Assembly (NCBI RefSeq): GCF_029223585.1
Contig: NZ_CP119424.1
Coordinates: 496,001-560,000 of the forward strand
Source: Photobacterium sp. DA100
GTDB taxonomy: Bacteria > Pseudomonadota > Gammaproteobacteria > Enterobacterales > Vibrionaceae
Direction of reading: 5' to 3'
DNA length: 64,000 nt
Part shown: positions 1 through 64,000 of the stretch, one piece after another
Layout: every line of letters begins with the position of its first letter
How positions within the stretch are numbered: the first letter of the stretch is position 1
Notes under the pieces: generated by a model
The model's database searches: none
Told to the model about the DNA's origin: nothing
Seen by the model: the letters and a program-made list of their open reading frames with translations, nothing else
Made by a program: the position numbers and the translations under genes

Positions 1-776
1 TTTTGTGTATCACGTGCGACCTCTAACCAGCTCTCTTTTTGTCCAGTCGAATAACGAGGAGAGCCAAAGGCTGAGGCGAAGAAGCGCACAACGGGAGAAT
101 CTGGGTTCATGATTGATTCGCCAGTTTCTTCATTATCTAGAGCAGTAGCATGGTTAAGAACATTTAAAACCGTAACATCGTTCCAAACTGTTCCTTTGAG
201 CTCTGGTAAGTATTCGGTGATTTTTTGGTTTGGGTCTACTTTACCCTCTTCAACCAGCATTGCGACTACTGTACCAACCGTTGTTTTCGCTGCGGATGCC
301 CAAATATGACGATCCGTCGGTTTCATGCCAGGGTAGGATTCATAGACAATTTCACCTTTATGAATCAACATAAAGCCTTGGGTACGAAATTGAGGGGCAG
401 ATAAATAGTCTTCCATCGTCATTTCGCCTTTCGTCTCAGTATGGACTGTCAGTTTTGCGAGTTCAGGCTTCAGGTTTTTAGTGAGAGGTTGATAATCATA
501 ACTAGGTGATACCACTGCTGTAGGCATAAACTCACTCATGTGCATGTTGTAGTAGAGCGAGTGATCTCCTCCCATTTGCCAGTGGAAGTTATTAAAGCCG
601 TCACGAGCAGCATCGACAAATTGATTGCTAAAAGAGTTCTTTGCGGCTTCGACCGGTAGCGTGACTTGAGCGCCTTCCGCTTTGAGTGCCGCTGCCACAG
701 GGTTTTCTTCTGTGGCAGTAGAAACCTGGCCATAAAGCATAGATCCAATAATAAGTGCGAGAGCTTGGGTTTTCAT
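1..776 (-). CDS. Serine hydrolase of the beta-lactamase/penicillin-binding fold, 3' end outside the window
   Basis: The reading frame opens at ATG 776 and stays open to the window edge, so about 258 N-terminal residues are visible and the C-terminus is missing. It starts with a hydrophobic signal-like stretch (MKTQALALIIGSMLYG). Near residue 160 it has the motif SAAKTT, which fits the SxxK active-site motif of class C beta-lactamases, esterases and DD-peptidases (PF00144); Ser would be the acylated nucleophile and Lys the general base. The downstream YxN and KTG motifs lie beyond the edge, so substrate class cannot be told. It is probably periplasmic. It is transcribed away from the broken AraC regulator at 859, with about 80 bases between the two starts, so that regulator may once have controlled it. 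A true beta-lactamase is possible, but many members of this family are esterases. Confidence 0.75.
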   Translation of the reverse strand, partial: MKTQALALIIGSMLYGQVSTATEENPVAAALKAEGAQVTLPVEAAKNSFSNQFVDAARDGFNNFHWQMGGDHSLYYNMHMSEFMPTAVVSPSYDYQPLTKNLKPELAKLTVHTETKGEMTMEDYLSAPQFRTQGFMLIHKGEIVYESYPGMKPTDRHIWASAAKTTVGTVVAMLVEEGKVDPNQKITEYLPELKGTVWNDVTVLNVLNHATALDNEETGESIMNPDSPVVRFFASAFGSPRYSTGQKESWLEVARDTQ

Positions 777-858
777 TATTTCGTCTCCTATTTGGTTATG
801 CGTCTATATTATTTGATAGTAGAATGGATTTTTAGGTCATATAGCGCCAAGGAGTGCC

Positions 859-1668
859 GTGTTAACTAATATTAATACCACTAGTTCCAATAACCTTAGT
901 CCCTTTTGTTCGGTTTTTCTGAAAACACAGAATTGAATAAAAAAACTCGCTGAGGTGCATCAAATCCCAGAAGATTTAACCAGTCGTACTGTGTGGTTTT
1001 TTTCACAGCAAGTAATATCGTTCCCCATGGCCATGATGCGCCATAGTAATAAAAGAGTTGGAATAGAAGTCGGAAAGCTAATAACTCTTGGTCAAATATC
1101 AACTTCGTTAGAAGAAAGCCTCAAGCAGTGTCAAGATTTGGGGGAAGCCATCGTAACCCTGATTAAGTTGATGCTCGAACTTAATAGTCACGTTGTCATT
1201 TGGGTAGACCAAATCGAAGGTCATTGGTATCTGTGTCATAGGGGGGCTATCACCCGTCTACTCCTGGCTTTGATCAGGCGGAGTGGTTTAGGTCTTTTGC
1301 TTTATTATCAATGTGCCGATTATTTATGGGTAAAGATTGGGTACCAGATCATGCGTTTATGAGTTTTTCTGAACACTTAACAAAAGGCTTACCAATTGGT
1401 TTTGCTAAAACAGCGTTTAGCTTTGACCATTCTTTCGGCGCAATTAGGATAGATCTTGATGATGGTTTTAAGCCGATTCCTCCTTCACCCGTAAGTGAAC
1501 TAGAGTGGTCGCAAAGGGTGAAACGTCTATCACAAACTTATGTTGTGTTACCATTTTTTACTGTTGATTGGTTTGCTAAATTTTTGAGTATGTCTGCTAG
1601 GACATTACAGAGACGGCTGGCAGAGCATGGGTTGACGGTGAAACAATTGCGAGATGAAGCGAGAAGAG
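859..1668 (+). pseudogene. Broken AraC-family transcriptional regulator
   Basis: A GTG at 859 preceded by AAGGAG (849-854) begins a frame that reads as the arabinose-binding-type N-terminus of an AraC regulator. It meets TGA at 934-936, then continues in the same frame with KKLAEVHQIPEDL. After about 1240, near a run of six G (1243-1248 region), the sense reading moves to another frame (PSTPGFDQAEWF through MSARTLQRRLAEHGLTVKQL). It ends inside the C-terminal helix-turn-helix at about 1668, where IS256-type sequence begins. A premature stop, at least one frameshift and loss of the second half of the DNA-binding domain make it non-functional. It is divergent from the serine hydrolase at 776. 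The exact position of the frameshift is an inference from where family-like sequence resumes. Confidence 0.75.
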
Positions 1669-1671
1669 ATG

Positions 1672-1866
1672 TTTGATGGTTATCTGAATATGGGTAGAAA
1701 TGGGCGCTTACCCAAGAAATGGACGATGCCGATTAGAAACTGGCGAGAAGCACTAAACCGCTTTGCGATTATGTTTGAAGACCGACTCACTGAATACAGT
1801 TACCCCGACAGTTACACAGAATTATTTACAGGGTCATATGTGCAGTTGAGAGGTGTTGAAGCATGA
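1672..1866 (+). mobile_element. C-terminal remnant of an IS256-family (mutator-type) transposase
   Basis: The frame encodes about 60 residues containing KKWTMPIRNWREALNRFAIM and FEDRL, which resemble the conserved C-terminal tail of IS256/IS285-type transposases (PF00872). No DDE catalytic core is present, so this is only the 3' end of the element. It is fused directly to the truncated AraC pseudogene: the junction lies at about 1660-1685, and the overlap of frames gives a chimeric ORF from 1654. This is the usual scar of an insertion followed by deletion. The family assignment rests on recognition of the tail motif alone. Confidence 0.6.
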
Positions 1867-1927
1867 GAGTTACACCTTTTGCGTTTTGATTTAAGATTCG
1901 ACACCTTTATCAAAACGGGTAACTCTC
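1865..1927. repeat. Imperfect inverted repeat next to the IS256 remnant
   Basis: GAGAGTTAC at 1865-1873 is the reverse complement of GTAACTCTC at 1919-1927, and CGTTTTGAT at 1882-1890 is the reverse complement of ATCAAAACG at 1909-1917. The arms are offset by 8 versus 1 bases. It starts at the stop codon of the transposase remnant, so it may include the right terminal repeat of the IS or a partner end. A transcriptional terminator is less likely because no T-tract follows. Confidence 0.45.
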
Positions 1928-1991
1928 ACTTGTTTCAAGTAGATGTGTCAGCTATTGTCTGAACTAATACAGATTAAACCATTTGATCTAA

Positions 1992-2582
1992 TTAGTTTAC
2001 TATGACACTAATCTTGGTTTCAGATTTTGCACCATTACTGTCGGTCGCAACCGCTTTGATTTCTTGCTCTCCAACTTTGTCAAGAACATGATTCCAGTAA
2101 CGATAAGGTGAGTGATTTTCAATCCTTACACTTTCACCATTAACAAAGAACTCAACGTTGGCAATGATTACACCTTCTTGGGTTGATTGAGCCGTAGCCT
2201 CAACTTTAGGAATGATGTCGCCCAAATAGTATTCTTTACCGTCAAAAGGGACCACAATTTCAACTTCTGGTGCAATAGGTACTTCAGTGTCTTTTACGAA
2301 CACTTTAATGATTGATTCTGATTTGGCACCTTTACTATCAGTCGCAACTGCTTTGATTTCGTGCTCTCCAACCTTATCCAGAACATGATTCCAGTAACGA
2401 TATGGTGAGTGATTTTCAACTCTAACGCTCTCACCATTTACAAAGAACTCAACGTTGGCGATGGTTACACCTTCTTGAGTTGAATGAGCCGTAGCATCAA
2501 CTTTAGGAATGGTGTCACCTAAACTGTATTCTTTACCATCATAAGGAACCACAATTTCAACTTCTGGTAAAATTGGAACTTC
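1992..2582 (-). repeat. Tandem duplication encoding the last two Ig-like domains
   Basis: Two copies with a 297-base period: 2286-2582 (99 codons) and 1992-2285 (97 codons plus stop). The protein copies differ at roughly a dozen of 97 aligned positions (for example PYDGKEYS versus PFDGKEYY), and long stretches are identical at DNA level. This indicates recent unequal recombination or selection to keep the repeats alike. The other Ig-like domains in the same protein are much more divergent. Confidence 0.9.
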
Positions 2583-5500
2583 AGAGTCCACACCGTAAAT
2601 AGTAATGGTTTCGCTGCTAGTTGCGCCTTGATCATCAATTGCTACTGCTTTGAGTGTATGCACGCCTTTGGTGACTTCCCATTCTGGAATTCGATTTGAA
2701 CCATGTGAAGTTTTTTTAACACTTTCACCATTGATGAACATTTCAAGGCTTTCAATTTCTCCATCTTCATCTTCAGCATAAGCCCTGATAACGATCAAAG
2801 AGCCGGTTTCAAACTGTTCTCCATTAGTCGGTCTATGGAACCAAACTGTTGGTGGTTTATTCGCTTCTACAGGTTTACCTGTAATGTTTACCTCTGACGT
2901 TGCTGTTGCCCCTTTATCATCGGTCGCGACGGCTGATAAAGTAAAGTTACCTAGACCAACGGTGTAGTTATTGTATTGATACGGAGGTTGTGTCACCGTC
3001 GCTAAACGTTTGCCGTTGACAAAGAACTCAACCTTTTCAACTTCTCCATTTTCATCATCAGCAATAGCTAAAATCCTTTCAATAACATGGCCTTCTTCAA
3101 ATTCAGCACCATTTGTTGGTTCAACAATGCTAACGGTTGGAGGCAGGTTATCCATTTCAACCCCCATAATAGTGATAGATGAAACACTCTTACCATTGTC
3201 GTTATCAATAGCTATGACATCGATTTTGTTTACACCTTCTTGGACAACAAAGTCTGTTAATCGGTAAGGTGCTTGATTCAAAATCTTTATGCTATTGTTG
3301 TTAACGAAAAACGTAACACTTTCAATTTCACCATCAGTATCCGTTGCATCAGCTTCGATAGTTATTTTACTACCTATAGGATATTTAGCTCCATCTGAAG
3401 GAGAGGTGATATTAACCACGGGTAATTCATTTTCACTATTACTTACTTTAATGAAGCTATTTTTTATTACCGTATCTGAATCATTGTCAGAAAATGCGGT
3501 TAACTTCACCGAGTGCTCACCAGGTGTATTGTAAGTGACAGTGGGGGATTTTGATGTACTGGTTGCAGGTGTACCACCTTCAAACACCCATTCCCAACGA
3601 TTAGCGTTATGTGAACTTTCATTAGCAAAGTTTACTGATTCGCCTAATCTGATTTCCTGCCTGATGGCGGAAAAATCAGCTTCTAGATCAGATGAAATAC
3701 CTATGTATGTCACTGGATTTGAAGGAATTACATCACCATTAACATCAACCGCTTTTGCAACTATGGTATGTTCACCTGTTGCTGAAACTTCCCAATTGTT
3801 CAAATTGTAAGGAGGATTGCGTCTTTTGCTTACAAAATCTCCGTTGATATAAAACTCAACGAAATCAATTTTCCCACCATTGTCATTAGTTTGTGATTTT
3901 ACCGTAAATATATGACCTTGATAGAATTGGATGTTATCAGTTGGCTCATAGATTTTAATCGTAGGTGGTTTATCCGCACTTTCAACGATAATCTTACCTT
4001 GCCAAGTTTCTTGATCGCTTTCTACATCGTTGCTTACCTTCAATGTAACATCATATACACCCTCTGAAGCATAAGTTACACTCGGTGATTTACCTGTGCT
4101 AGTGCTTGGTGAGCCACCAGGGAAGCTCCATTCATAATCAAGGTTATGACCCTGACTGCGATTAGAGAACTTGATGCTATCATCAGGCTCAATATTTGTT
4201 TTGTCAGCCTTGAAGCTTGCAAATACCGTATCTTTTGTTGTGTTAGCGTATTTGGCATCATCAAAGTACTCAACCAAGTTCAGATATTGGCGATTGACTT
4301 GTTTAATTGATGAAGTCAATTCCTCGTATGGGCGATGCCACATATCGAACATCCCTTTGTTTGAAACGCTTTCATTTTTAGGGTTGTCAATATGGTTGTT
4401 ATCTTGGTATTCAAACCACGTCCAGCCAACATTACCTTTACTTTGCATCCAAGTTAATGTCGCATTTTGGTAATAATGGCCACGATCTTTTTGAGTATTG
4501 GTAACTAAACCTGCACCTTCTATGTTGTCATGGTATTCAAAAGAAGTACCTTTGGCATAGAATGCAGAAACAAGCCATGGCTTACCGCCCCACTTAATCA
4601 TATTGTCCATGATTTCAGTCGGCTCACTCCAATAGCCAAAGCGGTTAACAGATAGAACATCCGCATGTTGCGCATAAGTTTCAACAAAAACTTTATTGGT
4701 TAATAGGTCGGTTTGGAATACGCGAGAGCCTAAATATAAGTGATTTGGTGCGTATTTTTTCATCGCAGCACTAACAGGTGCGTAGTAACTATCAACGTAA
4801 TGCCTAAAAAACTCTTCTTTCTCTAATTCAGTGATGTTGTCTATTGTTACAGGATCTGAATTACCGCGAAACTCTTGCACCCAATTTACGGCATACAAAT
4901 AGTTAAAGTGAGTTTTTGACTCTTCAAGGCTTAGCTTTAACACTTCCACATCAAAAGGCATTTCAATATCGACATACAAGCCTAAGAAGCGCGGGTCGCC
5001 ATTATATTTTGATAAGTATTCACGTAGATCATTGTCAATAAAATCGGCATGATCTTCATGAAAAACAGGTAGGATTTTCAGATCTTTTGGACGCGGAAAA
5101 CCAAGATAATCAGTAAACTCAGTAAGGGCATTTCTTACTGGGGTATAGTTCATCTTGTGCTCAGTCCTAACCATCTGCTCAGGTGTAACCGGGCCACCCC
5201 CAGTGTAAATACCAATGGATTTTAGATAAGGGAATTGTGTTTCAGCCCAGTGGTCAAAGTCTCTAAAAGGGGAGAACTCATCGAATGGGCCTGGTCTTAA
5301 TGCCACCACACTAGACATAAAAGTTAAATGTCCATTAGGGTCAATCATCCACCAGCGGCCATTAATTTCTTCCACACGGAAAAAACCAGTCGCTTCGTAC
5401 TGGGTACTTAAGAACCCGCCATATTCTGACAGTGGGGTTGATAGATCTTGCTGATAACCAGCGAGGTTATCAACAATAACAGTTGGCTCTTTCGTCCACA

Positions 5501-5648
5501 CAAAGCCCGCATTAGATTTGGCCCTGTCTACATGAATGTATTTTTGGACATATTTTTCTGGGATAACCGCATAGCTGCGCAGAGGAATACCCACTATGAA
5601 AGATAGCAAGGTTAATTTTGCTATCTTTGATTCAAACTTTTTTTTCAT
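1992..5648 (-). CDS. Secreted agarase-like glycoside hydrolase with PKD and Ig-like repeats; catalytic nucleophile apparently missing
   Basis: The ATG at 5648 gives 1218 residues with a signal peptide (about 1-27, ending LRSYA). A GTG four codons upstream is an alternative start. Residues about 45-445 resemble clan-A agarase/porphyranase-type hydrolases (NGRWWMIDPNGHLTF, then a TIM-barrel-like region ending GWTWFEYQDNN). The putative acid/base Glu229 is present in YVDIEMPF. At the strand position where relatives usually have TEFYAKG, this protein has VSAFYAKG, so Ala362 replaces the expected nucleophile Glu. Downstream are PKD 1 (about 480-560), an Ig-like domain, PKD 2 (about 655-740) and five Ig-like repeats of about 95 residues, the last two nearly identical. 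It is probably exported by Sec and anchored to or bound to polysaccharide. It may be a catalytically dead binding protein or use another residue. Agar as the substrate is inferred from family resemblance only. It lies 261 bases downstream of tatB. Confidence 0.65.
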   Translation of the reverse strand: MKKKFESKIAKLTLLSFIVGIPLRSYAVIPEKYVQKYIHVDRAKSNAGFVWTKEPTVIVDNLAGYQQDLSTPLSEYGGFLSTQYEATGFFRVEEINGRWWMIDPNGHLTFMSSVVALRPGPFDEFSPFRDFDHWAETQFPYLKSIGIYTGGGPVTPEQMVRTEHKMNYTPVRNALTEFTDYLGFPRPKDLKILPVFHEDHADFIDNDLREYLSKYNGDPRFLGLYVDIEMPFDVEVLKLSLEESKTHFNYLYAVNWVQEFRGNSDPVTIDNITELEKEEFFRHYVDSYYAPVSAAMKKYAPNHLYLGSRVFQTDLLTNKVFVETYAQHADVLSVNRFGYWSEPTEIMDNMIKWGGKPWLVSAFYAKGTSFEYHDNIEGAGLVTNTQKDRGHYYQNATLTWMQSKGNVGWTWFEYQDNNHIDNPKNESVSNKGMFDMWHRPYEELTSSIKQVNRQYLNLVEYFDDAKYANTTKDTVFASFKADKTNIEPDDSIKFSNRSQGHNLDYEWSFPGGSPSTSTGKSPSVTYASEGVYDVTLKVSNDVESDQETWQGKIIVESADKPPTIKIYEPTDNIQFYQGHIFTVKSQTNDNGGKIDFVEFYINGDFVSKRRNPPYNLNNWEVSATGEHTIVAKAVDVNGDVIPSNPVTYIGISSDLEADFSAIRQEIRLGESVNFANESSHNANRWEWVFEGGTPATSTSKSPTVTYNTPGEHSVKLTAFSDNDSDTVIKNSFIKVSNSENELPVVNITSPSDGAKYPIGSKITIEADATDTDGEIESVTFFVNNNSIKILNQAPYRLTDFVVQEGVNKIDVIAIDNDNGKSVSSITIMGVEMDNLPPTVSIVEPTNGAEFEEGHVIERILAIADDENGEVEKVEFFVNGKRLATVTQPPYQYNNYTVGLGNFTLSAVATDDKGATATSEVNITGKPVEANKPPTVWFHRPTNGEQFETGSLIVIRAYAEDEDGEIESLEMFINGESVKKTSHGSNRIPEWEVTKGVHTLKAVAIDDQGATSSETITIYGVDSEVPILPEVEIVVPYDGKEYSLGDTIPKVDATAHSTQEGVTIANVEFFVNGESVRVENHSPYRYWNHVLDKVGEHEIKAVATDSKGAKSESIIKVFVKDTEVPIAPEVEIVVPFDGKEYYLGDIIPKVEATAQSTQEGVIIANVEFFVNGESVRIENHSPYRYWNHVLDKVGEQEIKAVATDSNGAKSETKISVIVN

Positions 5649-5909
5649 GAAAATCACCACTAATAGTTAATTAATTTAGGAACAATTTCAGTGTGATGAG
5701 ATCGTTACCTTATTTGTATAGTGCATGTTGCATCAAAAATTTAAAGTCAATCCCTTGTTTGGCTTTTGCGCTAAATGAAAAAGAAAAGGATTTGGCCTAG
5801 ATATAATCTTACAGACATCATGTTGAAAAGTGGGTAACTGGCAGGTCAGGTACTAATTTAGTGTATGGCTGCATATTTTCAATGTTAGACATGAAAACTT
5901 CTCTTAACT

Positions 5910-6245
5910 CTATTTCTTATCGGTTGTCGCTGCATGCTGCTCGTATTTATTCCCAACGCAAGGAAGCTGAACTTCGGACGTTGTTCTTTTCAGATCTTGC
6001 ATTCTGTCACTATGTTCTGATATGAGTTTTTTCCCTCCCATATAGTTTGGATATTTCGAGTTTATCTGATGTTCCAGAAGTTTTGGTTCCTGATTTAGCT
6101 GGTTATTAAGCGAAAGCGCCGTCTTACGAACAGCATCAAGCCAACGGGATAATGTCCGTATCACGATTGGTAGGCGCTCAGGGCCCACTACAATCAGTCC
6201 TACCAAGGAGATCTGTATCAATTCCCAAAAACTGATATCAAACAC
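5910..6245 (-). CDS. tatB: Orphan TatB, twin-arginine translocase receptor subunit
   Basis: This 111-residue protein starts at GTG 6245 and has the TatB signature: a short N-terminal membrane helix beginning MFDISFWELIQISLVGLIVV, the GPERLP hinge and then an amphipathic helix (RTLSRWLDAVRKTALSLNN). TatB works with TatC to recognise RR-signal peptides. The C-terminal tail is polar and shorter than in typical chromosomal TatB. It lies 75 bases downstream of tatA, and no tatC follows: 261 bases later the agarase-like gene starts. It therefore depends on a TatC encoded elsewhere or is a relic. Its neighbour DUF1501 protein is a predicted Tat substrate, which suggests a dedicated pair. Confidence 0.88.
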   Translation of the reverse strand: MFDISFWELIQISLVGLIVVGPERLPIVIRTLSRWLDAVRKTALSLNNQLNQEPKLLEHQINSKYPNYMGGKKLISEHSDRMQDLKRTTSEVQLPCVGNKYEQHAATTDKK

Positions 6246-6320
6246 GTATCAAACCTACTCTTTATTTTGATGACTCTTCTTGGCAGGCCCATCAAACTGC
6301 TCCGCAAGTTTCTTTTGCAC

Positions 6321-6503
6321 CTAGTCTTTATCAACAAATTCATTATCTTTTTCGGTGGAAGAACCTTCATCGTTGATCGTATTTTTGAAGCCCTTTACGG
6401 CGGAACCTAAGTCCCCCCCAAAAGTACGCAACTTATTGGTTCCGAACAATAGAACAATGATTAATGCAATAATTAGTAATTGCCAAATACTGATACCACC
6501 CAT
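6321..6503 (-). CDS. tatA: Orphan TatA, pore-forming Tat subunit, shortened by an in-frame TAG
   Basis: Sixty residues from ATG 6503 with GAGG upstream. They include the N-terminal helix ([18 protein letters not shown]), the FGTNKLR hinge and the amphipathic helix [13 protein letters not shown]. TatA oligomers form the conduit for folded proteins. The frame stops at TAG 6321-6323, but it remains open for 21 further codons (VQKKLAEQFDGPAKK...) to another TAG at 6255-6257. The full length would be about 82 residues, matching the usual TatA size and Lys-rich tail. The visible tail is thus probably an ancestral C-terminus removed by a point mutation. The tail is the least conserved part of TatA, so the 60-residue form may still work. 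It is followed by tatB; DUF1501 lies 252 bases upstream. Confidence 0.88.
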
Positions 6504-6755
6504 ACTTGTTTTACCTCAACTAGTTGTGGTTAATTACGAACTCCCCCATCTGTAGTGCATACTTAATGATGATTATCGAAAGGTATGAAACCTACGTGAT
6601 CCAATTTTAGCACTTTCTTTTAGCTACGATGGCTGCGCTGATTTACAGCCAATCGCTAATCAGTAATTTGGGCATATAGCCAGATGGGCAAGAAACTCGC
6701 GAAGCTTTGATTTTCTAAACCAGTACTCATAGTATACGGCTTAGGAAGTAGCCGT

Positions 6756-8099
6756 TTATTGGTTCAAACAGCTCCGAAAGAGTGGCAGTGTGGCTGGAGT
6801 AATACCACTACCCGAATTGGGATTTAGCGCAGGAAACAATGTGTTGATAGCGGTGTTACTTAGACCTAACCATGCTAGTAGTGATGCGTGTACCTGATCT
6901 GTTGATAGTGTTGGGATTACACGGGCTCGTGAAATCAAGTAAGGGCTTTGTGGTGATAAGTCAGGATATTCACCATAGAATTTTTTGCCAATTACATCAC
7001 CGCCCATAATCAATGAGTGGCTTGCCCATCCATGATCCGTTCCCTTTGTGCCATTAGGGATTAATGTGCGTCCAAAGTCGGAATGAGTAAATGTAGTCAC
7101 GTGATGTGATAACCCATGTACATTTAGAGCATTCTGGAAGGCAGCCATGGCTTGTGCTACTTCACCTAAAAGTCTTTCTTGCGTTTCAGCTTGGTTATTA
7201 TGGGTATCAAAGCCACCAATTTTACAACTAAAATATTGAGCTGGCTGTTGGAATTGCTCACGATTTAGTATCATTTTAAATACGGCTTCTAACTGTTCAC
7301 CAATCTTAGTGTCTGGGAACGATGTGCCTGTATTTGTTTCAAAAATGCCTTTATAGAGATCGTAATCTTCTAATGCATTTTGAGCTAAATTTGTATAGTG
7401 CCTTTCAAAAGGACTGCTATAGGCTTGGCTATTCTGTAATTTTTGATACAAGTCTCTTGATATATCATTGTTAAACATATCTTTTGGTAGGCTTGAACCA
7501 ACAGAATTAGATTGTGCCTGCAAGCAGTTAGTCCAAATCTGTAACCCACCCATATCATACATAGGCGCATTGATCTCAGAAGCCCCAAGGACGATAGCTG
7601 CAAGTGCCCCAAAACCTTCTTTAGATAGCTGTTGTGTACAATGCGACTGGATCATTTGAGACTGATGGCTATGACTAAACAAGTGTGAAGGGCGAGTTAA
7701 GTCACTGTAATTTGATGCCGTTACTTTCTCTGTAAGTGTGCCAACATTAAGAATGGCTGCTAATTGGCCATCTTTCCAGTATGGTTCCAGTGCCTCCATT
7801 GCTGGGTGCATAGCTAATTCAGTTGGGTTGCTCTCGCTATTCAGTGGAATTGTGCTGCTCTTGTCAATAGCAAGGTAATCTCGCAAAGTTTGATATTGAG
7901 TGTAAGCAGAGCTTTCTGTCGGAACAAGCATATTGTATCCATCATTACCGCCGGCAAGATCAATACCAACGATAGCTTTATAGCCACCATCACAAGATGC
8001 TAGATTACTTGCTAGAGCAGGAAAAGCAGATAAATTTAGAGCGGCGACACCGGTGCCCGCTGCGCCCATTTGTAAAAAACGACGACGAGTAAGTTTCAT
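6756..8099 (-). CDS. DUF1501-family protein with a twin-arginine signal peptide
   Basis: A 447-residue protein starting at ATG 8099. The N-terminus KLTRRRFLQMGAAGTG followed by a hydrophobic run and ALA is a clear Tat signal. The mature part matches the DUF1501 family, related to sulfatase/alkaline-phosphatase-like folds, with GGNDGYNMLVP near the start, GGFDTHNNQ in the middle and HSDFGRTLIPNGTKGTDHGW further on; the His/Asp residues of these motifs could bind metal. Its biochemical function is not known. The gene follows the DUF1800 gene with a 6-base gap, a pairing common in proteobacteria, and precedes tatA. The protein is most likely exported folded, perhaps together with its DUF1800 partner, which has no signal peptide of its own. 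Confidence 0.88.
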   Translation of the reverse strand: MKLTRRRFLQMGAAGTGVAALNLSAFPALASNLASCDGGYKAIVGIDLAGGNDGYNMLVPTESSAYTQYQTLRDYLAIDKSSTIPLNSESNPTELAMHPAMEALEPYWKDGQLAAILNVGTLTEKVTASNYSDLTRPSHLFSHSHQSQMIQSHCTQQLSKEGFGALAAIVLGASEINAPMYDMGGLQIWTNCLQAQSNSVGSSLPKDMFNNDISRDLYQKLQNSQAYSSPFERHYTNLAQNALEDYDLYKGIFETNTGTSFPDTKIGEQLEAVFKMILNREQFQQPAQYFSCKIGGFDTHNNQAETQERLLGEVAQAMAAFQNALNVHGLSHHVTTFTHSDFGRTLIPNGTKGTDHGWASHSLIMGGDVIGKKFYGEYPDLSPQSPYLISRARVIPTLSTDQVHASLLAWLGLSNTAINTLFPALNPNSGSGITPATLPLFRSCLNQ

Positions 8100-8105
8100 T
8101 TTTAA

Positions 8106-9581
8106 TTACCTCTGAATAGTGAATTCTGGAGAAATGAGTGAGTTCATAATGAGTGCTTTTATGTCTTGAGTTCGTCCTTCATGTCTTCTAGTACATTGAC
8201 TTAGAAAATCAAAATAAGACTGTTTCGCATAGTCACTCATTTGGAAATCAAATAGATTCTCATTGAGATAATTCACCACCCCTTCATCATCAAAATTGTT
8301 ATATAGCTCAAATAAGATTGGGTCTATATACTGCTCTCTCTCTTCGCTTTGAAGTCGCATATATGAGCCAAATAAACTGCCGTGTTCATAAAGGTTGTGC
8401 CACTGATATACGTTAAACTCAGGTGCTACTAAATTTTTGAATAGCTCATTATTCGGCTTATCATCTGGTTTATAGTGATAAAAAACAGAAGGCGCACCCA
8501 TTGGCATTAAACGGCTGTATGCTGCTATCGCTGGCCAAACCTTATTTTCATTTGTGCGTCTAAGGCCAAAAGCTTTCATTGCATGGGTAAAGACAATAAT
8601 AGGATCTCTCACCTTTACACACTTATCATCCGTTCTTAATGCATCCTTATCAGTTAAGATGGCTTTAGCTAATACCAGTAAATCACCACGAGACTCACTA
8701 AATGCATTGCGTACACGTCGAATGTAGTGAGGGCTCGGATTACTGGTTACCATCTTAGTGATAAAAAACTTGGCGACAAAAGTATAAAGCTGCTCACGAC
8801 TCATTAATCTGTCTATTAGCATTTCAAGGTCTTGTTCCGCTGTTTGACCTGCAGGAAACGTTTTACCCAGAATAACTTTTGACCCCATATCATGTTCACC
8901 AGTCGGGACCATAGGTGCAGAGTATTTAATTGGAGTTGTGCGATCATGCCATTCCCAGCCAGTGAATACACGTGCTAATTCTTCGATATCTTCTTGAGTA
9001 TAAGCAGGTCTTTCATTACCGTTTTCATCATACTTGACGCTACCATCCCAAGCTAATTGGGTAGTACCAAGTGTAAATAGTTGTAGCAGCTCTCGAGCAT
9101 AGTTTTCATCAGGAGCAGTGCTCTCATTTGATACGTTATCCACGAACGTTAGATATTCGCCCATAATTGGTGATGTGGAAACAAAACGGATCACATCTGC
9201 AAAGTTACCAAGCCCATTGGTTAACAGGCCATCATAGTAATTGCACATGTATTCACGTCGACTATGGGGCGTTAGAGCAAGATCGTTTGTACTTACAACA
9301 AACAATTGCGATAGCACATAGGCTATGCGCTGTCTTAATAGGTCTTTCCCTTCCATGTTCAGGGCATCCCAGCTTGAGACATAAGCGTAAACACCATTCC
9401 AAGTATCTGCCGCTGCTGATTCCTTGTAGAGCTCGCGCCATGAACTTGCAGGAAGAAAGGCTTGCTCATCAATCCAATTTTCAATTCCACCTAGAGCAAT
9501 TACTTGCTCAACGTCTTCTTTTCGATAACCTAGGGTACACTGCTTTAGGCTTCTCGCGGCATTTATATAATCAATATTCAT
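8106..9581 (-). CDS. DUF1800-family protein
   Basis: A 491-residue protein. The ATG at 9581 is chosen because GAGGAG lies eight bases upstream; an in-frame GTG at 9596 is an unlikely alternative. Family landmarks are RQRIAYVLSQLFVVS, PIMGEYLTFVDN, ENYARELLQLFTLG and ARVFTGWEWHD, then GSPSVF-type sequence (here GAPSVFYHYKPDD). The family has no established activity. No signal peptide or membrane segment is visible. Export, if it occurs, might be by hitch-hiking on the Tat-signal DUF1501 protein encoded 6 bases downstream; that is an inference. A paralogue with the same partner order is at 42018-43517. Confidence 0.87.
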   Translation of the reverse strand: MNIDYINAARSLKQCTLGYRKEDVEQVIALGGIENWIDEQAFLPASSWRELYKESAAADTWNGVYAYVSSWDALNMEGKDLLRQRIAYVLSQLFVVSTNDLALTPHSRREYMCNYYDGLLTNGLGNFADVIRFVSTSPIMGEYLTFVDNVSNESTAPDENYARELLQLFTLGTTQLAWDGSVKYDENGNERPAYTQEDIEELARVFTGWEWHDRTTPIKYSAPMVPTGEHDMGSKVILGKTFPAGQTAEQDLEMLIDRLMSREQLYTFVAKFFITKMVTSNPSPHYIRRVRNAFSESRGDLLVLAKAILTDKDALRTDDKCVKVRDPIIVFTHAMKAFGLRRTNENKVWPAIAAYSRLMPMGAPSVFYHYKPDDKPNNELFKNLVAPEFNVYQWHNLYEHGSLFGSYMRLQSEEREQYIDPILFELYNNFDDEGVVNYLNENLFDFQMSDYAKQSYFDFLSQCTRRHEGRTQDIKALIMNSLISPEFTIQR

Positions 9582-10227
9582 ACAGCTCCTCAACACTTAA
9601 CATCTTATTTACACCACACTCACGGCACTAAGTTTTCTATAATTACCTGCTTATTCGAGGTTATTGATTTTCGTCAGTAATATAAAACTCCCTAGTTAAA
9701 TAAACTTTTTCAAGTCAGAAGAACTTAAAACGTATTCGATTATTAGTTCGCAACACGTGCCACTGAAAATAGGACAACAAAATATGAAGTTTTAGGACCA
9801 ACATCAGCCTGTCACACAAACTTTTACAAACTAGAACTTGAAAATGTTTCATAATGTAACAAGTTCAATATCGAATAATGGCTTTGGTACAACCATGCTA
9901 GAAGGGAGGTGCGTCAATCACATCAAAGCCCTTCCAAGCGACAAGGCTTTCGTGAGCTTCTCGGTACTTGATAGATAACTGTTGAAGTAGAAAATTGGCA
10001 TGAGACTAAGACGGTTAATGGGGGTATCAGATCGTAGCTTCTTGATTTAGTTCCACCGATTTACGAAACATATCAAAGTTTCATATGAACTAAGTAAATA
10101 AATCTTATAAAAGAGCTTTGTTTACTTTGTGAACAAAGGAACTATCCTTATACCAAAGAGTTGACAGCGAACATTAGAATCAATTACTTACCTGCTGGAT
10201 GTTCGAGTAACAACATGGAGATTAAAA
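9582..10227. other. Non-coding stretch with an unassigned C-terminal gene fragment
   Basis: There is no complete gene here. On the minus strand, 9898-10005 is an open frame of 35 codons ending in TAG (HANFLLQQLSIKYREAHESL then VAWKGFDVIDAPPF). It has a natural protein-like composition and looks like the end of a gene whose 5' part is gone. I do not recognise it. The rest is AT-rich and should contain the promoter of the DUF1800-DUF1501 operon. Confidence 0.4.
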
Positions 10228-10794
10228 TTGGCAGAATTTTTCAAAGGTAATCAAGTTGTGAAGTTGCTTTGTCTAGCGGCTGATGATTTGAAATTAGTAC
10301 AAGGTGGAAGTGCTTTGCAGCTTTACAACCCTAGTATAAACTATAACGTCATAGATAATATACATTGCTTTTACGAATCGTACTTTAAGCTAATAAGCAT
10401 CAATCATATAGACAAAATTGTAAGATATGTACTATCTTCAGATGTGGCCTTTATTGACAGGGAAAATGAATTAAACAGCCTGGCTAGTGTGTGTTCTTTA
10501 TTATCTTCAGCTACTCCCGAGTGTCAAAATATATTTATTACTTTTAGTTGTAATAAGATTGTAATCAGTTGCATTAGAAGCTCAAGTATTCCTTTTTCAT
10601 ATTTTGCTTACACTTTAAGTTGTTCTTTACTTATTGAAACACTTAATCTATTTACTAAGCCACGTCGTAATATAACTATTGATCTATATAAACCATTGAA
10701 GTTTTATTTCCCTAATGTAAATTATCGTCAACATAAGAATGTTGAAGATGGACGTTTGTTTGATATTGTGATTCATCAGAATACAAATGGTTGA
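10228..10794 (+). CDS. Hypothetical protein, possibly a remnant of an AraC-type N-terminal domain
   Basis: The frame is open from 10165 to the stop at 10792-10794; the only usual start is TTG 10228, and no good ribosome binding site is seen. An out-of-frame ATG at 10215 leads to a 11-codon dead end, so the 5' end may be damaged. The 188 residues show no signal peptide or membrane helix. The C-terminal half (LIETLNLFTKPRRNITIDLY, then KPLKFYFPNVNYRQHKN) loosely resembles the ligand-binding domain of AraC-type regulators, but no helix-turn-helix follows. It lies directly beside IS3 debris. Both the function and the expression are doubtful. Confidence 0.35.
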   Translation: MAEFFKGNQVVKLLCLAADDLKLVQGGSALQLYNPSINYNVIDNIHCFYESYFKLISINHIDKIVRYVLSSDVAFIDRENELNSLASVCSLLSSATPECQNIFITFSCNKIVISCIRSSSIPFSYFAYTLSCSLLIETLNLFTKPRRNITIDLYKPLKFYFPNVNYRQHKNVEDGRLFDIVIHQNTNG

Positions 10795-10806
10795 CTGAAA
10801 GCTTTA

Positions 10807-11271
10807 TTAGGACGGTGATGTGCGGATACCATCAAGGCCAGAGGACAAAGATTGCTCGCGAATAGTCCGGATACATTGACGCAAACGACTACTGAAATCG
10901 AACCTCTCTTGTAATTTAGGAGCAGACCATACATTTTGTAGTACTTCCTTGTCCATCTTTAGTTGCTCGATCTCCTTCTTGAGCCTGGAGATCTCCCTTT
11001 GTTCGTCAGTAATGGGCTTGGCTTAAACAGGATTGCCATCCTGTTCATCACGAACCTGGCGAACCCATTTGCCAAGACTGGAAACACCGACCTCAAGGGC
11101 CTTGGCAACATCAGTAACAGAGCGGCCCTAGTTAATAACCATCTGAACAGCTTCCATCTTGTACTCGGCACTGAAGCGGCGTCGTGATTTCTTAGTTATT
11201 TTGTCACCCGTAGTAATGCGAGATGATGATATCACTTGTTATCAGGTGGTCAAATTTAGTGTGCCACTACA
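10807..11271 (-). mobile_element. Decayed IS3-family element: left end and orfA pseudogene with two stops
   Basis: Read on the minus strand, TGTAGTGGCACACTAAATTT at 11271 downward looks like the left end of an IS3-group element. The orfA frame follows from about 11214: KKSRRRFSAEYKMEAVQMVI, a TAG stop, GRSVTDVAKALEVGVSSLGK, WVRQVRDEQDGNPV, a TAA stop, then AKPITDEQREISRLKKEIEQ and LKMDKEVLQN. These are the helix-turn-helix and leucine-zipper parts of an IS3 OrfA (PF01527). After LQN the frame runs on with unrelated residues to TAA 10807-10809. No OrfB (DDE integrase) remains. Two internal stops and loss of orfB make it inactive. Confidence 0.8.
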
Positions 11272-11573
11272 CTTATCCCAGTTGTATGCTGCTACTTCAT
11301 AACCCGTCAGGTAGTCCTTTTCAGAAGAGTTCACAATATCATGATGGGGTAACCTATCGTCCCAACCTAGTACTTGTTAGCTGCAACCTTTTCCGCTGGG
11401 GAGCAGCTGACGTTATCCTAGATGCACTACAAGCGGACGCTATGAGCAATGATGATGACTACCTTGATGTCTTCTACACCATAGAAAGGAATTTGCACTA
11501 CGCAGACTATCCCGGCGCCTCGGCAAATGCCGTTATATCACTCACTCCAAGAGGCTTTCATTCTAGAGACTGA
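11272..11573 (+). other. Unassigned fragment beside the IS3 end
   Basis: An open frame begins inside the IS end (11223) and continues to TGA 11571-11573, but the part that could be host sequence starts at 11272. It encodes GVTYRPNLVLVSCNLFRWGA followed by an acidic stretch (DALQADAMSNDDDYLDVFY) and has a higher GC content than its surroundings. No start codon with a ribosome binding site is present outside the IS. It may be the end of a gene interrupted by the IS. I do not recognise it. A further 157 bases to the next gene hold nothing I can assign. Confidence 0.3.
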
Positions 11574-11730
11574 TTGTTGGGCATATTATAAAAGAAAAAA
11601 GTGCCACCCTCTCTTGAAAGTGGCTTTATTTGCAAGTAATAAGTGCGGATGATTTTTTATTATAATATAAATTCGCTATGCTAAAAGAAATTCAGTGAGT
11701 GTAGTGATGTTCACTGATAACTGCAAGCCG

Positions 11731-12048
11731 CTATTTTATTGGTGCTTTGGTCAAAGACTCATCAAGCTGATCATTGATCTCTATATAGTTTTTTCCTTCA
11801 ACATCAAAAATTGATGGCTTCTCTGTTATTGGGTTTTCACCTGTCCAGAACTCAATAGAGTTAAAAACCAGATAGTCGACAGTTGTCGTTGCGGCATAGA
11901 CTGGTGCCATAGCGATGTTTAATCCGCCACGAGCATAACGGTTATCGACAGCATCCATATTGAACTCCATCGTTTTATTCGTAACGGCCATTTGCCCGGC
12001 ACAGCCTGATAATGTAAGTAAAGCAAATAGTGATAAAGCAGCTTTCAT
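11731..12048 (-). CDS. DUF3332-type lipoprotein
   Basis: A 105-residue protein from ATG 12048 with GAGGAAG just upstream; the longer frame from 12081 lacks such a site. The signal peptide MKAALSLFALLTLSGC ends in a lipobox (LSGC), so it is probably a lipid-anchored envelope protein. The mature part contains VDNRYARGGLNIAMAPVY and FNSIEFWTGENPI, which I recognise from the DUF3332 family, common in Vibrionaceae and of unknown function. It is a single gene. Confidence 0.75.
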   Translation of the reverse strand: MKAALSLFALLTLSGCAGQMAVTNKTMEFNMDAVDNRYARGGLNIAMAPVYAATTTVDYLVFNSIEFWTGENPITEKPSIFDVEGKNYIEINDQLDESLTKAPIK

Positions 12049-12335
12049 AACTTCCTCAAATTTTATTTTGTATAGGTTCACTTCATGAATCTATACGACA
12101 TATAGTAAAATTGAATTGAAATATACTTTTAACTTAACCTCAATATTGAATTTTCATGCTCCCAAAATTGAGTAATATAATCCAGGGTTTTGTATCAAGG
12201 TTCATAATAGGAATAAAATCAATGATTATAATCAAATATGAGTTTTCAGTGGCTCGTTAATTAAAATTTAAAAAAGTTATTTTAAAAGGATAGTAACACC
12301 AAAAATATAACGACGTATAGAAAAGGTATAAATAA

Positions 12336-12884
12336 ATGAACCACGGATTTTCACCAAAAGCGGCTATGTTAGCATGTTTGCTAATTTCATCTGCATCAAT
12401 GGCTAGTGACAGAAATCAGTCAATTGATGCCGGTGTTACATTTATTGGTGATATGGAAATGGCTACACTAGGGTATAGTAAAACACTCGCTCATAACATT
12501 GTTACTAGTGCAGGTTTCATGATTGGAAATGATGAATATGATTTCAATTTGCCTGAAGGGATGAGTGATGATCAAGATGCATGGGGACTTTATACATCTG
12601 TAGGATATAAAATCGAAATCGCTGAATTTGATATTATACCAAAAATTAGCCTTAACTATTTAAATGCGGATGTGAATTTTAAAGATGAGAGTGGCTCTGA
12701 ATTTAGTGCGTTAAACATCGATAATGTCTATGGTTCAATTGGTGGAACAGTTAACTGGCGTATGGTGGGAATTACAGTTGACTATGGTAAGATACAAGAG
12801 AGCAATGTCATGCTCCCAGGACAATCAGAACCAAATGATATAGAGGAAGATGTGGTTCGTGTAATGGCTAGTTTCAATTTTTAA
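12336..12884 (+). CDS. Small outer-membrane beta-barrel protein
   Basis: A 182-residue protein with AAAAGG upstream of ATG 12336. The signal peptide (residues about 1-23, ending ASMAS) is followed by alternating hydrophobic/polar strands (GVTFIGDMEMATLGYSKTLA, YTSVGYKI, NVYGSIGGTVNWRM) and the C-terminal aromatic residue expected of a Bam substrate (VRVMASFNF). It is most likely an eight-stranded barrel of the OmpA-barrel/porin-like superfamily; ligand unknown. It is monocistronic, with a strong terminator at 12953. Confidence 0.72.
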   Translation: MNHGFSPKAAMLACLLISSASMASDRNQSIDAGVTFIGDMEMATLGYSKTLAHNIVTSAGFMIGNDEYDFNLPEGMSDDQDAWGLYTSVGYKIEIAEFDIIPKISLNYLNADVNFKDESGSEFSALNIDNVYGSIGGTVNWRMVGITVDYGKIQESNVMLPGQSEPNDIEEDVVRVMASFNF

Positions 12885-12952
12885 TTAGTTAAAAATATAA
12901 TATAAGCTCTTATCAACTTGATTTAGTAGTAGCCATATTATTAGATGATAAA

Positions 12953-12985
12953 AAACCTCTTCGGCATAACCGAAGAGGTTTTTTT
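12953..12985 (+). terminator. Rho-independent terminator of the beta-barrel gene
   Basis: AACCTCTTCGG and CCGAAGAGGTT form a near-perfect stem around a CATAA-type loop, followed by seven T. Confidence 0.93.
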
Positions 12986-13073
12986 GAATATAATTTTTAT
13001 GGGTGATGAATGTTATTATTTCAGCTATATTAAACCTGTACTGCAATGAGGCAACGGCTATTACGAAATTAAA

Positions 13074-14123
13074 TTAGTTAAACTTTACGGTTACTGGAAG
13101 TCCTTCAATTTCTAACTGTTCGGGGATTCTTTCATCAAGAACTAACTTTACTTTTAGCATGCTTTTCTGCCCTTCAAAGGGATCGGCCAGAGAAGATGGA
13201 ATCTTATCGGATAACTCAACCTTTTGTCCTACATGAGCCATCAAAGTATGGCCACTAGCAAATTGTATTTCGGCCTTTTTTCCTAGCTGTACTTGTTCAA
13301 TGAACTTAGGTGAAACATAGGAAATAACTTGATAATGATATGTGCTGGAATACAGAGCTAACGGCATCTGCTTAAAAACTCTATCGCCTTTTTTTACCAA
13401 TATATCAATGATTTGTCCGTTTTTTGGTGCTGTCGGTTGAAGTTGGCTCAATTTACTATTCATCTCTGCCAACTCACGATTAATTTCATTTTTCGCCATC
13501 GATAGGGGGCCTGAAGATGAAAGCTCTTGGATTTTTCTCATCTCATCAATTTTTTTCTGCAAGGCCTGTTGATAGCTCAGTTTAGACTGGGTGAAAATTT
13601 GCAGTACTGCCGCAAACTCTGCGCTAGAGACTAGGTTCTGTGTTTTGTACTTCTCATATTCAAGGTAAACTTTTTCTTGTTTTCTAGTAGCCTCAAGTGC
13701 TATGCGAATTTCTTCATTAAGTGCAGTGATTTTTACCTTATTATAGCTCTCCCAATCAAACTCTAGCTGCATTAATTGATTTTGTCGTTCAGCAATACTT
13801 GATTGAAGCGATGACGAGATGACTTTCATAAGCTTGTTTCCTTGTTTTACGTCTTCGCCGATGCTGAAATAAATCTCATCAATCGTACCTTCGCCGCTGG
13901 CAACGATAAGTTGCGGTTCAGTTGTAACAATGCCAGGTGCCGATGTGACTATCCAATCATGGCTTATATACCAAATTAATAAAGCAACAGGACTAAATGT
14001 TAATAGCAGGATAAAGTACCAGCGTATCTTAAATGCGACCCTCGTAACCGAAGTATATGGGACCTTTACGCCTGCATCTATTTGTGCATTATTCTTTTTA
14101 GGTGAGTTGAAGACTACTTTCAT
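13074..14123 (-). CDS. HlyD-family membrane-fusion (periplasmic adaptor) protein
   Basis: 349 residues with a single N-terminal membrane helix (about 32-52, WYFILLLTFSPVALLIWYI). It has a split biotinyl-lipoyl-like domain (SGEGTIDEIYFSIGEDVKQG and NGQIIDILVKKGDRVFKQ) interrupted by a long coiled coil (about 105-215), then a beta-barrel region. HlyD-type adaptors link inner-membrane transporters or synthases to the outer membrane. Here the partner is the glycosyltransferase upstream, whose stop overlaps this start (ATGA, 14120-14123), so it is probably involved in polysaccharide synthesis or export, comparable to the Alg44-like role in alginate synthesis. No PilZ domain is seen. Confidence 0.82.
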   Translation of the reverse strand: MKVVFNSPKKNNAQIDAGVKVPYTSVTRVAFKIRWYFILLLTFSPVALLIWYISHDWIVTSAPGIVTTEPQLIVASGEGTIDEIYFSIGEDVKQGNKLMKVISSSLQSSIAERQNQLMQLEFDWESYNKVKITALNEEIRIALEATRKQEKVYLEYEKYKTQNLVSSAEFAAVLQIFTQSKLSYQQALQKKIDEMRKIQELSSSGPLSMAKNEINRELAEMNSKLSQLQPTAPKNGQIIDILVKKGDRVFKQMPLALYSSTYHYQVISYVSPKFIEQVQLGKKAEIQFASGHTLMAHVGQKVELSDKIPSSLADPFEGQKSMLKVKLVLDERIPEQLEIEGLPVTVKFN

Positions 14124-15493
14124 TTATTCCTCTCGCTCTTTGTTACTTTCCATAAATGAAATTTATGCCCTCGTTTAATTACCCACCAAGGCGCCATTCC
14201 ACTCTCTTCGTGCGAACGCCTGAATAATTCATTAAGTATTGCTACGGTTGCCCACATCCGGATTGAAAATGTATAAATAGGGTAGGCGAGCAGCCACAAC
14301 AACAACTTGAGATCCTTAAAGGGTTTTTCGGAGATTACGACAATAATGTAAATGTAACTGAAAGCACTAATTATCAAATGAATAATATATAGCAGCAGCA
14401 ATATTGCAGCGATGTATTTTGAGGGGTAGGTGAATACTAACCACCACAGGTGAATTGTCATCAAGAGCGGCAAAAGAATGCTTTGAACAATGCCAAAGAC
14501 TAACGTATAGATGAATGTCTTCCAGCCCAGAAGTCGTGGTGTTAATGAAAAAATATGCTTGCGAAGATAAAGAAATAACAAATCACCATCCCAGCGAAGC
14601 CTCTGTTTTGCAAGGCTTATCACAGTATTTGGGACATTAGTGTATCCTACCGCCAGAGGAGAAAACGGAATTCTCAGATTAGGGTGTCTTCGCAGGTAAT
14701 GCTTTATTCTAATCGTAAGGTCAAGATCTTCAGCTGTGTGTGTATCCCAGCCTCCAATATTAACAAGAAAATCACGCCGGAATGCTCCGAATGCACCCGA
14801 GATGTTGTTTATTAGGTTCCATTCGCTCAATCCAGTTTTGCACCCAAGGAGAGATATTATATATTCAATTCCTTGCATCCTAGTCACTAGGCTGTCATTG
14901 AGATTACGTACTCGCAATGCCCCGGCAACGGCTGGTACATTGGGATCATCGAACGTGTGGATAATTTCATCAACCATATTATTATCGAAAGAAGTATCAC
15001 CATCTACATTGATAATAATTTCTCCCTTAGCAATCGCTAAACCAGAGTTGAGAGTTGACACACGTCCGCCACGTTGCCATTTTGGTAGGATAACCAGCTC
15101 GCGTTCGGGATTATTTTTAAAACTACCTTTGCTGCAAAGTGCTGCTTGATAGGTTTCTGGATTCTGCGAAGCACCGTCGATAACAGCGATGATTTCAATC
15201 TTTCCTGGGTAACGTTGTTCGCGCAACGAATCAATCGTGATAGTTATCGAGTCTCCTTCCGAATAGCAAGTTACGATACATGATACATTGGGTAATCTCT
15301 TGTGATAATGTTGCGGCTTGCTTTGGTATCTTATTATGGCCCATTTAAATAACCCGCTATAAGTAAGAAGCATAAGCGGTAGTTCAAAAGCTAATAACAT
15401 GGGGAAAAACAGGACCAATATATATAAGATGTTACTAGTGTTCCTGCATAGCTCAACGAGGATATAGATTATTCCGAGCAGCCACTCAACCAT
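14120..15493 (-). CDS. Processive family 2 glycosyltransferase, membrane-bound (cellulose/PNAG-synthase-like)
   Basis: 457 residues from ATG 15493 (GAGGAAG nine bases upstream, within the end of the previous gene). N-terminal membrane helices (about 5-45) are followed by the GT-A domain: SCIVTCYSEGDSITITIDSL, INVDGDTSFDNN (DxD-type), GAFGAFRRDF, HTAEDLDLTIRI (the TED-like catalytic Asp) and KQRLRWDGDL (QxxRW polymer-binding motif). Four or so C-terminal helices follow. These are the hallmarks of processive synthases that make and extrude a beta-linked polymer. Which sugar is used cannot be read from the sequence. It is the central gene of a three-gene operon with a zinc-ribbon/GGDEF-like protein upstream and an HlyD adaptor downstream. 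Confidence 0.88.
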   Translation of the reverse strand: MVEWLLGIIYILVELCRNTSNILYILVLFFPMLLAFELPLMLLTYSGLFKWAIIRYQSKPQHYHKRLPNVSCIVTCYSEGDSITITIDSLREQRYPGKIEIIAVIDGASQNPETYQAALCSKGSFKNNPERELVILPKWQRGGRVSTLNSGLAIAKGEIIINVDGDTSFDNNMVDEIIHTFDDPNVPAVAGALRVRNLNDSLVTRMQGIEYIISLLGCKTGLSEWNLINNISGAFGAFRRDFLVNIGGWDTHTAEDLDLTIRIKHYLRRHPNLRIPFSPLAVGYTNVPNTVISLAKQRLRWDGDLLFLYLRKHIFSLTPRLLGWKTFIYTLVFGIVQSILLPLLMTIHLWWLVFTYPSKYIAAILLLLYIIHLIISAFSYIYIIVVISEKPFKDLKLLLWLLAYPIYTFSIRMWATVAILNELFRRSHEESGMAPWWVIKRGHKFHLWKVTKSERNK

Positions 15494-16829
15494 GGTGTGT
15501 GACTTCCTCAATCCAGCGTGCTAGCCAGTCCTCGACTTTTTCACTGTCGGGGATGGGCAACCTGTTGAATTCAATAACTAACTTGAGTTGATCCAGGCCT
15601 TCAATCGCATTCATATGCGTTATTTTATTGAAAATGATTTGGCTTACATTTGTGTTGGTATGGGGCAGAATAAAAATCAACAAATCATTAGCGTATCGGC
15701 ATATAACATCCGTGTCGCGGAATATTGCTTGCAAACGTCTGGTCAACTCATTGATCCGCTCTTGGCTTTTTGTCTTGCCAAGTAGTAGCGTTATTTGTGA
15801 TAGGTTGGAAAGCCATACAGCCATCAATGTATTATCACCACCATATCGCCTCTGATTAGCACTTACCCAGCGAAGCAGCCACGGAAGGTGAGATTTACTG
15901 ACAGGCGACTGCCAGAGAAGAGGTCGGGTAGAGTCATGAAATCCTTCTATCGAAATCTGTCTCGCATGCTTTCCAACCTCCAGTTCATGAATATGCGCTA
16001 TTGCTAAATCATCAGAACTTTGACTTTTATTGCAATCATGGCAACGTACTTTAACCGCGGCCTCCACAAAGCGTGCCTGACATGATCTGCATCGGTAGCG
16101 TTCTAGTGGCCTGTCGTAATCTACACCTATGTGTCGAAGTTTAGTGGTACAGTTTGGGCACTGCATAATACCAGTCGCCGAGAACACTTCTTGTTCATTG
16201 ACATAGCCACAAACAAAACAATGAACACCAGGTGAGAGCTGGATGTTGATATCACTACACTTAGGACAAACATCAATATAATTAATGCGCACGCTACTGC
16301 ACGAACTGCACAAACGGATGCGATCGACCAGTTTAGCTGGCACTAAAATATTGTGTTCTATCGCACGAAGTAAAGCCTGACTCGATTCTCCATTGTTCAA
16401 ACAGTCAAGCAGTGGGTAAGAGTACCCAGTGCGGTGCTCGGGGGACCAAACGGGTTTTAATCTAAAATTGCCTCTAGACCAGCAATACCAGGCAATAATC
16501 TCCAAAATGTCTGGATGTGGCGTTTCATGACGTAATGCCAACCTATCAATAATAGTTGGTATTTTTTGAGCCATCTGGGTTAAATCGCCATCTGAAAGTA
16601 TTTCGGATAGTTTACTTTGATTAACACAAAAGACAGGTTGATACCGGCGTGTATGATCACTTCTAATTTGGATAAGTAATTTATCTTGTAATTCAGGGTT
16701 GACATTCAGTAACGCAGTTGGATGTGTCTTTATATTCCAGCTGTTAACTTCATTTGTATATGGGTATGGAGTGGTAATAGCATCGCCAATAACTTGAATG
16801 TTGTTGTATAAATTGAATTCATCTGGCAT
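15486..16829 (-). CDS. Zinc-ribbon (TackOD1-like) protein with a degenerate GGDEF-like C-terminus
   Basis: 447 residues, soluble, with no signal peptide. Residues about 190-290 hold at least six CxxC or CxxxC pairs (LCSSCSSV, VCPKCSDI, CFVCGYV, QCPNCTTK, YRCRSCQARF, RCHDCNKS), so several zinc ribbons. This agrees with the TackOD1 output domain described in bacterial and archaeal signalling proteins; that assignment is from memory. The last 130 residues (LARRLQAIFRDTDVICRYAND-like: TDVICRYANDLLIFILPHTN) follow a diguanylate-cyclase fold, but the GGDEF signature is replaced by ANDLLIF, so cyclase activity is unlikely. It overlaps the glycosyltransferase gene by eight bases. A role as c-di-GMP-type or redox sensor for polymer synthesis is an inference. 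Confidence 0.6.
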   Translation of the reverse strand: MPDEFNLYNNIQVIGDAITTPYPYTNEVNSWNIKTHPTALLNVNPELQDKLLIQIRSDHTRRYQPVFCVNQSKLSEILSDGDLTQMAQKIPTIIDRLALRHETPHPDILEIIAWYCWSRGNFRLKPVWSPEHRTGYSYPLLDCLNNGESSQALLRAIEHNILVPAKLVDRIRLCSSCSSVRINYIDVCPKCSDINIQLSPGVHCFVCGYVNEQEVFSATGIMQCPNCTTKLRHIGVDYDRPLERYRCRSCQARFVEAAVKVRCHDCNKSQSSDDLAIAHIHELEVGKHARQISIEGFHDSTRPLLWQSPVSKSHLPWLLRWVSANQRRYGGDNTLMAVWLSNLSQITLLLGKTKSQERINELTRRLQAIFRDTDVICRYANDLLIFILPHTNTNVSQIIFNKITHMNAIEGLDQLKLVIEFNRLPIPDSEKVEDWLARWIEEVTHHG

Positions 16830-17141
16830 ATACCCATATCCTTTTACTAGCGGTATAAAATAATAAAATCACTTCATTGTTAATTAAGTCCATGGTTGTA
16901 CTTAAAATTATCAAATTAGAGTTTACAAATTTATACGAAACTAAGGTAAATATACTATTGATTAAAATGAATATGTACAGTTTAAATGTTGAGTGCTTTA
17001 CCAATCAAAAGTGAGCTCATGGTTGTATGCATAATCAATTTTTATTCAGCAAATGTTAAGTTTCATAAAGCATATAAAAGTTAGTTTCTTTTATATGAGT
17101 TTACTATTTTTCTCCAATCGACGGATACGAGTAGGTTAAAA
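16830..17141. other. AT-rich intergenic region
   Basis: About 310 bases between divergent genes. It should hold the promoter of the glycosyltransferase operon (minus) and that of the small gene at 17142 (plus). I see no distinct operator, hairpin or RNA gene. Confidence 0.5.
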
Positions 17142-17396
17142 ATGAGATTAATGTCAATTATGTTAGTCACTTATGGGTTTGCTTTACTATCTATGCCATT
17201 GACTGTTGTTATCGTTGCTTTTGCATCACATTTTTTATATTTCAATCATGACCCTGGCTTACCTGGTGGGGGGTATAAAAATTTACTATCTCAAATTTTC
17301 ATTATTGAACATGAAGATTTAGAGCGGGACAGCGAAGCTCCTACAAGCTGGAATGAACTCATTGACTTAAGTAAGTATAATAAAACCAAGTTTTGA
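17142..17396 (+). CDS. Small membrane protein, unknown
   Basis: 84 residues. The N-terminal 35 form one hydrophobic helix (MLVTYGFALLSMPLTVVIVA, then FASHFLYF), and the rest is polar (HEDLERDSEAPTSWNELIDL). The ribosome binding site is weak (AGTAGG, 11 bases upstream). It is divergent from the polysaccharide operon and has no recognisable family. Coding capacity is plausible because the hydrophobic-then-charged pattern fits a real single-pass protein, but it could be spurious. Confidence 0.4.
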   Translation: MRLMSIMLVTYGFALLSMPLTVVIVAFASHFLYFNHDPGLPGGGYKNLLSQIFIIEHEDLERDSEAPTSWNELIDLSKYNKTKF

Positions 17397-17903
17397 TAGT
17401 ACATTGATATGCCTAAATTTGATACTTATTAACGTTAAAAAAGACAATCAAAATTGAACGGTATATAAGGGTTAACACCTGCTGTTGAACGGGTGTTTTA
17501 ATGATTATTTAAATGGTGTACAAAGTGAAAATTTCAGTTCAGAGTTGTTCTATCTCAGAGAAACTATATTTATTACAAATAGGAGGTTTTATTACTTGAT
17601 TAGTTTATAAAAAGTTGGATTAATTAGTCAGCTTTTTGTTTGTCCATCAAGAATGACTATAAATATTATCATTAATGAATGCCATATAGGGATACCTTAT
17701 TTATTCTATGATTGGGTGCTTTTTAGCAAACATATACAAAAGTAAATACTACAGTTCATGTTTTCGTAATTATGCTAATTAATATGTAGACAGTGTTTTA
17801 GTCAGAGCGCTAGATATGATTATCGATTGAATTACACAAATAAAGATAGATTTTGCAATATGGTAATGCCTTAGAATCAATGGTAAATGAAAGAGTGATT
17901 GAA
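17397..17903. other. AT-rich intergenic region with a weak hairpin
   Basis: About 500 bases. AACACC...GGTGTTTT at about 17475-17498 is a modest stem-loop with a short T-run that could end the small gene at 17142. Nothing else was identified. Confidence 0.4.
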
Positions 17904-18992
17904 ATGAATAATAAGACAATTTTACTTACTGCCCTATTGGCTGCTGTTTCAGCCAATACTAACGCCCAAGATAAATTTTCAACCTTAGCTGAACATCTAC
18001 CAAAGAAAGGCGTACCGACAGAGTTGCAGCTTAAGTATGAAGGTGGAATTCCAGTAATAAATGAAAACTTTATTCTTGCTGAATCCGATAAGTATTTTTT
18101 TGAGCAGCAAGAATATTCGGGAATCAATAACTTTGAACATGATAAGAACCTAACCACCCCTGAGTCACAAACCGTGGTCAGACAAAACCGCGATACCTTA
18201 TATTCTAAAGGTGTTTTCGATACTGCGGGAGGTGCAAAATTTGAGTTGCCGATACATGACACCTACCAAAGCATGCAGATTATAGATGAACAACATCGAA
18301 CTGTTGCGGTACTTTACGCTGAAATAGGCAAAAATAAGATAACAGTTACTCCAGATATGCTTTCTTCTGGTGATCATGTATGGATTGTTATTCGCACACA
18401 AGTTAAGTCAATGGCTGAGAGTGATTTAAATGTTGGACGTCTAAAACAACATATGGTTAAAGCGACGGTAGCCTCAGCGTATCCTTATGTTGCTAAAGGT
18501 TTTGATCAGCAATCTCGGGAAAATATCCGTATCGCCGAAGAAAAGAATATCTTGAAAGTTGATTTTGTAGAAGCCTTTGGGGCACCAGGCTCCGAACGTG
18601 TGAAATCATTCGATGCGCGGGTAGCAACTGCAATGGGGTTTGGTGGCCTGCCATCTGAGCATGCATATTACAAAGTGTTGCTTGCTGAAGATCGTTCTGG
18701 TACTTGTCAAACTATGACATTTGAGCAGCCTCCACTGCAAGAAAAAGGCTTCTTTTCAATAACAACTTATGGGCCGGATGCTTATATTCATGCTTATAAC
18801 TACGCAACTTCTAGTCGTGAGATTAAGCCGAATAACGATGGTACGATTACCGTAAACTTCAATTGTGAAGGGGCTATTAATAACCTAGATGTACTCGCTG
18901 GATGGACAGGGGTTTTACGCATGTATATGCCTCAAGATCTTAATGAAATTGTTGAATATGCAAAAACCGTAAAAATGCCTCATAGCATTTAA
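17904..18992 (+). CDS. DUF1254/DUF1214-type secreted protein
   Basis: 362 residues from ATG 17904. The signal peptide is about 20 residues (MNNKTILLTALLAAVSANTN then AQ). The N-terminal half carries the DUF1254 pattern (QNRDTLYSKGVFDTAGGAKF, LPIHDTYQSMQIID, VWIVIRTQVKSM); the C-terminal part is DUF1214-like (KGFFSITTYGPDAYIHAYNY and NNDGTITVNF). The family's activity is not established; members occur as envelope proteins in many proteobacteria. A longer frame to 17853 exists, but it would bury the signal peptide. It is monocistronic with a hairpin after the stop. Confidence 0.78.
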   Translation: MNNKTILLTALLAAVSANTNAQDKFSTLAEHLPKKGVPTELQLKYEGGIPVINENFILAESDKYFFEQQEYSGINNFEHDKNLTTPESQTVVRQNRDTLYSKGVFDTAGGAKFELPIHDTYQSMQIIDEQHRTVAVLYAEIGKNKITVTPDMLSSGDHVWIVIRTQVKSMAESDLNVGRLKQHMVKATVASAYPYVAKGFDQQSRENIRIAEEKNILKVDFVEAFGAPGSERVKSFDARVATAMGFGGLPSEHAYYKVLLAEDRSGTCQTMTFEQPPLQEKGFFSITTYGPDAYIHAYNYATSSREIKPNNDGTITVNFNCEGAINNLDVLAGWTGVLRMYMPQDLNEIVEYAKTVKMPHSI

Positions 18993-18998
18993 AACAAT

Positions 18999-19023
18999 AA
19001 GGCCATGATTTAATTATGGCCTT
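18999..19023 (+). terminator. Stem-loop after the DUF1254 gene
   Basis: AAGGCCAT (18999-19006) pairs with ATGGCCTT (19016-19023) around a nine-base loop. The following T-tract is poor (GTCTATA), so the terminator is probable rather than certain. Confidence 0.65.
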
Positions 19024-19154
19024 GTCTATAAGCTTATAAATTCTCGCTTAACCTGCATCTTGAAGTAGCCTGGGTATAAATGTTTTTATGGGCCGACAAA
19101 GTGCTGTTATTTTAGTCGATGTCAGCCCAATAACCAGATTGATATTGTTGGCGC

Positions 19155-19577
19155 TTAGTTCAGTGCTACATACTTCTTATCAATCATACAATTACGCAGC
19201 ACATTTTCGTATGCTTCTGCATTTGACTGGTGCCCGCTTTGCTCGGCATTTCTTCCCCCTAAACGACCACCTACGGCACCGACAGCGGCACCGACCTTTG
19301 CAGCATCACTGCCGGAACCGCCAGATATAGCACCGACAGCGGCACCTGCTGCAGCCCCCCTTGCTGCGCCACGAACAGCAGTGCCTTGTGGGTCTTGTAC
19401 AGTTTTCTGCGTACTTAACGCTACCTCTTGGCAGTATTGTAGCTCTTGTATGGCTGTTTCTTGGCTGACATTATCAAAGTCGAAAATAAGTCCTGTCTTA
19501 GAATCCTTGACAATACCGCCACCGGCAAAAGCTGTAGCTGTAAACATTACTGTGGTTATTAATAGTATTTTTTTCAT
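19155..19577 (-). CDS. Glycine-zipper envelope protein
   Basis: 140 residues from ATG 19577 with GGGGGA upstream; the signal peptide is MKKILLITTVMFTATAFA. The middle has an Ala/Gly-rich zipper (ARGAAAGAAVGAISGGSGSD, then KVGAAVGAVGGRLGGRNAEQ) of the kind that inserts in or packs against the outer membrane, as in SlyB/YMGG-type proteins. The C-terminal tail (NVLRNCMIDKKYVALN) has one Cys, and another lies at YCQEV, possibly forming a disulfide. Function unknown; envelope maintenance is a reasonable guess. Confidence 0.72.
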   Translation of the reverse strand: MKKILLITTVMFTATAFAGGGIVKDSKTGLIFDFDNVSQETAIQELQYCQEVALSTQKTVQDPQGTAVRGAARGAAAGAAVGAISGGSGSDAAKVGAAVGAVGGRLGGRNAEQSGHQSNAEAYENVLRNCMIDKKYVALN

Positions 19578-19965
19578 CCAATCCCCCAAGATATTAAGAT
19601 GGTATTTGTAAGTATTCATTAGATTTGTATGAAAAGCTGTTTATGCGGATGGTGTTGCGCATACCTTACTATTTCCATTCCTTAAAATAGTAACTCGTAC
19701 TCGATAGAGACATGGGAAAATATCACATTGGTGTAATAATTTTGAATATAAGAAAAATCATAATTGATTGAGCATAGGTGATAACCATCTAAGAGACGGT
19801 GCTGTTAATAACGTCTTTTATTAGTAGGGGGTAACAATCATCAAGAATGTATCTAGACCACCTGCGATATTAATTATTCAAATATCAGTTATGCCTAAGT
19901 GTAATTTGTTATTGATACGTTAACAATTAAACTAGCCTAATATACCTGTTGTATTTGGAGATAAA
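19578..19965. other. Intergenic region between divergent genes
   Basis: About 390 AT-rich bases holding the promoters of the glycine-zipper gene (minus) and of the LysR-type gene (plus, with TTGGAG before ATG 19966). No clear operator palindrome was found by eye. Confidence 0.5.
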
Positions 19966-20931
19966 ATGGCTCGTTACGTCAATACTGATGAGATTGATAT
20001 AAAAAGTATAAAAGTACTATCAAGTTTGTATGAAACCCGTAATACCTATAAGACGGCTGAAGAGTTATCAATATCCCAATCGCAAGTTACTCGCATACTA
20101 TCAAAGCTGCGGAGTAACTTGAATGATAGGCTATTGGTCAGGGTGGGTAATGTACTTGTCCCTACAGAGTACTTCGAACAAATTCATAATAAACTTCCAG
20201 AATTAGTCGAATGTATTCAATCAACATTTTCCATCTCCACTGATTTCAATCCCGAAACTTATGAGGGGGAAATAAATATATCGTTAAATAAGGTTATTTT
20301 AAATCGTTATGGATTGGTTATATATCAGGAATTGTCTCATAATTGCCCGAGGGCATTTTTAAAAATTGAGGATTGGAATGTTGACTCCGTAGAAAAAATA
20401 TCGAGCAATGAATTGCTTGTGGGTGTTAACTACTTAAATCATAATATTCCGGATAGTATAGAGCAGGTTGAAATAAAAGATGAGAGTTTCTTTCTGTTGA
20501 GTTCGAAATCACACCCTATTCTTGATGCTAGTTTGATTTCTGTCGATGTTCTTATTAATCAGTCATTTATTGTTTGGAACCCAAACAGTTGGAAAGAACA
20601 AAAGCAGATAATCAACGAGCTACAGAGAAAATTTAAACGAGAGTTAAAAGTTGTTTTGAAAACAGATAGCCTCGATGTGGCCCTTGAGGCATGTCGAAAT
20701 AATAAAGGTATCATGATTGCTTCTAATACCATTATTAATGATTTTAATAATCTCGCTGTTTCACCGTTGCCAGTTTCATTGCTTGAAGGTGAAGATAAAG
20801 CGGAGGTGAAAAAAATAAATTTTTATTACTCATACATTAATAGACGGAGTGGAAAACTAATTTGGGTCAAGGATTGTATATTAAATGCAATATGCAAAGT
20901 CGATAATCGAATTACGCAAAATCGTATATAG
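19966..20931 (+). CDS. LysR-type transcriptional regulator
   Basis: 321 residues, ATG with TTGGAG upstream. The N-terminal winged helix-turn-helix is divergent but recognisable (IKVLSSLYETRNTYKTAEEL, SISQSQVTRILSKLRSNLND, RLLVRVGNVLVPTEY). A substrate-binding domain follows (SSKSHPILDASLIS; CRNNKGIMIASN). The gene ends 58 bases before an outer-membrane protein gene on the same strand, which it may regulate. It is the first of three LysR-type genes within 5.5 kb; the three differ strongly in sequence, so they are not recent duplicates. Confidence 0.82.
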   Translation: MARYVNTDEIDIKSIKVLSSLYETRNTYKTAEELSISQSQVTRILSKLRSNLNDRLLVRVGNVLVPTEYFEQIHNKLPELVECIQSTFSISTDFNPETYEGEINISLNKVILNRYGLVIYQELSHNCPRAFLKIEDWNVDSVEKISSNELLVGVNYLNHNIPDSIEQVEIKDESFFLLSSKSHPILDASLISVDVLINQSFIVWNPNSWKEQKQIINELQRKFKRELKVVLKTDSLDVALEACRNNKGIMIASNTIINDFNNLAVSPLPVSLLEGEDKAEVKKINFYYSYINRRSGKLIWVKDCILNAICKVDNRITQNRI

Positions 20932-20989
20932 GTCTCGCTCTTTTGTTTGGGCTTAAGTATTCTACTCCAAACTTAAGAGGTGTTCATAT

Positions 20990-21817
20990 ATGCAAAATAA
21001 AATTATATTGGGATGTGCTTTATTTTTTCTATCTACTACGAACGTGTGTGCTCAAGACGAAAGTTTTCACGATGCAGACCCAAGGAATAGCGACTGGCGA
21101 GGTGGGATTGCTGCTTCACATGATGGAGAAATAAAGTTAGTAGCAGGCGGTGGTTTTACTAATTTGACGGGTAGAAATACACAAACCAATATGCTCCTTG
21201 AATATTATACTGACTCCAATAACGCCCGTTTCCGCTCGATCCATTTTGATGAGCGTTTCGGTGGTTTGTACATTGATTTAATTCATACCGAAGAAGTGAG
21301 TAATACCTATACGGCAGGTTACATGTTGCCATTAAAAACTGAAAGTGGATTAATGTTTTTCCCATCGGTTAACTATTCATATGTTGACTGGGACTCGAAG
21401 TCCTTAGGCAATAACTTGGAGTCTGCTTGCTATAGTTACGCTGATCTGGAGCAAGGTCGGTGTAATAGCCTCAAAAGCTTTGGTGGTCAAAATGCGGTTA
21501 ATGCATACCTTAAAGACGACACTGCGCACCTCGCTAGCGTGAGCATTTATGCGGTAAAGCCATGGAACGAGACACACTATACTGTTCTGCAAGCTAACTC
21601 CGGCTCATCGTTTGAAGGAACAGACATGAACGTTCTAAATTTATTCCTTCTTCAGGGTATCCGTACTCATCTTGGTGAAAATATCCTGAATATTTATCTG
21701 GAACTTAAATATGATGTTGTTGAAGTGCAGGGGAGCCAGTACAACCCAGTGACACAGCAAGGTGATGTAAAGTCCGAAGAAACAACAGCTTCTGTTGGTT
21801 TTGATTTTAGATTCTAG
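20990..21817 (+). CDS. Outer-membrane beta-barrel protein
   Basis: 275 residues with AAGAGGTG upstream. It has a signal peptide (about 1-22, ending NVCAQ), alternating beta-strand segments (TNMLLEYYTDSNNARFRSIH, GLMFFPSVNYSYVDW, FLLQGIRTHLGENILNIYLE) and a terminal Phe (ASVGFDFRF). Two Cys lie in one loop (ACYSYADLEQGRCNS), likely a disulfide. It is probably a porin-like channel or receptor; the ligand is not visible. It is flanked by LysR-type and FadL-type genes on the same strand. Confidence 0.72.
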   Translation: MQNKIILGCALFFLSTTNVCAQDESFHDADPRNSDWRGGIAASHDGEIKLVAGGGFTNLTGRNTQTNMLLEYYTDSNNARFRSIHFDERFGGLYIDLIHTEEVSNTYTAGYMLPLKTESGLMFFPSVNYSYVDWDSKSLGNNLESACYSYADLEQGRCNSLKSFGGQNAVNAYLKDDTAHLASVSIYAVKPWNETHYTVLQANSGSSFEGTDMNVLNLFLLQGIRTHLGENILNIYLELKYDVVEVQGSQYNPVTQQGDVKSEETTASVGFDFRF

Positions 21818-21898
21818 ACTAATCATAAAGAGCTTTATAACTCTTTAGTAATACCAGTTATGCAAAAGGGTAATTTGTTCAAGATGCCCCTACTGATT

Positions 21899-21932
21899 AC
21901 TCTCTCTGCGTTATTCATGACGTAGAGAGAGT
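21899..21932 (+). promoter_or_regulatory. Stem-loop that would cover the ribosome binding site of the FadL-type gene
   Basis: ACTCTCTCT (21899-21907) is fully complementary to AGAGAGAGT (21924-21932). The right arm is the only Shine-Dalgarno-like sequence ahead of ATG 21940. Folding would hide the site, suggesting translational control (thermosensor, small RNA or upstream translation). No T-tract follows, so a terminator is unlikely. A weaker hairpin (TAAAGAG/CTCTTTA, 21824-21846) follows the preceding gene. Confidence 0.5.
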
Positions 21933-21939
21933 GTTTCAG

Positions 21940-23106
21940 ATGGCGAATAACCATTTTCGCATAATAGGTTTATCACTTGTTGTTGGCTGTTCTTATGCAG
22001 AGGCAAGTGGTTTTTTTTTGCCAGAAGCAACCTATGCCAACCTAGGGACAGGAGGAGCGGGAGATGGCGTCTATACGGGCTCAGCAGCGGCTATATGGGC
22101 TAATCCTGCGGTAATGCCCCACATGAATGATGATCTCACAACCCTTACCGGGAGTGTGCTGAATCTAGATATTCAGTACAAAGGCCTGGGTGAAGACGGT
22201 TCTTCAAATAGCACCCTACCTATTGCAGGCTTTTTTCATACCCAGCAGATAAATGAGGACCTCTATCTAGGCCTGGCATTGGGATCATTGGGCGGTGCAA
22301 CAATTGATTATGGCACTGACTGGCAGGGTGCTGCCCAAGTCAGCGATGTGGCACTGCTGACTTATCAAATCAATCCATCAATCAGTTATAAAGTCAATCC
22401 GAAAGTCTCGGTGGCTGCCGGCTTGCAGTTCAATTATGCTTTTTTACAGGCCAATACCCGGGGAGTCGAGCTGGATAGCGTATCGGATTGGGCCTTTGGG
22501 TATAATTTGGGGCTTGTCTATGAAGCTTCAGAATCAACACGCTTGGGGCTATCTTATCGATCCAAACTAGAGCATCATTTTGAATCGGATACCACTGTTT
22601 CTGACCAATACCAAGGTAAGTACTCCACCGGGCTCATTATGCCCAATACGATAGATGCCAGTATCAGTTTTAAAGGAAGTGATAAACTGACTCTGATGGG
22701 CACTATACAGTGGCACCAATGGAGTAGTATGGAAAACACTATTATTCCAATGGAGTTTCAGCGGGTTGATCCTATATATGTTATTGATCGTCAATGGGAT
22801 GATGTCTGGCACTTAGGGCTCGGTGGTGAATATGATGTGGGTAATAAATGGGCGCTAAAGCTGGGTTACTCTTATGAAACCTCTCCTTTAGACAATCCAG
22901 CACTTCAAACCCCTGAACTACCTGTTGGCGAACAACATCGATATTCAATAGGGGTATCTAGAACATGGGATGATCAGTCTTTCGATATTTATTACCAATA
23001 TACTGATCTAGGTGATATTGATATCGATCAAAGCAAGTACATCGCACCTCTATCAGGTAAATTTACTGGTAGTGTTCACTTTATTGGTATGGGTTACACA
23101 TTCTAA
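21940..23106 (+). CDS. FadL/OmpP1-family outer-membrane transporter
   Basis: 388 residues from ATG 21940; GTG 21931 is the alternative. After the signal peptide (ending SYAEA) comes the N-terminal hatch pattern SGFFLPEATYANLGTGGAGD and SAAAIWANPAVMPHM, typical of FadL/TodX long-chain fatty acid or hydrocarbon channels (PF03349). A 14-stranded barrel follows, ending in aromatic residues (SVHFIGMGYTF). The ligand is a hydrophobic compound by family; which one is not evident. It is flanked by LysR-type genes. The start region has a possible inhibitory stem-loop. Confidence 0.87.
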   Translation: MANNHFRIIGLSLVVGCSYAEASGFFLPEATYANLGTGGAGDGVYTGSAAAIWANPAVMPHMNDDLTTLTGSVLNLDIQYKGLGEDGSSNSTLPIAGFFHTQQINEDLYLGLALGSLGGATIDYGTDWQGAAQVSDVALLTYQINPSISYKVNPKVSVAAGLQFNYAFLQANTRGVELDSVSDWAFGYNLGLVYEASESTRLGLSYRSKLEHHFESDTTVSDQYQGKYSTGLIMPNTIDASISFKGSDKLTLMGTIQWHQWSSMENTIIPMEFQRVDPIYVIDRQWDDVWHLGLGGEYDVGNKWALKLGYSYETSPLDNPALQTPELPVGEQHRYSIGVSRTWDDQSFDIYYQYTDLGDIDIDQSKYIAPLSGKFTGSVHFIGMGYTF

Positions 23107-23366
23107 GAACAAGGCTTGTTAGAGTTGAATGTAAATTAACGATTATTGTCTGGTGGTTATAATAAAAATACCTTGTCGGCTCAGCTATCTGTAATGAGCG
23201 TCAAAACAATGGATATTGACAACTCATCTTAAGCATTAGTACATGTTCTTCGCAGACATTTATATAATTGTCTGTTTCATATGGACTTAATTGATTGGCT
23301 GTCTTTAAACTAACGGCCATAAGGAGATGATATACTTTTATGTGGTCGTGTAGCTGGTATGGATTT

Positions 23367-24323
23367 ATGAAAACAGTTGAGCAAGAATTGTCGAGGGTTG
23401 ACCTGAACCTACTGGTATCTCTTAGCGTGCTACTCAAGGAGCGAAATGTAACACGGGCCGCAGAAGTACTTTATCTCTCACAACCCGCAATGAGCCGAAC
23501 ACTACGCAGGTTGCGTGATTTATTTGGTGACCCGCTTTTTTTACGTGAATCGAATGGTTTGCAACCGACGGAGAAAGCGTTACAGCTCCAAGAACAAATA
23601 GATCAAATTTTGTTTTCAACCAGCAAGCTGATAACTAACTTCGATTTTGAACCCCAGGATTGTGAGCATACTTTTAAAATCTCTACGCCGCCGTTATTGA
23701 GCCGTATTTTCACGGCTCCAATAATCAGGGAGTTATCAAGACTGGCACCGAACTGTGGGGTTATTGAATATCCGCCAACCCTTAATCCTAAAACGCAGCT
23801 GAAAGATGGTTTGGTTGATTTTTCAATTCATATCGATCAATTCTGTGAAAGTAAAGATTATGAGTCGACTCTACTTACTACTACTTATCCGGTAATTTAT
23901 GGTCATAGATTACATCCTTTAGTAAAATCAAATAATGTCACATTAGAACAGTGTATGATGTACCAGTTTGTTGATCTTAACTTAGACGTTAACTCAATTT
24001 CCCAACATCATATTTTGATTGACGAGTATTTGAAATATTCAGGTCATAAAAGAAATATAACATTCAAAAGCAATCAACTAAGCACTCTGATCGATGCGAT
24101 GAATGGTACAAATAAACTACTTATAGCATCGCATATCTTAGCAATCTCAAGGCATAGGTCTAAGGAACTTGTACCTTTATTTAAAATAGATAGTGTTGAA
24201 TCGCTTAAAATTAACTTTTATTTGAACGAGCATCGTAGAACCAAAACAAGCAATGCGCATAAGTGGTTCAAAGATATAGTCATAAGAACTATAAAATCAG
24301 CTGTCTCGGATAATGCCAAATGA
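23367..24323 (+). CDS. LysR-type transcriptional regulator
   Basis: 318 residues from ATG 23367, placing the conserved DLNLL about 12 residues from the start as in most family members. An ATG at 23340, 13 bases after AAGGAG, would add nine residues and cannot be excluded. The helix-turn-helix is canonical (LKERNVTRAAEVLYLSQPAM, SRTLRRLRDLFGDPLFLRES), followed by the effector domain. It may control the FadL-type gene upstream or the genes that follow. Confidence 0.85.
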   Translation: MKTVEQELSRVDLNLLVSLSVLLKERNVTRAAEVLYLSQPAMSRTLRRLRDLFGDPLFLRESNGLQPTEKALQLQEQIDQILFSTSKLITNFDFEPQDCEHTFKISTPPLLSRIFTAPIIRELSRLAPNCGVIEYPPTLNPKTQLKDGLVDFSIHIDQFCESKDYESTLLTTTYPVIYGHRLHPLVKSNNVTLEQCMMYQFVDLNLDVNSISQHHILIDEYLKYSGHKRNITFKSNQLSTLIDAMNGTNKLLIASHILAISRHRSKELVPLFKIDSVESLKINFYLNEHRRTKTSNAHKWFKDIVIRTIKSAVSDNAK

Positions 24324-24415
24324 AAGCGATAAATCTGTAGATAGTTGTTATAAATATAAAAACATCAGCATTAGACTGATTCATTATAAATTTCCACTAA
24401 CATCAAGAGGGTTGT

Positions 24416-25330
24416 ATGAAAAAGAACTTTGATTTGAATCTGTATAGATTTCTCGTCGTTTTATATGAAAAGCGGACACAAGCTAAGGTCACTTTTTATT
24501 TATCAATAAGTAGAGCTACATTTCAGCGTTATCTGGCCGAGTGTCGGGAAATATTCGGTAATGAACTGTTTATTGCCAATAACAAAGTATATGAACCTAC
24601 ACTATTGGCATCACAGATTGTCAGTAGAGTCAAAGATTCCCTTGAGCAGCTTGAAGATTCTGAATTTTTAGTTCAATCATTCGGCCTAAATAATAAAAGT
24701 TTGAATTTTGAATTTCATATGCCATCCATGCTAAGTGAAATATTTGCAATTCCAATCATTCAAGGCCTTAAATCAATTAATGATAATGTGAAAATTACAT
24801 TCTTGGACTGGTCGCAAGATGCGATTGAGTACCCCAAAAAAGAGCGGATCGTAATCGGCGTTACGAGCTATCCTAGTGAAGTTAGCGAGCGAGTGATTGA
24901 GCGCCGTCTAGGTGAGTTGCCTCTTAATGTATGTTTATCTGAAAGACATCGATGTGCCTCTATGGAACAGGTTTCTTTAAGTGATTTAAATAATGATCCT
25001 AGTGTTAGGGTTACGATGGGGGAACTAGATAATAGTGAGCACTACCAAACGTTGAAACGACGGACTGGGATTCAGCTAAAGCAAAATCTTACCGTTGCCA
25101 CGGTATCGACAGCTTTTCAGTGCGTCAAGATGAATAACAATGTATTCGTAACACTTGGTATTAAAGAAGATGCTGTTCCTGATGGTGTGGTTATGAGACC
25201 ACTGATATTAGATGGTCAACCTATGTTGTTTGATCTTGGTATTCAGTTTCACCGAATATGGTATCAGCATCCTGTAATTTCACAGGTAGAAGGCATACTA
25301 GTTAAAGCATTTTCTGACATATATAAGTAG
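24416..25330 (+). CDS. LysR-like regulator with an atypical N-terminal helix-turn-helix
   Basis: 304 residues with AAGAGGG upstream of ATG 24416. The start FDLNLYRFLVVLYEKRTQAK keeps the LysR layout, but the recognition region (VTFYLSISRATFQRYLAECR) lacks the usual AA.L..SQPA.S pattern. EIFGNELFIANNKVYEPT matches the FGD.LF..... PT segment. The effector domain is weakly conserved (IVIGVTSYPSEVSER; CVKMNNNVFVTLGI). It follows another LysR gene by 92 bases on the same strand. It probably binds an unusual operator. Confidence 0.75.
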   Translation: MKKNFDLNLYRFLVVLYEKRTQAKVTFYLSISRATFQRYLAECREIFGNELFIANNKVYEPTLLASQIVSRVKDSLEQLEDSEFLVQSFGLNNKSLNFEFHMPSMLSEIFAIPIIQGLKSINDNVKITFLDWSQDAIEYPKKERIVIGVTSYPSEVSERVIERRLGELPLNVCLSERHRCASMEQVSLSDLNNDPSVRVTMGELDNSEHYQTLKRRTGIQLKQNLTVATVSTAFQCVKMNNNVFVTLGIKEDAVPDGVVMRPLILDGQPMLFDLGIQFHRIWYQHPVISQVEGILVKAFSDIYK

Positions 25331-25704
25331 CGAGTAACCATGAGTTAATAAGTATTAATCTCATTTGCTTTCATGTTAGTGACTGGCTTTTAATACGTTT
25401 ATTTGTGATATTTTCTTGTTGTGATTATCAAAGATGATTTTGTCGGTTGTTAAAGCTGATGTCATTTTTATCGTATATTGGGGTTGGGTGGTTACTTAGA
25501 GATATAACATAAATTAATAACGAGTGCATATAACCATTATTGGTAAATTACTTTTGTGTAATTTTTATGTTCAATTATATGAGCTGTGGCTTTATCTTTA
25601 ATCCAAACATGTCAATTTATTACCATCGTATTGCAGTTCTTGTTTTGATTTATGCGGAATTATAATCGAGTAATTAGAATTATAAATAAATGGAGTGTTA
25701 ACAA
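25331..25704. other. AT-rich intergenic region
   Basis: About 370 bases ahead of the DUF3302-HlyD operon, presumably carrying its promoter. GGAGTG lies ahead of ATG 25705. I see no operator or RNA structure that stands out. Confidence 0.5.
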
Positions 25705-26028
25705 ATGTCGTTAGTATCAATGCCTTTTGTTGAAAGTACCGCTGATACCGTCCTACATGTTGTTGCTGGCGTAGTGTTATTTGGGTCAATTGCTGCAATA
25801 GCATATGGTTTTTGGAAAGTTCATGAAATCCCTGTTCATGAAGCTCACCGAAAAAAACACCAACAATTAGGTTTGATATCGGCTTTGACTTGGGTGGGAT
25901 TTATATGGCACTGGGTCTGGGTTCTGGCATTAATTGTTGCCTTTACAGACATTGAGTTAGGCATTCGACGATTACGTGAAATCTGGAAAGATGAACCCCA
26001 GATTGTAGAGGAACAGCAAGATGCTTGA
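25705..26028 (+). CDS. DUF3302-family inner-membrane protein (YiaW-like)
   Basis: 107 residues with two hydrophobic helices (about 17-38, VLHVVAGVVLFGSIAAIAYG; about 58-80, ISALTWVGFIWHWVWVLALI). Between them is the family segment VHEIPVHEAHRKKHQQ. Such proteins (YiaW, YibI) are encoded just ahead of an HlyD-like protein, as here: the next gene overlaps by eight bases. They may be assembly partners of the adaptor. Function unproven. Confidence 0.78.
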   Translation: MSLVSMPFVESTADTVLHVVAGVVLFGSIAAIAYGFWKVHEIPVHEAHRKKHQQLGLISALTWVGFIWHWVWVLALIVAFTDIELGIRRLREIWKDEPQIVEEQQDA

Positions 26029-27160
26029 AGGATTGGCGGTATGGGCGTTATTTATTTATATTCTTCGCCTTGTGGGTATGCCATGGAATAAGGGAACGAA
26101 GCTCTTTGCGTACATTGGCGGTACCAGTTGGCTTATCTTTGTTTGGATAGGGCTTATTACCTATACGCCGATGGATATGTCAGGTGGTTCTGTCGTGCAA
26201 TCGCCACATATTCAATTGAGGCCAGCCTCAAGTGAAGTGAAGGGGGTGGTAACTGCTATTCATATAGAGCCCAATCAGAAAATTAAAAAAGGTCAACTGA
26301 TCTATGAAATCGATGATGAGCCTTATCTAATTGCTGTAGAAAACGCAAAAGCTGAATTGGCCGGCGCGGAAATGAGTTTGAGGGGGCAGCTTAAGCTAAT
26401 TGAACTCTCGCGTAATCAGCAGGATGCGGCTGAGGAGGATCTCGAGCTAAAGGTCAATACGCTAGCGCGTTATAAGCTTCAGGAAATCAAGGTGGCGGAC
26501 ACAGTTTCAAAACAACAGCTCGAGCGGCGAATGAGCGACGTAGAAATGGCTAAAATTAAGCTCAGCCAAGCAAAGTTAAAAACCGAGCAGGTCATGGTCA
26601 ATGTTTTCAATGCTGAAACAGTTGTTGCTCAGAAACAAACGGCTGTAGATAAAGCACAATGGAATCTAGCCAATACCAAGATATACGCCCCGGTTGATGG
26701 CTTTGTGACTAATTTCATTATGCGTGAAGGGCAGTATGTAGGGGCAGCTCCTCGTCTTGCTATGTATACCAATGAAAAGTATGTCTTAACAAGAGTCAAT
26801 CATCAGGCCCTACGTAATGTAAAAAAAGGGCAGTTGGCTGAATTCGGTACGGCAATATACCCTGGTAAGGTCTTTACTGCATCGGTTGATAGTATTATCG
26901 AAGCGACGGGGGAATCGCAAGGTAGCCTATTGGCCGTCGATGATAATGTTCGCCGGACTACTGGCTTGAATGTGCTTAACAAACACCACTTTGTACGTTT
27001 GAAAATTCATGAGCCGGAGGGCTTTGATATTCCTGTAGGTGCTGTTGGTTTAGCATGGATATCTGGTGAAAAGCCAACCCCATTATTAAGTTTCTTGGAC
27101 GCGATCCGCGGTATTGTTATTCGCGTTAAAACCCAGATTTACTACTTATACTCACTATAG
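26021..27160 (+). CDS. HlyD-family secretion/adaptor protein (YiaV/YibH-like)
   Basis: 379 residues. N-terminal helices (about 3-20 and 28-50) precede a lipoyl half-domain (VKGVVTAIHIEPNQKIKKGQ), a coiled coil (about 95-205) and the second lipoyl half plus barrel (AKIYAPVDGFVTNFIMREGQ-like: KIYAPVDGFVTNFIMREGQY). It ends in a hydrophobic segment. Family members pair with DUF3302 proteins, and the substrate is unknown; efflux or envelope transport is likely. No ABC or MFS partner is encoded next to it. A long inverted repeat follows the stop. Confidence 0.82.
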   Translation: MLEGLAVWALFIYILRLVGMPWNKGTKLFAYIGGTSWLIFVWIGLITYTPMDMSGGSVVQSPHIQLRPASSEVKGVVTAIHIEPNQKIKKGQLIYEIDDEPYLIAVENAKAELAGAEMSLRGQLKLIELSRNQQDAAEEDLELKVNTLARYKLQEIKVADTVSKQQLERRMSDVEMAKIKLSQAKLKTEQVMVNVFNAETVVAQKQTAVDKAQWNLANTKIYAPVDGFVTNFIMREGQYVGAAPRLAMYTNEKYVLTRVNHQALRNVKKGQLAEFGTAIYPGKVFTASVDSIIEATGESQGSLLAVDDNVRRTTGLNVLNKHHFVRLKIHEPEGFDIPVGAVGLAWISGEKPTPLLSFLDAIRGIVIRVKTQIYYLYSL

Positions 27161-27174
27161 GGTTATTCACTTCA

Positions 27175-27212
27175 TGCAGGTAATAGGTAAAAATTAAGAC
27201 CTATTACCTGCA
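27175..27212 (+). terminator. 14-bp perfect stem-loop after the HlyD gene
   Basis: TGCAGGTAATAGGT (27175-27188) and ACCTATTACCTGCA (27199-27212) pair perfectly around a ten-base A-rich loop, 14 bases after the stop codon. The T-content afterwards is moderate (TTCAAATTT), so it is a terminator or an mRNA 3'-end stabiliser. The other bases up to 27495 hold no gene that I can support. Confidence 0.6.
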
Positions 27213-27495
27213 TTCAAATTTCCATCAATACCTTCCTATTATTTACAGCTTTTCTTAATATCACGCCTTTACTTTGCAAGCTTATGTTGATGGCTTTCAT
27301 TTCCTAAACTGTTATTGAATATTTTCAATGCATTGCGATTTAGTAACACCCATAAATAATAAAAAGAAACATGTGGTTTTATTTTGAGTTGCCTGATGCT
27401 CAACAATAATTATTCATAAGGTAAATAATATAAGAAAAGATGAAACCTGGCATGCGTTATCAATAAGCTACTCATTAAATATTACAGGAACGACC

Positions 27496-28107
27496 ATGAA
27501 TAAGCGTTTGTTATTAATTTTGCTACTCAGTAGTATTCAACCTAAGGTCTTTGCAGAGCAAGAGGTCGAAAATCAGGACAAGGTTAATATGGCTGATCCA
27601 ACGGCGGTTTACTCTTCAGTTGGGATGGGGATAGCGGCTAATGGGGATGTTGATGCTAGTTTTGGTTTGGCTTTCGGCAAGCATGGAATGAGCCTTGAGT
27701 CTAAAAAAGGCTTCGATGAACTAAAGGCTCGATATTATTGGATGAATCAAGGGCAAGGTTTTTATACTGAAGGCTATTTTGGTGGTGATGTGGAGTCGCT
27801 AACAGGGGGTTATGTCGCTACGTGGAAAGCAATGGAAAAAGTCACCTTTTATCCAGTATTAACCATTGGGGTAAATAAGAATCAAGTGACCGACGACTCT
27901 ATTGCTATCGGTATGGCTGGCTTCTACTCTCGAATTAACCACAACGCGTGGCATATTGGTTTCGACAACTTTTATTCATTTGGTGAAGATGATTATGATC
28001 TCTATACCTATGATGCTTTCGTCGGCTACCAAATTAAAAACCATCGGATTAGGGCTGGCTATGACTCAAATGAAGAGGCATACCTCAAATGGCAGATGGC
28101 GTTTTAG
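27496..28107 (+). CDS. Small outer-membrane beta-barrel protein
   Basis: 203 residues with CAGGAA ahead of the ATG. The signal peptide is about 20 residues (ending KVFAEQ). The remainder is strand-rich (YSSVGMGIAANGDVDASFGL, YVATWKAMEKVTFYPVLTIG, WHIGFDNFYSFGEDDYDLY) and ends WQMAF with C-terminal Phe. It looks like a porin-like barrel of unknown specificity. It ends at a bidirectional terminator shared with the convergent GH3 gene. Confidence 0.65.
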   Translation: MNKRLLLILLLSSIQPKVFAEQEVENQDKVNMADPTAVYSSVGMGIAANGDVDASFGLAFGKHGMSLESKKGFDELKARYYWMNQGQGFYTEGYFGGDVESLTGGYVATWKAMEKVTFYPVLTIGVNKNQVTDDSIAIGMAGFYSRINHNAWHIGFDNFYSFGEDDYDLYTYDAFVGYQIKNHRIRAGYDSNEEAYLKWQMAF

Positions 28108-28144
28108 CCATCAATGCTGTCGATAAGGGCAAACAGTTAACAGA

Positions 28145-28173
28145 AAAGCCTCCGGCAAAACTGGAGGCTTTTT
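28145..28173. terminator. Bidirectional terminator between convergent genes
   Basis: AAAGCCTCC (28145-28153) pairs with GGAGGCTTT (28163-28171), followed by T on the plus strand and preceded by A, so it can serve both the beta-barrel gene and the GH3 gene. Confidence 0.85.
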
Positions 28174-28219
28174 GTTGTTTGCGCTCTTTGAATCACCCTA
28201 TTCGTTTACTCGAACAGTA

Positions 28220-30994
28220 CTAGTTTCCGAGAATAACGATTTCCTCCAGCTCTAAGCCAGGTTTGACGAAATTAATATCCAGGTAGTAGAAGCCCGGCTG
28301 TAGCTTTACCTTGAGCCCTTCAACAGTTACGGATTTTCCATCCGTCCCATGCAGAGGCAAGGTCATGCTGAACTCGTCATTAAGGAGCAGGCTGCACGAT
28401 GACTGTGCCAGCGCATCTCGCTCATAGTTCATGACTCCGTTGAATTGGTAAATGCCGGCTTCGCTCACTTCAATCACCACGGATGTGTTGAGCTTAGTAC
28501 CTAGCTTAATACTTTCCTCTATGGGATGCGTCTCTCCCCCTGGTGCTTGCGGCAGTGCCGCGAAGGCTTTGATTGGCTCGTAGGCGGTTAGCGGGCGTTC
28601 CATCACCGGTGCTGCCATGATAAAGCGGCAGATATTTATTGCGCTTCGCTGCAGTTCGCCCAAGGTTAGTGTGCCTTTTTCGAGCGCTTCTAGGGTGTCA
28701 TCGCCCATAGCATTGCTTTCGGCACCGTCATTGTCGACCACCATGTAGAGATCGTTTTGCGCCCGGAGCATGAACGAGGTAAAGGTTTTGCTTTCTTCAC
28801 CGGCTGCGATTGGGTCGTTCATTTTCGCCCACCAGTCTGTCATCACAATACCTTGAAAGCCCCATTCGCCACGCAGAATCGTCGTGTTGAGATCATAGTT
28901 GGATGCCGCCCAGTGCCCGTTGACCGGGTTGTAAGAGGTCATAATGGTCGAGGCATTGCCTTGTTTCACCGCCATTTCAAAGGGCTTGATGTGTACTTCG
29001 CGCAGAGCTCGCTCGGACATGATGCTGTCGACATCGACCCGCGCGGTTTCCTGATCGTTAGCCGCGAAGTGCTTGATCGTACCGGAGACACCCGCGTTGC
29101 TCAGGCCTCGGGTCTGTGCCGCCGCCATCACGCCAGTCATAAACGGATCTTCAGAGAAGTATTCGAAGTTGCGGCCGTTTAATGGATGGCGATGGATATT
29201 GATACCCGGGCCAAGCAAGGTGTCGATATGATTGGCCCGTAGCTCTTGGCCGATCAGGTAAAATAGCTCCTCGTTGAGTGCTGCGTTCCAGGTGCAGCCA
29301 AGCAGGGTTCCAATTGGTACCTGTGTCGCTTTGTGGCCACTGTCCATGCGAATGCCTGACGGCCCGTCTGCAGCCGCTGCCACGGGGATGCCTAGCTCGA
29401 ACAAGCTGTCACTGACCCCGCCAAATGCCGCAGCTGTGCCCGGTGTGACTTTTGGGCTGCACATGCCTTCACCGCGTACGATGGTTGCCAATTGCTCGGG
29501 TGTCATTTGGGCAACAAACGCCTCAAGGCTGGCTTTACCTTGTTTCACGTCCAATAAGCTGATGTCTTGGTTGCCTGTCACTTCGAATGACGGCGGCATG
29601 TTAGCCTGAATGCGCTCAGCCAAGCATGCTGTGCGCAAAGGCACCGCTTCATGGCAGACTAGGTAAATGCCCCGGTCATTTTTTTGCGCTGGCTTGATAC
29701 GCTCGAAGGCGTGGGTTGGCGCACATGCTTCAGTTAGCGTTTCTACAACCAGCAAAGCATCGAGTTGTAAGGTCGCGGCAATGGACTCGGCCTGGCGAAC
29801 ACTGGCACCCAAGTAAAACTGGTATGATCCGGGCTCGAGTACGTAGCAATTGCGGTGATCTGTTGCACCACTGTCGTCATAGCTGGCCAATGATGCCACT
29901 GGCACTGAAATTCGAACCAGCTCACTAGCCCCTGGCTGGATGGTCGGCGTTTTGGTAAAGCCCGCAAGTACTCGGGCGGGTTTACCCAGCTCGCCTTGTG
30001 GTGCTTCGACGTAAAGCTGGGCCACTTCCTTGCTGGCGAAGTGATTGCCTACGTTTGTCACTCGGATATCAAAATGAAGAACGGCGTCAGGTCCATTTCC
30101 TTGGGTAGAAAAGTCGACCAACTGGCGTTCGAATTGGGTGTAGGACAACCCGGCACCGAATTCAAACTGTACCGCTTCCGGGTTGAAGGTTTCGAAGTAG
30201 CGGTAGCCGACATAGATGTCTTCAACATAGAGGTTTCGGTCTTTACGTCCGAAGTGGGCTGATGATGGGTAATCAGCCAAGTGGTAGGCGATGGAGTCGG
30301 TTAGTCGGCCGCTGGGTGACTGCTTGCCAGATACGACATCGGCAAGGCCGTGGCCGCCTTCCATGCCAGCCGCCCAGCTATACAGCACGCCCTTGATGGA
30401 CTGGTGATGTTCCACCGTATTCAGCCATGCCATGTCCATGATGTTGGTCACGTTCATCACTACAATGACATCGGTGAAATGGCGGTTCACCTTGGCGATC
30501 ATGTCGAGCTCTTGCTCGGTTAAACGATAGCTGCCCGGCTCATCGGCGTTATCTTGATCCTCACCTGCGGTACGGCCAATAAATACCATTGCCTTGCTGG
30601 ATTGTGCAGCGGCTTTTGCTACCAACTCGTCAGTCAGTGGCATCTCTTGTTGGAACCAGGGCTCTGCAGCCCAGCCGCCGCCACCGTCATCGAAGGGGTG
30701 CTGGGCAATCCAGTCTTGATAAATCGCCGCCAAGTTTTCATTCAGGCGAATGTTGCTATTGGCACGCAGGCCTTCCAATGCATTGACCGCGTAAGGAACA
30801 TTGACGGCTCCGCCAGAGCCGGTACCGCTGCGGTATGTGTCGATCTGGCAGCGCCCGAACAGAGACACAATATCGTGGGTCTTCAATGGCAGTACTGCAT
30901 CTTCATTTTTCAATAATACGATGCCTTCCGCGGCGGCTTGGCGGCTAACTGGGACGAGCTTTTTCTGCGCTTGGCTAATTTGTTCTTGGTTCAT
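28220..30994 (-). CDS. GH3 beta-glycosidase with permuted domain order
   Basis: 924 residues from ATG 30994. GH3 enzymes release terminal beta-linked sugars. The usual order is catalytic TIM barrel, alpha/beta domain, then FnIII. Here the order is reversed: residues about 15-260 are the alpha/beta (GH3-C) domain (EGIVLLKNEDAVLPL, GRTAGEDQDNADEPGSYRLT), about 310-400 are FnIII-like, and about 500-780 are the catalytic barrel (ADGPSGIRMD, GPGINIHRHPLNGRNFEYFS, SGTIKHFAANDQE, GIVMTDWWAKMN with nucleophile Asp720). This arrangement is known from some rumen and gut GH3 enzymes. A C-terminal carbohydrate-binding-like extension follows. There is no signal peptide, so it should be cytoplasmic and act on imported oligosaccharides. 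It is divergent from an AraC regulator, which probably controls it. Codon use and GC are higher than in the preceding region. Confidence 0.9.
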   Translation of the reverse strand: MNQEQISQAQKKLVPVSRQAAAEGIVLLKNEDAVLPLKTHDIVSLFGRCQIDTYRSGTGSGGAVNVPYAVNALEGLRANSNIRLNENLAAIYQDWIAQHPFDDGGGGWAAEPWFQQEMPLTDELVAKAAAQSSKAMVFIGRTAGEDQDNADEPGSYRLTEQELDMIAKVNRHFTDVIVVMNVTNIMDMAWLNTVEHHQSIKGVLYSWAAGMEGGHGLADVVSGKQSPSGRLTDSIAYHLADYPSSAHFGRKDRNLYVEDIYVGYRYFETFNPEAVQFEFGAGLSYTQFERQLVDFSTQGNGPDAVLHFDIRVTNVGNHFASKEVAQLYVEAPQGELGKPARVLAGFTKTPTIQPGASELVRISVPVASLASYDDSGATDHRNCYVLEPGSYQFYLGASVRQAESIAATLQLDALLVVETLTEACAPTHAFERIKPAQKNDRGIYLVCHEAVPLRTACLAERIQANMPPSFEVTGNQDISLLDVKQGKASLEAFVAQMTPEQLATIVRGEGMCSPKVTPGTAAAFGGVSDSLFELGIPVAAAADGPSGIRMDSGHKATQVPIGTLLGCTWNAALNEELFYLIGQELRANHIDTLLGPGINIHRHPLNGRNFEYFSEDPFMTGVMAAAQTRGLSNAGVSGTIKHFAANDQETARVDVDSIMSERALREVHIKPFEMAVKQGNASTIMTSYNPVNGHWAASNYDLNTTILRGEWGFQGIVMTDWWAKMNDPIAAGEESKTFTSFMLRAQNDLYMVVDNDGAESNAMGDDTLEALEKGTLTLGELQRSAINICRFIMAAPVMERPLTAYEPIKAFAALPQAPGGETHPIEESIKLGTKLNTSVVIEVSEAGIYQFNGVMNYERDALAQSSCSLLLNDEFSMTLPLHGTDGKSVTVEGLKVKLQPGFYYLDINFVKPGLELEEIVILGN

Positions 30995-31170
30995 ACACAA
31001 TCACACAACTGTTTGTTTCGTAGTAGAGGCCAAATGTGGCTTGTAATGTCGCCGGTACTGCAAAACAGCAAAAATACATGGATAGATATTCGTTTTGCCA
31101 CCGAGAAATAGTATGCTGGCCTGGTGCGCCATTCTACCAAAATGGCGACAGTGAAAAGGAATATCGCGAC

Positions 31171-32055
31171 ATGAGCATTACCTATCAGCTCAAATCACAT
31201 CAGAAGCACGGACACCTTAAATTTGCCTATGTAGATGGCCATCATCACTGTGACTTTGCCGTCCACAAACATGACTTCTCCGAGTTGTTTCTGGTGGTGA
31301 GTGGCAGCGGCAAGCACACGGTCGCTCAGCACGAATATCCGCTCAACAAAGGGGATGTGTTTGTGATCAATGGTGACATCGAACATGGATTCAGAGATGT
31401 GGACAAGCTGAAGATCATAAACTTGATGTTTGATCCTCAAACGCCGTTCTTCGAGAGCCCATCAATGCGCCAATTGTCCGGCTACCAGGCGATGTTCAAA
31501 GTCGAGCCAATCGCTCGGCAAACCACGGAATACCAGGCGAAGCTTACCCTCGACAGACAGCAGTTGCCTGAAATAGAGCGCTTACTTGCCGCACTGAAAA
31601 ATGAGTACCATGCTGCTTTGCCAGGCTTTGAAGTCATGCTGACCAGTTTGATGCAGCAACTGGTGATTGCGCTTGCTCGGATGTACCAAGATCAAAGCCA
31701 AGAACTACCGCAGACCACTTTGGCATTAAGTCGGGCTTTGGTGTTTATCGAGCAACATTTTAATGACGCAGAGGTGAGTAGTGATCTGATTGCCAAAGCG
31801 GCCTTCATTAGTAAGCGGCAATTGGAGCGCTTGTTCCGGCAGTTTCTTGATACTTCACCGAATCACTATCTCAGGGAGGTCCAGCTTCATTACGCGACAA
31901 AACTACTGTGCGATGAGCGTAACAGCTCCATCCAGGGAGTTGCAGAGCAGTGCGGCTTTGCTGATAGCAACTACTTTTCGAAGTGCTTTAAACAGAAGTT
32001 CAATCAGAGCCCAAGAGCGTACCGAAAGAGTCATCTTTTTCTGGAGGAAAACTAA
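31171..32055 (+). CDS. AraC-family regulator with cupin N-terminus, divergent from the GH3 gene
   Basis: 294 residues from ATG 31171 with AAAAGGA upstream; the frame is open further, to 31036, but the longer start lacks a site. The cupin-like sensor (VHKHDFSELFLVVSGSGKHT, GDVFVINGDIEHGF) is followed by two helix-turn-helices (ISKRQLERLFRQFLDTSPNH, VAEQCGFADSNYFSKCFKQK), as in RhaR/RhaS-like sugar sensors. Divergent placement next to a glycosidase suggests it senses the sugar released or the oligosaccharide substrate. Confidence 0.87.
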   Translation: MSITYQLKSHQKHGHLKFAYVDGHHHCDFAVHKHDFSELFLVVSGSGKHTVAQHEYPLNKGDVFVINGDIEHGFRDVDKLKIINLMFDPQTPFFESPSMRQLSGYQAMFKVEPIARQTTEYQAKLTLDRQQLPEIERLLAALKNEYHAALPGFEVMLTSLMQQLVIALARMYQDQSQELPQTTLALSRALVFIEQHFNDAEVSSDLIAKAAFISKRQLERLFRQFLDTSPNHYLREVQLHYATKLLCDERNSSIQGVAEQCGFADSNYFSKCFKQKFNQSPRAYRKSHLFLEEN

Positions 32056-32436
32056 CTCTTGCATAGGTTTTGCTGAGAGTTATAAGTTATTCGATAAAAA
32101 TTAATCGAGAATAATGACAGTAAAAGAATATCTATAACAGAAAGAAAATGTGGTTTTTCTTTGGCTTCTAAATTAAGTCGTATTTGAATCGGCAAGCTTT
32201 TGCCAAAGGCAGCCGTTTTTCTTAAAAATGAGAAAGTTGTTTCGAAAATGGTTGGCTAATCTTTTGAAATAATTGCCTACTTTTGACGGCATAGTTGAAG
32301 CGTTATTTGAAAGCTTCCCGGCGTATCTTGTCAATGTGTCGCAGCATAACAATACACTCAATAACTCCTTAAGACCTTAATAGAAGTAAAGTCAGTTACA
32401 CCTGAATTTATTGTTGGTTAGGTGAAGGTAAAGACA
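32056..32436. other. Intergenic region without recognised features
   Basis: About 380 AT-rich bases between the AraC gene and the beta-barrel gene. A short GGCAAGCTTTTGCC palindrome lies near 32190. I see no gene or convincing terminator. Confidence 0.5.
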
Positions 32437-32985
32437 ATGTCCAATCTTAAAAGTGCCAAGCTACTGAAGTTAAAGGTATTCATGCCGTATCTCAGTATCA
32501 TTACGATTTCTCTTATGGTTTTTTATTCATCCCAGTCAAGAGCGGATACGGATTATTTTGTCGGCGGTGGCGTTGGCTACCAAGATGACAAACTAGATGG
32601 AGGAAGGGCAACTAATGGCGAAGATGCAGTCGTTCAACTGAATGCGGGGTTGACCATAAACTCTGAGCATAGAGTAACGGCAACCTACAGTTACAAGGAT
32701 AAGTTCAAACAAAGCCTGTTTTTTGCATCATATGATTATCTCTATGATTTAAGTAATAAGGTCTCTTTGAATGGCGGTTTTTTATTAGGTGTCGGATATA
32801 ACGATATTGCTAGTGAGACATCCGTTGACTTTATAAGGGGGCTGCAGGTCGGAACAACTTACCATATCAATAAAGACTGGAGTACAGATCTTACTTATCG
32901 ATATATACACCAAGACTTTGATGAAGAGGGTGTCGATATAGATAATAGTCAGCAGATTGTAATTATTGCCAATTATCATTTTTAG
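32437..32985 (+). CDS. Outer-membrane beta-barrel protein
   Basis: 182 residues from ATG 32437 with GAAGGTAAAG upstream; a GTG at 32422 is the alternative. It has a longish signal region (ISLMVFYSSQSRA), then strand-rich sequence (YFVGGGVGYQDDKLDGG, QSLFFASYDYLYDLSNKVSL, YRYIHQDFDEEGVDID) ending YHF. It is likely an eight-stranded OmpA/OmpX-like barrel. Function unknown. Confidence 0.68.
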   Translation: MSNLKSAKLLKLKVFMPYLSIITISLMVFYSSQSRADTDYFVGGGVGYQDDKLDGGRATNGEDAVVQLNAGLTINSEHRVTATYSYKDKFKQSLFFASYDYLYDLSNKVSLNGGFLLGVGYNDIASETSVDFIRGLQVGTTYHINKDWSTDLTYRYIHQDFDEEGVDIDNSQQIVIIANYHF

Positions 32986-33160
32986 CCATGTGCTGGTTTT
33001 GGGCCATGCCATTGAGTGAGTGCGGTGGCATGGTCATACTGAATATGTTGGGATTGACAGGGTAGACGCTGAAACCAACCGATTGTTTATCTGTCAGATT
33101 GATTCAGTTAGTATTGGTGGTGTTACCTAAATATAGCGCATACTAACTGTGGGAAAGGAT

Positions 33161-33457
33161 ATGGCCATCAATCACAATGTCATTCACGACAAGGAAAACC
33201 AAACCTATTTTGTTGATCTGGTCGATGGCTACCAAGCCAAAGTCAGTTACCAGATCTCGGGTAATGTCCTCACTGTCGATCACTCATCGGTGCCTGAAGC
33301 CCTAAGAGGGCAAGGCTATGCCGGTACCATGCTGGAAGCGGTGCTGGAGACTATTGCACAAGAAGGTTATAAAATTATCCCGCAATGTAGCTATGTTGTT
33401 CATTACATGAACAAGCATGATGAATGGCAGCATTTGTTGGCAGAGGTAGAATCCTAG
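33161..33457 (+). CDS. Small Gcn5-related acetyltransferase-like protein (YjdJ type)
   Basis: 98 residues from ATG 33161, with GGAAAGGA immediately upstream. The core SSVPEALRGQGYAGTMLEAV carries the acetyl-CoA pyrophosphate loop (RGQGYAG), and IPQCSYVVHYMNKHDEW is typical of PF14542. Such half-length GNATs may act on small substrates or proteins; the substrate is unknown. Followed by a strong terminator. Confidence 0.85.
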   Translation: MAINHNVIHDKENQTYFVDLVDGYQAKVSYQISGNVLTVDHSSVPEALRGQGYAGTMLEAVLETIAQEGYKIIPQCSYVVHYMNKHDEWQHLLAEVES

Positions 33458-33488
33458 CTAGTCCATAAGATATTGAGGCCGATATGAC

Positions 33489-33515
33489 AAAGCCCTGCTC
33501 TTAGAGCAGGGCTTT
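33489..33515. terminator. Bidirectional terminator
   Basis: AAAGCCCTGCTCT and AGAGCAGGGCTTT are perfect inverse complements with only one base between them; the inner bases open to form the loop. It lies between the convergent acetyltransferase and flavin-oxidoreductase genes. Confidence 0.9.
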
Positions 33516-33542
33516 ATTGTCTTGGATCGTTCGATGGTTGGA

Positions 33543-34643
33543 TTACCGTGTTTGATATTCAGGGTAGTCAAGCAACCCTTTTTCCGCACCACCGAATAGC
33601 GTTTCCGGATCGTGCGGAGCAAGCGGGTAGTCATTCATGATACGGCTTGGTAGATCAGGGTTGGCAATAAATGGACGGCCAAAGCCAATCATGTCGGCAA
33701 TACCTTCAGCGATCGCCTTGGCCCCATTTTCTGCATTGTAACGTCCGGCATAGATGATCGTTCCCTTGTATGCCTCGCGGATCGCTTGCTTAAATGCTGG
33801 TGGTGTTTCCGGTGCGTCATCCCAGTCAACTTCTGCAATGTGAAGGTATACCACATTCAGTTTGTTCAAAAGGGCAGCAGCTGCGGTATAAGTTTCCACC
33901 GGGCTCTTATCAACAGTACCGTTGAGTGAGGTAAAGGGTGCAAGGCGAACACCAACACGCTCTGCACCGATGGCATTGGTCATGGCCTCCACAACTTCAG
34001 CGAGAAAGCGCAAGCGGTTTTCGATAGAGCCACCGTATTCATCTGTGCGGTTGTTCGCCTCAGAGTCGATAAATTGGTTTACCAGGTAACCGTTGGCTGC
34101 GTGCAGCTCAATTCCGTCAAAACCCGCCTCAATGGCATTGAGCGCAGCTTGGCGGTACTCACCGATAACATGCCTGATATCGTCTTTGGTCATCTCGCGT
34201 GGTTCTACCACGTCGACAAAACCAGGGGCATTGTTTCCGTCGTCGATAAATACTTTCACATTCTCAGCTTTTAGCGCTGAAGATGAAATTGGCTGCTGGC
34301 CGCCAATATTGGCAGGGTGGGTAACACGGCCAACATGCCAAAGTTGGGCATAGATAACACCGCCTTTAGCGTGAACCGCATCGGTCACTTTTTTCCAGCC
34401 AGCTATCTGTTCTTGGGTATAGATACCCGGTGTCCACGCATAGCCTTGGCCCATTTCGGATATTTGGGTACCTTCGGCGACAATCAGGCCGGCATCGGCA
34501 CGCTGGGCGTAGTAAGTCGCCATCATGTCGTTCGCAATGTTACCCGGTTGGGTGGCCCTTGAGCGGGTCATTGGTGGCATGACGATACGGTTTTTTAGTG
34601 ATGCTTTGCCAAGGCGCATTGGCTGAAATAGTGCGTCTTTCAT
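33543..34643 (-). CDS. nemA: Old-yellow-enzyme family NAD(P)H:flavin oxidoreductase (N-ethylmaleimide reductase type)
   Basis: 366 residues, GGAG ahead of ATG 34643. FMN-dependent TIM barrel: LKNRIVMPPMTRSRA (FMN contact), AQLWHVGRVTHP, HAANGYLVNQFIDSEANNRT, GGSIENRLRFLAEVVEAM (active-site His/Asn pair in HAAN; the GGS loop for the flavin) and a C-terminal phosphate-binding GFGRPFIANPDL. It reduces electrophilic alkenes, nitro compounds and enals. It lies 21 bases after a gloA-type glyoxalase, an arrangement also found in E. coli (nemRA-gloA), so detoxification of reactive electrophiles and methylglyoxal is the likely role. No NemR-like repressor is adjacent. Confidence 0.9.
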   Translation of the reverse strand: MKDALFQPMRLGKASLKNRIVMPPMTRSRATQPGNIANDMMATYYAQRADAGLIVAEGTQISEMGQGYAWTPGIYTQEQIAGWKKVTDAVHAKGGVIYAQLWHVGRVTHPANIGGQQPISSSALKAENVKVFIDDGNNAPGFVDVVEPREMTKDDIRHVIGEYRQAALNAIEAGFDGIELHAANGYLVNQFIDSEANNRTDEYGGSIENRLRFLAEVVEAMTNAIGAERVGVRLAPFTSLNGTVDKSPVETYTAAAALLNKLNVVYLHIAEVDWDDAPETPPAFKQAIREAYKGTIIYAGRYNAENGAKAIAEGIADMIGFGRPFIANPDLPSRIMNDYPLAPHDPETLFGGAEKGLLDYPEYQTR

Positions 34644-34664
34644 CGGTTATACTCCAACCTGTAC

Positions 34665-35045
34665 TTATTTGCTTGTCTGGATGAGTTCGATAGCGTAGCC
34701 ATCGGGATCTTTAACAAAGGCAATGTGCGTTGTGCCACCAAGCATCGGCCCGGGCTCACGGGTCACGTTACCGCCAGCGGCTTTGATCTGATCGCAAGTT
34801 TGGTAAATGTCATCAACCCCTAAAGCGAGATGTCCAAAGCCGGTGCCGAGCTCGTAAGAGTCGGTGTCCCAGTTATAGGTCAGCTCGATAGTTGGGCCAT
34901 TTTTGTCATAGCCAACGAACACAAGCGAGTAGCGATATTCTGTGTTTTCGAAACGGTCGAGAACCTGCATGCCCAACACCTTGGTGTAAAACGCGATGGA
35001 CGTTTCGAGATCGGAAACACGGATCATGGTATGGAGGAATTTCAT
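34665..35045 (-). CDS. gloA: Glyoxalase I (lactoylglutathione lyase)
   Basis: 126 residues from ATG 35045 with GAAGGG upstream. Family pattern: [28 protein letters not shown] (here [15 protein letters not shown]), [11 protein letters not shown] and [20 protein letters not shown]. The metal ligands His5, Glu56-type, His74-type and Glu122-type are all present in place, consistent with a Ni2+-type enzyme. It isomerises the hemithioacetal of methylglyoxal and glutathione. It is the first gene of a pair with the old-yellow-enzyme gene. Confidence 0.92.
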
Positions 35046-35185
35046 ATCGCACCCTTCTGTAGTGACGCTGAACAAATCAGTCAAGGAAGTTTGGTTTATA
35101 ACTTTTTTGAGTGGGAGTACTATATCGAGAAGAATTGCGGATAATAAATTATCATTAATTATTGTTTTGATAATTTTAAATTATA

Positions 35186-35272
35186 TTAGTCATGTTTATG
35201 CTGACAGACGACAGCGATGGCAACAGCCACGATGACGAGCAAAAGAAGGAGCAAGTTGATGATGAGAGCCAT
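35186..35272 (-). CDS. Candidate 28-residue hydrophobic micro-protein
   Basis: ATG 35272 to TAA 35186 encodes MALIINLLLLLVIVAVAIAV then VCQHKHD: one membrane helix followed by a short charged tail, with GGAAT eight to ten bases upstream. It lies on the same strand as gloA, 140 bases upstream, and ahead of a weak AT-rich stem. The opposite strand reads as a low-complexity acidic peptide (DDSDGNSHDDEQKKEQ), which looks less natural. Leader peptide, small membrane regulator or chance are all open; it is too short for usual gene finders. Confidence 0.4.
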   Translation of the reverse strand: MALIINLLLLLLVIVAVAIAVVCQHKHD

Positions 35273-35362
35273 GGCGATATTCCAGACAGTGTGAACCCTG
35301 TTCTTTGAATATAGTATCCCCTAGTGATCTAACATCACCAACTGCCAGTTCTGCAACCTACT

Positions 35363-36436
35363 TTAGAGTTGATCTACGATGTATTGGAAGATACTCCGTA
35401 GTTGCTCGAGTGGTATAGCAAGCAAGTTATCTCCGATGTACCATTCAATCACCGATTGGGCCGGGTGCTGGGCGATTTGTGGGCTGCCCAGCCAGATCCC
35501 TTGATGCTCGGCTAAATCTTGGCATAGTTTCACCGTGCTCTCGTAGCTCAGGGGAAGGATCAAGTGCAGCATATTGGCCTGTGGCTGGGTTGGGTTGACT
35601 CCGAGCTGGGGAAACTCCGACAGCAGCGAGTAGATGTCCTTAGTCTTCTCGAATAAGGCGGGCATCATACCGATACGCTCATCAAACTGCATGGCGGCAG
35701 AGACAACATAGGGTGTGCGGTGATAAACATTCCCACCTTGTCTTTTCATCCACATATCGGCCAGCTCAATAAACGCTTTATCGCCCAGCAGCATGGAGCC
35801 GCCAAGCCCATTGATGCCTTTGTAGAGAGAGACATAGGCACTGTTAAATCCATGGGCAATTTCTTGGTAAGACTTTTGATAATAAGCCGCTGTTTCCCAC
35901 AGTCTGGCGCCATCCATATGTAAGTGGATATTATGGAGTTGGCAGTGTTGCTTGATGGCTTTCAATTCATCCCAGGCTGGTAATTGTCCCCCCAGCTCCC
36001 GCATCGGTAATTCATATAGGGCTGCAGATATTTCGTCGGGCCATTTTTGTAAATCATCCAAGGTCCATGGTTTGAACATGTTGCCGACTGGCAGAATGTT
36101 AAAGCGGTTTTGTAGCTGGTAACCCTGCCTTTCGAAGCGTGTGATATGGCTGGACTCGTGCATGGCAACAATGGGGTTGCGTTTTTGCCGGCACACCAAC
36201 TCAAGGGCTGTCACCTGAGCCATGGTACCGCTGATCACAAATAGTCCGGCCTCGAACCCCAGCAGGTCGGCAATTTTTTGTTCAAATGACTGGATGAGCG
36301 CACCATCCCCATAGGTATCGTGTTTGATGTCGTGTTGTTCACACCATTGGGCCATTTTCTTAAAATGATTAGCGGGGGATTCATCACGGTTACCGGGTAA
36401 TACGGTGTGGCATTGGTTGCGCAATTCCTTGTTCAT
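35363..36436 (-). CDS. Low-specificity threonine aldolase / beta-eliminating lyase family (PLP-dependent)
   Basis: 357 residues from ATG 36436 with AAAGGAA upstream; the longer frame to 36496 has no site. Aspartate aminotransferase-fold landmarks: YGDGALIQSFEQKIADLLGF, FVISGTMAQVTALEL, HESSHITRFE, LHMDGARLWE (PLP-binding Asp) and SLYKGINGLGGSMLLGD (Schiff-base Lys). The usual reaction is threonine to glycine plus acetaldehyde, but members with other beta-hydroxy amino acids are common. It stands alone on the minus strand. Confidence 0.85.
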   Translation of the reverse strand: MNKELRNQCHTVLPGNRDESPANHFKKMAQWCEQHDIKHDTYGDGALIQSFEQKIADLLGFEAGLFVISGTMAQVTALELVCRQKRNPIVAMHESSHITRFERQGYQLQNRFNILPVGNMFKPWTLDDLQKWPDEISAALYELPMRELGGQLPAWDELKAIKQHCQLHNIHLHMDGARLWETAAYYQKSYQEIAHGFNSAYVSLYKGINGLGGSMLLGDKAFIELADMWMKRQGGNVYHRTPYVVSAAMQFDERIGMMPALFEKTKDIYSLLSEFPQLGVNPTQPQANMLHLILPLSYESTVKLCQDLAEHQGIWLGSPQIAQHPAQSVIEWYIGDNLLAIPLEQLRSIFQYIVDQL

Positions 36437-36594
36437 TGAACGTTCCTTTATGGTGCAATTTAGCTCCAACTTATAGTGGGGCAGGCTATAAGTCAAAGCG
36501 CTTTGGAATCAGGTCTAAGCGTTGAATAAGCAGGTATCAATGCCGCCTGAGTTGAGTCTTGGCCGGGTAGTGAGTATTGAGAGCGGAAAAGTAA

Positions 36595-36614
36595 AGCCAG
36601 CACGAATGCTGGCT
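36595..36614 (-). terminator. Terminator downstream of the micro-ORF
   Basis: AGCCAGCA CGAA TGCTGGCT is a perfect eight-pair stem. Read on the minus strand it is followed by TTTACTTTT, so it would end a minus-strand transcript, 53 bases after the stop of the 32-residue ORF. Confidence 0.75.
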
Positions 36615-36667
36615 AGTTTGTTTATCGTTATTGTTATTTGTTGAGCAATGTATTGAAGGCTAACAAA

Positions 36668-36766
36668 TTAGAAACGGAAAACGACACGGATGACTTGTGT
36701 CCAGCCCCATAGGCTAAAGCCGATTACTGTGGATAAGAACAATGCAGGAAAAATCATATCAATCAT
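36668..36766 (-). CDS. Candidate 32-residue single-pass membrane micro-protein
   Basis: ATG 36766 to TAA 36668 encodes MIDMIFPALFLSTVIGFSLW then GWTQVIRVVFRF. This is one membrane helix followed by a positive C-terminus, as in small membrane proteins that modulate larger complexes. A TAGG lies 11 bases upstream. A good terminator follows on the same strand, making an independent transcript likely. No family is recognised. The composition and context raise it above chance. Confidence 0.5.
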   Translation of the reverse strand: MIDMIFPALFLSTVIGFSLWGWTQVIRVVFRF

Positions 36767-37002
36767 AGTTGTATAACCTAGCTAATTGGTGTTTTTGTGG
36801 TTTTATTGTCTAATTTTGCTGGCGATAATCAAAGCAAAACTCTGACTTGTTTTTTGTTTTTGTGATATGCAACTGAGTTTGATGTTTTTATAAGCATTGA
36901 TGACTATTAGGTCCTGTTTTGATTCAGGTTTTAAGGTAAGCATCAAGTAGGGTTGGGTATGGTTTTGTATGTGTCGGTTCAGACGAACTAGTGATAGTTA
37001 AA

Positions 37003-37036
37003 GCCGTTAAGCGTTCATCCGAACATGCTTAACGGC
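37003..37036 (-). terminator. Long hairpin after the AraC gene
   Basis: GCCGTTAAGC (37003-37012) pairs with GCTTAACGGC (37027-37036), and an inner GTTC/GAAC pair extends the stem. On the minus strand it is followed by TTTAACTAT, so it probably ends the AraC transcript, about 140 bases after its stop. Confidence 0.65.
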
Positions 37037-37175
37037 GAAGTGAAGATAAGTCCGTATACAAAGAGAATGATGAATGGCTTCATCAGATTTTCCCCAAAGC
37101 GCTACGGAGATACAGACCGTGGAGGGGCTAGGGATCTTTCAAACGATAATTGGCTTATGTCGTGCCGTCAGCAGT

Positions 37176-37967
37176 TTATTCCGAGTTGGCAAAGAAGCGC
37201 TGGCGGTATTGTTCGGGAGTACATTGAGCATGGCGCTTGAACAGGGTAATAAATGGCGATGCTTGATGGTAGCCCAAGGTTAATGCCACCTCTTTTACCG
37301 AAGAACCTTTGCGCAGCAAATGCAATGAATAGAGGAACTTGCGTCGTTGCCGCCACTCGGTAAAGCTCATTCCGAGCTTATCCTGGCAGTGCCGGGCTAG
37401 CGTTCTTTCTGTGGTGTGGAGTATCTGTGCCCAGTCCTTTAATGTTTTTTCCGACATAGGATTGCGCTCAAGTTCATTGAGGATAGGTTTGAGCAGCTTA
37501 TCGTTGCTGGTTGGTAAAAACTGCTCGTGCTCTTTGGCTTGGTAAACCTGATCAAGTAAAACAGCGATCAGTCTTTTGTCTTGCTCCGATTCTGCCACGG
37601 TCAACCGTCGGGCCTTCAAGTCGTTGATAATAGCTTCCATGATTGGGCTGACTTCAAGTAGGCATGGGTAGTCGGGAAGTGGTGACGCTAACGGATGAGT
37701 AATGTTCATCGAACAATAATTCAGGCTACGACGCATGAAGCTTTCGTGTTCTATCCCAGCGGGTACCCAAACAGCATACTGAGAAGGTGACAGGAAGCGT
37801 TTGTCTTCCGCTTTCAGCTCCAAAATCCCACCGTTGATGATCTGTAGCTGTCCCCATGGGTGGCTGTGGCTTGGCGTTGTCGTGTTGGGTAAGAACACCT
37901 CGTGACCGAAAAAAACGTCAGCGGGCGGGTTATTGTTATCAAAAAGCGGCTGGTAGATTTTATTCAT
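37176..37967 (-). CDS. AraC-family regulator with cupin N-terminus
   Basis: 263 residues. The cupin part has TTPSHSHPWGQLQIINGGIL (metal- or ligand-binding His) and VWVPAGIEHESFM. The C-terminal two helix-turn-helices are AQILHTTERTLARHCQDKLG and VKEVALTLGYHQASPFITLF. It is divergent from the metallo-hydrolase gene at 38165 (about 200 bases apart) and may regulate it. The order and style resemble regulators of the YdeC/NimR type that control neighbouring transporters or enzymes. Effector unknown. Confidence 0.86.
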   Translation of the reverse strand: MNKIYQPLFDNNNPPADVFFGHEVFLPNTTTPSHSHPWGQLQIINGGILELKAEDKRFLSPSQYAVWVPAGIEHESFMRRSLNYCSMNITHPLASPLPDYPCLLEVSPIMEAIINDLKARRLTVAESEQDKRLIAVLLDQVYQAKEHEQFLPTSNDKLLKPILNELERNPMSEKTLKDWAQILHTTERTLARHCQDKLGMSFTEWRQRRKFLYSLHLLRKGSSVKEVALTLGYHQASPFITLFKRHAQCTPEQYRQRFFANSE

Positions 37968-38164
37968 CGGGTTTTGGGAACCTGGGAGCAGGCAGTTGGT
38001 ATCTATTGGTTACTACAGTAATCATCCTACCTATAGAAGGCAATCATTACATGGTTGGTATTACGTATGAACCCGCCTGTGCCAAAACCTAGCTAAAATA
38101 GACAATATAGTGACTAGGTATACAGACATGCTTTTCATGTGTTAGGTAGGTTGGGAGGTAGGCA

Positions 38165-39019
38165 ATGACAGCTTCCATAGAGGCTTTTTTTCATAGTCCG
38201 ACATCAACACTGAGTTACGTGGTTTACGATATGGCAGGCGGCCACTGCGCAGTGATTGATAGCGCGTTAGACTTCGATTTATCTTCTGGTGTTGTGAGTA
38301 CAGAGTTCGCCGACGAAATCATTGCCTATATCAGGCGCAACCAACTCAGCCTTGATTGGGTGTTGGAAACCCACGCTCATGCCGATCATTTAACCGCTGC
38401 CAGCTATATCAAATCAAAATTGGGTGGAAAAATCGGGGTTGGCTGCCATATCGAAGACGTAAAAGCGGTTTTTGATCCTGTCTTTGCGATGGGGAGTAAC
38501 AATCAGGCAGGTGCGGTCAGTGATCAGTATTTTGATCACTATTTTAAGGATAAAGAAGAGTTTTCCATCGGTATGCTAACGGTGACTGTTGTTGAAACAC
38601 CGGGTCATACCAGTGACAGTGTCACCTATCTGGTTAACCAAAATGCGTTTATTGGCGACACCTTATTCATGCCTGATTTTGGCTCAGCGCGTTGTGATTT
38701 CCCCGGCGGCGATGCGAAACAGCTGTTTGGCAGTATTCAACGTCTCTATACACTGCCGGATTCGACCCGGCTGTGGGTGTGTCACGATTACCAGCCGGGG
38801 GGACGGGAGCTGGAATATCAAACTACTGTTGGAGAGAGTAAATTAAACAATATTCATATAACTGGCGAGACATCAGAAAATGAATTCGTCCAGTTTCGTT
38901 CTGAGCGCGATAAACAATTGAATGTACCTAAGTTATTATACCCAGCCATACAAGTTAATATTCGTGCAGGTGTGTTACCTGAAGCCTTTATTAAGATACC
39001 AATATCGAAAACATTTTAG
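38165..39019 (+). CDS. Metallo-beta-lactamase-fold hydrolase, persulfide dioxygenase/BlhB-like
   Basis: 284 residues with GGGAGGT ahead of ATG 38165. Metal motifs: ETHAHADHLTAASYIKSKLG (HxHxDH), TPGHTSDSVTYLV (His), GDTLFMPDFGSARCDFPGGD (Asp) and CHDYQPGGRELEYQTT (His). GSARCDFPGG and the downstream layout match the ETHE1-type and BlhB-type subgroup, which use glutathione persulfide or related sulfur substrates. No rhodanese domain is fused. The AraC-type gene divergently upstream may control it. Substrate is an inference from the family. Confidence 0.82.
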   Translation: MTASIEAFFHSPTSTLSYVVYDMAGGHCAVIDSALDFDLSSGVVSTEFADEIIAYIRRNQLSLDWVLETHAHADHLTAASYIKSKLGGKIGVGCHIEDVKAVFDPVFAMGSNNQAGAVSDQYFDHYFKDKEEFSIGMLTVTVVETPGHTSDSVTYLVNQNAFIGDTLFMPDFGSARCDFPGGDAKQLFGSIQRLYTLPDSTRLWVCHDYQPGGRELEYQTTVGESKLNNIHITGETSENEFVQFRSERDKQLNVPKLLYPAIQVNIRAGVLPEAFIKIPISKTF

Positions 39020-39231
39020 CTCATACCCCCTCGAAGTGTATACATTATCAAACTAATATGTATGTTAGGTTGGATGTTCTATAATGATTTTTTAATTCAT
39101 ACCATTAAAAAATTTATTATATCTATGTGATATGCTAACAAAACTTTGTCAGTAAATTGTCAATTAAGTTTCTGGTTATTGAGTCGCTGGATAAGTAAGA
39201 GATAAAATTGCGACCAGAAATGGAGAGTATT

Positions 39232-40206
39232 ATGACAATTTATAAAACCTTACCCGTACTAGCCGTGGCAACGTTGCTTTCAGCTTGCGGAAGCGACAGC
39301 AGTGGCGATTCTACCCAGTATGCCAAAGTTTCTTTCAGCGTGTCTGATGCGCCGGTTGATTCGATGTCTGAAGTCGTGGTGGCTTTTGATAAACTTGAGC
39401 TTAAGCACGAGAATGGCAACTCTTACATCATTGACGTTGATCACGACGATGAAGGTAATGACTACCAGCAACTTGACTTGCTTGATTACCAAGGTACAGA
39501 TGCGGCACTGATTATCACAGAGCACACGCTTCCTGCCGGTGTGTATAAGGAAATGATTGTCCATACCAAGCCTGGTGATATGAACTGGGTGAAAGATGAT
39601 GACACATCGGGTGAGTATGATCTAAAAATCCCGAGCAATAAACTGAGACTGGGTGGCTTTGAAGTCACTCCGGAAGACGACAATACCGTCCAGGGCTTTA
39701 CCATTGAGTTTGACCTGCGCCAGTCGCTGGTTGAGCGAGGTAATGCCGGTAAAAATGGTTACAATCTAAAACCTCATGGGGTGAAGATTGTCGACAATCG
39801 CCAGGCGGCATCGCTGTGGGGCAAGGTAGACTTTGCTCTATTTGATGCGGGCGAAGGCTGTGCTTATGACACCGGTAACTTTGTTTATTTATATCCTGAA
39901 CATTCGTTAGATGACTATCAATTAGCGGACAATTTTGATCCCCTTGATGAAGACTTTAATGGTGAAATTCCAGTAGGTGAATATGTTTTGCCATATGCAT
40001 CAGCAGCTGTAGATGAGAGTGGCGACTACGCATTCGGTTATATTCCTGCGGGTGACTATACCGTCGCCTTTACGTGTAATGCAGTCGATGATGATCCTAT
40101 CCAATATGATAGCGAGATCATTATTGCCAACCCTGAAAATCAGCGGTTCGAAATCACATTGGATAAAATGCAAGAAAAAGAATTTAACTTCAATTTCACT
40201 CTATAA
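39232..40206 (+). CDS. DUF4382-type lipoprotein
   Basis: 324 residues from ATG 39232 with GGAGAG upstream. The signal peptide ends in a lipobox (LSACGSD), so it should be a lipoprotein. The mature part begins AKVSFSVSDAPVDSMSEVVV, the DUF4382 pattern (VsDAPvd...), and has a carboxypeptidase-regulatory-like beta-sandwich near the C-terminus (GDYAFGYIPAGDYTVAFTCN). It is rich in Asp/Glu, so calcium binding is possible. Function unknown. A terminator follows and the convergent DUF1501 gene lies just beyond. Confidence 0.82.
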   Translation: MTIYKTLPVLAVATLLSACGSDSSGDSTQYAKVSFSVSDAPVDSMSEVVVAFDKLELKHENGNSYIIDVDHDDEGNDYQQLDLLDYQGTDAALIITEHTLPAGVYKEMIVHTKPGDMNWVKDDDTSGEYDLKIPSNKLRLGGFEVTPEDDNTVQGFTIEFDLRQSLVERGNAGKNGYNLKPHGVKIVDNRQAASLWGKVDFALFDAGEGCAYDTGNFVYLYPEHSLDDYQLADNFDPLDEDFNGEIPVGEYVLPYASAAVDESGDYAFGYIPAGDYTVAFTCNAVDDDPIQYDSEIIIANPENQRFEITLDKMQEKEFNFNFTL

Positions 40207-40207
40207 G

Positions 40208-40234
40208 GAAAGGGCCAGATGGCCCTTTCTTTTT
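40208..40234. terminator. Bidirectional terminator between the DUF4382 and DUF1501 genes
   Basis: GAAAGGGCC pairs with GGCCCTTTC around AGAT, followed by five T on the plus strand and preceded by AAGG on the other. Confidence 0.9.
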
Positions 40235-40242
40235 ACTCCAAT

Positions 40243-42012
40243 TTAATTACCCCACACTTCTATCTCTTGGAAATTATTCCAGCTCGTTAGACTGGAGTTG
40301 ACCGGGTCATTATTACCGTTACACGTCAGCTGAATATATTTCACTTCGTTGGCATTGATTGGGTTACTCACTAAACCGGTTGTTGTCCCTGGGGTGACAA
40401 TACTGGAAAGCGGTGAATAATTGAGGCCGTCACTACTTACGGCAATGTCGACGAAGTACTGGCGAACATCCCCTTTGGCCTGAGACCATTTTATCTCTCT
40501 TAAGTTAGCCATCTGAGTGAGTTCCAAGGTGAAGGTGATCCCCAAACCTTTTGCCGTCCATTTTGTCGTGCTATCGCCGTCTACTGCCATTTCCGGTGTG
40601 TGGTCAACCCGGGTTTCTGATGCGGAAACGCCAGCAATTGCCAATTTGACCGGAGTGGCTGGTGGTTCAGTGACTTCGCCAAGGAAGCCAAGGTAACGGC
40701 TCGGGAAGGCATTGGTGTTGTCTGGGTTTAGGCTAGGGAAAATATAGTCGACACTGTTATCGGACAGGCCGAACCATTTGCACATTGTCGCTGCCATCTG
40801 TTCAGACGAGGTGGACGGGATAAACTTATTGCCATTTGCATTTGCACCGTCACGAATAAAGTCTGGATATTGACCGTAAGCCTTACCACCTATAACTTGT
40901 CCGCCTAAAATAATTTGGTTACTTCCCCAGCCATGGTCGGTACCGCGGTTACTATTATTTTCTATTGTCCGGCCAAAATCAGACATTGTAAAAGTGGTCA
41001 CTTTTTCATGTAGCTGATCGGCTTCCAGTGAACGATAGAAGGCACTGAGTGCCGCATCAATTTGCGCGAGGATACCATCGTGTTTGCCCCGTTGGTTACT
41101 GTGATTGTCAAAACCACCGATAGAGACAAAAAAGACTTGGCGACCTTGGCTAAGATTAGTGCTTGATTGTATCAATCGCTTGACCATTCTAAATTGCTTT
41201 CCTAAATAACTCGCGGGAATGCTCTGGTCTTCAGGGAATTGCTCTAACGTATCGTTAAGTGAGGTTTGAAAGTCAATGACGTCCTGAAAACGCTGTAAGT
41301 AGCTTTTGGCAAAAGGTGAGCCGGTATTGTTATCAAGAAGCTTTTGCACATTGTTATTAATAGAGTTAATTGCAAGTGGTGACATTGCACGTAGCCCCTC
41401 AGCACTAATACGCAGATCAGAACCTGTTAGGCTATTCATTAGTTCGTTGCCACTGAAGGACATTTTAGGTGAAACCACTTCAGAGCCGGAAGCGAGTAGC
41501 TCCATCATCATGCCAGCCCATCCGTATGGATGATATTGGCTCGTATTCCAGCTGCGCTGCCAAGCCAGTTGCTGTTTATTATGGGCTCCTAGATTTGGGG
41601 GGGACTTGACAGCACCGAGGTTGGCTTTTGTGGTTGGCTCAAGAAGCGTACCCACATTGACGACAGTAGTTGCTGAACCTGCCATCATCAATTGAGCAAG
41701 TTCAGGCATGCTGCCATTAAGTGCTATTGCCTGTCCGCTCTCATCGGTAAAACCCGGTATTCCTATAATCTCAGCGGTGCTGAGATGGATATCCGGACGG
41801 GCATTGACATAATTGGTGTAGTTAGCAGTTGAGTTAGGGACCACCATATTGAACGAATCATTGCCTCCGAATAGGAACAGGCAGACCATGGCTTTGTAAT
41901 CACTGTTGTCGTTTGCTAATGCTTGTGTTGGTAAAGTCAGAGACAGTGGTAAAGCTGTGGCCGAGGAAGCAAACGCAGCTGTTTTAATAAAATCGCGTCT
42001 TGATAAATTCAT
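40243..42012 (-). CDS. DUF1501 protein with Tat signal and C-terminal discoidin (F5/8C) domain
   Basis: 589 residues. The N-terminus NLSRRDFIKTAAFASSATAL is a twin-arginine signal. The core shows the DUF1501 pattern (LFGGNDSFNMVVPN, VSIGGFDNHSNQRGKHDGIL, TMSDFGRTIENNSNRGTDHG). Residues about 455-589 form an extra F5/8 type C-like beta-sandwich (AVDGDSTTKWTAKG through NNFQEIEVWGN), which often binds carbohydrate; the first paralogue (6756-8099) lacks it. It starts five bases after its DUF1800 partner. No tat genes are nearby. It may act on or bind an extracellular polymer. Confidence 0.87.
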   Translation of the reverse strand: MNLSRRDFIKTAAFASSATALPLSLTLPTQALANDNSDYKAMVCLFLFGGNDSFNMVVPNSTANYTNYVNARPDIHLSTAEIIGIPGFTDESGQAIALNGSMPELAQLMMAGSATTVVNVGTLLEPTTKANLGAVKSPPNLGAHNKQQLAWQRSWNTSQYHPYGWAGMMMELLASGSEVVSPKMSFSGNELMNSLTGSDLRISAEGLRAMSPLAINSINNNVQKLLDNNTGSPFAKSYLQRFQDVIDFQTSLNDTLEQFPEDQSIPASYLGKQFRMVKRLIQSSTNLSQGRQVFFVSIGGFDNHSNQRGKHDGILAQIDAALSAFYRSLEADQLHEKVTTFTMSDFGRTIENNSNRGTDHGWGSNQIILGGQVIGGKAYGQYPDFIRDGANANGNKFIPSTSSEQMAATMCKWFGLSDNSVDYIFPSLNPDNTNAFPSRYLGFLGEVTEPPATPVKLAIAGVSASETRVDHTPEMAVDGDSTTKWTAKGLGITFTLELTQMANLREIKWSQAKGDVRQYFVDIAVSSDGLNYSPLSSIVTPGTTTGLVSNPINANEVKYIQLTCNGNNDPVNSSLTSWNNFQEIEVWGN

Positions 42013-42017
42013 AAGGC

Positions 42018-43517
42018 TTACTCCTGAACCATGAAGCTGGGAGAAATAAAGGCGAAGTACAGCATAGCTGCGACTGCATAAGGCTTGTTATTACTGCTCT
42101 TTGCGTTCCACAGGCCCTCTAATCTAGGGGCGAGATCTGCGGATATGTCACCGTGCAAGAAGCGCTTGGCGATGAGATCCGAGAGAGATGTATAGTCACT
42201 ACTTACTGACGTAAAGTCACTGACAACCGGATAGAGCTCCTGTTTACTGTTGGAGCTGGTTTTATAACCATTATCATGAACAACTTTCCAGGCAATGTTG
42301 CTTAGTTTGATCACTTGGTTCCAGTCAATGATTTCCAACTCAGGAGAAGTCAGGTTGTTAGCTTCAAGCGCACCACTGGGAAGGTGATCGGGTGAGTAGA
42401 AATTGAACACCGAGGGGGATCCTAGCGGGTACTGATTGAATGTTTCTTGGTAAAGCATTGCGTCGAACGCAATTACGCCGCCACTTCCTGGTTTGGCATC
42501 TAAAGCACGATAGAAGTAAGTCATGGCAAGAATAGGTTCGCGCATCTTGGCGACATGTAGATCGTTTTCTTTCAGCACCTCAGCATCGGTCAAAATGGCG
42601 GTAATTACCTCACCTAGGTTACCGCCGGTGTTACGAAAGACAGAGGCAACTCTTTCAACATACTCAGGCCTTGGGTTGGATGTGACGAATCGTTTAATTA
42701 GCAGGGTACTGATAAATGGTGCGGTATTAGGGTGGTTGACCAAGAGGTCGAGAACCTGATCCAGTTCGGCTTCCGCCCCGACACCGGCCGGAAATTCTGC
42801 GCCGAGAATTTTTTTTGCTTCCATATCATGGGAATCATCATAGGCAACCATGGGCTTTTCCATGCTACTGCCATCCATGAACCAACCAGTGAATACGCGT
42901 GCCATGTTTTCAATATCACTGTCGTCATAGGTGGGAATCGGTTGATTATCATCGCCAAGCCTTGGTGTGCCATTCAGGTTGAGTTGCTCTAAACCGATGG
43001 TAAACAGCTGCATGATTTCACGAGCATAGTTTTGGTCTGGATTAACCCCGGTGCGACTTTTCGGAAGGTTGCCGACCATGGTGAGGTAGTGACCCATAAT
43101 AGGTGAGCGGGTAACATGATACAGCAGGGTTTTATAGTCACTGAATGCATATTGGGTAAGGATATCGTAGTAGTGAGCCATCTCGGTCGGGTAAGGGGCC
43201 AATTGGGCATCTCGATCTCCCACCACTAGGATTTGGCTCAGGGCAAATGCCATGCGCTGGCGCAATTGAGCCCCTTTCCATAATGCGATATCGAACCATG
43301 CACAAACCCGCATTTCTTGAGTGGTTGAGGAACTGCCTCGCTGCTGGGCCTGATATAGCGTGCGTTCTTTGTGGCTTTCATAGGGTTCGGTGAGTTGGCT
43401 GTTAATCCAGCTGGTGCGGTTATCGAGGCTAAGAAAATCCTCGATCTCTCCTTTTTTTGTCCCCATCGTTGCCATATCCAAGAATCTGGATGCCTGGCGG
43501 TATGTTAATCCTTCCAT
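42018..43517 (-). CDS. DUF1800-family protein (second copy)
   Basis: 499 residues, with GGAGGTG upstream of ATG 43517. The family pattern is present (LRQRMAFALSQILVVGDRDA, SPIMGHYLTMVGNL, QNYAREIMQLFTIGLEQLNL, ARVFTGWFMDGS, GSPSVFNFYSPDHLPSGALE). No signal peptide is visible, as in the first copy. The pair DUF1800-DUF1501 is repeated in this window at 34 kb distance, with low similarity between the copies, so the duplication is ancient or they were acquired independently. Confidence 0.87.
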   Translation of the reverse strand: MEGLTYRQASRFLDMATMGTKKGEIEDFLSLDNRTSWINSQLTEPYESHKERTLYQAQQRGSSSTTQEMRVCAWFDIALWKGAQLRQRMAFALSQILVVGDRDAQLAPYPTEMAHYYDILTQYAFSDYKTLLYHVTRSPIMGHYLTMVGNLPKSRTGVNPDQNYAREIMQLFTIGLEQLNLNGTPRLGDDNQPIPTYDDSDIENMARVFTGWFMDGSSMEKPMVAYDDSHDMEAKKILGAEFPAGVGAEAELDQVLDLLVNHPNTAPFISTLLIKRFVTSNPRPEYVERVASVFRNTGGNLGEVITAILTDAEVLKENDLHVAKMREPILAMTYFYRALDAKPGSGGVIAFDAMLYQETFNQYPLGSPSVFNFYSPDHLPSGALEANNLTSPELEIIDWNQVIKLSNIAWKVVHDNGYKTSSNSKQELYPVVSDFTSVSSDYTSLSDLIAKRFLHGDISADLAPRLEGLWNAKSSNNKPYAVAAMLYFAFISPSFMVQE

Positions 43518-44036
43518 AGATATTCACCTCCGTAATGAAGCGGTTTTGGTTGTTGGTATATCTATCTTGGAAGTGAAATATTGGTATAGGGAATATGCCT
43601 CTTTGTTTTATTTAAATTTATGATGTCGTGGCAAGGAAATATGAAAATGTCTTGAAAACTAGTCATCTGATAAGAATTCTGTTTATTTCCTAAAACAGTT
43701 ATAGGCTCTGGTGTTAATTACATTTTCAACCGAGTATAAATCGTTCAGCCCTATATATTGTGGGGTTATGCTCTGTTTGGATATTGGTAACCAGGAAATG
43801 CGACAGGTGATCGCTGTCCCGTGCGTATTTTTGCTTTTACGCCACGGAAATCGTCAAGTGTTTGTGCTGTAGAAAATTATGGGCAATAAACTGCCAGTAA
43901 TCTAGGTGGTTTTTGGGGTTATTAACGTTTTAAACAATAGTGCTCGGCTTGATCTGGATTTTATCTTAAAACTATGGGAATTTAGGTCTGTAACGTAGGT
44001 GCTGAAAATGATGTGTGGGAGTGAAAAGAGGCGCGC
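43518..44036. other. Intergenic region without recognised features
   Basis: About 520 bases between the divergent DUF1800 and MscS-like genes, presumably holding both promoters. I see no gene, hairpin or repeat that I can support. Confidence 0.5.
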
Positions 44037-44918
44037 ATGCCAGAGAAGTTGTTACCGATTATTGATTTTTTTCTAGAACATAAAATACTGCTAAGTGTTG
44101 TTATTATTGCATTGGTTCTGATGTTCAGAAGGCTAGTGTTAAAGCAAATTCGCGGGGATGTCGCGTTTGTTTCTGAGCACCAGCGCAAGTGGATGTCACG
44201 GACCAAAAACGGTACCTTCACCTTGATGGTGGTGGTGGTGTTTATGCTGTGGCAATCCGAAATTAGCGAGTTTGCTTTGTCAGTTACCGCCATTGCCGTT
44301 GCGATAGTTGTTGCTTCCAAAGAGATCATTCTTTGTTTTACAGGGTCAATTCAACGGGCCAGTGCACGTTCGTTTAGAATAGGCGATTGGATCGAGGTGG
44401 GTTCGTTATGCGGAGAAGTGATCGAGCATAATTTGATGGCGACAGTGATCCAGGAGATCGATCTTCATCACGGTCAATACCACTTCACGGGGAAAACGGC
44501 GACATTGCCAAATAGCATGTTTTTTACCTATCCGGTGAAAAACCTCAATTTTATGAAACGCTACGTTTACCATAGCTTCAATATTACGGTAAAAGAGTTC
44601 GTTAATCTTTATGTGATTGTGCCAGAGATCATCGAACAGATCGAAGGACACTGTGACGAATTCATCGATGTGGCAAGGCGCTATAACGGGGTGATCGAAA
44701 AGCACGCAGGCGTTGATTTGCCAGGTCCTGATCCGCATGTCCATATCACGACAACCGCAACCGGTGAGCAGGTGGTACATATCATGCTATTTTGCCCGAC
44801 GGAAATGGCCACGCACCTTGAACAGCTGATACGCGAAGACTTTATGCAGATCTACCAAGAAACCTTTGGTAAAAATGCCCTTCGCGAAGAGCGCAACCCT
44901 CGGGTGAGTTATATGTAA
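44037..44918 (+). CDS. MscS-type mechanosensitive channel protein
   Basis: 293 residues with AAAAGAGG upstream. Three hydrophobic segments (about 15-35, 62-82, 85-108) end in a pore-helix-like stretch (FALSVTAIAVAIVVASKEII), followed by the MscS beta domain (SFRIGDWIEVGSLCGEVIEH, GKTATLPNSMFFTYPVKNLN). The core pattern FRIGDWIEVG and LPNSMFF is typical. It releases solutes on osmotic downshock; small variants may have other roles. A single gene with a terminator after it. Confidence 0.85.
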   Translation: MPEKLLPIIDFFLEHKILLSVVIIALVLMFRRLVLKQIRGDVAFVSEHQRKWMSRTKNGTFTLMVVVVFMLWQSEISEFALSVTAIAVAIVVASKEIILCFTGSIQRASARSFRIGDWIEVGSLCGEVIEHNLMATVIQEIDLHHGQYHFTGKTATLPNSMFFTYPVKNLNFMKRYVYHSFNITVKEFVNLYVIVPEIIEQIEGHCDEFIDVARRYNGVIEKHAGVDLPGPDPHVHITTTATGEQVVHIMLFCPTEMATHLEQLIREDFMQIYQETFGKNALREERNPRVSYM

Positions 44919-44946
44919 TTTGCTTACCCTCGTTTATCGTTACCAG

Positions 44947-44975
44947 AGCCCACAGATAATTCGGTGGGCTTTTTT
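44947..44975 (+). terminator. Rho-independent terminator
   Basis: AGCCCAC (44947-44953) pairs with GTGGGCT (44964-44970) and is followed by six T. Confidence 0.85.
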
Positions 44976-45078
44976 GTTATGAAAAATCGCAAGGCTAGGC
45001 GGGATTCGTGGTACACTCCCGCGCTTCATGTAGAGGCGGCTCTACCATATTTAGTTAAAGTACAATTAGAGGCGATTC

Positions 45079-46272
45079 ATGCCATTCTCTAAACTTGGGC
45101 TCAGCGAGTCATTGACCAAAGCGGTTAGCGAACTCGGATACAGCAAGCCAACAACGATCCAGAACAAGGCTATTCCTGTCATTTTGCAGGGCAAGAACCT
45201 GATTGCCGCAGCGCAAACGGGTACAGGTAAAACCGCGGGCTTTGTATTGCCAATCCTGGAAAAACTCAGCCATGGTAAAACACAACGTAAGAAGCGTATT
45301 CGTGCGTTGATCCTTGTTCCTACCCGTGAGCTTGCGATTCAAGTTGAAGAGAAGATCACACTATACAGCAAGCACCTTGGCCTGACTTCGCTGGCTATGT
45401 ATGGCGGTGTGGATGAGAAAGAGCAGAAGCAGCGTTTGATTGACGGTGTCGATGTATTGGTCGCTACGCCGGGTCGTCTGCTCGATATGTACGGCAAGCG
45501 CGCTGTTCACTTTGAAGAAGTGGAAATGCTGGTCCTCGATGAAGCTGACCGCATGCTGGATATGGGTTTTATCGATGATATCAACAAGATCATCGACCGT
45601 CTGCCTGAAGAGCTGCAGTTCCTGCTGTTCTCGGCGACGCTGTCTAACAAAGTCCGTGATTTGGCCAAATCCGTGGTCGAAAACCCGCATGAGATCAGCA
45701 TCGCTGCCAACCAAGCGTCAAAAGCAAATATCGAGCAGTGGCTGATCACGGTTGATAAAGATCAGAAGTCGGCACTGCTGAGCCATTTGATCAAAGAAAA
45801 TAACTGGGATCAGGCGTTGATTTTCATCGAAACCAAGCATGGTGCTGCCAAGCTGGTATCGCAGTTGGAAAAACGGGACATTGCTGCAGAAGCGTTCCAC
45901 AGTGGCCGTAGCCAAAAGGTGCGTGAGCAGCTGCTGGAAGACTTCAAAGCCGGCAAGATCAAATATCTTGTTGCGACTGGCGTTGGTGCCCGTGGTATTG
46001 ATATCGAAGAGCTCTCTCGGGTGGTTAACTACGATTTGCCATTCCCTGCTGATGAATATGTTCACCGAATTGGCCGTACAGGCCGTGCAGATGCATCGGG
46101 TGAGGCAATCTCGTTTGTATCGAAAGACAATTTCAAGAACCTTTGTATGATCGAGAGTCGTCTGGGGCACTTGATTGAGCGCCGTGTGGTAGAAGGTTTC
46201 GAGCCTAGAAAGCCGGTGCCGATTTCAATTTTGAATTACGTACCAAAAAGCAAACGTCAAAAGAAAGACTGA
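45079..46272 (+). CDS. rhlE: DEAD-box RNA helicase RhlE
   Basis: 397 residues. Helicase motifs are all present: Q motif (FSKLGLSESLTKAVSELGYS, KPTTIQ), AAQTGTGKTAGF (I), PTRELAIQ (Ia), GGVDE, TPGRLLD (Ib), VLDEADRMLDMGF (II), LFSATL (III), IFIETKHGAAKL (IV), VATGVGARGIDI (V, with unusual GVGA for the common DVAA) and HRIGRTGRA (VI). RhlE helps ribosome assembly and RNA turnover. The C-terminal basic tail (VPKSKRQKKD) is short. Monocistronic, with a terminator after it. The DVAARGID to GVGARGID change may alter activity, but this occurs in related Vibrio proteins as far as I remember. Confidence 0.9.
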   Translation: MPFSKLGLSESLTKAVSELGYSKPTTIQNKAIPVILQGKNLIAAAQTGTGKTAGFVLPILEKLSHGKTQRKKRIRALILVPTRELAIQVEEKITLYSKHLGLTSLAMYGGVDEKEQKQRLIDGVDVLVATPGRLLDMYGKRAVHFEEVEMLVLDEADRMLDMGFIDDINKIIDRLPEELQFLLFSATLSNKVRDLAKSVVENPHEISIAANQASKANIEQWLITVDKDQKSALLSHLIKENNWDQALIFIETKHGAAKLVSQLEKRDIAAEAFHSGRSQKVREQLLEDFKAGKIKYLVATGVGARGIDIEELSRVVNYDLPFPADEYVHRIGRTGRADASGEAISFVSKDNFKNLCMIESRLGHLIERRVVEGFEPRKPVPISILNYVPKSKRQKKD

Positions 46273-46291
46273 TTGCCTGTCAAAAATACTC

Positions 46292-46322
46292 AGCCCTTGC
46301 CATTCGGTGAGGGCTTTTTTTT
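46292..46322 (+). terminator. Rho-independent terminator of rhlE
   Basis: AGCCCT and AGGGCT, with inner GCC/GGT pairing, followed by eight T. Confidence 0.85.
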
Positions 46323-46429
46323 GCTTGGGTTTTTCATCAGTCACAGAATCTCATGCTGTTATCTGGCAGAATTTTCCCCTCTCAACATATTTACCAATGG
46401 TTCCTGCCACTTGATGGAGGCGGCATAAC

Positions 46430-46894
46430 GTGACAACCCAAAAAATTCCAGTGAATACCTCTATTGTTTCGGGCGTTGCTTTATCTGAAATTGATGGCGA
46501 GATGAAAATGCTGCTGATGAAGCGGGTAAAGGGCGGATACTGGTGCCATGTAGCCGGCTCTATCGAAGGGGAGGAAAAGGGGTGGCAGGCGATACTCCGG
46601 GAGTTTTATGAAGAAACACAAATCTCGGTAACTGAACTCTATAATGCCCAGTATTTAGAACAGTTCTTTGAGGCCAATATCAACGTATTGCAGATCATTC
46701 CGGTCTTTGCTGTGTTATGTCCTCCCAATCAACCGGTGACCTTGAATGAGGAGCATACCGAGTATCGCTGGGTGAGTCTTGAAGAAGCCAAAGCGCTGGT
46801 GCCGTTCCCCGGCCAACGCCAGGTATATGATCATGTTTGGGCACATTTTGTAGATAATCGCCCTTCCGAGCATATGAAAGTTACTATTAACTAA
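46430..46894 (+). CDS. NUDIX hydrolase
   Basis: 154 residues beginning at GTG 46430 after GGAGG. The NUDIX box GSIEGEEKGWQAILREFYEE T is complete (G x5 E x7 RE x2 EE), giving metal-dependent hydrolysis of a nucleoside-diphosphate-linked substrate. The remainder has a MutT-like fold (YRWVSLEEAKALVPFPGQ). Substrate unknown; dihydroneopterin triphosphate or dNTP types are possible. It starts a run of seven co-directional small genes with short gaps. Confidence 0.9.
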   Translation: MTTQKIPVNTSIVSGVALSEIDGEMKMLLMKRVKGGYWCHVAGSIEGEEKGWQAILREFYEETQISVTELYNAQYLEQFFEANINVLQIIPVFAVLCPPNQPVTLNEEHTEYRWVSLEEAKALVPFPGQRQVYDHVWAHFVDNRPSEHMKVTIN

Positions 46895-46924
46895 GCAAGG
46901 TTGGCGCCGCATTAAGGAATCAGA

Positions 46925-47350
46925 GTGAAACAGAGTATTGTCCATATCGCCCTCGTCGTAAAAGACTACGACGAGGCGATAGAATTTTACGTCAACAAGC
47001 TGAAATTTGAATTAATCGAAGACACCTACCAGCCTGAGCAGGACAAGCGGTGGGTGGTGGTATCGCCGCCGAATTCTAATGGTGTGACTTTGCTTCTTGC
47101 CCGAGCATCTAAGCCAGAGCAACTCGACTTCATTGGTAATCAAACAGGAGGCCGGGTATTTCTGTTTCTGAACACAGATGACTTCTGGCGTGACTACAAC
47201 CGTATGGTGGCTGATGGCATTCACTTTGTCCGTGAGCCGAAAGAACAAGATTACGGCACGGTGGCTGTTTTTGAAGATCTGTACGGAAATTTATGGGATC
47301 TGCTACAGCTCAATCCAGACCATTCTATAGCTAGACGTATTGCTCGCTAG
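46925..47350 (+). CDS. VOC-family (glyoxalase-like) protein
   Basis: 141 residues from GTG 46925 with AAGGAA upstream. The pattern KQSIVHIALVVKDYDEAIEF, YVNKLKFELIED, FLNTDDFWRDYNRMVADGI and FEDLYGNLWDLLQL is that of the VOC superfamily. The N-terminal metal-ligand His is present (VHIALV). Substrate unknown. It lies 30 bases after the NUDIX gene. Confidence 0.88.
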   Translation: MKQSIVHIALVVKDYDEAIEFYVNKLKFELIEDTYQPEQDKRWVVVSPPNSNGVTLLLARASKPEQLDFIGNQTGGRVFLFLNTDDFWRDYNRMVADGIHFVREPKEQDYGTVAVFEDLYGNLWDLLQLNPDHSIARRIAR

Positions 47351-47368
47351 CAGATGATGGGATCAGCT

Positions 47369-47728
47369 ATGAACAAAGAACAGATCATTGAATTTATTTT
47401 GACTCTTCCCGAAGCCGAATTGGATTATCCCTTTGGTACCGATGTCATGGTGTTCAAGGTGCTGGGCAAGATGTTTACGCTTATCATTGTCAATGATGGT
47501 ATTGTCGATATTAACCTCAAAGGGGCTCCGGCGGACAATGAAGCGCTAGCGTCCATGTTCACGGCTATACGCCCTGGCTACCACATGAACAAAAAGCACT
47601 GGATAACGGTATCTGTAACTGAGGAGATTGAAGATGGCATGCTGAAGGGCCTGATCGATCGCTCCTACGACTTGGTGGTAGCTAAGTTGAAAAAAGCCGA
47701 CAGGGAACGGCTTGCGATTCATAGGTAA
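47369..47728 (+). CDS. MmcQ/YjbR-family protein
   Basis: 119 residues from ATG 47369; ATG 47354 is possible too. It shows the CyaY-like double-wing fold of this family (LPEAELDYPFGTDVMVFKVL, GKMFTLIIVND, HMNKKHWITVSV, LIDRSYDLVVAKL). DNA binding is suggested for the family but unproven. It lies just after the VOC gene, likely in the same transcript. Confidence 0.85.
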   Translation: MNKEQIIEFILTLPEAELDYPFGTDVMVFKVLGKMFTLIIVNDGIVDINLKGAPADNEALASMFTAIRPGYHMNKKHWITVSVTEEIEDGMLKGLIDRSYDLVVAKLKKADRERLAIHR

Positions 47729-47876
47729 TGAGTAAACCATGGGTAAATCTTCTTTGCTTACAAGGCATGCAAAGATAGGAGATCCAGAAGCGGTTGCTGA
47801 CAGAGCCACTCTGAACAAGGTGATATGCTTATACTCATTAGAATAGTAAGAGCAGTAAAGGGAAACAGACAGTCAG

Positions 47877-48452
47877 ATGGCAAGTAGGTTAGAAACAGAG
47901 AGGTTAATACTGCGTCAGTGGAAGCGGGAGGATTATCCAGACTACGCCAGACTGAATGCTGACCCCACGGTTATGATGTATTTCCCCGCGGTGTTGTCCC
48001 GGCAGGAAAGTGAAGCCCAAGCGGCACGGATCACTCAGCTGATCGCGGAAAATGGCTGGGGGTTCTGGGCGGCAGAGCTAAAGGCGACAGGGCAATTTAT
48101 CGGCTTTGTGGGCTTACACCGCCAAGATGAGTTGTCAGGGATCCCCAATGCACCATTTATCGAAATTGGTTGGCGGCTTGCCAAAGAATACTGGGGTAAG
48201 GGTTATGCTCCCGAGGCTGCTCGTCGAGCATTGCAATTTGCTTTTGAACAGCTGTCAGCGCCAAGCATCTACGCATTTACTGCTTTGCCCAATACCCCCT
48301 CGCAACGGGTGATGGACAAAATCGGTATGACGAATATCGGACAAGACTTTGACCACCCCAAGTTACCAGTCGGGCATCATCTCAGGCGCCACTGCCTTTA
48401 TCAGGTAACCCGAGAGACTTGGTTAGGAAGACTAAAGCCGCGCAGCCCTTGA
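47877..48452 (+). CDS. GNAT N-acetyltransferase, RimJ/RimL type
   Basis: 191 residues. LETERLILRQWKREDYPDYA opens the typical RimJ/L domain. EIGWRLAKEYWGKGYAPEAA is the acetyl-CoA-binding loop, and NTPSQRVMDKIGM is the C-terminal motif. It transfers acetyl to an amine of an unknown acceptor (protein N-terminus or small molecule). It has a run of AAAGGGAAA 14 bases before the start. Confidence 0.88.
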   Translation: MASRLETERLILRQWKREDYPDYARLNADPTVMMYFPAVLSRQESEAQAARITQLIAENGWGFWAAELKATGQFIGFVGLHRQDELSGIPNAPFIEIGWRLAKEYWGKGYAPEAARRALQFAFEQLSAPSIYAFTALPNTPSQRVMDKIGMTNIGQDFDHPKLPVGHHLRRHCLYQVTRETWLGRLKPRSP

Positions 48453-48478
48453 TGTCGCCGGCATGAAATGGAGGAAAA

Positions 48479-48871
48479 ATGACGGGTATTTGCGATCTGC
48501 AAGAGCTGCTGAAATCTATGGCCCCTGAACTGACAGAAGGGGAGTATGTATTTTGTAGTGTTGACGGTGAGTTAGAAACATATCTCGCATTGTCGCCTAT
48601 TGCGACCTTTCAAGAGTCGGAAGGACTAACGCTAGTCGTCAGCAAACAAAACGCTGATAGGGCCTGCTTGGCTTATGAGTCGACTTATAGAATGCTTACC
48701 CTCACTGTGCATTCCAGCCTAGATGCGGTGGGTTTAACGGCTGCAGTCTCCTCCAAGCTCGCAGAGCAGGAAATAAGTGCCAATGTTATAGCGGCGTATT
48801 ACCATGACCACGTATTTGTACCGAGTGCCAAGGCCGAACATGCTTTGCGTGCTCTCAAATCACTTTCTTAA
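48479..48871 (+). CDS. ACT-domain protein (YkfA/DUF3388-like), small
   Basis: 130 residues with GGAGGAAAA before the ATG. Two ACT-like beta-alpha-beta units are evident (GEYVFCSVDGELETYLALSP; RMLTLTVHSSLDAVGLTAAV and AYYHDHVFVPSAKAEHAL). The second fits the pattern of ACT_7-type proteins that bind amino acids. Function unknown. It continues the small-enzyme run, 27 bases after the GNAT gene. Confidence 0.78.
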   Translation: MTGICDLQELLKSMAPELTEGEYVFCSVDGELETYLALSPIATFQESEGLTLVVSKQNADRACLAYESTYRMLTLTVHSSLDAVGLTAAVSSKLAEQEISANVIAAYYHDHVFVPSAKAEHALRALKSLS

Positions 48872-48916
48872 ACAACGGAAGTAAAGCTTGTTCTTGTCTG
48901 GACGAAAGGATGCTTA

Positions 48917-49384
48917 ATGGCGAAAGTCTATTTATTTGATTGGGGAGACACCTTGATGGTCGACTTCCCTCAGTACCAAGGAAAAATGTGTGACTGGCCC
49001 GAAGTGAAGGCGGTACCGGGAGCGCGGGAAGCCCTTCACCGTTTGTCGGCGAAATACCCAATCTATGTTGCAACCAACGCCGATGACTCGTCAGTTGATG
49101 ATATTAAACAGGCTTTCAAACGAGCAGGGCTAGCGAAGTTTATCAGTGGCTATTTTTGTAAAGTCAATATGGGGATCGCCAAAGGTACGCCAGACTACTT
49201 TCAGCGCATAGTTTTGGCGCTGGATGTCGAGCCTTTTGAGATCACTATGGTCGGCGATACGTTGGAAAAGGACATTCAGCCGGCTATGGCGGCAGGATTG
49301 CAGGCAATTTGGTATCAGCCGGATTTTACGCTAAAGGGCGAAAGGCAATATCAACAAATTAGGCATTTGGAAGAGCTGGTATAG
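48917..49384 (+). CDS. HAD-superfamily hydrolase
   Basis: 155 residues. Motif I is YLFDWGDTLMVD (DxGDT variant of DxDxT, where the second Asp is replaced by Gly-Asp), motif II is VATNADDSS, and motif IV is MVGDTLEKDIQPAMAAGLQA. The second catalytic position is retained as DWGD. It is likely a phosphatase for a small metabolite. It is encoded between ACT-domain and GNAT genes. Confidence 0.85.
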   Translation: MAKVYLFDWGDTLMVDFPQYQGKMCDWPEVKAVPGAREALHRLSAKYPIYVATNADDSSVDDIKQAFKRAGLAKFISGYFCKVNMGIAKGTPDYFQRIVLALDVEPFEITMVGDTLEKDIQPAMAAGLQAIWYQPDFTLKGERQYQQIRHLEELV

Positions 49385-49399
49385 CGAGTGAGGGAATAG

Positions 49400-49921
49400 A
49401 TGAAATTAGTTTCTCCGAGTGAGGAGTATCGATTGGCTTTCGATCGGTTTTACGATGATTTTGTTAATCATGATAAGGAAAACGCCTCGTATTATGAGGG
49501 CGGAAAAAAGAATTTTGATCGATATATTCAATCGTTAATTGATGAGTCCAACGGCATGAATTTACCTGAAGGGTATGTGCCTTGTCACCATTATTGGCTT
49601 GTAGACTCGAGTCAAGAAATATTGGGGGTGATCCGGATTCGTCACAATATCAATACGCCTTTTTTATCCCATGAAGCAGGGCACATCGGTTATGATATTG
49701 CTCCTCGTTTTCGAGGCCAAGGTTACGGAAAAGCCATGTTGAAGCTGGCTCTGCCGAAAGCCTGCCAATTAGGTATCGCAACAGCCCTCATCACTGCTGA
49801 CGAAGACAATATCGCCTCACGCACTGTCATTGAACGCAATGGTGGGCAATTAGATAAAATAGTGCAGGGTAAGGTATTTCAGTATCCCATCGCTCGATAC
49901 TGGGTTGACTGCTGTTGTTAA
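49400..49921 (+). CDS. GNAT N-acetyltransferase
   Basis: 173 residues with GAGGGAATAG before the ATG. The acetyl-CoA motif is HIGYDIAPRFRGQGYGKAML, followed by NIASRTVIERNGG. Target unknown. It is the last of the co-directional small genes; a terminator follows and then the inserted region. Confidence 0.88.
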   Translation: MKLVSPSEEYRLAFDRFYDDFVNHDKENASYYEGGKKNFDRYIQSLIDESNGMNLPEGYVPCHHYWLVDSSQEILGVIRIRHNINTPFLSHEAGHIGYDIAPRFRGQGYGKAMLKLALPKACQLGIATALITADEDNIASRTVIERNGGQLDKIVQGKVFQYPIARYWVDCCC

Positions 49922-49963
49922 AGTCGCGTCATAATCGGTAGAAATCATTAGTAATCAAGCTGC

Positions 49964-49985
49964 GAAAAGGGGGATTCCCCTTTTC
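49964..49985 (+). terminator. Rho-independent terminator
   Basis: GAAAAGGGG pairs with CCCCTTTTC around GATT. It lies at the left edge of the direct repeat of the inserted region. Confidence 0.75.
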
Positions 49986-50060
49986 ACACTTTGGCTAAAT
50001 GCTATCCTTCGTGCCAGTTATAGCGTGATATCCGGAAGTAAGATGAATTTTAACCGTATT
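49983..50060 (+). repeat. Left direct repeat of the inserted region
   Basis: 78 bases from TTCACACTTTGGCTA to AACCGTATT. They match 53031-53119 throughout except for an 11-base gap (CCCGCCGCTAA is added in the right copy). The left copy carries the exonuclease promoter region, ribosome binding site and first six codons. Confidence 0.9.
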
Positions 50061-50096
50061 ACGTTCTGGTTTCGTACTAACAAGTCTGTCGCTTAG
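50043..50096 (+). pseudogene. Truncated first codons of the exonuclease gene
   Basis: MNFNRI is identical to the start of the exonuclease at 53102, then TFWFRTNKSVA and TAG. The frame leaves the gene at the insertion point, 50061. Confidence 0.85.
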
Positions 50097-50476
50097 GTTA
50101 TTGATATAAAATCAATAGGTGATACAGCGAAATTTTGTAAGCTTTTTGCTGTGCTACCTTTTGATTGACCTCTTGTTTGAAGCTCAAAAGAGTTAGCCAT
50201 GCTGCTGGTTGGTTTGGATCTATGTGTGTATGACAGACGGAGTTGGCGAGAGCCTTGATAAATTTCACAGCCATCCAATGCTGCTTCATTTAGCCTATAT
50301 AAAATCTGATGTGTTAAAAAAATGCCCCATTGTCTGTTAGTGCTAAAGCTCATTCACAGTATGTTAATACTGATTAACGATATATTTTCTAATCTCTGCC
50401 CCCTGTCCACAACAAAAGGTCTTCCATTGGCAGACCTTCCGTTATGATGTACTAAGTGCGTTTTAGCGAATGAAGA

Positions 50477-51400
50477 TTAATCTCCGTTTATCGAAATTCT
50501 AATTTTATTAAGTGAAACTTTACCAATCCCTTTGATTGCTAAGAGTTCTTCATCTTTCATTTCACTTAACTGACTAATAGTATTTACACCATGAGATTTC
50601 AAATCATCTATTGATGTTTTATTTATACCATTAATCAAATGTATGTATCCGATCTTATTATAAAAGTACTCAATTTTTTCTTTAGGGTTTAAAAAGGCAT
50701 AATCATACAGTCTATCAATGCTTCCATAATACCCAACAACCTTACTATGAATTAAATTATGGCTTTTAGATAAACTTGGTAAATTATTTATAGCATTAAT
50801 TTTCTCCACATAAGACAAATCACCTTCGATTATCTCCCTGAAGCTTTTTGCATATATCAGATACTGTTCAGAATCTACCTGTCCCGCATCAGAAGCAGCT
50901 GTCGCACCTTTATCAAGAAAATCGAATTGGCTATCTAGTTTTACGCTCCAAATACCTTGCGATTCATCTCCATATTGTGGGCAATCTCCCAACTCCCCCT
51001 CAAAAGTCTCCCCGCTTTTTTCTAGAATCCAAAGAGGTGTACTTATTTTTAAGGTTGGATGAAATTCAAATCCAGTTATCAAAGAGTGGTATTCAGAACT
51101 TAGTCGATGCCCAACCTCTTTTTGATATTTTGCAATTAATAATTCAGTCTCATCTAAAGAACCAAGAGAAATATTGTCATATTTAGAGCATAACCCCTTT
51201 AATTCATCTAACTTTTCTTTTGCTAAATTAACTCTAGACTTTTTAGTATCTAAATTATCAGTTTTTTCGCAAATGTTTAATGATTCATTAATTATCGTTG
51301 TTAACCTGTTTACTCTCTCTGTCAAATATTCAGTATTGATATCAAGGTAAACATCTTTTTCTTCAGCCTTTTTTTTCTTGAATAAATCCCAAAATCCCAT
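50477..51400 (-). CDS. Unknown protein with C-terminal helix-hairpin-helix
   Basis: 307 residues with GAGGTTT ahead of ATG 51400. The N-terminus is strongly basic (MGFWDLFKKKKAEEKD), followed by a coiled-coil-like part (about 20-110), a middle domain of unknown type (FHPTLKISTPLWILEKSGET) and a C-terminal HhH (about 268-305, GVNTISQLSEMKDEELLAIK GIGKVSLNKI), similar to those of DNA-binding or polymerase-alpha-like modules. It is AT-rich compared with neighbours. It is the largest gene of the inserted region. Its function is unknown, and an anti-phage or DNA-maintenance role is only a guess. Confidence 0.6.
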   Translation of the reverse strand: MGFWDLFKKKKAEEKDVYLDINTEYLTERVNRLTTIINESLNICEKTDNLDTKKSRVNLAKEKLDELKGLCSKYDNISLGSLDETELLIAKYQKEVGHRLSSEYHSLITGFEFHPTLKISTPLWILEKSGETFEGELGDCPQYGDESQGIWSVKLDSQFDFLDKGATAASDAGQVDSEQYLIYAKSFREIIEGDLSYVEKINAINNLPSLSKSHNLIHSKVVGYYGSIDRLYDYAFLNPKEKIEYFYNKIGYIHLINGINKTSIDDLKSHGVNTISQLSEMKDEELLAIKGIGKVSLNKIRISINGD

Positions 51401-51744
51401 CTGGAAACCTCATAATTAATATAAACCTATTACATTAATAGTATCATGGGCTTACAAATTTATACTGTTCTCAATCCACAGTTTTGTCATGCTAGCCGTA
51501 AGCATCAGAGCTCATATGTTTAAGTAAATGCTTTACTTTTCTGTTTTTGCACTATTTTTGTACAATAACACCGAAGTAACACTTATTCTCAATAAATTCA
51601 GTTACCTGAATTTACTAGGTTAAAGCACAAACACTAACAAACTTTTACCCCGTAGCGTGACAACTAAATCACGAACCGCAGTTATATGGATATTAAGCGT
51701 AACTAACTGTAAGATATAACAATGTTAAGAATGGAGTTCAGCAA
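51401..51744. other. Intergenic region in the inserted segment
   Basis: About 340 AT-rich bases between divergent genes, probably with both promoters. GGAGTTCAGCAA precedes ATG 51745. No other signal is seen. Confidence 0.5.
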
Positions 51745-52062
51745 ATGAAAGCCTATGACTTTATCGCTATTGGCATATCGCTTGTTTCAGCAATCATTGC
51801 CTTTTTGTCTTACCTTGCAGCTAGGAAAGCTAACAAGCATTCAGAGAGAGCCAACCTAATCACAGAGCTAGACACCCAAAAGGCACTCTACGAGCATTAC
51901 GTTCAGCGATACCGTGACGAATTCACCAAGTACGAGAATAACAAAAACTTGGGAGACAGCTTTGCTGAGGCTTGTAGAAATGCCGCATCAGACTACCAAC
52001 AGCAATATCAAAAAGCAGAACGAGAAGTCATCCGACTCAGAGAACAGCTTGCCAATAGTTAA
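51745..52062 (+). CDS. Small membrane protein with coiled coil, unknown
   Basis: 105 residues with GGAGTTCAGC upstream. One N-terminal helix (about 6-27, FIAIGISLVSAIIAFLSYLA) is followed by a charged alpha-helical region with coiled-coil periodicity (about 30-105). It may anchor a complex in the membrane. No family is recognised. Confidence 0.55.
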   Translation: MKAYDFIAIGISLVSAIIAFLSYLAARKANKHSERANLITELDTQKALYEHYVQRYRDEFTKYENNKNLGDSFAEACRNAASDYQQQYQKAEREVIRLREQLANS

Positions 52063-52312
52063 TTTAAGTACTCAGAGGCTCACTCAGTTAATTCATGAAT
52101 TACTAAATTAGCAATACAACTGACTCACAATTGTTCAGATATGTGCTAGAAATATTTATTAGGCTGTATTAATAGTGCTCCTATTGGCAACTCGCCACTT
52201 TTAAATTCAATTACGGTTTAGATAGAGTATTGTTAGATAGGGGGGGAGGGGTTCTAGTTTTGTCCGCCCCCCCTTGGTGCTTACCATTTTTTTAGCAAGC
52301 AAGGAGCTGCAA

Positions 52313-52717
52313 GTGATTGAAGTGATTTTTAAAGGGGTAGCAGTTTTATTTTGTTTGTGTGTTATGGTGGTTCTACTTGAAATATCTAGATTTAAGTGGG
52401 TTGGCTTTAAACGAAGGCAGGCATTATCCCGCCGTAAACAAGAAGTAGCCGAGTGGGAAGATATTAATGCCCGTAGAACCCCAACTTTGCCAAAAGAACG
52501 TTTGACCCTTACTACAGATAAAACTGTGGGTGTTAAGCTGGAATCCATAGATGAGGTGATTCAGGCTGATAATGAAGAGTACGAGTATCAGCTTATGGTT
52601 TGCTCAATAGCTGCACAGGCGGCTATGAGTAGAGAGAGGCAGGCCGCAAAAAACAAGGTTCATCGCAGATTAGCGGGAACTAAAAACAAGCGGCCCAAAC
52701 TAACGATAGTGAAGTAG
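52313..52717 (+). CDS. Small membrane protein, unknown
   Basis: 134 residues from GTG 52313, chosen because AAGGAG lies six bases upstream; the frame is open to 52274. An N-terminal helix (VIEVIFKGVAVLFCLCVMVV) is followed by a basic region (KRRQALSRRKQEVAEW), an acidic middle and a basic C-terminus (KNKVHRRLAGTKNKRPKL). No family is recognised. It is preceded by a G/C homopolymer run (52238-52273) that is unusual in this AT-rich segment. Confidence 0.55.
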   Translation: MIEVIFKGVAVLFCLCVMVVLLEISRFKWVGFKRRQALSRRKQEVAEWEDINARRTPTLPKERLTLTTDKTVGVKLESIDEVIQADNEEYEYQLMVCSIAAQAAMSRERQAAKNKVHRRLAGTKNKRPKLTIVK

Positions 52718-52737
52718 GAAATTAGCCGTAACTAAAC

Positions 52738-52899
52738 TTACCCCATATTCATAAGCTTTTTAGCTCGCTGAACTGTTGACGGATTGCAACCGATCTCCAA
52801 AGCCACTTTTCTTATACTCATGCCACTATCTAACAGCTCGATGATTTTAGATGTCCTTTCTTGATCACGCTTTCGGCCCTGTGACCTGTATGATTGACC
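52738..52899 (-). pseudogene. C-terminal helix-turn-helix of a serine recombinase (resolvase) remnant
   Basis: Open frame between stops, with 53 codons. GRKRDQERTSKIIELLDSGM followed by SIRKVALEIGCNPSTVQRAK matches the resolvase-type HTH (PF02796) that binds recombination sites. The catalytic N-terminal domain is missing and no start is supported. It could be the trace of the enzyme that moved this element. The family call is by recognition of the motif. Confidence 0.65.
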
Positions 52900-53030
52900 T
52901 CATGACAGGTGTTTTCCAGCATATTTCGAGCAGTGGGCTTTGAATGTGGGCTAGGTTGTCGCATGGTCCGAATCTCTCAGATTACAGCGAGATACCTTGA
53001 TAACAGCAACTTAGTGGTAATTCCTCTTAC

Positions 53031-53119
53031 TTCACACTTTGGCTAACCCGCCGCTAAATGCTATCCTTCGTGCCAGTTATAGCGTGATATCCGGAAGTAA
53101 GATGAATTTTAACCGTATT
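53031..53119 (+). repeat. Right direct repeat of the inserted region
   Basis: 89 bases. Same sequence as 49983-50060 apart from an 11-base insert (after GGCTA). It includes the ribosome binding site and start of the intact exonuclease gene. Confidence 0.9.
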
Positions 53120-53641
53120 GTTTGTTTTGACCTCGAAATGTGCTGTTGGAATGATGGCCGCGAGTCAAGAACAGGTGAGATCATTGAAATTGGCGTTGCA
53201 GAGCTCGATCTCACCAGCGGTGAGGTTGTACGCAGAGCCCAGCACTTTGTCAAACCGGATCATGATGAAGTGTCGCCGTTCTGCACAGAGCTTACGGGGA
53301 TAAAACCTGAAGTGGTGGCCAAGAACGGTAAGCCGCTTGGGCATATTTTGAAATCCATTGAACAGAAGTTCGGTGGTCGGCATAAAATCTATGCGGCCTG
53401 GGGACGTGATGACATTATCCTTCGTAAGGAGTGCGAAGAAAAGGGCCTGAAGGTTCCATTTGATGAGTATCTCAACCTAGCAACCTTGTTCCGGTTGCAG
53501 CGCCATGTGACCAAGAAGCGATGTGGCCAGCGAGCTGCGATGGAAATGGCTGGTATCGAATGGGAAGGGCGGCAGCACTCTGGCTACGATGATGCCTACA
53601 ATTTAGCGCGGTTAGCCAAAACACTTTTCATTAATGATTAA
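53102..53641 (+). CDS. DEDDh-type 3'-5' exonuclease
   Basis: 179 residues from ATG 53102 with GGAAG upstream. DEDDh exonuclease motifs: RIVCFDLEMCCW (Asp, Glu), EIGVAELDL, AAWGRDDIILRKE (Asp in ExoII) and HSGYDDAYNLARL (His, Asp in ExoIII). This group includes RNase T/ERI1-like RNA nucleases; RNA or DNA as substrate is not determined. Its 5' end is duplicated at 49983, so an insertion separated it from its old upstream region and replaced the promoter by a copy. Confidence 0.88.
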   Translation: MNFNRIVCFDLEMCCWNDGRESRTGEIIEIGVAELDLTSGEVVRRAQHFVKPDHDEVSPFCTELTGIKPEVVAKNGKPLGHILKSIEQKFGGRHKIYAAWGRDDIILRKECEEKGLKVPFDEYLNLATLFRLQRHVTKKRCGQRAAMEMAGIEWEGRQHSGYDDAYNLARLAKTLFIND

Positions 53642-53878
53642 AGAAAAAGTGTTAGGGGTCGCTTGTGTTAGCAAGAAACGAAGAAATGTTTCTAAATCGG
53701 GATTTTGGGATAAATACTCGGTCATTTCTTCGATAAGGTTATAATTTTTCTATGGTTTACGCATCATTTTAATTGACAAATAAATCACGATAGTTAACAT
53801 TATGCAAAAAATAAAATATGCAAATTGTTGGCTATGGATTTTACAACTTGTCAAATTCCGGTAAGGAATCGACTCAAT

Positions 53879-54286
53879 ATGGACGAGTTTCCTTGTTCAG
53901 ATAAACTCAATGAACAGCGTCCGTACGAGGAAATTATTCGGTGGTGGAATGTCCCTTATGTGGACGAACTAACCTATGAAGAATCTGGGGAAATTGGGGT
54001 GTGCGTGCTTGATGGCGCCACCTGGGACGGACCTAGATTGATCTCTGAGCATGCTACTTTTGAGGAAGCGGTAGCGGCTGCTAATTTTTATGTCAACCAT
54101 TCAGATATTTGGCGCCGCTTTAAAGAGCCCTATCAGCCGCTGGCAAAGGTTGATCACCTGATTGATATGAGTTCGTTCATCCATGGCAAATTAGCCAAGA
54201 TGGATGAGGAGCAGCTGTTTGAGTATATGTTCCATTGGTTGCCAAAGGTCAATAAAACGGCAACACCCGTATTGGAAGCATCGTAA
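53879..54286 (+). CDS. Hypothetical protein
   Basis: 135 residues from ATG 53879, preferred because AAGGAA lies ten bases upstream; the frame is open to 53825. Soluble; no family recognised. Contains YEEIIRWWNVPYVDELTYEE and GATWDGPRLISEHATFEEAV. A strong terminator follows. Similar sequences may exist in Vibrionaceae, but this was not checked. Confidence 0.6.
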   Translation: MDEFPCSDKLNEQRPYEEIIRWWNVPYVDELTYEESGEIGVCVLDGATWDGPRLISEHATFEEAVAAANFYVNHSDIWRRFKEPYQPLAKVDHLIDMSSFIHGKLAKMDEEQLFEYMFHWLPKVNKTATPVLEAS

Positions 54287-54309
54287 GCTGGGTAGTATTC
54301 ACATATAAA

Positions 54310-54341
54310 TGGCACAGTGACCACACTGTGCCATTTTTTTC
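54310..54341 (+). terminator. Bidirectional terminator
   Basis: TGGCACAGTG pairs with CACTGTGCCA around ACCA-type loop, followed by seven T. It serves the hypothetical gene and possibly the convergent DUF4442 gene. Confidence 0.92.
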
Positions 54342-54364
54342 TATAGATTGTATTGTTAATGCTG

Positions 54365-54667
54365 TTAAGTAATTCTCACATTCATCGTGATTTCAGCTTT
54401 AAAGACGACATTCCCCTCAGTATCTTTTACCTCAACCGGCAAAAGTTTGTCACCTTCAGTATTCCAGTCGATATTTTCACCTTGGGCTCGGGCAGTTAGA
54501 TCTATTTTCGCTTTTTTTAAATATTCCACCGTCATTCCAACCGGGATCCAGTGACTGTTAACAGGGATAGATACATCCGCCATCATCCCTCCTGCGAGCT
54601 CTGCCATATTACACATCGCGATAGCATGCACCGTATTTAAGTGGTTAGAGTGATGGAAAAGTGTCAT
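54365..54667 (-). CDS. DUF4442-type hotdog-fold thioesterase, N-terminally shortened
   Basis: 100 residues from ATG 54667. NTVHAIAMCNMAELAGGMMA matches the central part of DUF4442 proteins, and the beta-strand pattern of a hotdog fold follows (GMTVEYLKKAKIDLTARAQG). Family members are around 150 residues; here the first 40-50 are missing, and upstream sequence on this strand does not restore them in any frame. It is either a decayed copy or a short form. Acyl-CoA thioesterase activity is suggested by family only. Confidence 0.6.
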   Translation of the reverse strand: MTLFHHSNHLNTVHAIAMCNMAELAGGMMADVSIPVNSHWIPVGMTVEYLKKAKIDLTARAQGENIDWNTEGDKLLPVEVKDTEGNVVFKAEITMNVRIT

Positions 54668-54917
54668 GCATTCCTGCGGGATAGATCACTCTTTCTTGAT
54701 GGGAATGAATTTGGTTAAGTTCGATGGGGTGGGTTTTTATATTTTAAATATCAATAGCATATGAGGTTTTTAAAACGTTTGGATATGTCCTCAATACCAT
54801 GAAGCGGCTGCTGAAAAAAACAAATGTCTGACAATAGAACCACGATGTCTTTTTAGAGATATTTATTTGTAACCTGACGTGACACAATTCCCAGGTAATC
54901 AAATTAAAAGGCAAACC

Positions 54918-55808
54918 ATGTTCTATTTATTTCCTCTATTGACTGTAATCATTTGGGCAGGGAATGCCATCGTAAACAAAATGTCGTACAGCGTGATCGA
55001 CCCTGGAGCGATCTCTTTTTATCGCTGGTTTTTTGCCATGATGGTATTGACTCCTTTTGTTCTACCATCGGTATGGCGCAAACGTCATGAAATCAAACCT
55101 CATTTGTCCAAGCTGGCATTCTTAGCCTTGCTTGGTATGGTACTCAACCAGTCTCTGGGGTACTTTGCTGCCGCAACGACAACAGCAACCAATATGGCCC
55201 TTATTGTTTCTCTTGTGCCGCTGCTGAGTATGTTTTTGAGCGTTCCGCTGCTGGGGCAGCGCCTGTTACCGCTAGCCATGGTTGGGGCCGTGTTATCACT
55301 GGCTGGCTTGGTCTTTATGTTAGGCCATGGTGATATCAGTACCCTGACTTCCCAGGGGATCAAGCAGGGCGATGCACTGTTGATGATTGCTGCCTTTGTC
55401 TATGCGTTATATTGCGTACTATTGAAGCGTTGGAAAATGCCATTAAATAACTGGCAATCTGTTTATGTGCAGGGACTTTTTGCCGTCACTATGCTAACCC
55501 CATTGCTACTTGGCAGTGAACGTACGGCAATCACTGGGGAATCACTTCCTTTGATTATGTATGCTGCACTGCCTGCTTCGGTATTGGCACCTTGGTGCTG
55601 GCTCAAAGGCATCGAAATTCTCGGCGCTGATCGTACCGCGATGTTCATGAACCTGATGCCAGTGCTGACGGCTCTGATCGCCAGTATCACATTGGGTGAG
55701 CAGTTAGCGGTATACCATTATATCGGTGGCGGTATGGTCCTCTCCGGTGTGATTCTGGCACAGCGCAAACCAAAACCTATCCAAACCGACAATATGGCCA
55801 CGGCGTAA
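54918..55808 (+). CDS. EamA/DMT-family transporter
   Basis: 296 residues from ATG 54918 (AAAAGGC upstream); the frame extends to 54879. Ten membrane helices in two EamA repeats, for example YLFPLLTVIIWAGNAIVNKM, FAMMVLTPFVLPSVWR, LLGMVLNQSLGYFAAATTT and ALIASITLGEQLAVYHYIGG. Family members export amino acids, purines or other metabolites; no substrate can be inferred. It ends at a terminator that precedes the heptamer array. Confidence 0.87.
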   Translation: MFYLFPLLTVIIWAGNAIVNKMSYSVIDPGAISFYRWFFAMMVLTPFVLPSVWRKRHEIKPHLSKLAFLALLGMVLNQSLGYFAAATTTATNMALIVSLVPLLSMFLSVPLLGQRLLPLAMVGAVLSLAGLVFMLGHGDISTLTSQGIKQGDALLMIAAFVYALYCVLLKRWKMPLNNWQSVYVQGLFAVTMLTPLLLGSERTAITGESLPLIMYAALPASVLAPWCWLKGIEILGADRTAMFMNLMPVLTALIASITLGEQLAVYHYIGGGMVLSGVILAQRKPKPIQTDNMATA

Positions 55809-55829
55809 ATACCAAATCCATTTGTCTGA

Positions 55830-55857
55830 AAGGGTTGCTTGCTGCAACCCTTTTTTT
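55830..55857 (+). terminator. Rho-independent terminator of the EamA gene
   Basis: AAGGGTTGC pairs with GCAACCCTT around TTGCT and is followed by five T. The heptamer array begins six bases later. Confidence 0.92.
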
Positions 55858-55862
55858 ATCTT

Positions 55863-55980
55863 CGCCAATCGCCAATCGCCAATCGCCAATCGCCAATCGC
55901 CAATCGCCAATCGCCAATCGCCAATCGCCAATCGCCAATCGCCAATCGCCAATCGCCAATCGCCAATCGCCAATCGCCAG
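55863..55980. repeat. Sixteen perfect tandem copies of CGCCAAT
   Basis: 16 exact copies of the 7-base unit (55863-55974) and a partial copy (CGCCAG). The period is not a multiple of three, so all frames give the same 7-residue repeat (for instance AIGDWRL on the minus strand), which looks like an ORF but is not one. It lies between a terminator and the operator region of the methylcitrate operon. Such arrays are prone to slippage. Confidence 0.97.
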
Positions 55981-56087
55981 GATTGTCGACAATCTATACT
56001 AAGGTCTAATACATTTTGTTAACAATTAACTTGTAAAAGCGGTTTTGTAGCGCTAAATTTGTTCGCAGGTTAATAAGTTGTTGACAA
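55981..56087 (+). promoter_or_regulatory. Three TTGTYRACAA operator-like palindromes ahead of the methylcitrate operon
   Basis: TTGTCGACAA (55983-55992, within the longer palindrome GATTGTCGACAATC), TTGTTAACAA (56016-56025) and TTGTTGACAA (56078-56087). All fit TTGTYRACAA. This resembles the ATTGTCGACAAT-type motif that I recall for GntR-type methylcitrate regulators (PrpQ); this is from memory. They probably bind the GntR protein encoded at 56107 for autoregulation and control of prpBC-acnD-prpFE. Confidence 0.7.
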
Positions 56088-56106
56088 TTGATGCGGGTGA
56101 ACAAGG

Positions 56107-56805
56107 TTGAAATTGAAAAGTGTCGACAGGCCAAGTGAAAAGGAAGGTACCAAGTCTGACAATCTGACTGAACAGCTCATAGATCAGATTGTGAATGGTA
56201 CCTATCCCGCGGGCAGCAAGATATCAGAGCCAGAGTTAGCCAAATATTATGGCGTGAGCCGCGGACCATTGCGCGAGGCCATCTTGCGCTTGGAATCGAT
56301 GGGGCTGGTTGAGCGTATTCCTCACGTCGGAGCCCGGGTGGTCGCTCTGAGTCAGGAAAAGCTGATTGAAATCTACGCGGTACGTGAAGCGCTCGAAGGT
56401 ATGGCGGCAAGGCTGGCCTGCGAGCACATTACCGACGATGAGCTGGACGGGCTGGAAGCGTTACTTGATGCCCATCACCAGCATATCGAGCAGGTTGAAG
56501 GGGCATCTTACTTTCACCAGCAAGGGGATTTTGATTTCCACTACCGGGTCATCAAAGCCAGCCGGAATACCAAGTTGATCAGCCTGCTTTGCGATGAGCT
56601 TTATCATTTACTGCGAATGTACCGTTATCAGTCCCAGCGTTCGCATTCTCGTCCTGAGCAGGCTCTAAAGGAACACTTTCATCTTCTCAGCGCCCTGAAA
56701 GAGCGTGATGGGGAGTTGGCAGAAATGTTGATGCGGCGTCATATCATGAGAAGCCGCCAGTTGATTGAACAGCAGTTGAAGCAGGATAAGGAGAAAGCCT
56801 CATGA
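56107..56805 (+). CDS. GntR-family regulator of the methylcitrate operon (FadR/FCD subfamily)
   Basis: 232 residues. The start may be TTG 56107 or TTG 56113 (AAGG six bases upstream). The N-terminal winged helix-turn-helix ([40 protein letters not shown]) is followed by an FCD ligand-binding domain ([34 protein letters not shown]: [21 protein letters not shown]-type metal His: [11 protein letters not shown]). It probably senses methylcitrate or propionyl-CoA-derived metabolites. It overlaps prpB by four bases (ATGA), so it is the first gene of the operon. Confidence 0.88.
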
Positions 56806-57671
56806 GTCCAGGGAAACGCTTCCGCCAAGCGGTAGCCAATAACAACCCGTTACAGATTGTCGGCACCGTCAACCCGTATTGCGCCATGATGGCAGAGCAA
56901 GTGGGTCATCAGGCGGTATATCTATCGGGGGGAGGAATTGCCAACGCTTCATATGGCTTACCGGACTTGGGTATTACGACCTTGAACGATGTGTTGGAAG
57001 ACGTTCGCCGGATTACCGCTGCCACGACACTTCCGCTGATGGTCGACATTGATACGGGTTTTGGCGGTGCATTCAATATTGCCCGTACAATCAAGGAAAT
57101 GGAGCGTGGTGGCGCAGCCGCCATCCATATGGAAGATCAGGTGGCACAAAAGCGCTGCGGTCATCGACCGAACAAAGCCATTGTGAGTCAGCAAGAAATG
57201 GTCGACAGGATCAAAGCGGCGGTCGATGCCAGAGTTGATGAAGATTTCGTGATTATGGCCAGAACCGATGCGTTAGCGGTTGAGGGGATGGAGTCGGCCA
57301 TCGAGCGGGCTCAAGCCTGTGTGGAAGCCGGGGCAGATATGATTTTCCCTGAGGCAATCAACACCCTGGAGCAGTACCGGCAGTTTTCAGATGCCGTCAA
57401 GGTGCCGATTTTGGCCAATATCACCGAGTTTGGCCAAACCCCCTTGTTCAGTACTGAGGAACTGGCCGAGTGCGGTGTCGATATGGTGCTATACCCTCTG
57501 TCGGCATTCAGGGCAATGAACCAAGCGGCGCTGAATGTATACCAGCATTTATTGAAAGATGGTCACCAGCGCAATGTGGTCGATCAAATGCAAACTCGTG
57601 AAGAGCTATACCGTTACCTGGGCTATCACGACTATGAGCAAACACTAGATAAGCTATTCAAGCAGCTTTGA
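56802..57671 (+). CDS. prpB: Methylisocitrate lyase
   Basis: 289 residues, isocitrate-lyase superfamily TIM barrel. Substrate and Mg2+ residues are visible: [29 protein letters not shown] (Asp), [18 protein letters not shown] (KRCGH active-site loop with Cys) and [11 protein letters not shown]. It cleaves 2-methylisocitrate to pyruvate and succinate, the last step of the methylcitrate cycle. It begins within the last codons of the GntR gene. Confidence 0.95.
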
Positions 57672-57812
57672 TAATCGGCTAAAGAAATAATTCCAAATAT
57701 AAAAAAAAACAGGGTGGAAAAAAGCTCTGGGGATCAGTGTACCTGCTTATTCCGCTAAAGAAGCGGGAAGGTTCATTCAATATCGTGAATACAACTAAAG
57801 AAGGAGTCTGCT

Positions 57813-58988
57813 ATGACTGCTATAGCCGTAGCTGATGTTAAGAAGGACGGAAATGAAAAGAAACCTGCTGCGATCGGTGGCGCGGGCCTTAGGGGGCAAA
57901 GCGCGGGGGTGACCGCTCTCTGTACAGTCGGTAAGTCTGGCACGGGGCTGACTTATCGAGGCTACGATATTACCGATCTTGCCAATAACGCAGAATTCGA
58001 AGAAGTGGCTTATTTATTATTAAAAGGCAAACTTCCGAATAAGCAAGAACTACAAGACTACAAACATGCGTTGCTGAATTACAGAGGGCTGCCGGACGCA
58101 TTAAAGCAGGTATTAGAGGCGATTCCGGCTGATGCCCATCCGATGGATGTGATGCGCACGGGCTGCTCAATGCTCGGTAACTTGGAGCAGGAGCTGGATT
58201 TCACCCAGCAGGATGAAAAGACTGATCAGTTGCTTGCTATGCTACCGGCCATTATCTGCTATTGGTATCGCTATAGTCATGATGGGGTTCGTATTGATAC
58301 GGCCAGCAGCGGTGAGGATAGCATTGGCGGTTATTTCCTCGAAATGCTCACCGGCCAGTCGCCGTCGGAACTTCATAAGCAGGTCATGCACTGTTCGCTG
58401 GTACTTTACGCCGAGCATGAGTTCAACGCATCAACATTTACTGCCCGTGTCTGCGCCTCCACCTTGTCTGATCTCCATTCTTGCATCACGGCTGCAATCG
58501 GCAGTTTGCGAGGTCCGCTGCATGGCGGTGCCAACGAGGCTGCGATGGCCATGATAGAGAATTGGCAGACTCCCGACGAGGCTGAAGCAGGGATCATGCA
58601 GATGCTGGCGAACAAAGACAAGATTATGGGCTTTGGCCATGCAATATACCGTGAATCCGACCCCCGGAATGCTTTAATTAAAGTATGGTCGGAAAAACTG
58701 TCTGTCGATGTTGGCGATACGCATTTATATGCGGTGTCTGAACGGGTCGAGCAGGTGATGAAGCGGGAAAAAGGACTGTTCTGCAATGCTGACTTTTTCC
58801 ATGCCTCGGCCTATCACTTCATGGGGATCCCAACCAAGCTGTTTACCCCCATCTTCGTGATGAGCCGAGTCACCGGCTGGGCAGCCCATGTCTACGAGCA
58901 GCGGGCCAATAACCGGATTATACGTCCCAGTGCTGATTATGAAGGACCAGAGCACCAGGATTGGTTGCCGATTGAAGAGCGCCGTTAA
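57813..58988 (+). CDS. prpC: 2-Methylcitrate synthase
   Basis: 391 residues with AAGGAGTCTG upstream of the ATG. Citrate-synthase fold of the bacterial dimeric type: LCTVGKSGTGLTYRGYDITD, LHGGANEAAMAMIENW (active His), MGFGHAIYRESDPRNALIKV (second His region) and FFHASAYHFMGIPTKLFTPI (Asp-containing region). It condenses propionyl-CoA with oxaloacetate. The N-terminal 25 residues are a polar extension. A 141-base gap from prpB holds no palindrome similar to the operators. Confidence 0.95.
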   Translation: MTAIAVADVKKDGNEKKPAAIGGAGLRGQSAGVTALCTVGKSGTGLTYRGYDITDLANNAEFEEVAYLLLKGKLPNKQELQDYKHALLNYRGLPDALKQVLEAIPADAHPMDVMRTGCSMLGNLEQELDFTQQDEKTDQLLAMLPAIICYWYRYSHDGVRIDTASSGEDSIGGYFLEMLTGQSPSELHKQVMHCSLVLYAEHEFNASTFTARVCASTLSDLHSCITAAIGSLRGPLHGGANEAAMAMIENWQTPDEAEAGIMQMLANKDKIMGFGHAIYRESDPRNALIKVWSEKLSVDVGDTHLYAVSERVEQVMKREKGLFCNADFFHASAYHFMGIPTKLFTPIFVMSRVTGWAAHVYEQRANNRIIRPSADYEGPEHQDWLPIEERR

Positions 58989-59012
58989 CGCCTCATTTCA
59001 CGGATGTAACTT

Positions 59013-61598
59013 ATGAAGATGAATACTAGATACCGTAAGCCTCTTGCTGATACCGGACTTGATTTCTTCGATACGAGAGAAGCCGTCAATGAGATATCGC
59101 CAGGCGCATACGAAACCCTGCCGTACACGTCTCGGGTATTGGCCGAGCAACTGATCAGGCGCTGTGATCCGGAGTCACTGGCTGCCAGCCTAAAGCAAAT
59201 TATTGACCGAAAACGCGACCTTGATTTCCCTTGGTATCCGGCGCGGGTGGTTTGTCACGATATATTGGGACAAACCGCCTTGGTCGACCTTGCGGGGTTG
59301 CGCGACGCCATTGCCGAACAAGGCGGTGATCCGTCTAAAGTCAATCCGGTGGTGGAGACCCAGCTGATTGTTGACCATTCTCTTGCTGTTGAGTATGCCG
59401 GATTTGACCCTGATGCGTTCGACAAAAACCGAGCGATTGAAGAGCGCCGCAACGAAGACCGCTTCCATTTTATCGAGTGGTGCAAAACCGCCTTCGAAAA
59501 TGTCAGCGTGATCCCGGCGGGCAACGGCATCATGCACCAGATCAATCTGGAGAAAATGTCGCCGGTGGTTCAGGCCAAGAATGGCGTTGCCTATCCTGAT
59601 ACCTGTGTCGGTACCGACAGCCATACCCCGCATGTTGATGCGTTGGGCGTCATCGCCATTGGGGTTGGCGGGCTTGAGGCGGAGACCGTCATGCTGGGCC
59701 GCCCTTCTATGATGCGCTTGCCGGATATTGTTGGTGTCAACCTGACCGGCAAGCGTCAGCCGGGGATCACCGCGACGGATATCGTATTGGCGATTACCGA
59801 GTTTCTGCGTAATGAACGTGTCGTTTCGTCCTATCTGGAATTCTTTGGTGAGGGCGCGCGCGATCTGACTATTGGGGATCGGGCAACTATCTCCAATATG
59901 ACACCGGAGTACGGCGCAACGGCAGGAATGTTCTATATCGACGAGCAGACTATTAACTACCTCAAGTTGACAGGCCGGGACGAGCATCAGGTTGAGCTGG
60001 TGGAAAAGTACGCCAAGCAAGCCGGGTTATGGGCCGATGATCTGGAGAATGCCGAATACGAGCGCGTGCTGGAATTTGACTTATCGACGGTTTCTCGCAA
60101 CATGGCTGGGCCTTCGAATCCCCACCGCCGTTTGCCAACGTCGGAGTTAGCGGCACGCGGAATTTCCGGTGACTGGAACGAAACAGAGGGTGAACTGCCG
60201 GATGGCGCGGTGATTATCGCGGCCATTACCTCGTGTACTAATACCAGCAACCCGCGTAACGTCGTTGCCGCCGGGCTCTTGGCCAAGAAAGCCAATGAGC
60301 TGGGGTTGGTGCGTAAGCCTTGGGTGAAATCTTCCTTTGCTCCGGGCTCGAAAGTCGCCAAATTGTACTTGCAAGAAGCGGGATTATTGGCGGAACTGGA
60401 AAAGCTCGGCTTCGGAATTGTGGCTTATGCCTGTACCACCTGTAACGGTATGAGTGGCGCGCTGGATCCGAAAATCCAGCAGGAGATCATCGATCGTGAC
60501 CTCTATACAACCGCTGTTTTGTCCGGCAACCGAAACTTCGATGGCCGTATCCATCCTTACGCCAAGCAGGCGTTTTTGGCCTCTCCCCCTTTGGTGGTTG
60601 CCTACGCGCTGGCAGGCACGATCCGTTTTGACATTGAACGTGACGCGCTGGGTACGGACAGGCAGGGTAAGCCGGTTTACCTAAATGATCTGTGGCCTAG
60701 TGACGAGGAAATCGATGCGGTCGTTGGCCAGTATGTCAAGCCTGAGCAGTTCAATCAGGTTTATATTCAAATGTTTAAACTGGATGACGCACAGCGTAAC
60801 AGCAACCCACTGTATGACTGGCGGCCAATGAGCACCTATATTCGCAGACCGCCATACTGGGAAGGGGCGTTGGCCGGAGAGAGAACACTGTCTGGTATGA
60901 GACCACTGGCGTTATTGGGTGACAATATCACCACCGACCACCTCTCACCGTCTAATGCCATTCTCGCGTCCAGCGCAGCAGGGGAGTATTTGGCGAAAAT
61001 GGGGTTACCGGAAGAGGACTTCAACTCCTATGCTACCCACCGCGGCGATCACCTGACGGCGCAGCGGGCGACGTTTGCCAATCCGAAATTGTTCAATGAA
61101 ATGGTCAAGCAGGATGGTGAAGTGGTACAGGGTTCATTGGCGCGCATCGAACCGGAAGGCAAGGTGGTGCGTATGTGGGAAGCCATTGAGACCTACATGA
61201 ACCGGAAACAGCCTTTGATTGTGGTCGCGGGTGCCGATTACGGTCAGGGATCTTCCCGGGACTGGGCGGCAAAAGGGGTGCGTTTGGCGGGTGTGGAAGC
61301 CATCGTGGCTGAAGGGTTCGAGCGTATCCACCGTACTAACTTGGTGGGAATGGGGGTATTGCCATTGCAATTTAAAGAAGGGATCAACCGAAACACCTTA
61401 GCGCTTGATGGGACTGAGTTGTATGACGTCGTTGGTGAGATCCAGCCAGGAGCAGATTTGGCCTTGGTCGTCACACGGACCAACGGTGAAAAGGTCGATG
61501 TACCGGTTACCTGCCGACTTGATACGGCCGATGAGGTAGCAGTATACGCAGCCGGCGGTGTGCTGCAGCGTTTTGCCCAAGATTTCTTGGCGCAATAG
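59013..61598 (+). CDS. acnD: Fe/S-dependent 2-methylisocitrate dehydratase AcnD
   Basis: 861 residues; aconitase-family protein of the AcnD type. Motifs: GTDSHTPHVDALGVIAIGVG, ITSCTNTSNPRNVVAAGLLA, YACTTCNGMSGALDPKIQQE (Cys ligands of the 4Fe-4S cluster) and VVAGADYGQGSSRDWAAKGV. It converts 2-methylcitrate to 2-methyl-cis-aconitate, in concert with PrpF, replacing PrpD. No prpD is present. The start (ATG 59013) has a weak ribosome binding site, and a second ATG follows at 59019. Confidence 0.95.
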   Translation: MKMNTRYRKPLADTGLDFFDTREAVNEISPGAYETLPYTSRVLAEQLIRRCDPESLAASLKQIIDRKRDLDFPWYPARVVCHDILGQTALVDLAGLRDAIAEQGGDPSKVNPVVETQLIVDHSLAVEYAGFDPDAFDKNRAIEERRNEDRFHFIEWCKTAFENVSVIPAGNGIMHQINLEKMSPVVQAKNGVAYPDTCVGTDSHTPHVDALGVIAIGVGGLEAETVMLGRPSMMRLPDIVGVNLTGKRQPGITATDIVLAITEFLRNERVVSSYLEFFGEGARDLTIGDRATISNMTPEYGATAGMFYIDEQTINYLKLTGRDEHQVELVEKYAKQAGLWADDLENAEYERVLEFDLSTVSRNMAGPSNPHRRLPTSELAARGISGDWNETEGELPDGAVIIAAITSCTNTSNPRNVVAAGLLAKKANELGLVRKPWVKSSFAPGSKVAKLYLQEAGLLAELEKLGFGIVAYACTTCNGMSGALDPKIQQEIIDRDLYTTAVLSGNRNFDGRIHPYAKQAFLASPPLVVAYALAGTIRFDIERDALGTDRQGKPVYLNDLWPSDEEIDAVVGQYVKPEQFNQVYIQMFKLDDAQRNSNPLYDWRPMSTYIRRPPYWEGALAGERTLSGMRPLALLGDNITTDHLSPSNAILASSAAGEYLAKMGLPEEDFNSYATHRGDHLTAQRATFANPKLFNEMVKQDGEVVQGSLARIEPEGKVVRMWEAIETYMNRKQPLIVVAGADYGQGSSRDWAAKGVRLAGVEAIVAEGFERIHRTNLVGMGVLPLQFKEGINRNTLALDGTELYDVVGEIQPGADLALVVTRTNGEKVDVPVTCRLDTADEVAVYAAGGVLQRFAQDFLAQ

Positions 61599-61610
61599 GG
61601 GGAGAGGGCA

Positions 61611-62801
61611 ATGACATATTCAACTTCCCAGTCCCAAATGAAAATTCCTGCCACCTACATGCGGGGAGGCACCAGCAAAGGGGTGTTTTTCAACCTGGCC
61701 GACCTGCCGCTGCAGGCACAGGTAGCCGGTAAAGCCCGTGACAAACTGTTGCTGCGGGTGATCGGCAGTCCCGACCCTTATGCCAAGCAAATTGACGGTA
61801 TGGGCGGGGCAACCTCGAGCACCAGCAAGACGGTTATTGTATCCAAAAGCGCCAAAGCCGATCACGATGTCGATTACCTGTTCGGTCAGGTATCCATCGA
61901 CAAGCCCTTTGTCGACTGGAGCGGTAATTGTGGCAACTTGTCTGCGGCCGTCGGTCCCTTTGCTATTCATGCTGGCTTACTCCCCAAAGAGCGTATTCCT
62001 GAAAATGGCATTGTTGCGGTACGGGTTTGGCAGCTCAATATCGAGAAAACAATCGTCATCCACGTGCCGGTAGTCAATGGTAGCGTTCAGGAAACCGGCG
62101 GGTTTGAGCTCGACGGTGTGACTTTCCCGGCTGCCGAAATTCAGGTGGATTTCATGGATCCGGCTGAAGGCGATGGCTCGATGTTTCCCACTGGCAATCT
62201 TGTGGATGATCTTGAAGTGCCGGATATCGGTACGTTTAACGCCACGCTGATCAACGCAGGGATCCCGACGATATTTATTGATGCCGAAGCTCTGGGTTAT
62301 AGCGGTACCGAATTGCAGGATGACATCAACAGTGACGATAAGGCGCTGGCGATGTTCGAACGCATTCGTGCTTATGGGGCATTGAAAATGGGGTTGATTT
62401 CTCATCTGGACGAGGCAGAGACACGCCAGCATACCCCCAAAGTCGCCTTTGTTGCCAAACCCAAGAGCTACCTCTCATCAAGCGGTAAACCCGTTGCTGA
62501 CAGCGACGTCGATCTGTTGGTTCGGGCCCTGTCGATGGGTAAATTGCACCACGCCATGATGGGAACCGCCGCCGTTGCGATTGCTGCTGCGGCTTGTGTG
62601 CCGGGGACATTGGTGAATTTGGCAGCTGGAGGCGGAGAAAAAGAGTCGGTGACGTTCGGTCACCCATCCGGAACGCTGAAGGTGGGTGCACAGGCGAAAC
62701 AAGTTCAACAACATTGGGTGGTTGATAAAGTCATGATGAGCCGCAGCGCGCGTATTTTGATGGAGGGCGCTGTCCGTGTTCCGTCGACTGTCTTTGAATA
62801 G
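61611..62801 (+). CDS. prpF: 2-Methylaconitate cis-trans isomerase PrpF
   Basis: 396 residues with GGGGGAGAGG upstream. PrpF-family pattern: IPATYMRGGTSKGVFFNLAD, IDGMGGATSSTSKTVIVSKS, VDWSGNCGNLSAAVGPFAIH (Cys/Asn-type catalytic region) and VTFGHPSGTLKVGA. It isomerises the product of AcnD to the form used by aconitase. Gene order acnD-prpF (gap 12 bases) is the rule for the AcnD/PrpF variant. Confidence 0.95.
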   Translation: MTYSTSQSQMKIPATYMRGGTSKGVFFNLADLPLQAQVAGKARDKLLLRVIGSPDPYAKQIDGMGGATSSTSKTVIVSKSAKADHDVDYLFGQVSIDKPFVDWSGNCGNLSAAVGPFAIHAGLLPKERIPENGIVAVRVWQLNIEKTIVIHVPVVNGSVQETGGFELDGVTFPAAEIQVDFMDPAEGDGSMFPTGNLVDDLEVPDIGTFNATLINAGIPTIFIDAEALGYSGTELQDDINSDDKALAMFERIRAYGALKMGLISHLDEAETRQHTPKVAFVAKPKSYLSSSGKPVADSDVDLLVRALSMGKLHHAMMGTAAVAIAAAACVPGTLVNLAAGGGEKESVTFGHPSGTLKVGAQAKQVQQHWVVDKVMMSRSARILMEGAVRVPSTVFE

Positions 62802-62905
62802 CCGCTATCGAAGATAGACCTTCGATAAAAAGCCTTTAATTAGCAATGTCAGGATATATACCGAGGGTACAGCTCAAATGCCCTGGGTATGCTGGAGGAA
62901 TCACT

Positions 62906-64000
62906 ATGTCTAAATATCAGGAAGAATATCAACGGGCACAAACCGCACCGCAACAATTTTGGCAGCAGCAAGCGAAAAAGCTTCCGTGGTATCAATTTCC
63001 CCAAAACATTTTAAGCCAAGACGAAAATGGCATAGAGCGTTGGTTTGCTGATGGCGAGCTCAACACTTGCTATATGGCTTTGGATCAACATGTCGAGGCG
63101 GGGAGAGGTGATCAAACCGCGCTGATTTACGATTCACCGGTGACTGGTACTAAAATTCAGTACAGCTACCAAGTGCTGAGGGATCAAGTGGCCAAGACCG
63201 CGGGGATGTTGGCAGCGTTGGGGGTAACAAAGGGCGATCGCGTGGTGATCTATATGCCGATGATCCCTGAAGCCGCGATGGCCATGCTGGCTTGTGCACG
63301 TATCGGCGCCATTCATTCTGTGGTGTTTGGTGGTTTTGCTCCCAATGAGTTGGCCGTCCGGATTGAAGATGCTGAGCCAAAGTTGGTACTCACTGCCAGT
63401 TGTGGCATTGAAGTGAGTAAGGTTATTCCCTATAAGCCGCTGGTTGATCAAGCTATTATGGATAGTCGCTGGAAGCCTGAGCATGTGGTGGTTTTCCAAC
63501 GTAATGCCTGTCGCGCCGAGCTAACCGAGGAAAGGGATTGTGACTGGCAGGCTTTGAAGCAAAAAGCCGAGATGCATTCTTGTGTGCCTGTGAAAGCTAC
63601 GGATCCTCTCTATATCCTTTACACATCCGGGACCACAGGCAAACCCAAAGGGGTGGTCAGGGATAATGGCGGCCATGCTGTAGCGATGAAATACAGCATG
63701 GAAACCATCTATGACGTCGAGCCTGGCGACGTATTCTGGGCGGCATCAGATGTAGGGTGGGTGGTGGGCCATTCCTATATCGTTTACGGGCCATTAATCC
63801 ATGGTTGTACAACGGTCATGTTTGAAGGTAAGCCGGTGAAAACACCCGATCCGGCGGCTTTTTGGCGAGTGTGCAATGACTACGGGGTCAAGGTGCTATT
63901 TTCGGCTCCGACGGCGTTTCGGGCCATTAAGAAAGAAGATCCCGAAGGGGCGTTATTGGCTGATTACCCAATGGCAGGGCTAAAAGCGATATATATGGCA
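62906..64000 (+). CDS. prpE: Propionyl-CoA synthetase PrpE, 3' end outside the window
   Basis: ATG 62906 with GGAGGAA upstream; 365 codons are visible, all open. AMP-forming acyl-CoA synthetase: DRVVIYMPMIPEAAMAMLAC, RIGAIHSVVFGGFAPNEL, YTSGTTGKPKGVVRDNGGHA (P-loop) and FWAASDVGWVVGHSYIVYGP. It activates propionate to propionyl-CoA, feeding PrpC. It is the last visible gene of the operon, 104 bases after prpF. Confidence 0.94.
   Translation, partial: MSKYQEEYQRAQTAPQQFWQQQAKKLPWYQFPQNILSQDENGIERWFADGELNTCYMALDQHVEAGRGDQTALIYDSPVTGTKIQYSYQVLRDQVAKTAGMLAALGVTKGDRVVIYMPMIPEAAMAMLACARIGAIHSVVFGGFAPNELAVRIEDAEPKLVLTASCGIEVSKVIPYKPLVDQAIMDSRWKPEHVVVFQRNACRAELTEERDCDWQALKQKAEMHSCVPVKATDPLYILYTSGTTGKPKGVVRDNGGHAVAMKYSMETIYDVEPGDVFWAASDVGWVVGHSYIVYGPLIHGCTTVMFEGKPVKTPDPAAFWRVCNDYGVKVLFSAPTAFRAIKKEDPEGALLADYPMAGLKAIYMA

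Follow-up and report, generated by a model that had tools for sequence, protein, structure and literature searches.

Results

The window, a stretch of 64,000 nucleotides on the second-largest DNA molecule of Photobacterium sp. DA100, carries on its minus strand the genes DUF1800, DUF1501, tatA, tatB and a GH50 agarase-like gene, in this order. Open reading frames and profile searches place all five genes where a sequence-only reading had put them. The DUF1800 gene (8106..9581; PF08811, 3.3e-64, over the Pfam cut-off) starts with an ATG at 9581, and its longest open frame begins with a GTG at 9596. Six bases after this gene follows the DUF1501 gene (6756..8099; PF07394, 6e-33, also over the cut-off), which codes for a protein of 447 aa starting with MKLTRRRFLQMG. 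The twin-arginine signal claimed for this protein is borne out. TIGR01409 of NCBIfam matches with 17.4 bits (cut-off 16.7), and in the signal MKLTRRRFLQMGAAGTGVAALNLSAFPALA a Tat-signal predictor recognizes TRRRFL with a hydrophobic stretch; the Pfam profile TAT_signal (PF10518) reaches 15.6 bits, below its cut-off of 22.7. We therefore treat the DUF1501 protein as a Tat substrate.

The two tat genes lie downstream on the same strand. A leader at 6504..6564 is homologous at the DNA level to the sequence that separates ubiB and tatA at the main tat locus. It is followed by tatA (6321..6503), which encodes 60 aa with conserved transmembrane and amphipathic parts, and by tatB (5910..6245), which starts with GTG and encodes 111 aa. 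TatB is 56% identical to the main TatB but its tail has diverged. Both proteins score over the Pfam cut-off for TatA_B_E (PF02416; 2e-12 and 7e-5). The first is recognized as TatA/TatE by TIGR01411 (69.1 bits, cut-off 53.9) and the second as TatB by TIGR01410 (59.2 bits, cut-off 56.5). Scans of the locus for promoters and terminators gave no excess over shuffled sequence.

Two features had escaped the sequence-only reading. One is an in-frame TAG at 6321-6323 which ends TatA at 60 residues, so that the variable tail is lost; after the stop the frame at 6255..6320 still resembles the tail of the TatA proteins of relatives. The other is a tatC stub 17 bases after tatB (5866..5892, minus strand). 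Its nine codons share homology with the beginning of the main tatC, and it runs directly into the end of an ISVvu4-like element of the IS481 family (5782..5865, given without strand). The sequence from 5865 on matches ISVvu4-type IS481 ends to about 80%. We also considered these bases as decayed tatC, which is ruled out by their match to repeated mobile-element ends. As had been claimed, there is no intact tatC at the locus, and hence tatA, tatB and an intact tatC do not stand together in one operon here.

The check proposed by the earlier reading, for a complete tatABC elsewhere, is positive. This operon is on the other contig and contains the single TatC found in the whole genome with PF00902 (C1:54176-54808). 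The window copy shares about 70% DNA identity with the tatABC of its own lineage, beginning in the ubiB-tatA spacer, extending over tatA and tatB and reaching codon nine of tatC, noncoding parts included. Thus, the tatAB pair is a truncated duplicate of tatABC, which lacks tatC because this gene is cut off after nine codons and not by design. With regard to its origin, 12 sites show fixed differences between the own clade and five outgroups, and at these the copy has the state of the clade at nine, that of the outgroups at one and neither at two. In the tree its branch has a length of 0.93 versus at most 0.04 for the sister tips, and its attachment is weakly supported. Because of this very long branch and its weak attachment, the copy may have undergone its evolution elsewhere, in a different genome, and arrived afterwards.

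The surroundings of the copy look like a low-GC, strain-specific and foreign island. Its GC content is about 0.40, whereas the main tat locus has 0.53-0.55. When positions 1-20000 of the window were compared with four sister genomes and the genome G099, with up to 40 candidates considered per genome, the matches were confined to tat, short repeats and diverged stretches at 66-79%. The GH50 domain of the window was found in one of 52 genomes of the genus, namely its own (E<=1e-15).

Are the two proteins dead? We counted changes by codon position to measure selection. For TatA residues 1-47 the counts are 4/2/20 (p=1.3e-5) and for tatB 30/22/59 (p=3.6e-5); in neutral simulations the tatB frame stayed open in 0.4% of 5000 runs. 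This shows that purifying selection acted on TatA and TatB over much of their past, a reading which applies to the branch as a whole and not to the time since tatC was lost. It is possible, though not our first choice, that both proteins are now neither made nor active and that their frames are open only because the decay is recent. The lost tatC, the TAG in tatA, the debris of the mobile element and the drifted tail of TatB (21/18/41) would all fit such a relic. However, the first 47 residues of TatA are strongly constrained and the stop takes only the variable tail, and export in E. coli is reported to work with a TatB of about 50 residues (PMC9436932).

The sequence-only reading had suggested that the local TatA and TatB, together with a shared TatC, specifically serve the neighboring DUF1501 protein. 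We searched other DUF1501 loci for the gene order which this suggestion predicts. Among the best 80 of 481 named DUF1501 loci, 19 of them shorter than 15 kb, DUF1800 is present at 77. With TatA, TatB and TatC queries from Vibrionaceae, tat genes were found in the flanks of none of these 80 loci nor of 40 other genomic DUF1501 loci (flanks of about 1.5 kb; two or more of these coincide with loci of the first group), while all 11 control loci were recovered; since the controls are all Gammaproteobacteria, the search may overlook strongly diverged TatA proteins of other phyla. The own genome has seven DUF1501 genes (E<=1e-40) and only the one in the window has a tat neighbor. DUF1800-DUF1501 is thus a conserved pair which elsewhere stands without tat, and a conserved DUF1800-DUF1501-tat order, or a conserved linkage of tat with the DUF1501 family, is ruled out by this survey. 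The same pair with a twin-arginine motif on the DUF1501 protein is described in an operon linked to bacterial chitin synthases (PMC5122149); unlike in the window, tat genes are not mentioned for that operon in the part of the paper available.

We also considered a link of the copy with the GH50 gene in place of DUF1501. The agarase-like protein (1992..5660, minus strand) is 1222 aa long and contains repeats of the PKD and bacterial Ig types. It is related to proteins of solved structure, as it matches 5t3b (1e-38, residues 46-467) and the beta-agarase 4bq2 (2.7e-19), both of which we take to be GH50 enzymes. In favor of such a link, Vibrio sp. 10N.286.49.B1 carries an independent second tatABC that has GH50 genes on both sides, and all of these genes point the same way. 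This is, however, the only case besides the window among the fetched flanks of 44 GH50 loci (40 hand-chosen match places and four others, several from one genome), and according to the Tat-signal predictor none of the GH50 frames of the window and of locus L039 is Tat-like. We consider it very unlikely that the copy belongs to an agar locus. A conserved linkage between tat and GH50 is ruled out by these counts, and a common origin of the window copy and the second tat set of the Vibrio strain by the Vibrio-like character of the latter.

Other accessory tat sets were examined for a relation with substrates. A gene with a Tat signal lies within 500 bp of 5 of 12 such sets, counting the operon in genome G292 (tatA at 8897, gap 93 bp). 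With the same loosened predictor, Tat-signal neighbors within this distance occur at 12/493 and 5/73 background genes and at 12/56 in DUF1501-rich loci. At 21 main tat loci none of 81 frames is Tat-like. Against a looser background, in which a Tat-like frame lies no more than 2 kb from 375 of 2800 random 1.3-kb intervals in 57 other loci, the 5/12 corresponds to p=0.015. Accessory tat operons in this family are therefore often found beside Tat-signal genes. One genome of the same genus, G091, has a closely spaced tatA-tatB pair which, like the window, is without tatC and has a Tat-signal gene nearby (arginine-deiminase-like, at 704 bp). Unlike the window copy this pair has no visible damage. 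Its putative substrate is of a different family and it belongs to a different Tat lineage, its TatB having its best match (41%) in genome G214.

Discussion

A module dedicated to the DUF1501 protein, as originally suggested, can be judged against these data. The complete tatABC elsewhere, which could lend its TatC, the proximity of accessory sets to Tat-signal genes and the clean pair in G091 speak for such a module, as do the two open frames with their former selection. Against it stand the mobile element at the end of the tatC stub, the stop which cuts the tail of TatA, the single tat neighbor among seven own DUF1501 genes, the missing second example of the gene order and the modest significance over the looser background. 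Furthermore, the transmembrane helix of TatB contains Q at residue 11, a position at which the other 20 TatB proteins compared have L, V or M, and residue 5 is S instead of their G. We hold a dedicated module to be distinctly unlikely.

In our view the tatAB pair is probably the remnant of a complete accessory tatABC which stood beside a Tat substrate on the low-GC island, and it has at most a minor role via the main TatC. We suggest the following steps. The accessory tatABC would have arisen as a copy of the housekeeping tatABC of its own clade. It then may have come to lie on the strain-specific island adjoining the DUF1501 gene and would have evolved fast, yet under purifying selection. An IS481-type element could have cut in after codon nine of tatC, and tatC would thereby have been lost. 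Export of the DUF1501 protein most likely runs through the main Tat translocase, and the spare subunits might add at most a minor share; because they have no TatC of their own, they can act only via the TatC of the other contig, if at all. That the ancestral operon was complete we infer from the stub, since no relative with the same copy and an intact tatC was found among the matches listed in a search of 5.8 billion proteins (five proteins listed for TatB, the next one 47% identical over 54% of its length).

Further observations count against this history, namely the undamaged tatAB without tatC in G091, the long, weakly attached branch of the copy and the lack of a promoter signal above shuffled sequence. 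A broader and more speculative picture, which we consider rather unlikely, is that individual Tat substrates and accessory tat operons travel together on the islands and plasmids of marine bacteria; some of these operons would shed their TatC, and the TatA and TatB that are left would bias the shared TatC in favor of the neighboring substrate. The scarred window and the clean pair in G091 would then represent two stages or two lines. The wider pattern of accessory operons next to Tat-signal genes, with at least one clean tatAB pair lacking tatC, would make it testable why additional Tat sets are retained in some bacteria and whether TatA and TatB by themselves suffice to redirect a TatC that is shared. 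For the preferred reading, a remnant of a once complete operon, the lesson is that what seems to be a Tat set of two genes can turn out to be a duplicate cut short, a point to bear in mind before "orphan" tat genes are interpreted as special systems.

A literature search for a second tat operon with tatABC gave no match, and the locus adds one more case to the already known accessory Tat operons. The copy shares with the housekeeping tatABC of Vibrionaceae, which follows ubiB, the gene order, the leader and the GTG start of tatB; it differs in that it lacks ubiB and lies on another contig, in addition to its truncated tatC and the stop in the tail of tatA. Bacillus subtilis TatAdCd is a comparable Tat set, described as co-expressed with PhoD, its one known cargo (PMC6708511). 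Unlike the pair in the window, TatAdCd includes a TatC and forms a complete minimal translocase. The same source portrays E. coli TatE as an extra short TatA-like protein that can substitute for TatA (PMC6708511), and the 60-residue TatA of the window is of about this size. TatE is encoded at a separate locus, whereas in the window tatA is followed by tatB and the tatC stub, and thus the pair, unlike TatE, goes back to the duplication of an operon.

Results

The genome comprises 6.01 Mb in two contigs, and the window is C2:496001-560000. Matches to Pfam, NCBIfam and PDB sequences bear out the five genes and their order as first read from the sequence, all on the minus strand: a DUF1800 gene (8106-9581), a DUF1501 gene (6756-8099), tatA (6321-6503), tatB (5910-6245) and a GH50 agarase-like gene (1992-5660). 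The DUF1501 protein begins with MKLTRRRFLQMG and scores above the cut-off of the NCBIfam TAT-signal model and below that of the Pfam model. A search with PF00902 finds a single TatC in the whole genome, and this belongs to a complete tatABC of contig C1; the four TatA/TatB proteins found with PF02416 are the two of that operon and the two in the window. The supposition of a complete tatABC elsewhere was thus correct, and a complete Tat system is therefore available from which the window pair could borrow.

We aligned the copy with the main locus of its own genome. The homology starts just after ubiB and ends at tatC codon nine, with 486 of 700 positions matching, and the same limits are seen in eight rows of an alignment that takes in the main loci from 17 further genomes of the genus. 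In the tree the copy attaches, with weak local support, beside the clade of its own genome and G124, G127, G130 and G133, on a branch of 0.93 as against at most 0.04 for the sister tips. At twelve sites this clade and five outgroups have different fixed states; the copy agrees with the clade at nine of them, with the outgroups at one and with neither at two, and it carries six of nine clade-private states. Because of these alignment limits, the tree attachment and the clade-state sites we conclude that the window tatAB is a duplicate of its own clade's tatABC and not an independent tatAB.

The nine-codon tatC stub abuts a mobile-element end without any gap. The sequence that begins at position 5865 and runs downward shows a match of about 80% to a repeated end present at five places in G032 and also found in G000, G124 and G060; at three or more of the five places in G032 a contig end is about 40 bases away. 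These 80 bases also have matches of 82% in plasmid records, bordering genes whose annotation is IS481-family, ISVvu4-like transposase. In the simplest account an IS481-type element would have inserted and a deletion would then have removed the rest of tatC; that the mobile element was the agent of the loss is what we infer. The missing tatC had suggested a dedicated module that uses a shared TatC. Homology which runs into tatC codon nine and then meets an ISVvu4-like end argues against this, and we consider the window pair to be, most probably, the remnant of a duplicated tatABC.

The surroundings differ from the main tat locus. GC content is 0.34-0.42 across fourteen 2-kb steps of window 1-28000 and 0.53-0.55 at the main locus. 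Comparison of window 1-20000 with five related genomes gave only tat, short repeats and diverged matches of 66-79% among the matches listed. The GH50 domain is found in 1 of 52 genomes of the genus (E ≤ 1e-15) and in 3 of 329 of the family (E ≤ 1e-10), and the closest named relatives of the DUF1501 protein are from Vibrio (V. neptunius, V. harveyi and others; 57-58%). Window 11057-11274 is probably a mobile element, since related genomes match it at several places, contig ends among them. A sequence of about 62 bp at 19019-19082 has many repeats at 84-97% identity in related genomes.

The tatA copy codes for 60 residues as compared to 81-90 in the genus relatives examined, and the same frame past its stop is still similar to the missing tail. 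Changes relative to the main copy are distributed over the codon positions as 4/2/20 for TatA 1-47 (chi-square p 1.3e-5) and 30/22/59 for TatB (p 3.6e-5). In 5000 runs of a neutral simulation tatB stayed open in 0.4%, and identity was at most 55% against 56% observed. These counts and simulations indicate that selection acted on both genes along much of the branch, some of which may predate the arrival of the copy on this island. Against a present function of the pair count two TatB residues, S5 (G in the other 20 TatBs compared) and Q11 (L, V or M in those 20), and the drifted TatB tail (21/18/41 by codon position). Drift of the tail is not fatal, because export of native substrates in Escherichia coli is reported for a TatB truncated to some 50 residues (PMC9436932); likewise, short TatE is reported to stand in for TatA (PMC6708511).

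DUF1800 and DUF1501 are a known pair, and the twin-arginine motif of DUF1501 has been noted in print (PMC5122149). If tatAB belonged to this pair, the gene order should recur in relatives. Among the best 80 of 481 named DUF1501 loci (flanks up to 10 kb; 19 of the 80 shorter than 15 kb) DUF1800 is present at 77 and tat at none. Genome searches gave 41 DUF1501 loci (flanks of about 1.5 kb), all with DUF1800 and only the window's own with tat. The six other DUF1501 genes found in the genome have no tat neighbour (five examined with flanks); window 40243-43517 contains one of them and, upstream of it, a gene that by its position is DUF1800-like.

Two TatC matches occur in 18 of 329 Vibrionaceae genomes. 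We dropped G043, G142, G213 and G223 (split or broken main copies), G151 and G326 (fragments) and G073 (a distant match; the rest of the contig looks mitochondrial). Together with the window and an Aeromonas plasmid, the eleven remaining genomes give 13 accessory loci, G215 being taken as the Vibrio maritimus plasmid record. With a home-made predictor and a 500 bp limit, 6 of the 13 loci have a Tat-signal gene (5 of 12 if the window is left out). These five genes code for an amidase in G005, an arginine-deiminase-like protein in G017, a phosphoesterase in G130 that has a lectin-like domain, an amidohydrolase in G292 and a molybdopterin oxidoreductase on Aeromonas media pE31A. None was predicted within this limit at G212, G269, G013, G110, G214 (contig end), G265 or the V. 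maritimus plasmid; on this plasmid there is a DUF1501 gene at a distance of 9.7 kb. By eye two further genes qualify, a 1520-residue SRREFL protein in G212 and a KR variant in G269. As controls, Tat-signal neighbours were counted for 12 of 493 genes at GH50 loci, 5 of 73 at solitary-tatA loci and 12 of 56 at DUF1501-rich loci; 375 of 2800 random 1.3-kb intervals have a Tat-like frame within 2 kb, and at main tat loci 0 of 81 frames are Tat-like. For five or more of 12, p is 0.0002 if the background is 5% and 0.015 if it is the 13% of the random intervals. It is suggestive, not proven, that accessory tat sets tend to adjoin Tat-signal genes.

On pE31A (L282 3254-7433) tatA and tatC shortly follow the oxidoreductase and a NapC/NirT cytochrome. 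The V. maritimus BH16 plasmid (NZ_CP090440.1, 374 kb) has a complete extra tatABC (L281 14772-16262). Downstream of it are a giant LamG-like gene and a DUF1501 gene, and some 12 kb upstream is a DUF1800-DUF1501 pair.

Besides the window, tat is found at 1 of 44 GH50 loci, that of Vibrio sp. 10N.286.49.B1 (G110). Here a second complete tatABC, Vibrio-type and independent of the window's, lies between GH50 genes (L039 4972-6401), its TatB shortened to 87-88 aa. Two cases make a tat-GH50 linkage suggestive at most. Near the G110 set there are also a porphyranase-like gene and a PhoD-like protein whose signal is TRRHTL.

Discussion

The sequence-only reading proposed a dedicated TatAB module which serves the DUF1501 protein with a shared TatC. 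The frequent position of accessory tat beside Tat-signal genes and a similar pair in G091, of the same genus, speak for such a module, but tat is absent from the other DUF1501 loci and tatC is truncated. A dedicated or biasing role, with its parallel in G091, is therefore possible and not the best reading.

With TatA, TatB and TatC of several accessory sets as queries, we searched 12 loci that have an additional tatA but lack a second tatC. Short, solitary tatA genes, their open frames 63-77 codons long, occur in several genomes of the family (L041-L044, L046-L048, L050, L051, L053, L054), at L046 close to a Tat-signal M28 peptidase gene. Of the 12 loci only that of G091 has a TatB-like gene (L045 3913-4302): tatA has 61 codons from a GTG, tatB 64 residues, and about ten bases separate them. 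Within the 8.5 kb the best TatC-like match has an E of 1.8 and is not convincing, and the genome has one TatC match. An arginine-deiminase-like gene with the signal NRRNFF lies 704 bp upstream on the same strand and a LysR-type gene downstream; relatives of both are found in the G017 cluster, where tatA, tatC and tatB are present. Apart from the window pair, that of G091 is the best candidate for TatAB proteins with a borrowed TatC. The G091 pair has the same shape as the window pair, tatAB without tatC near a Tat-signal gene, but no visible scar, and therefore tatAB without tatC can persist.
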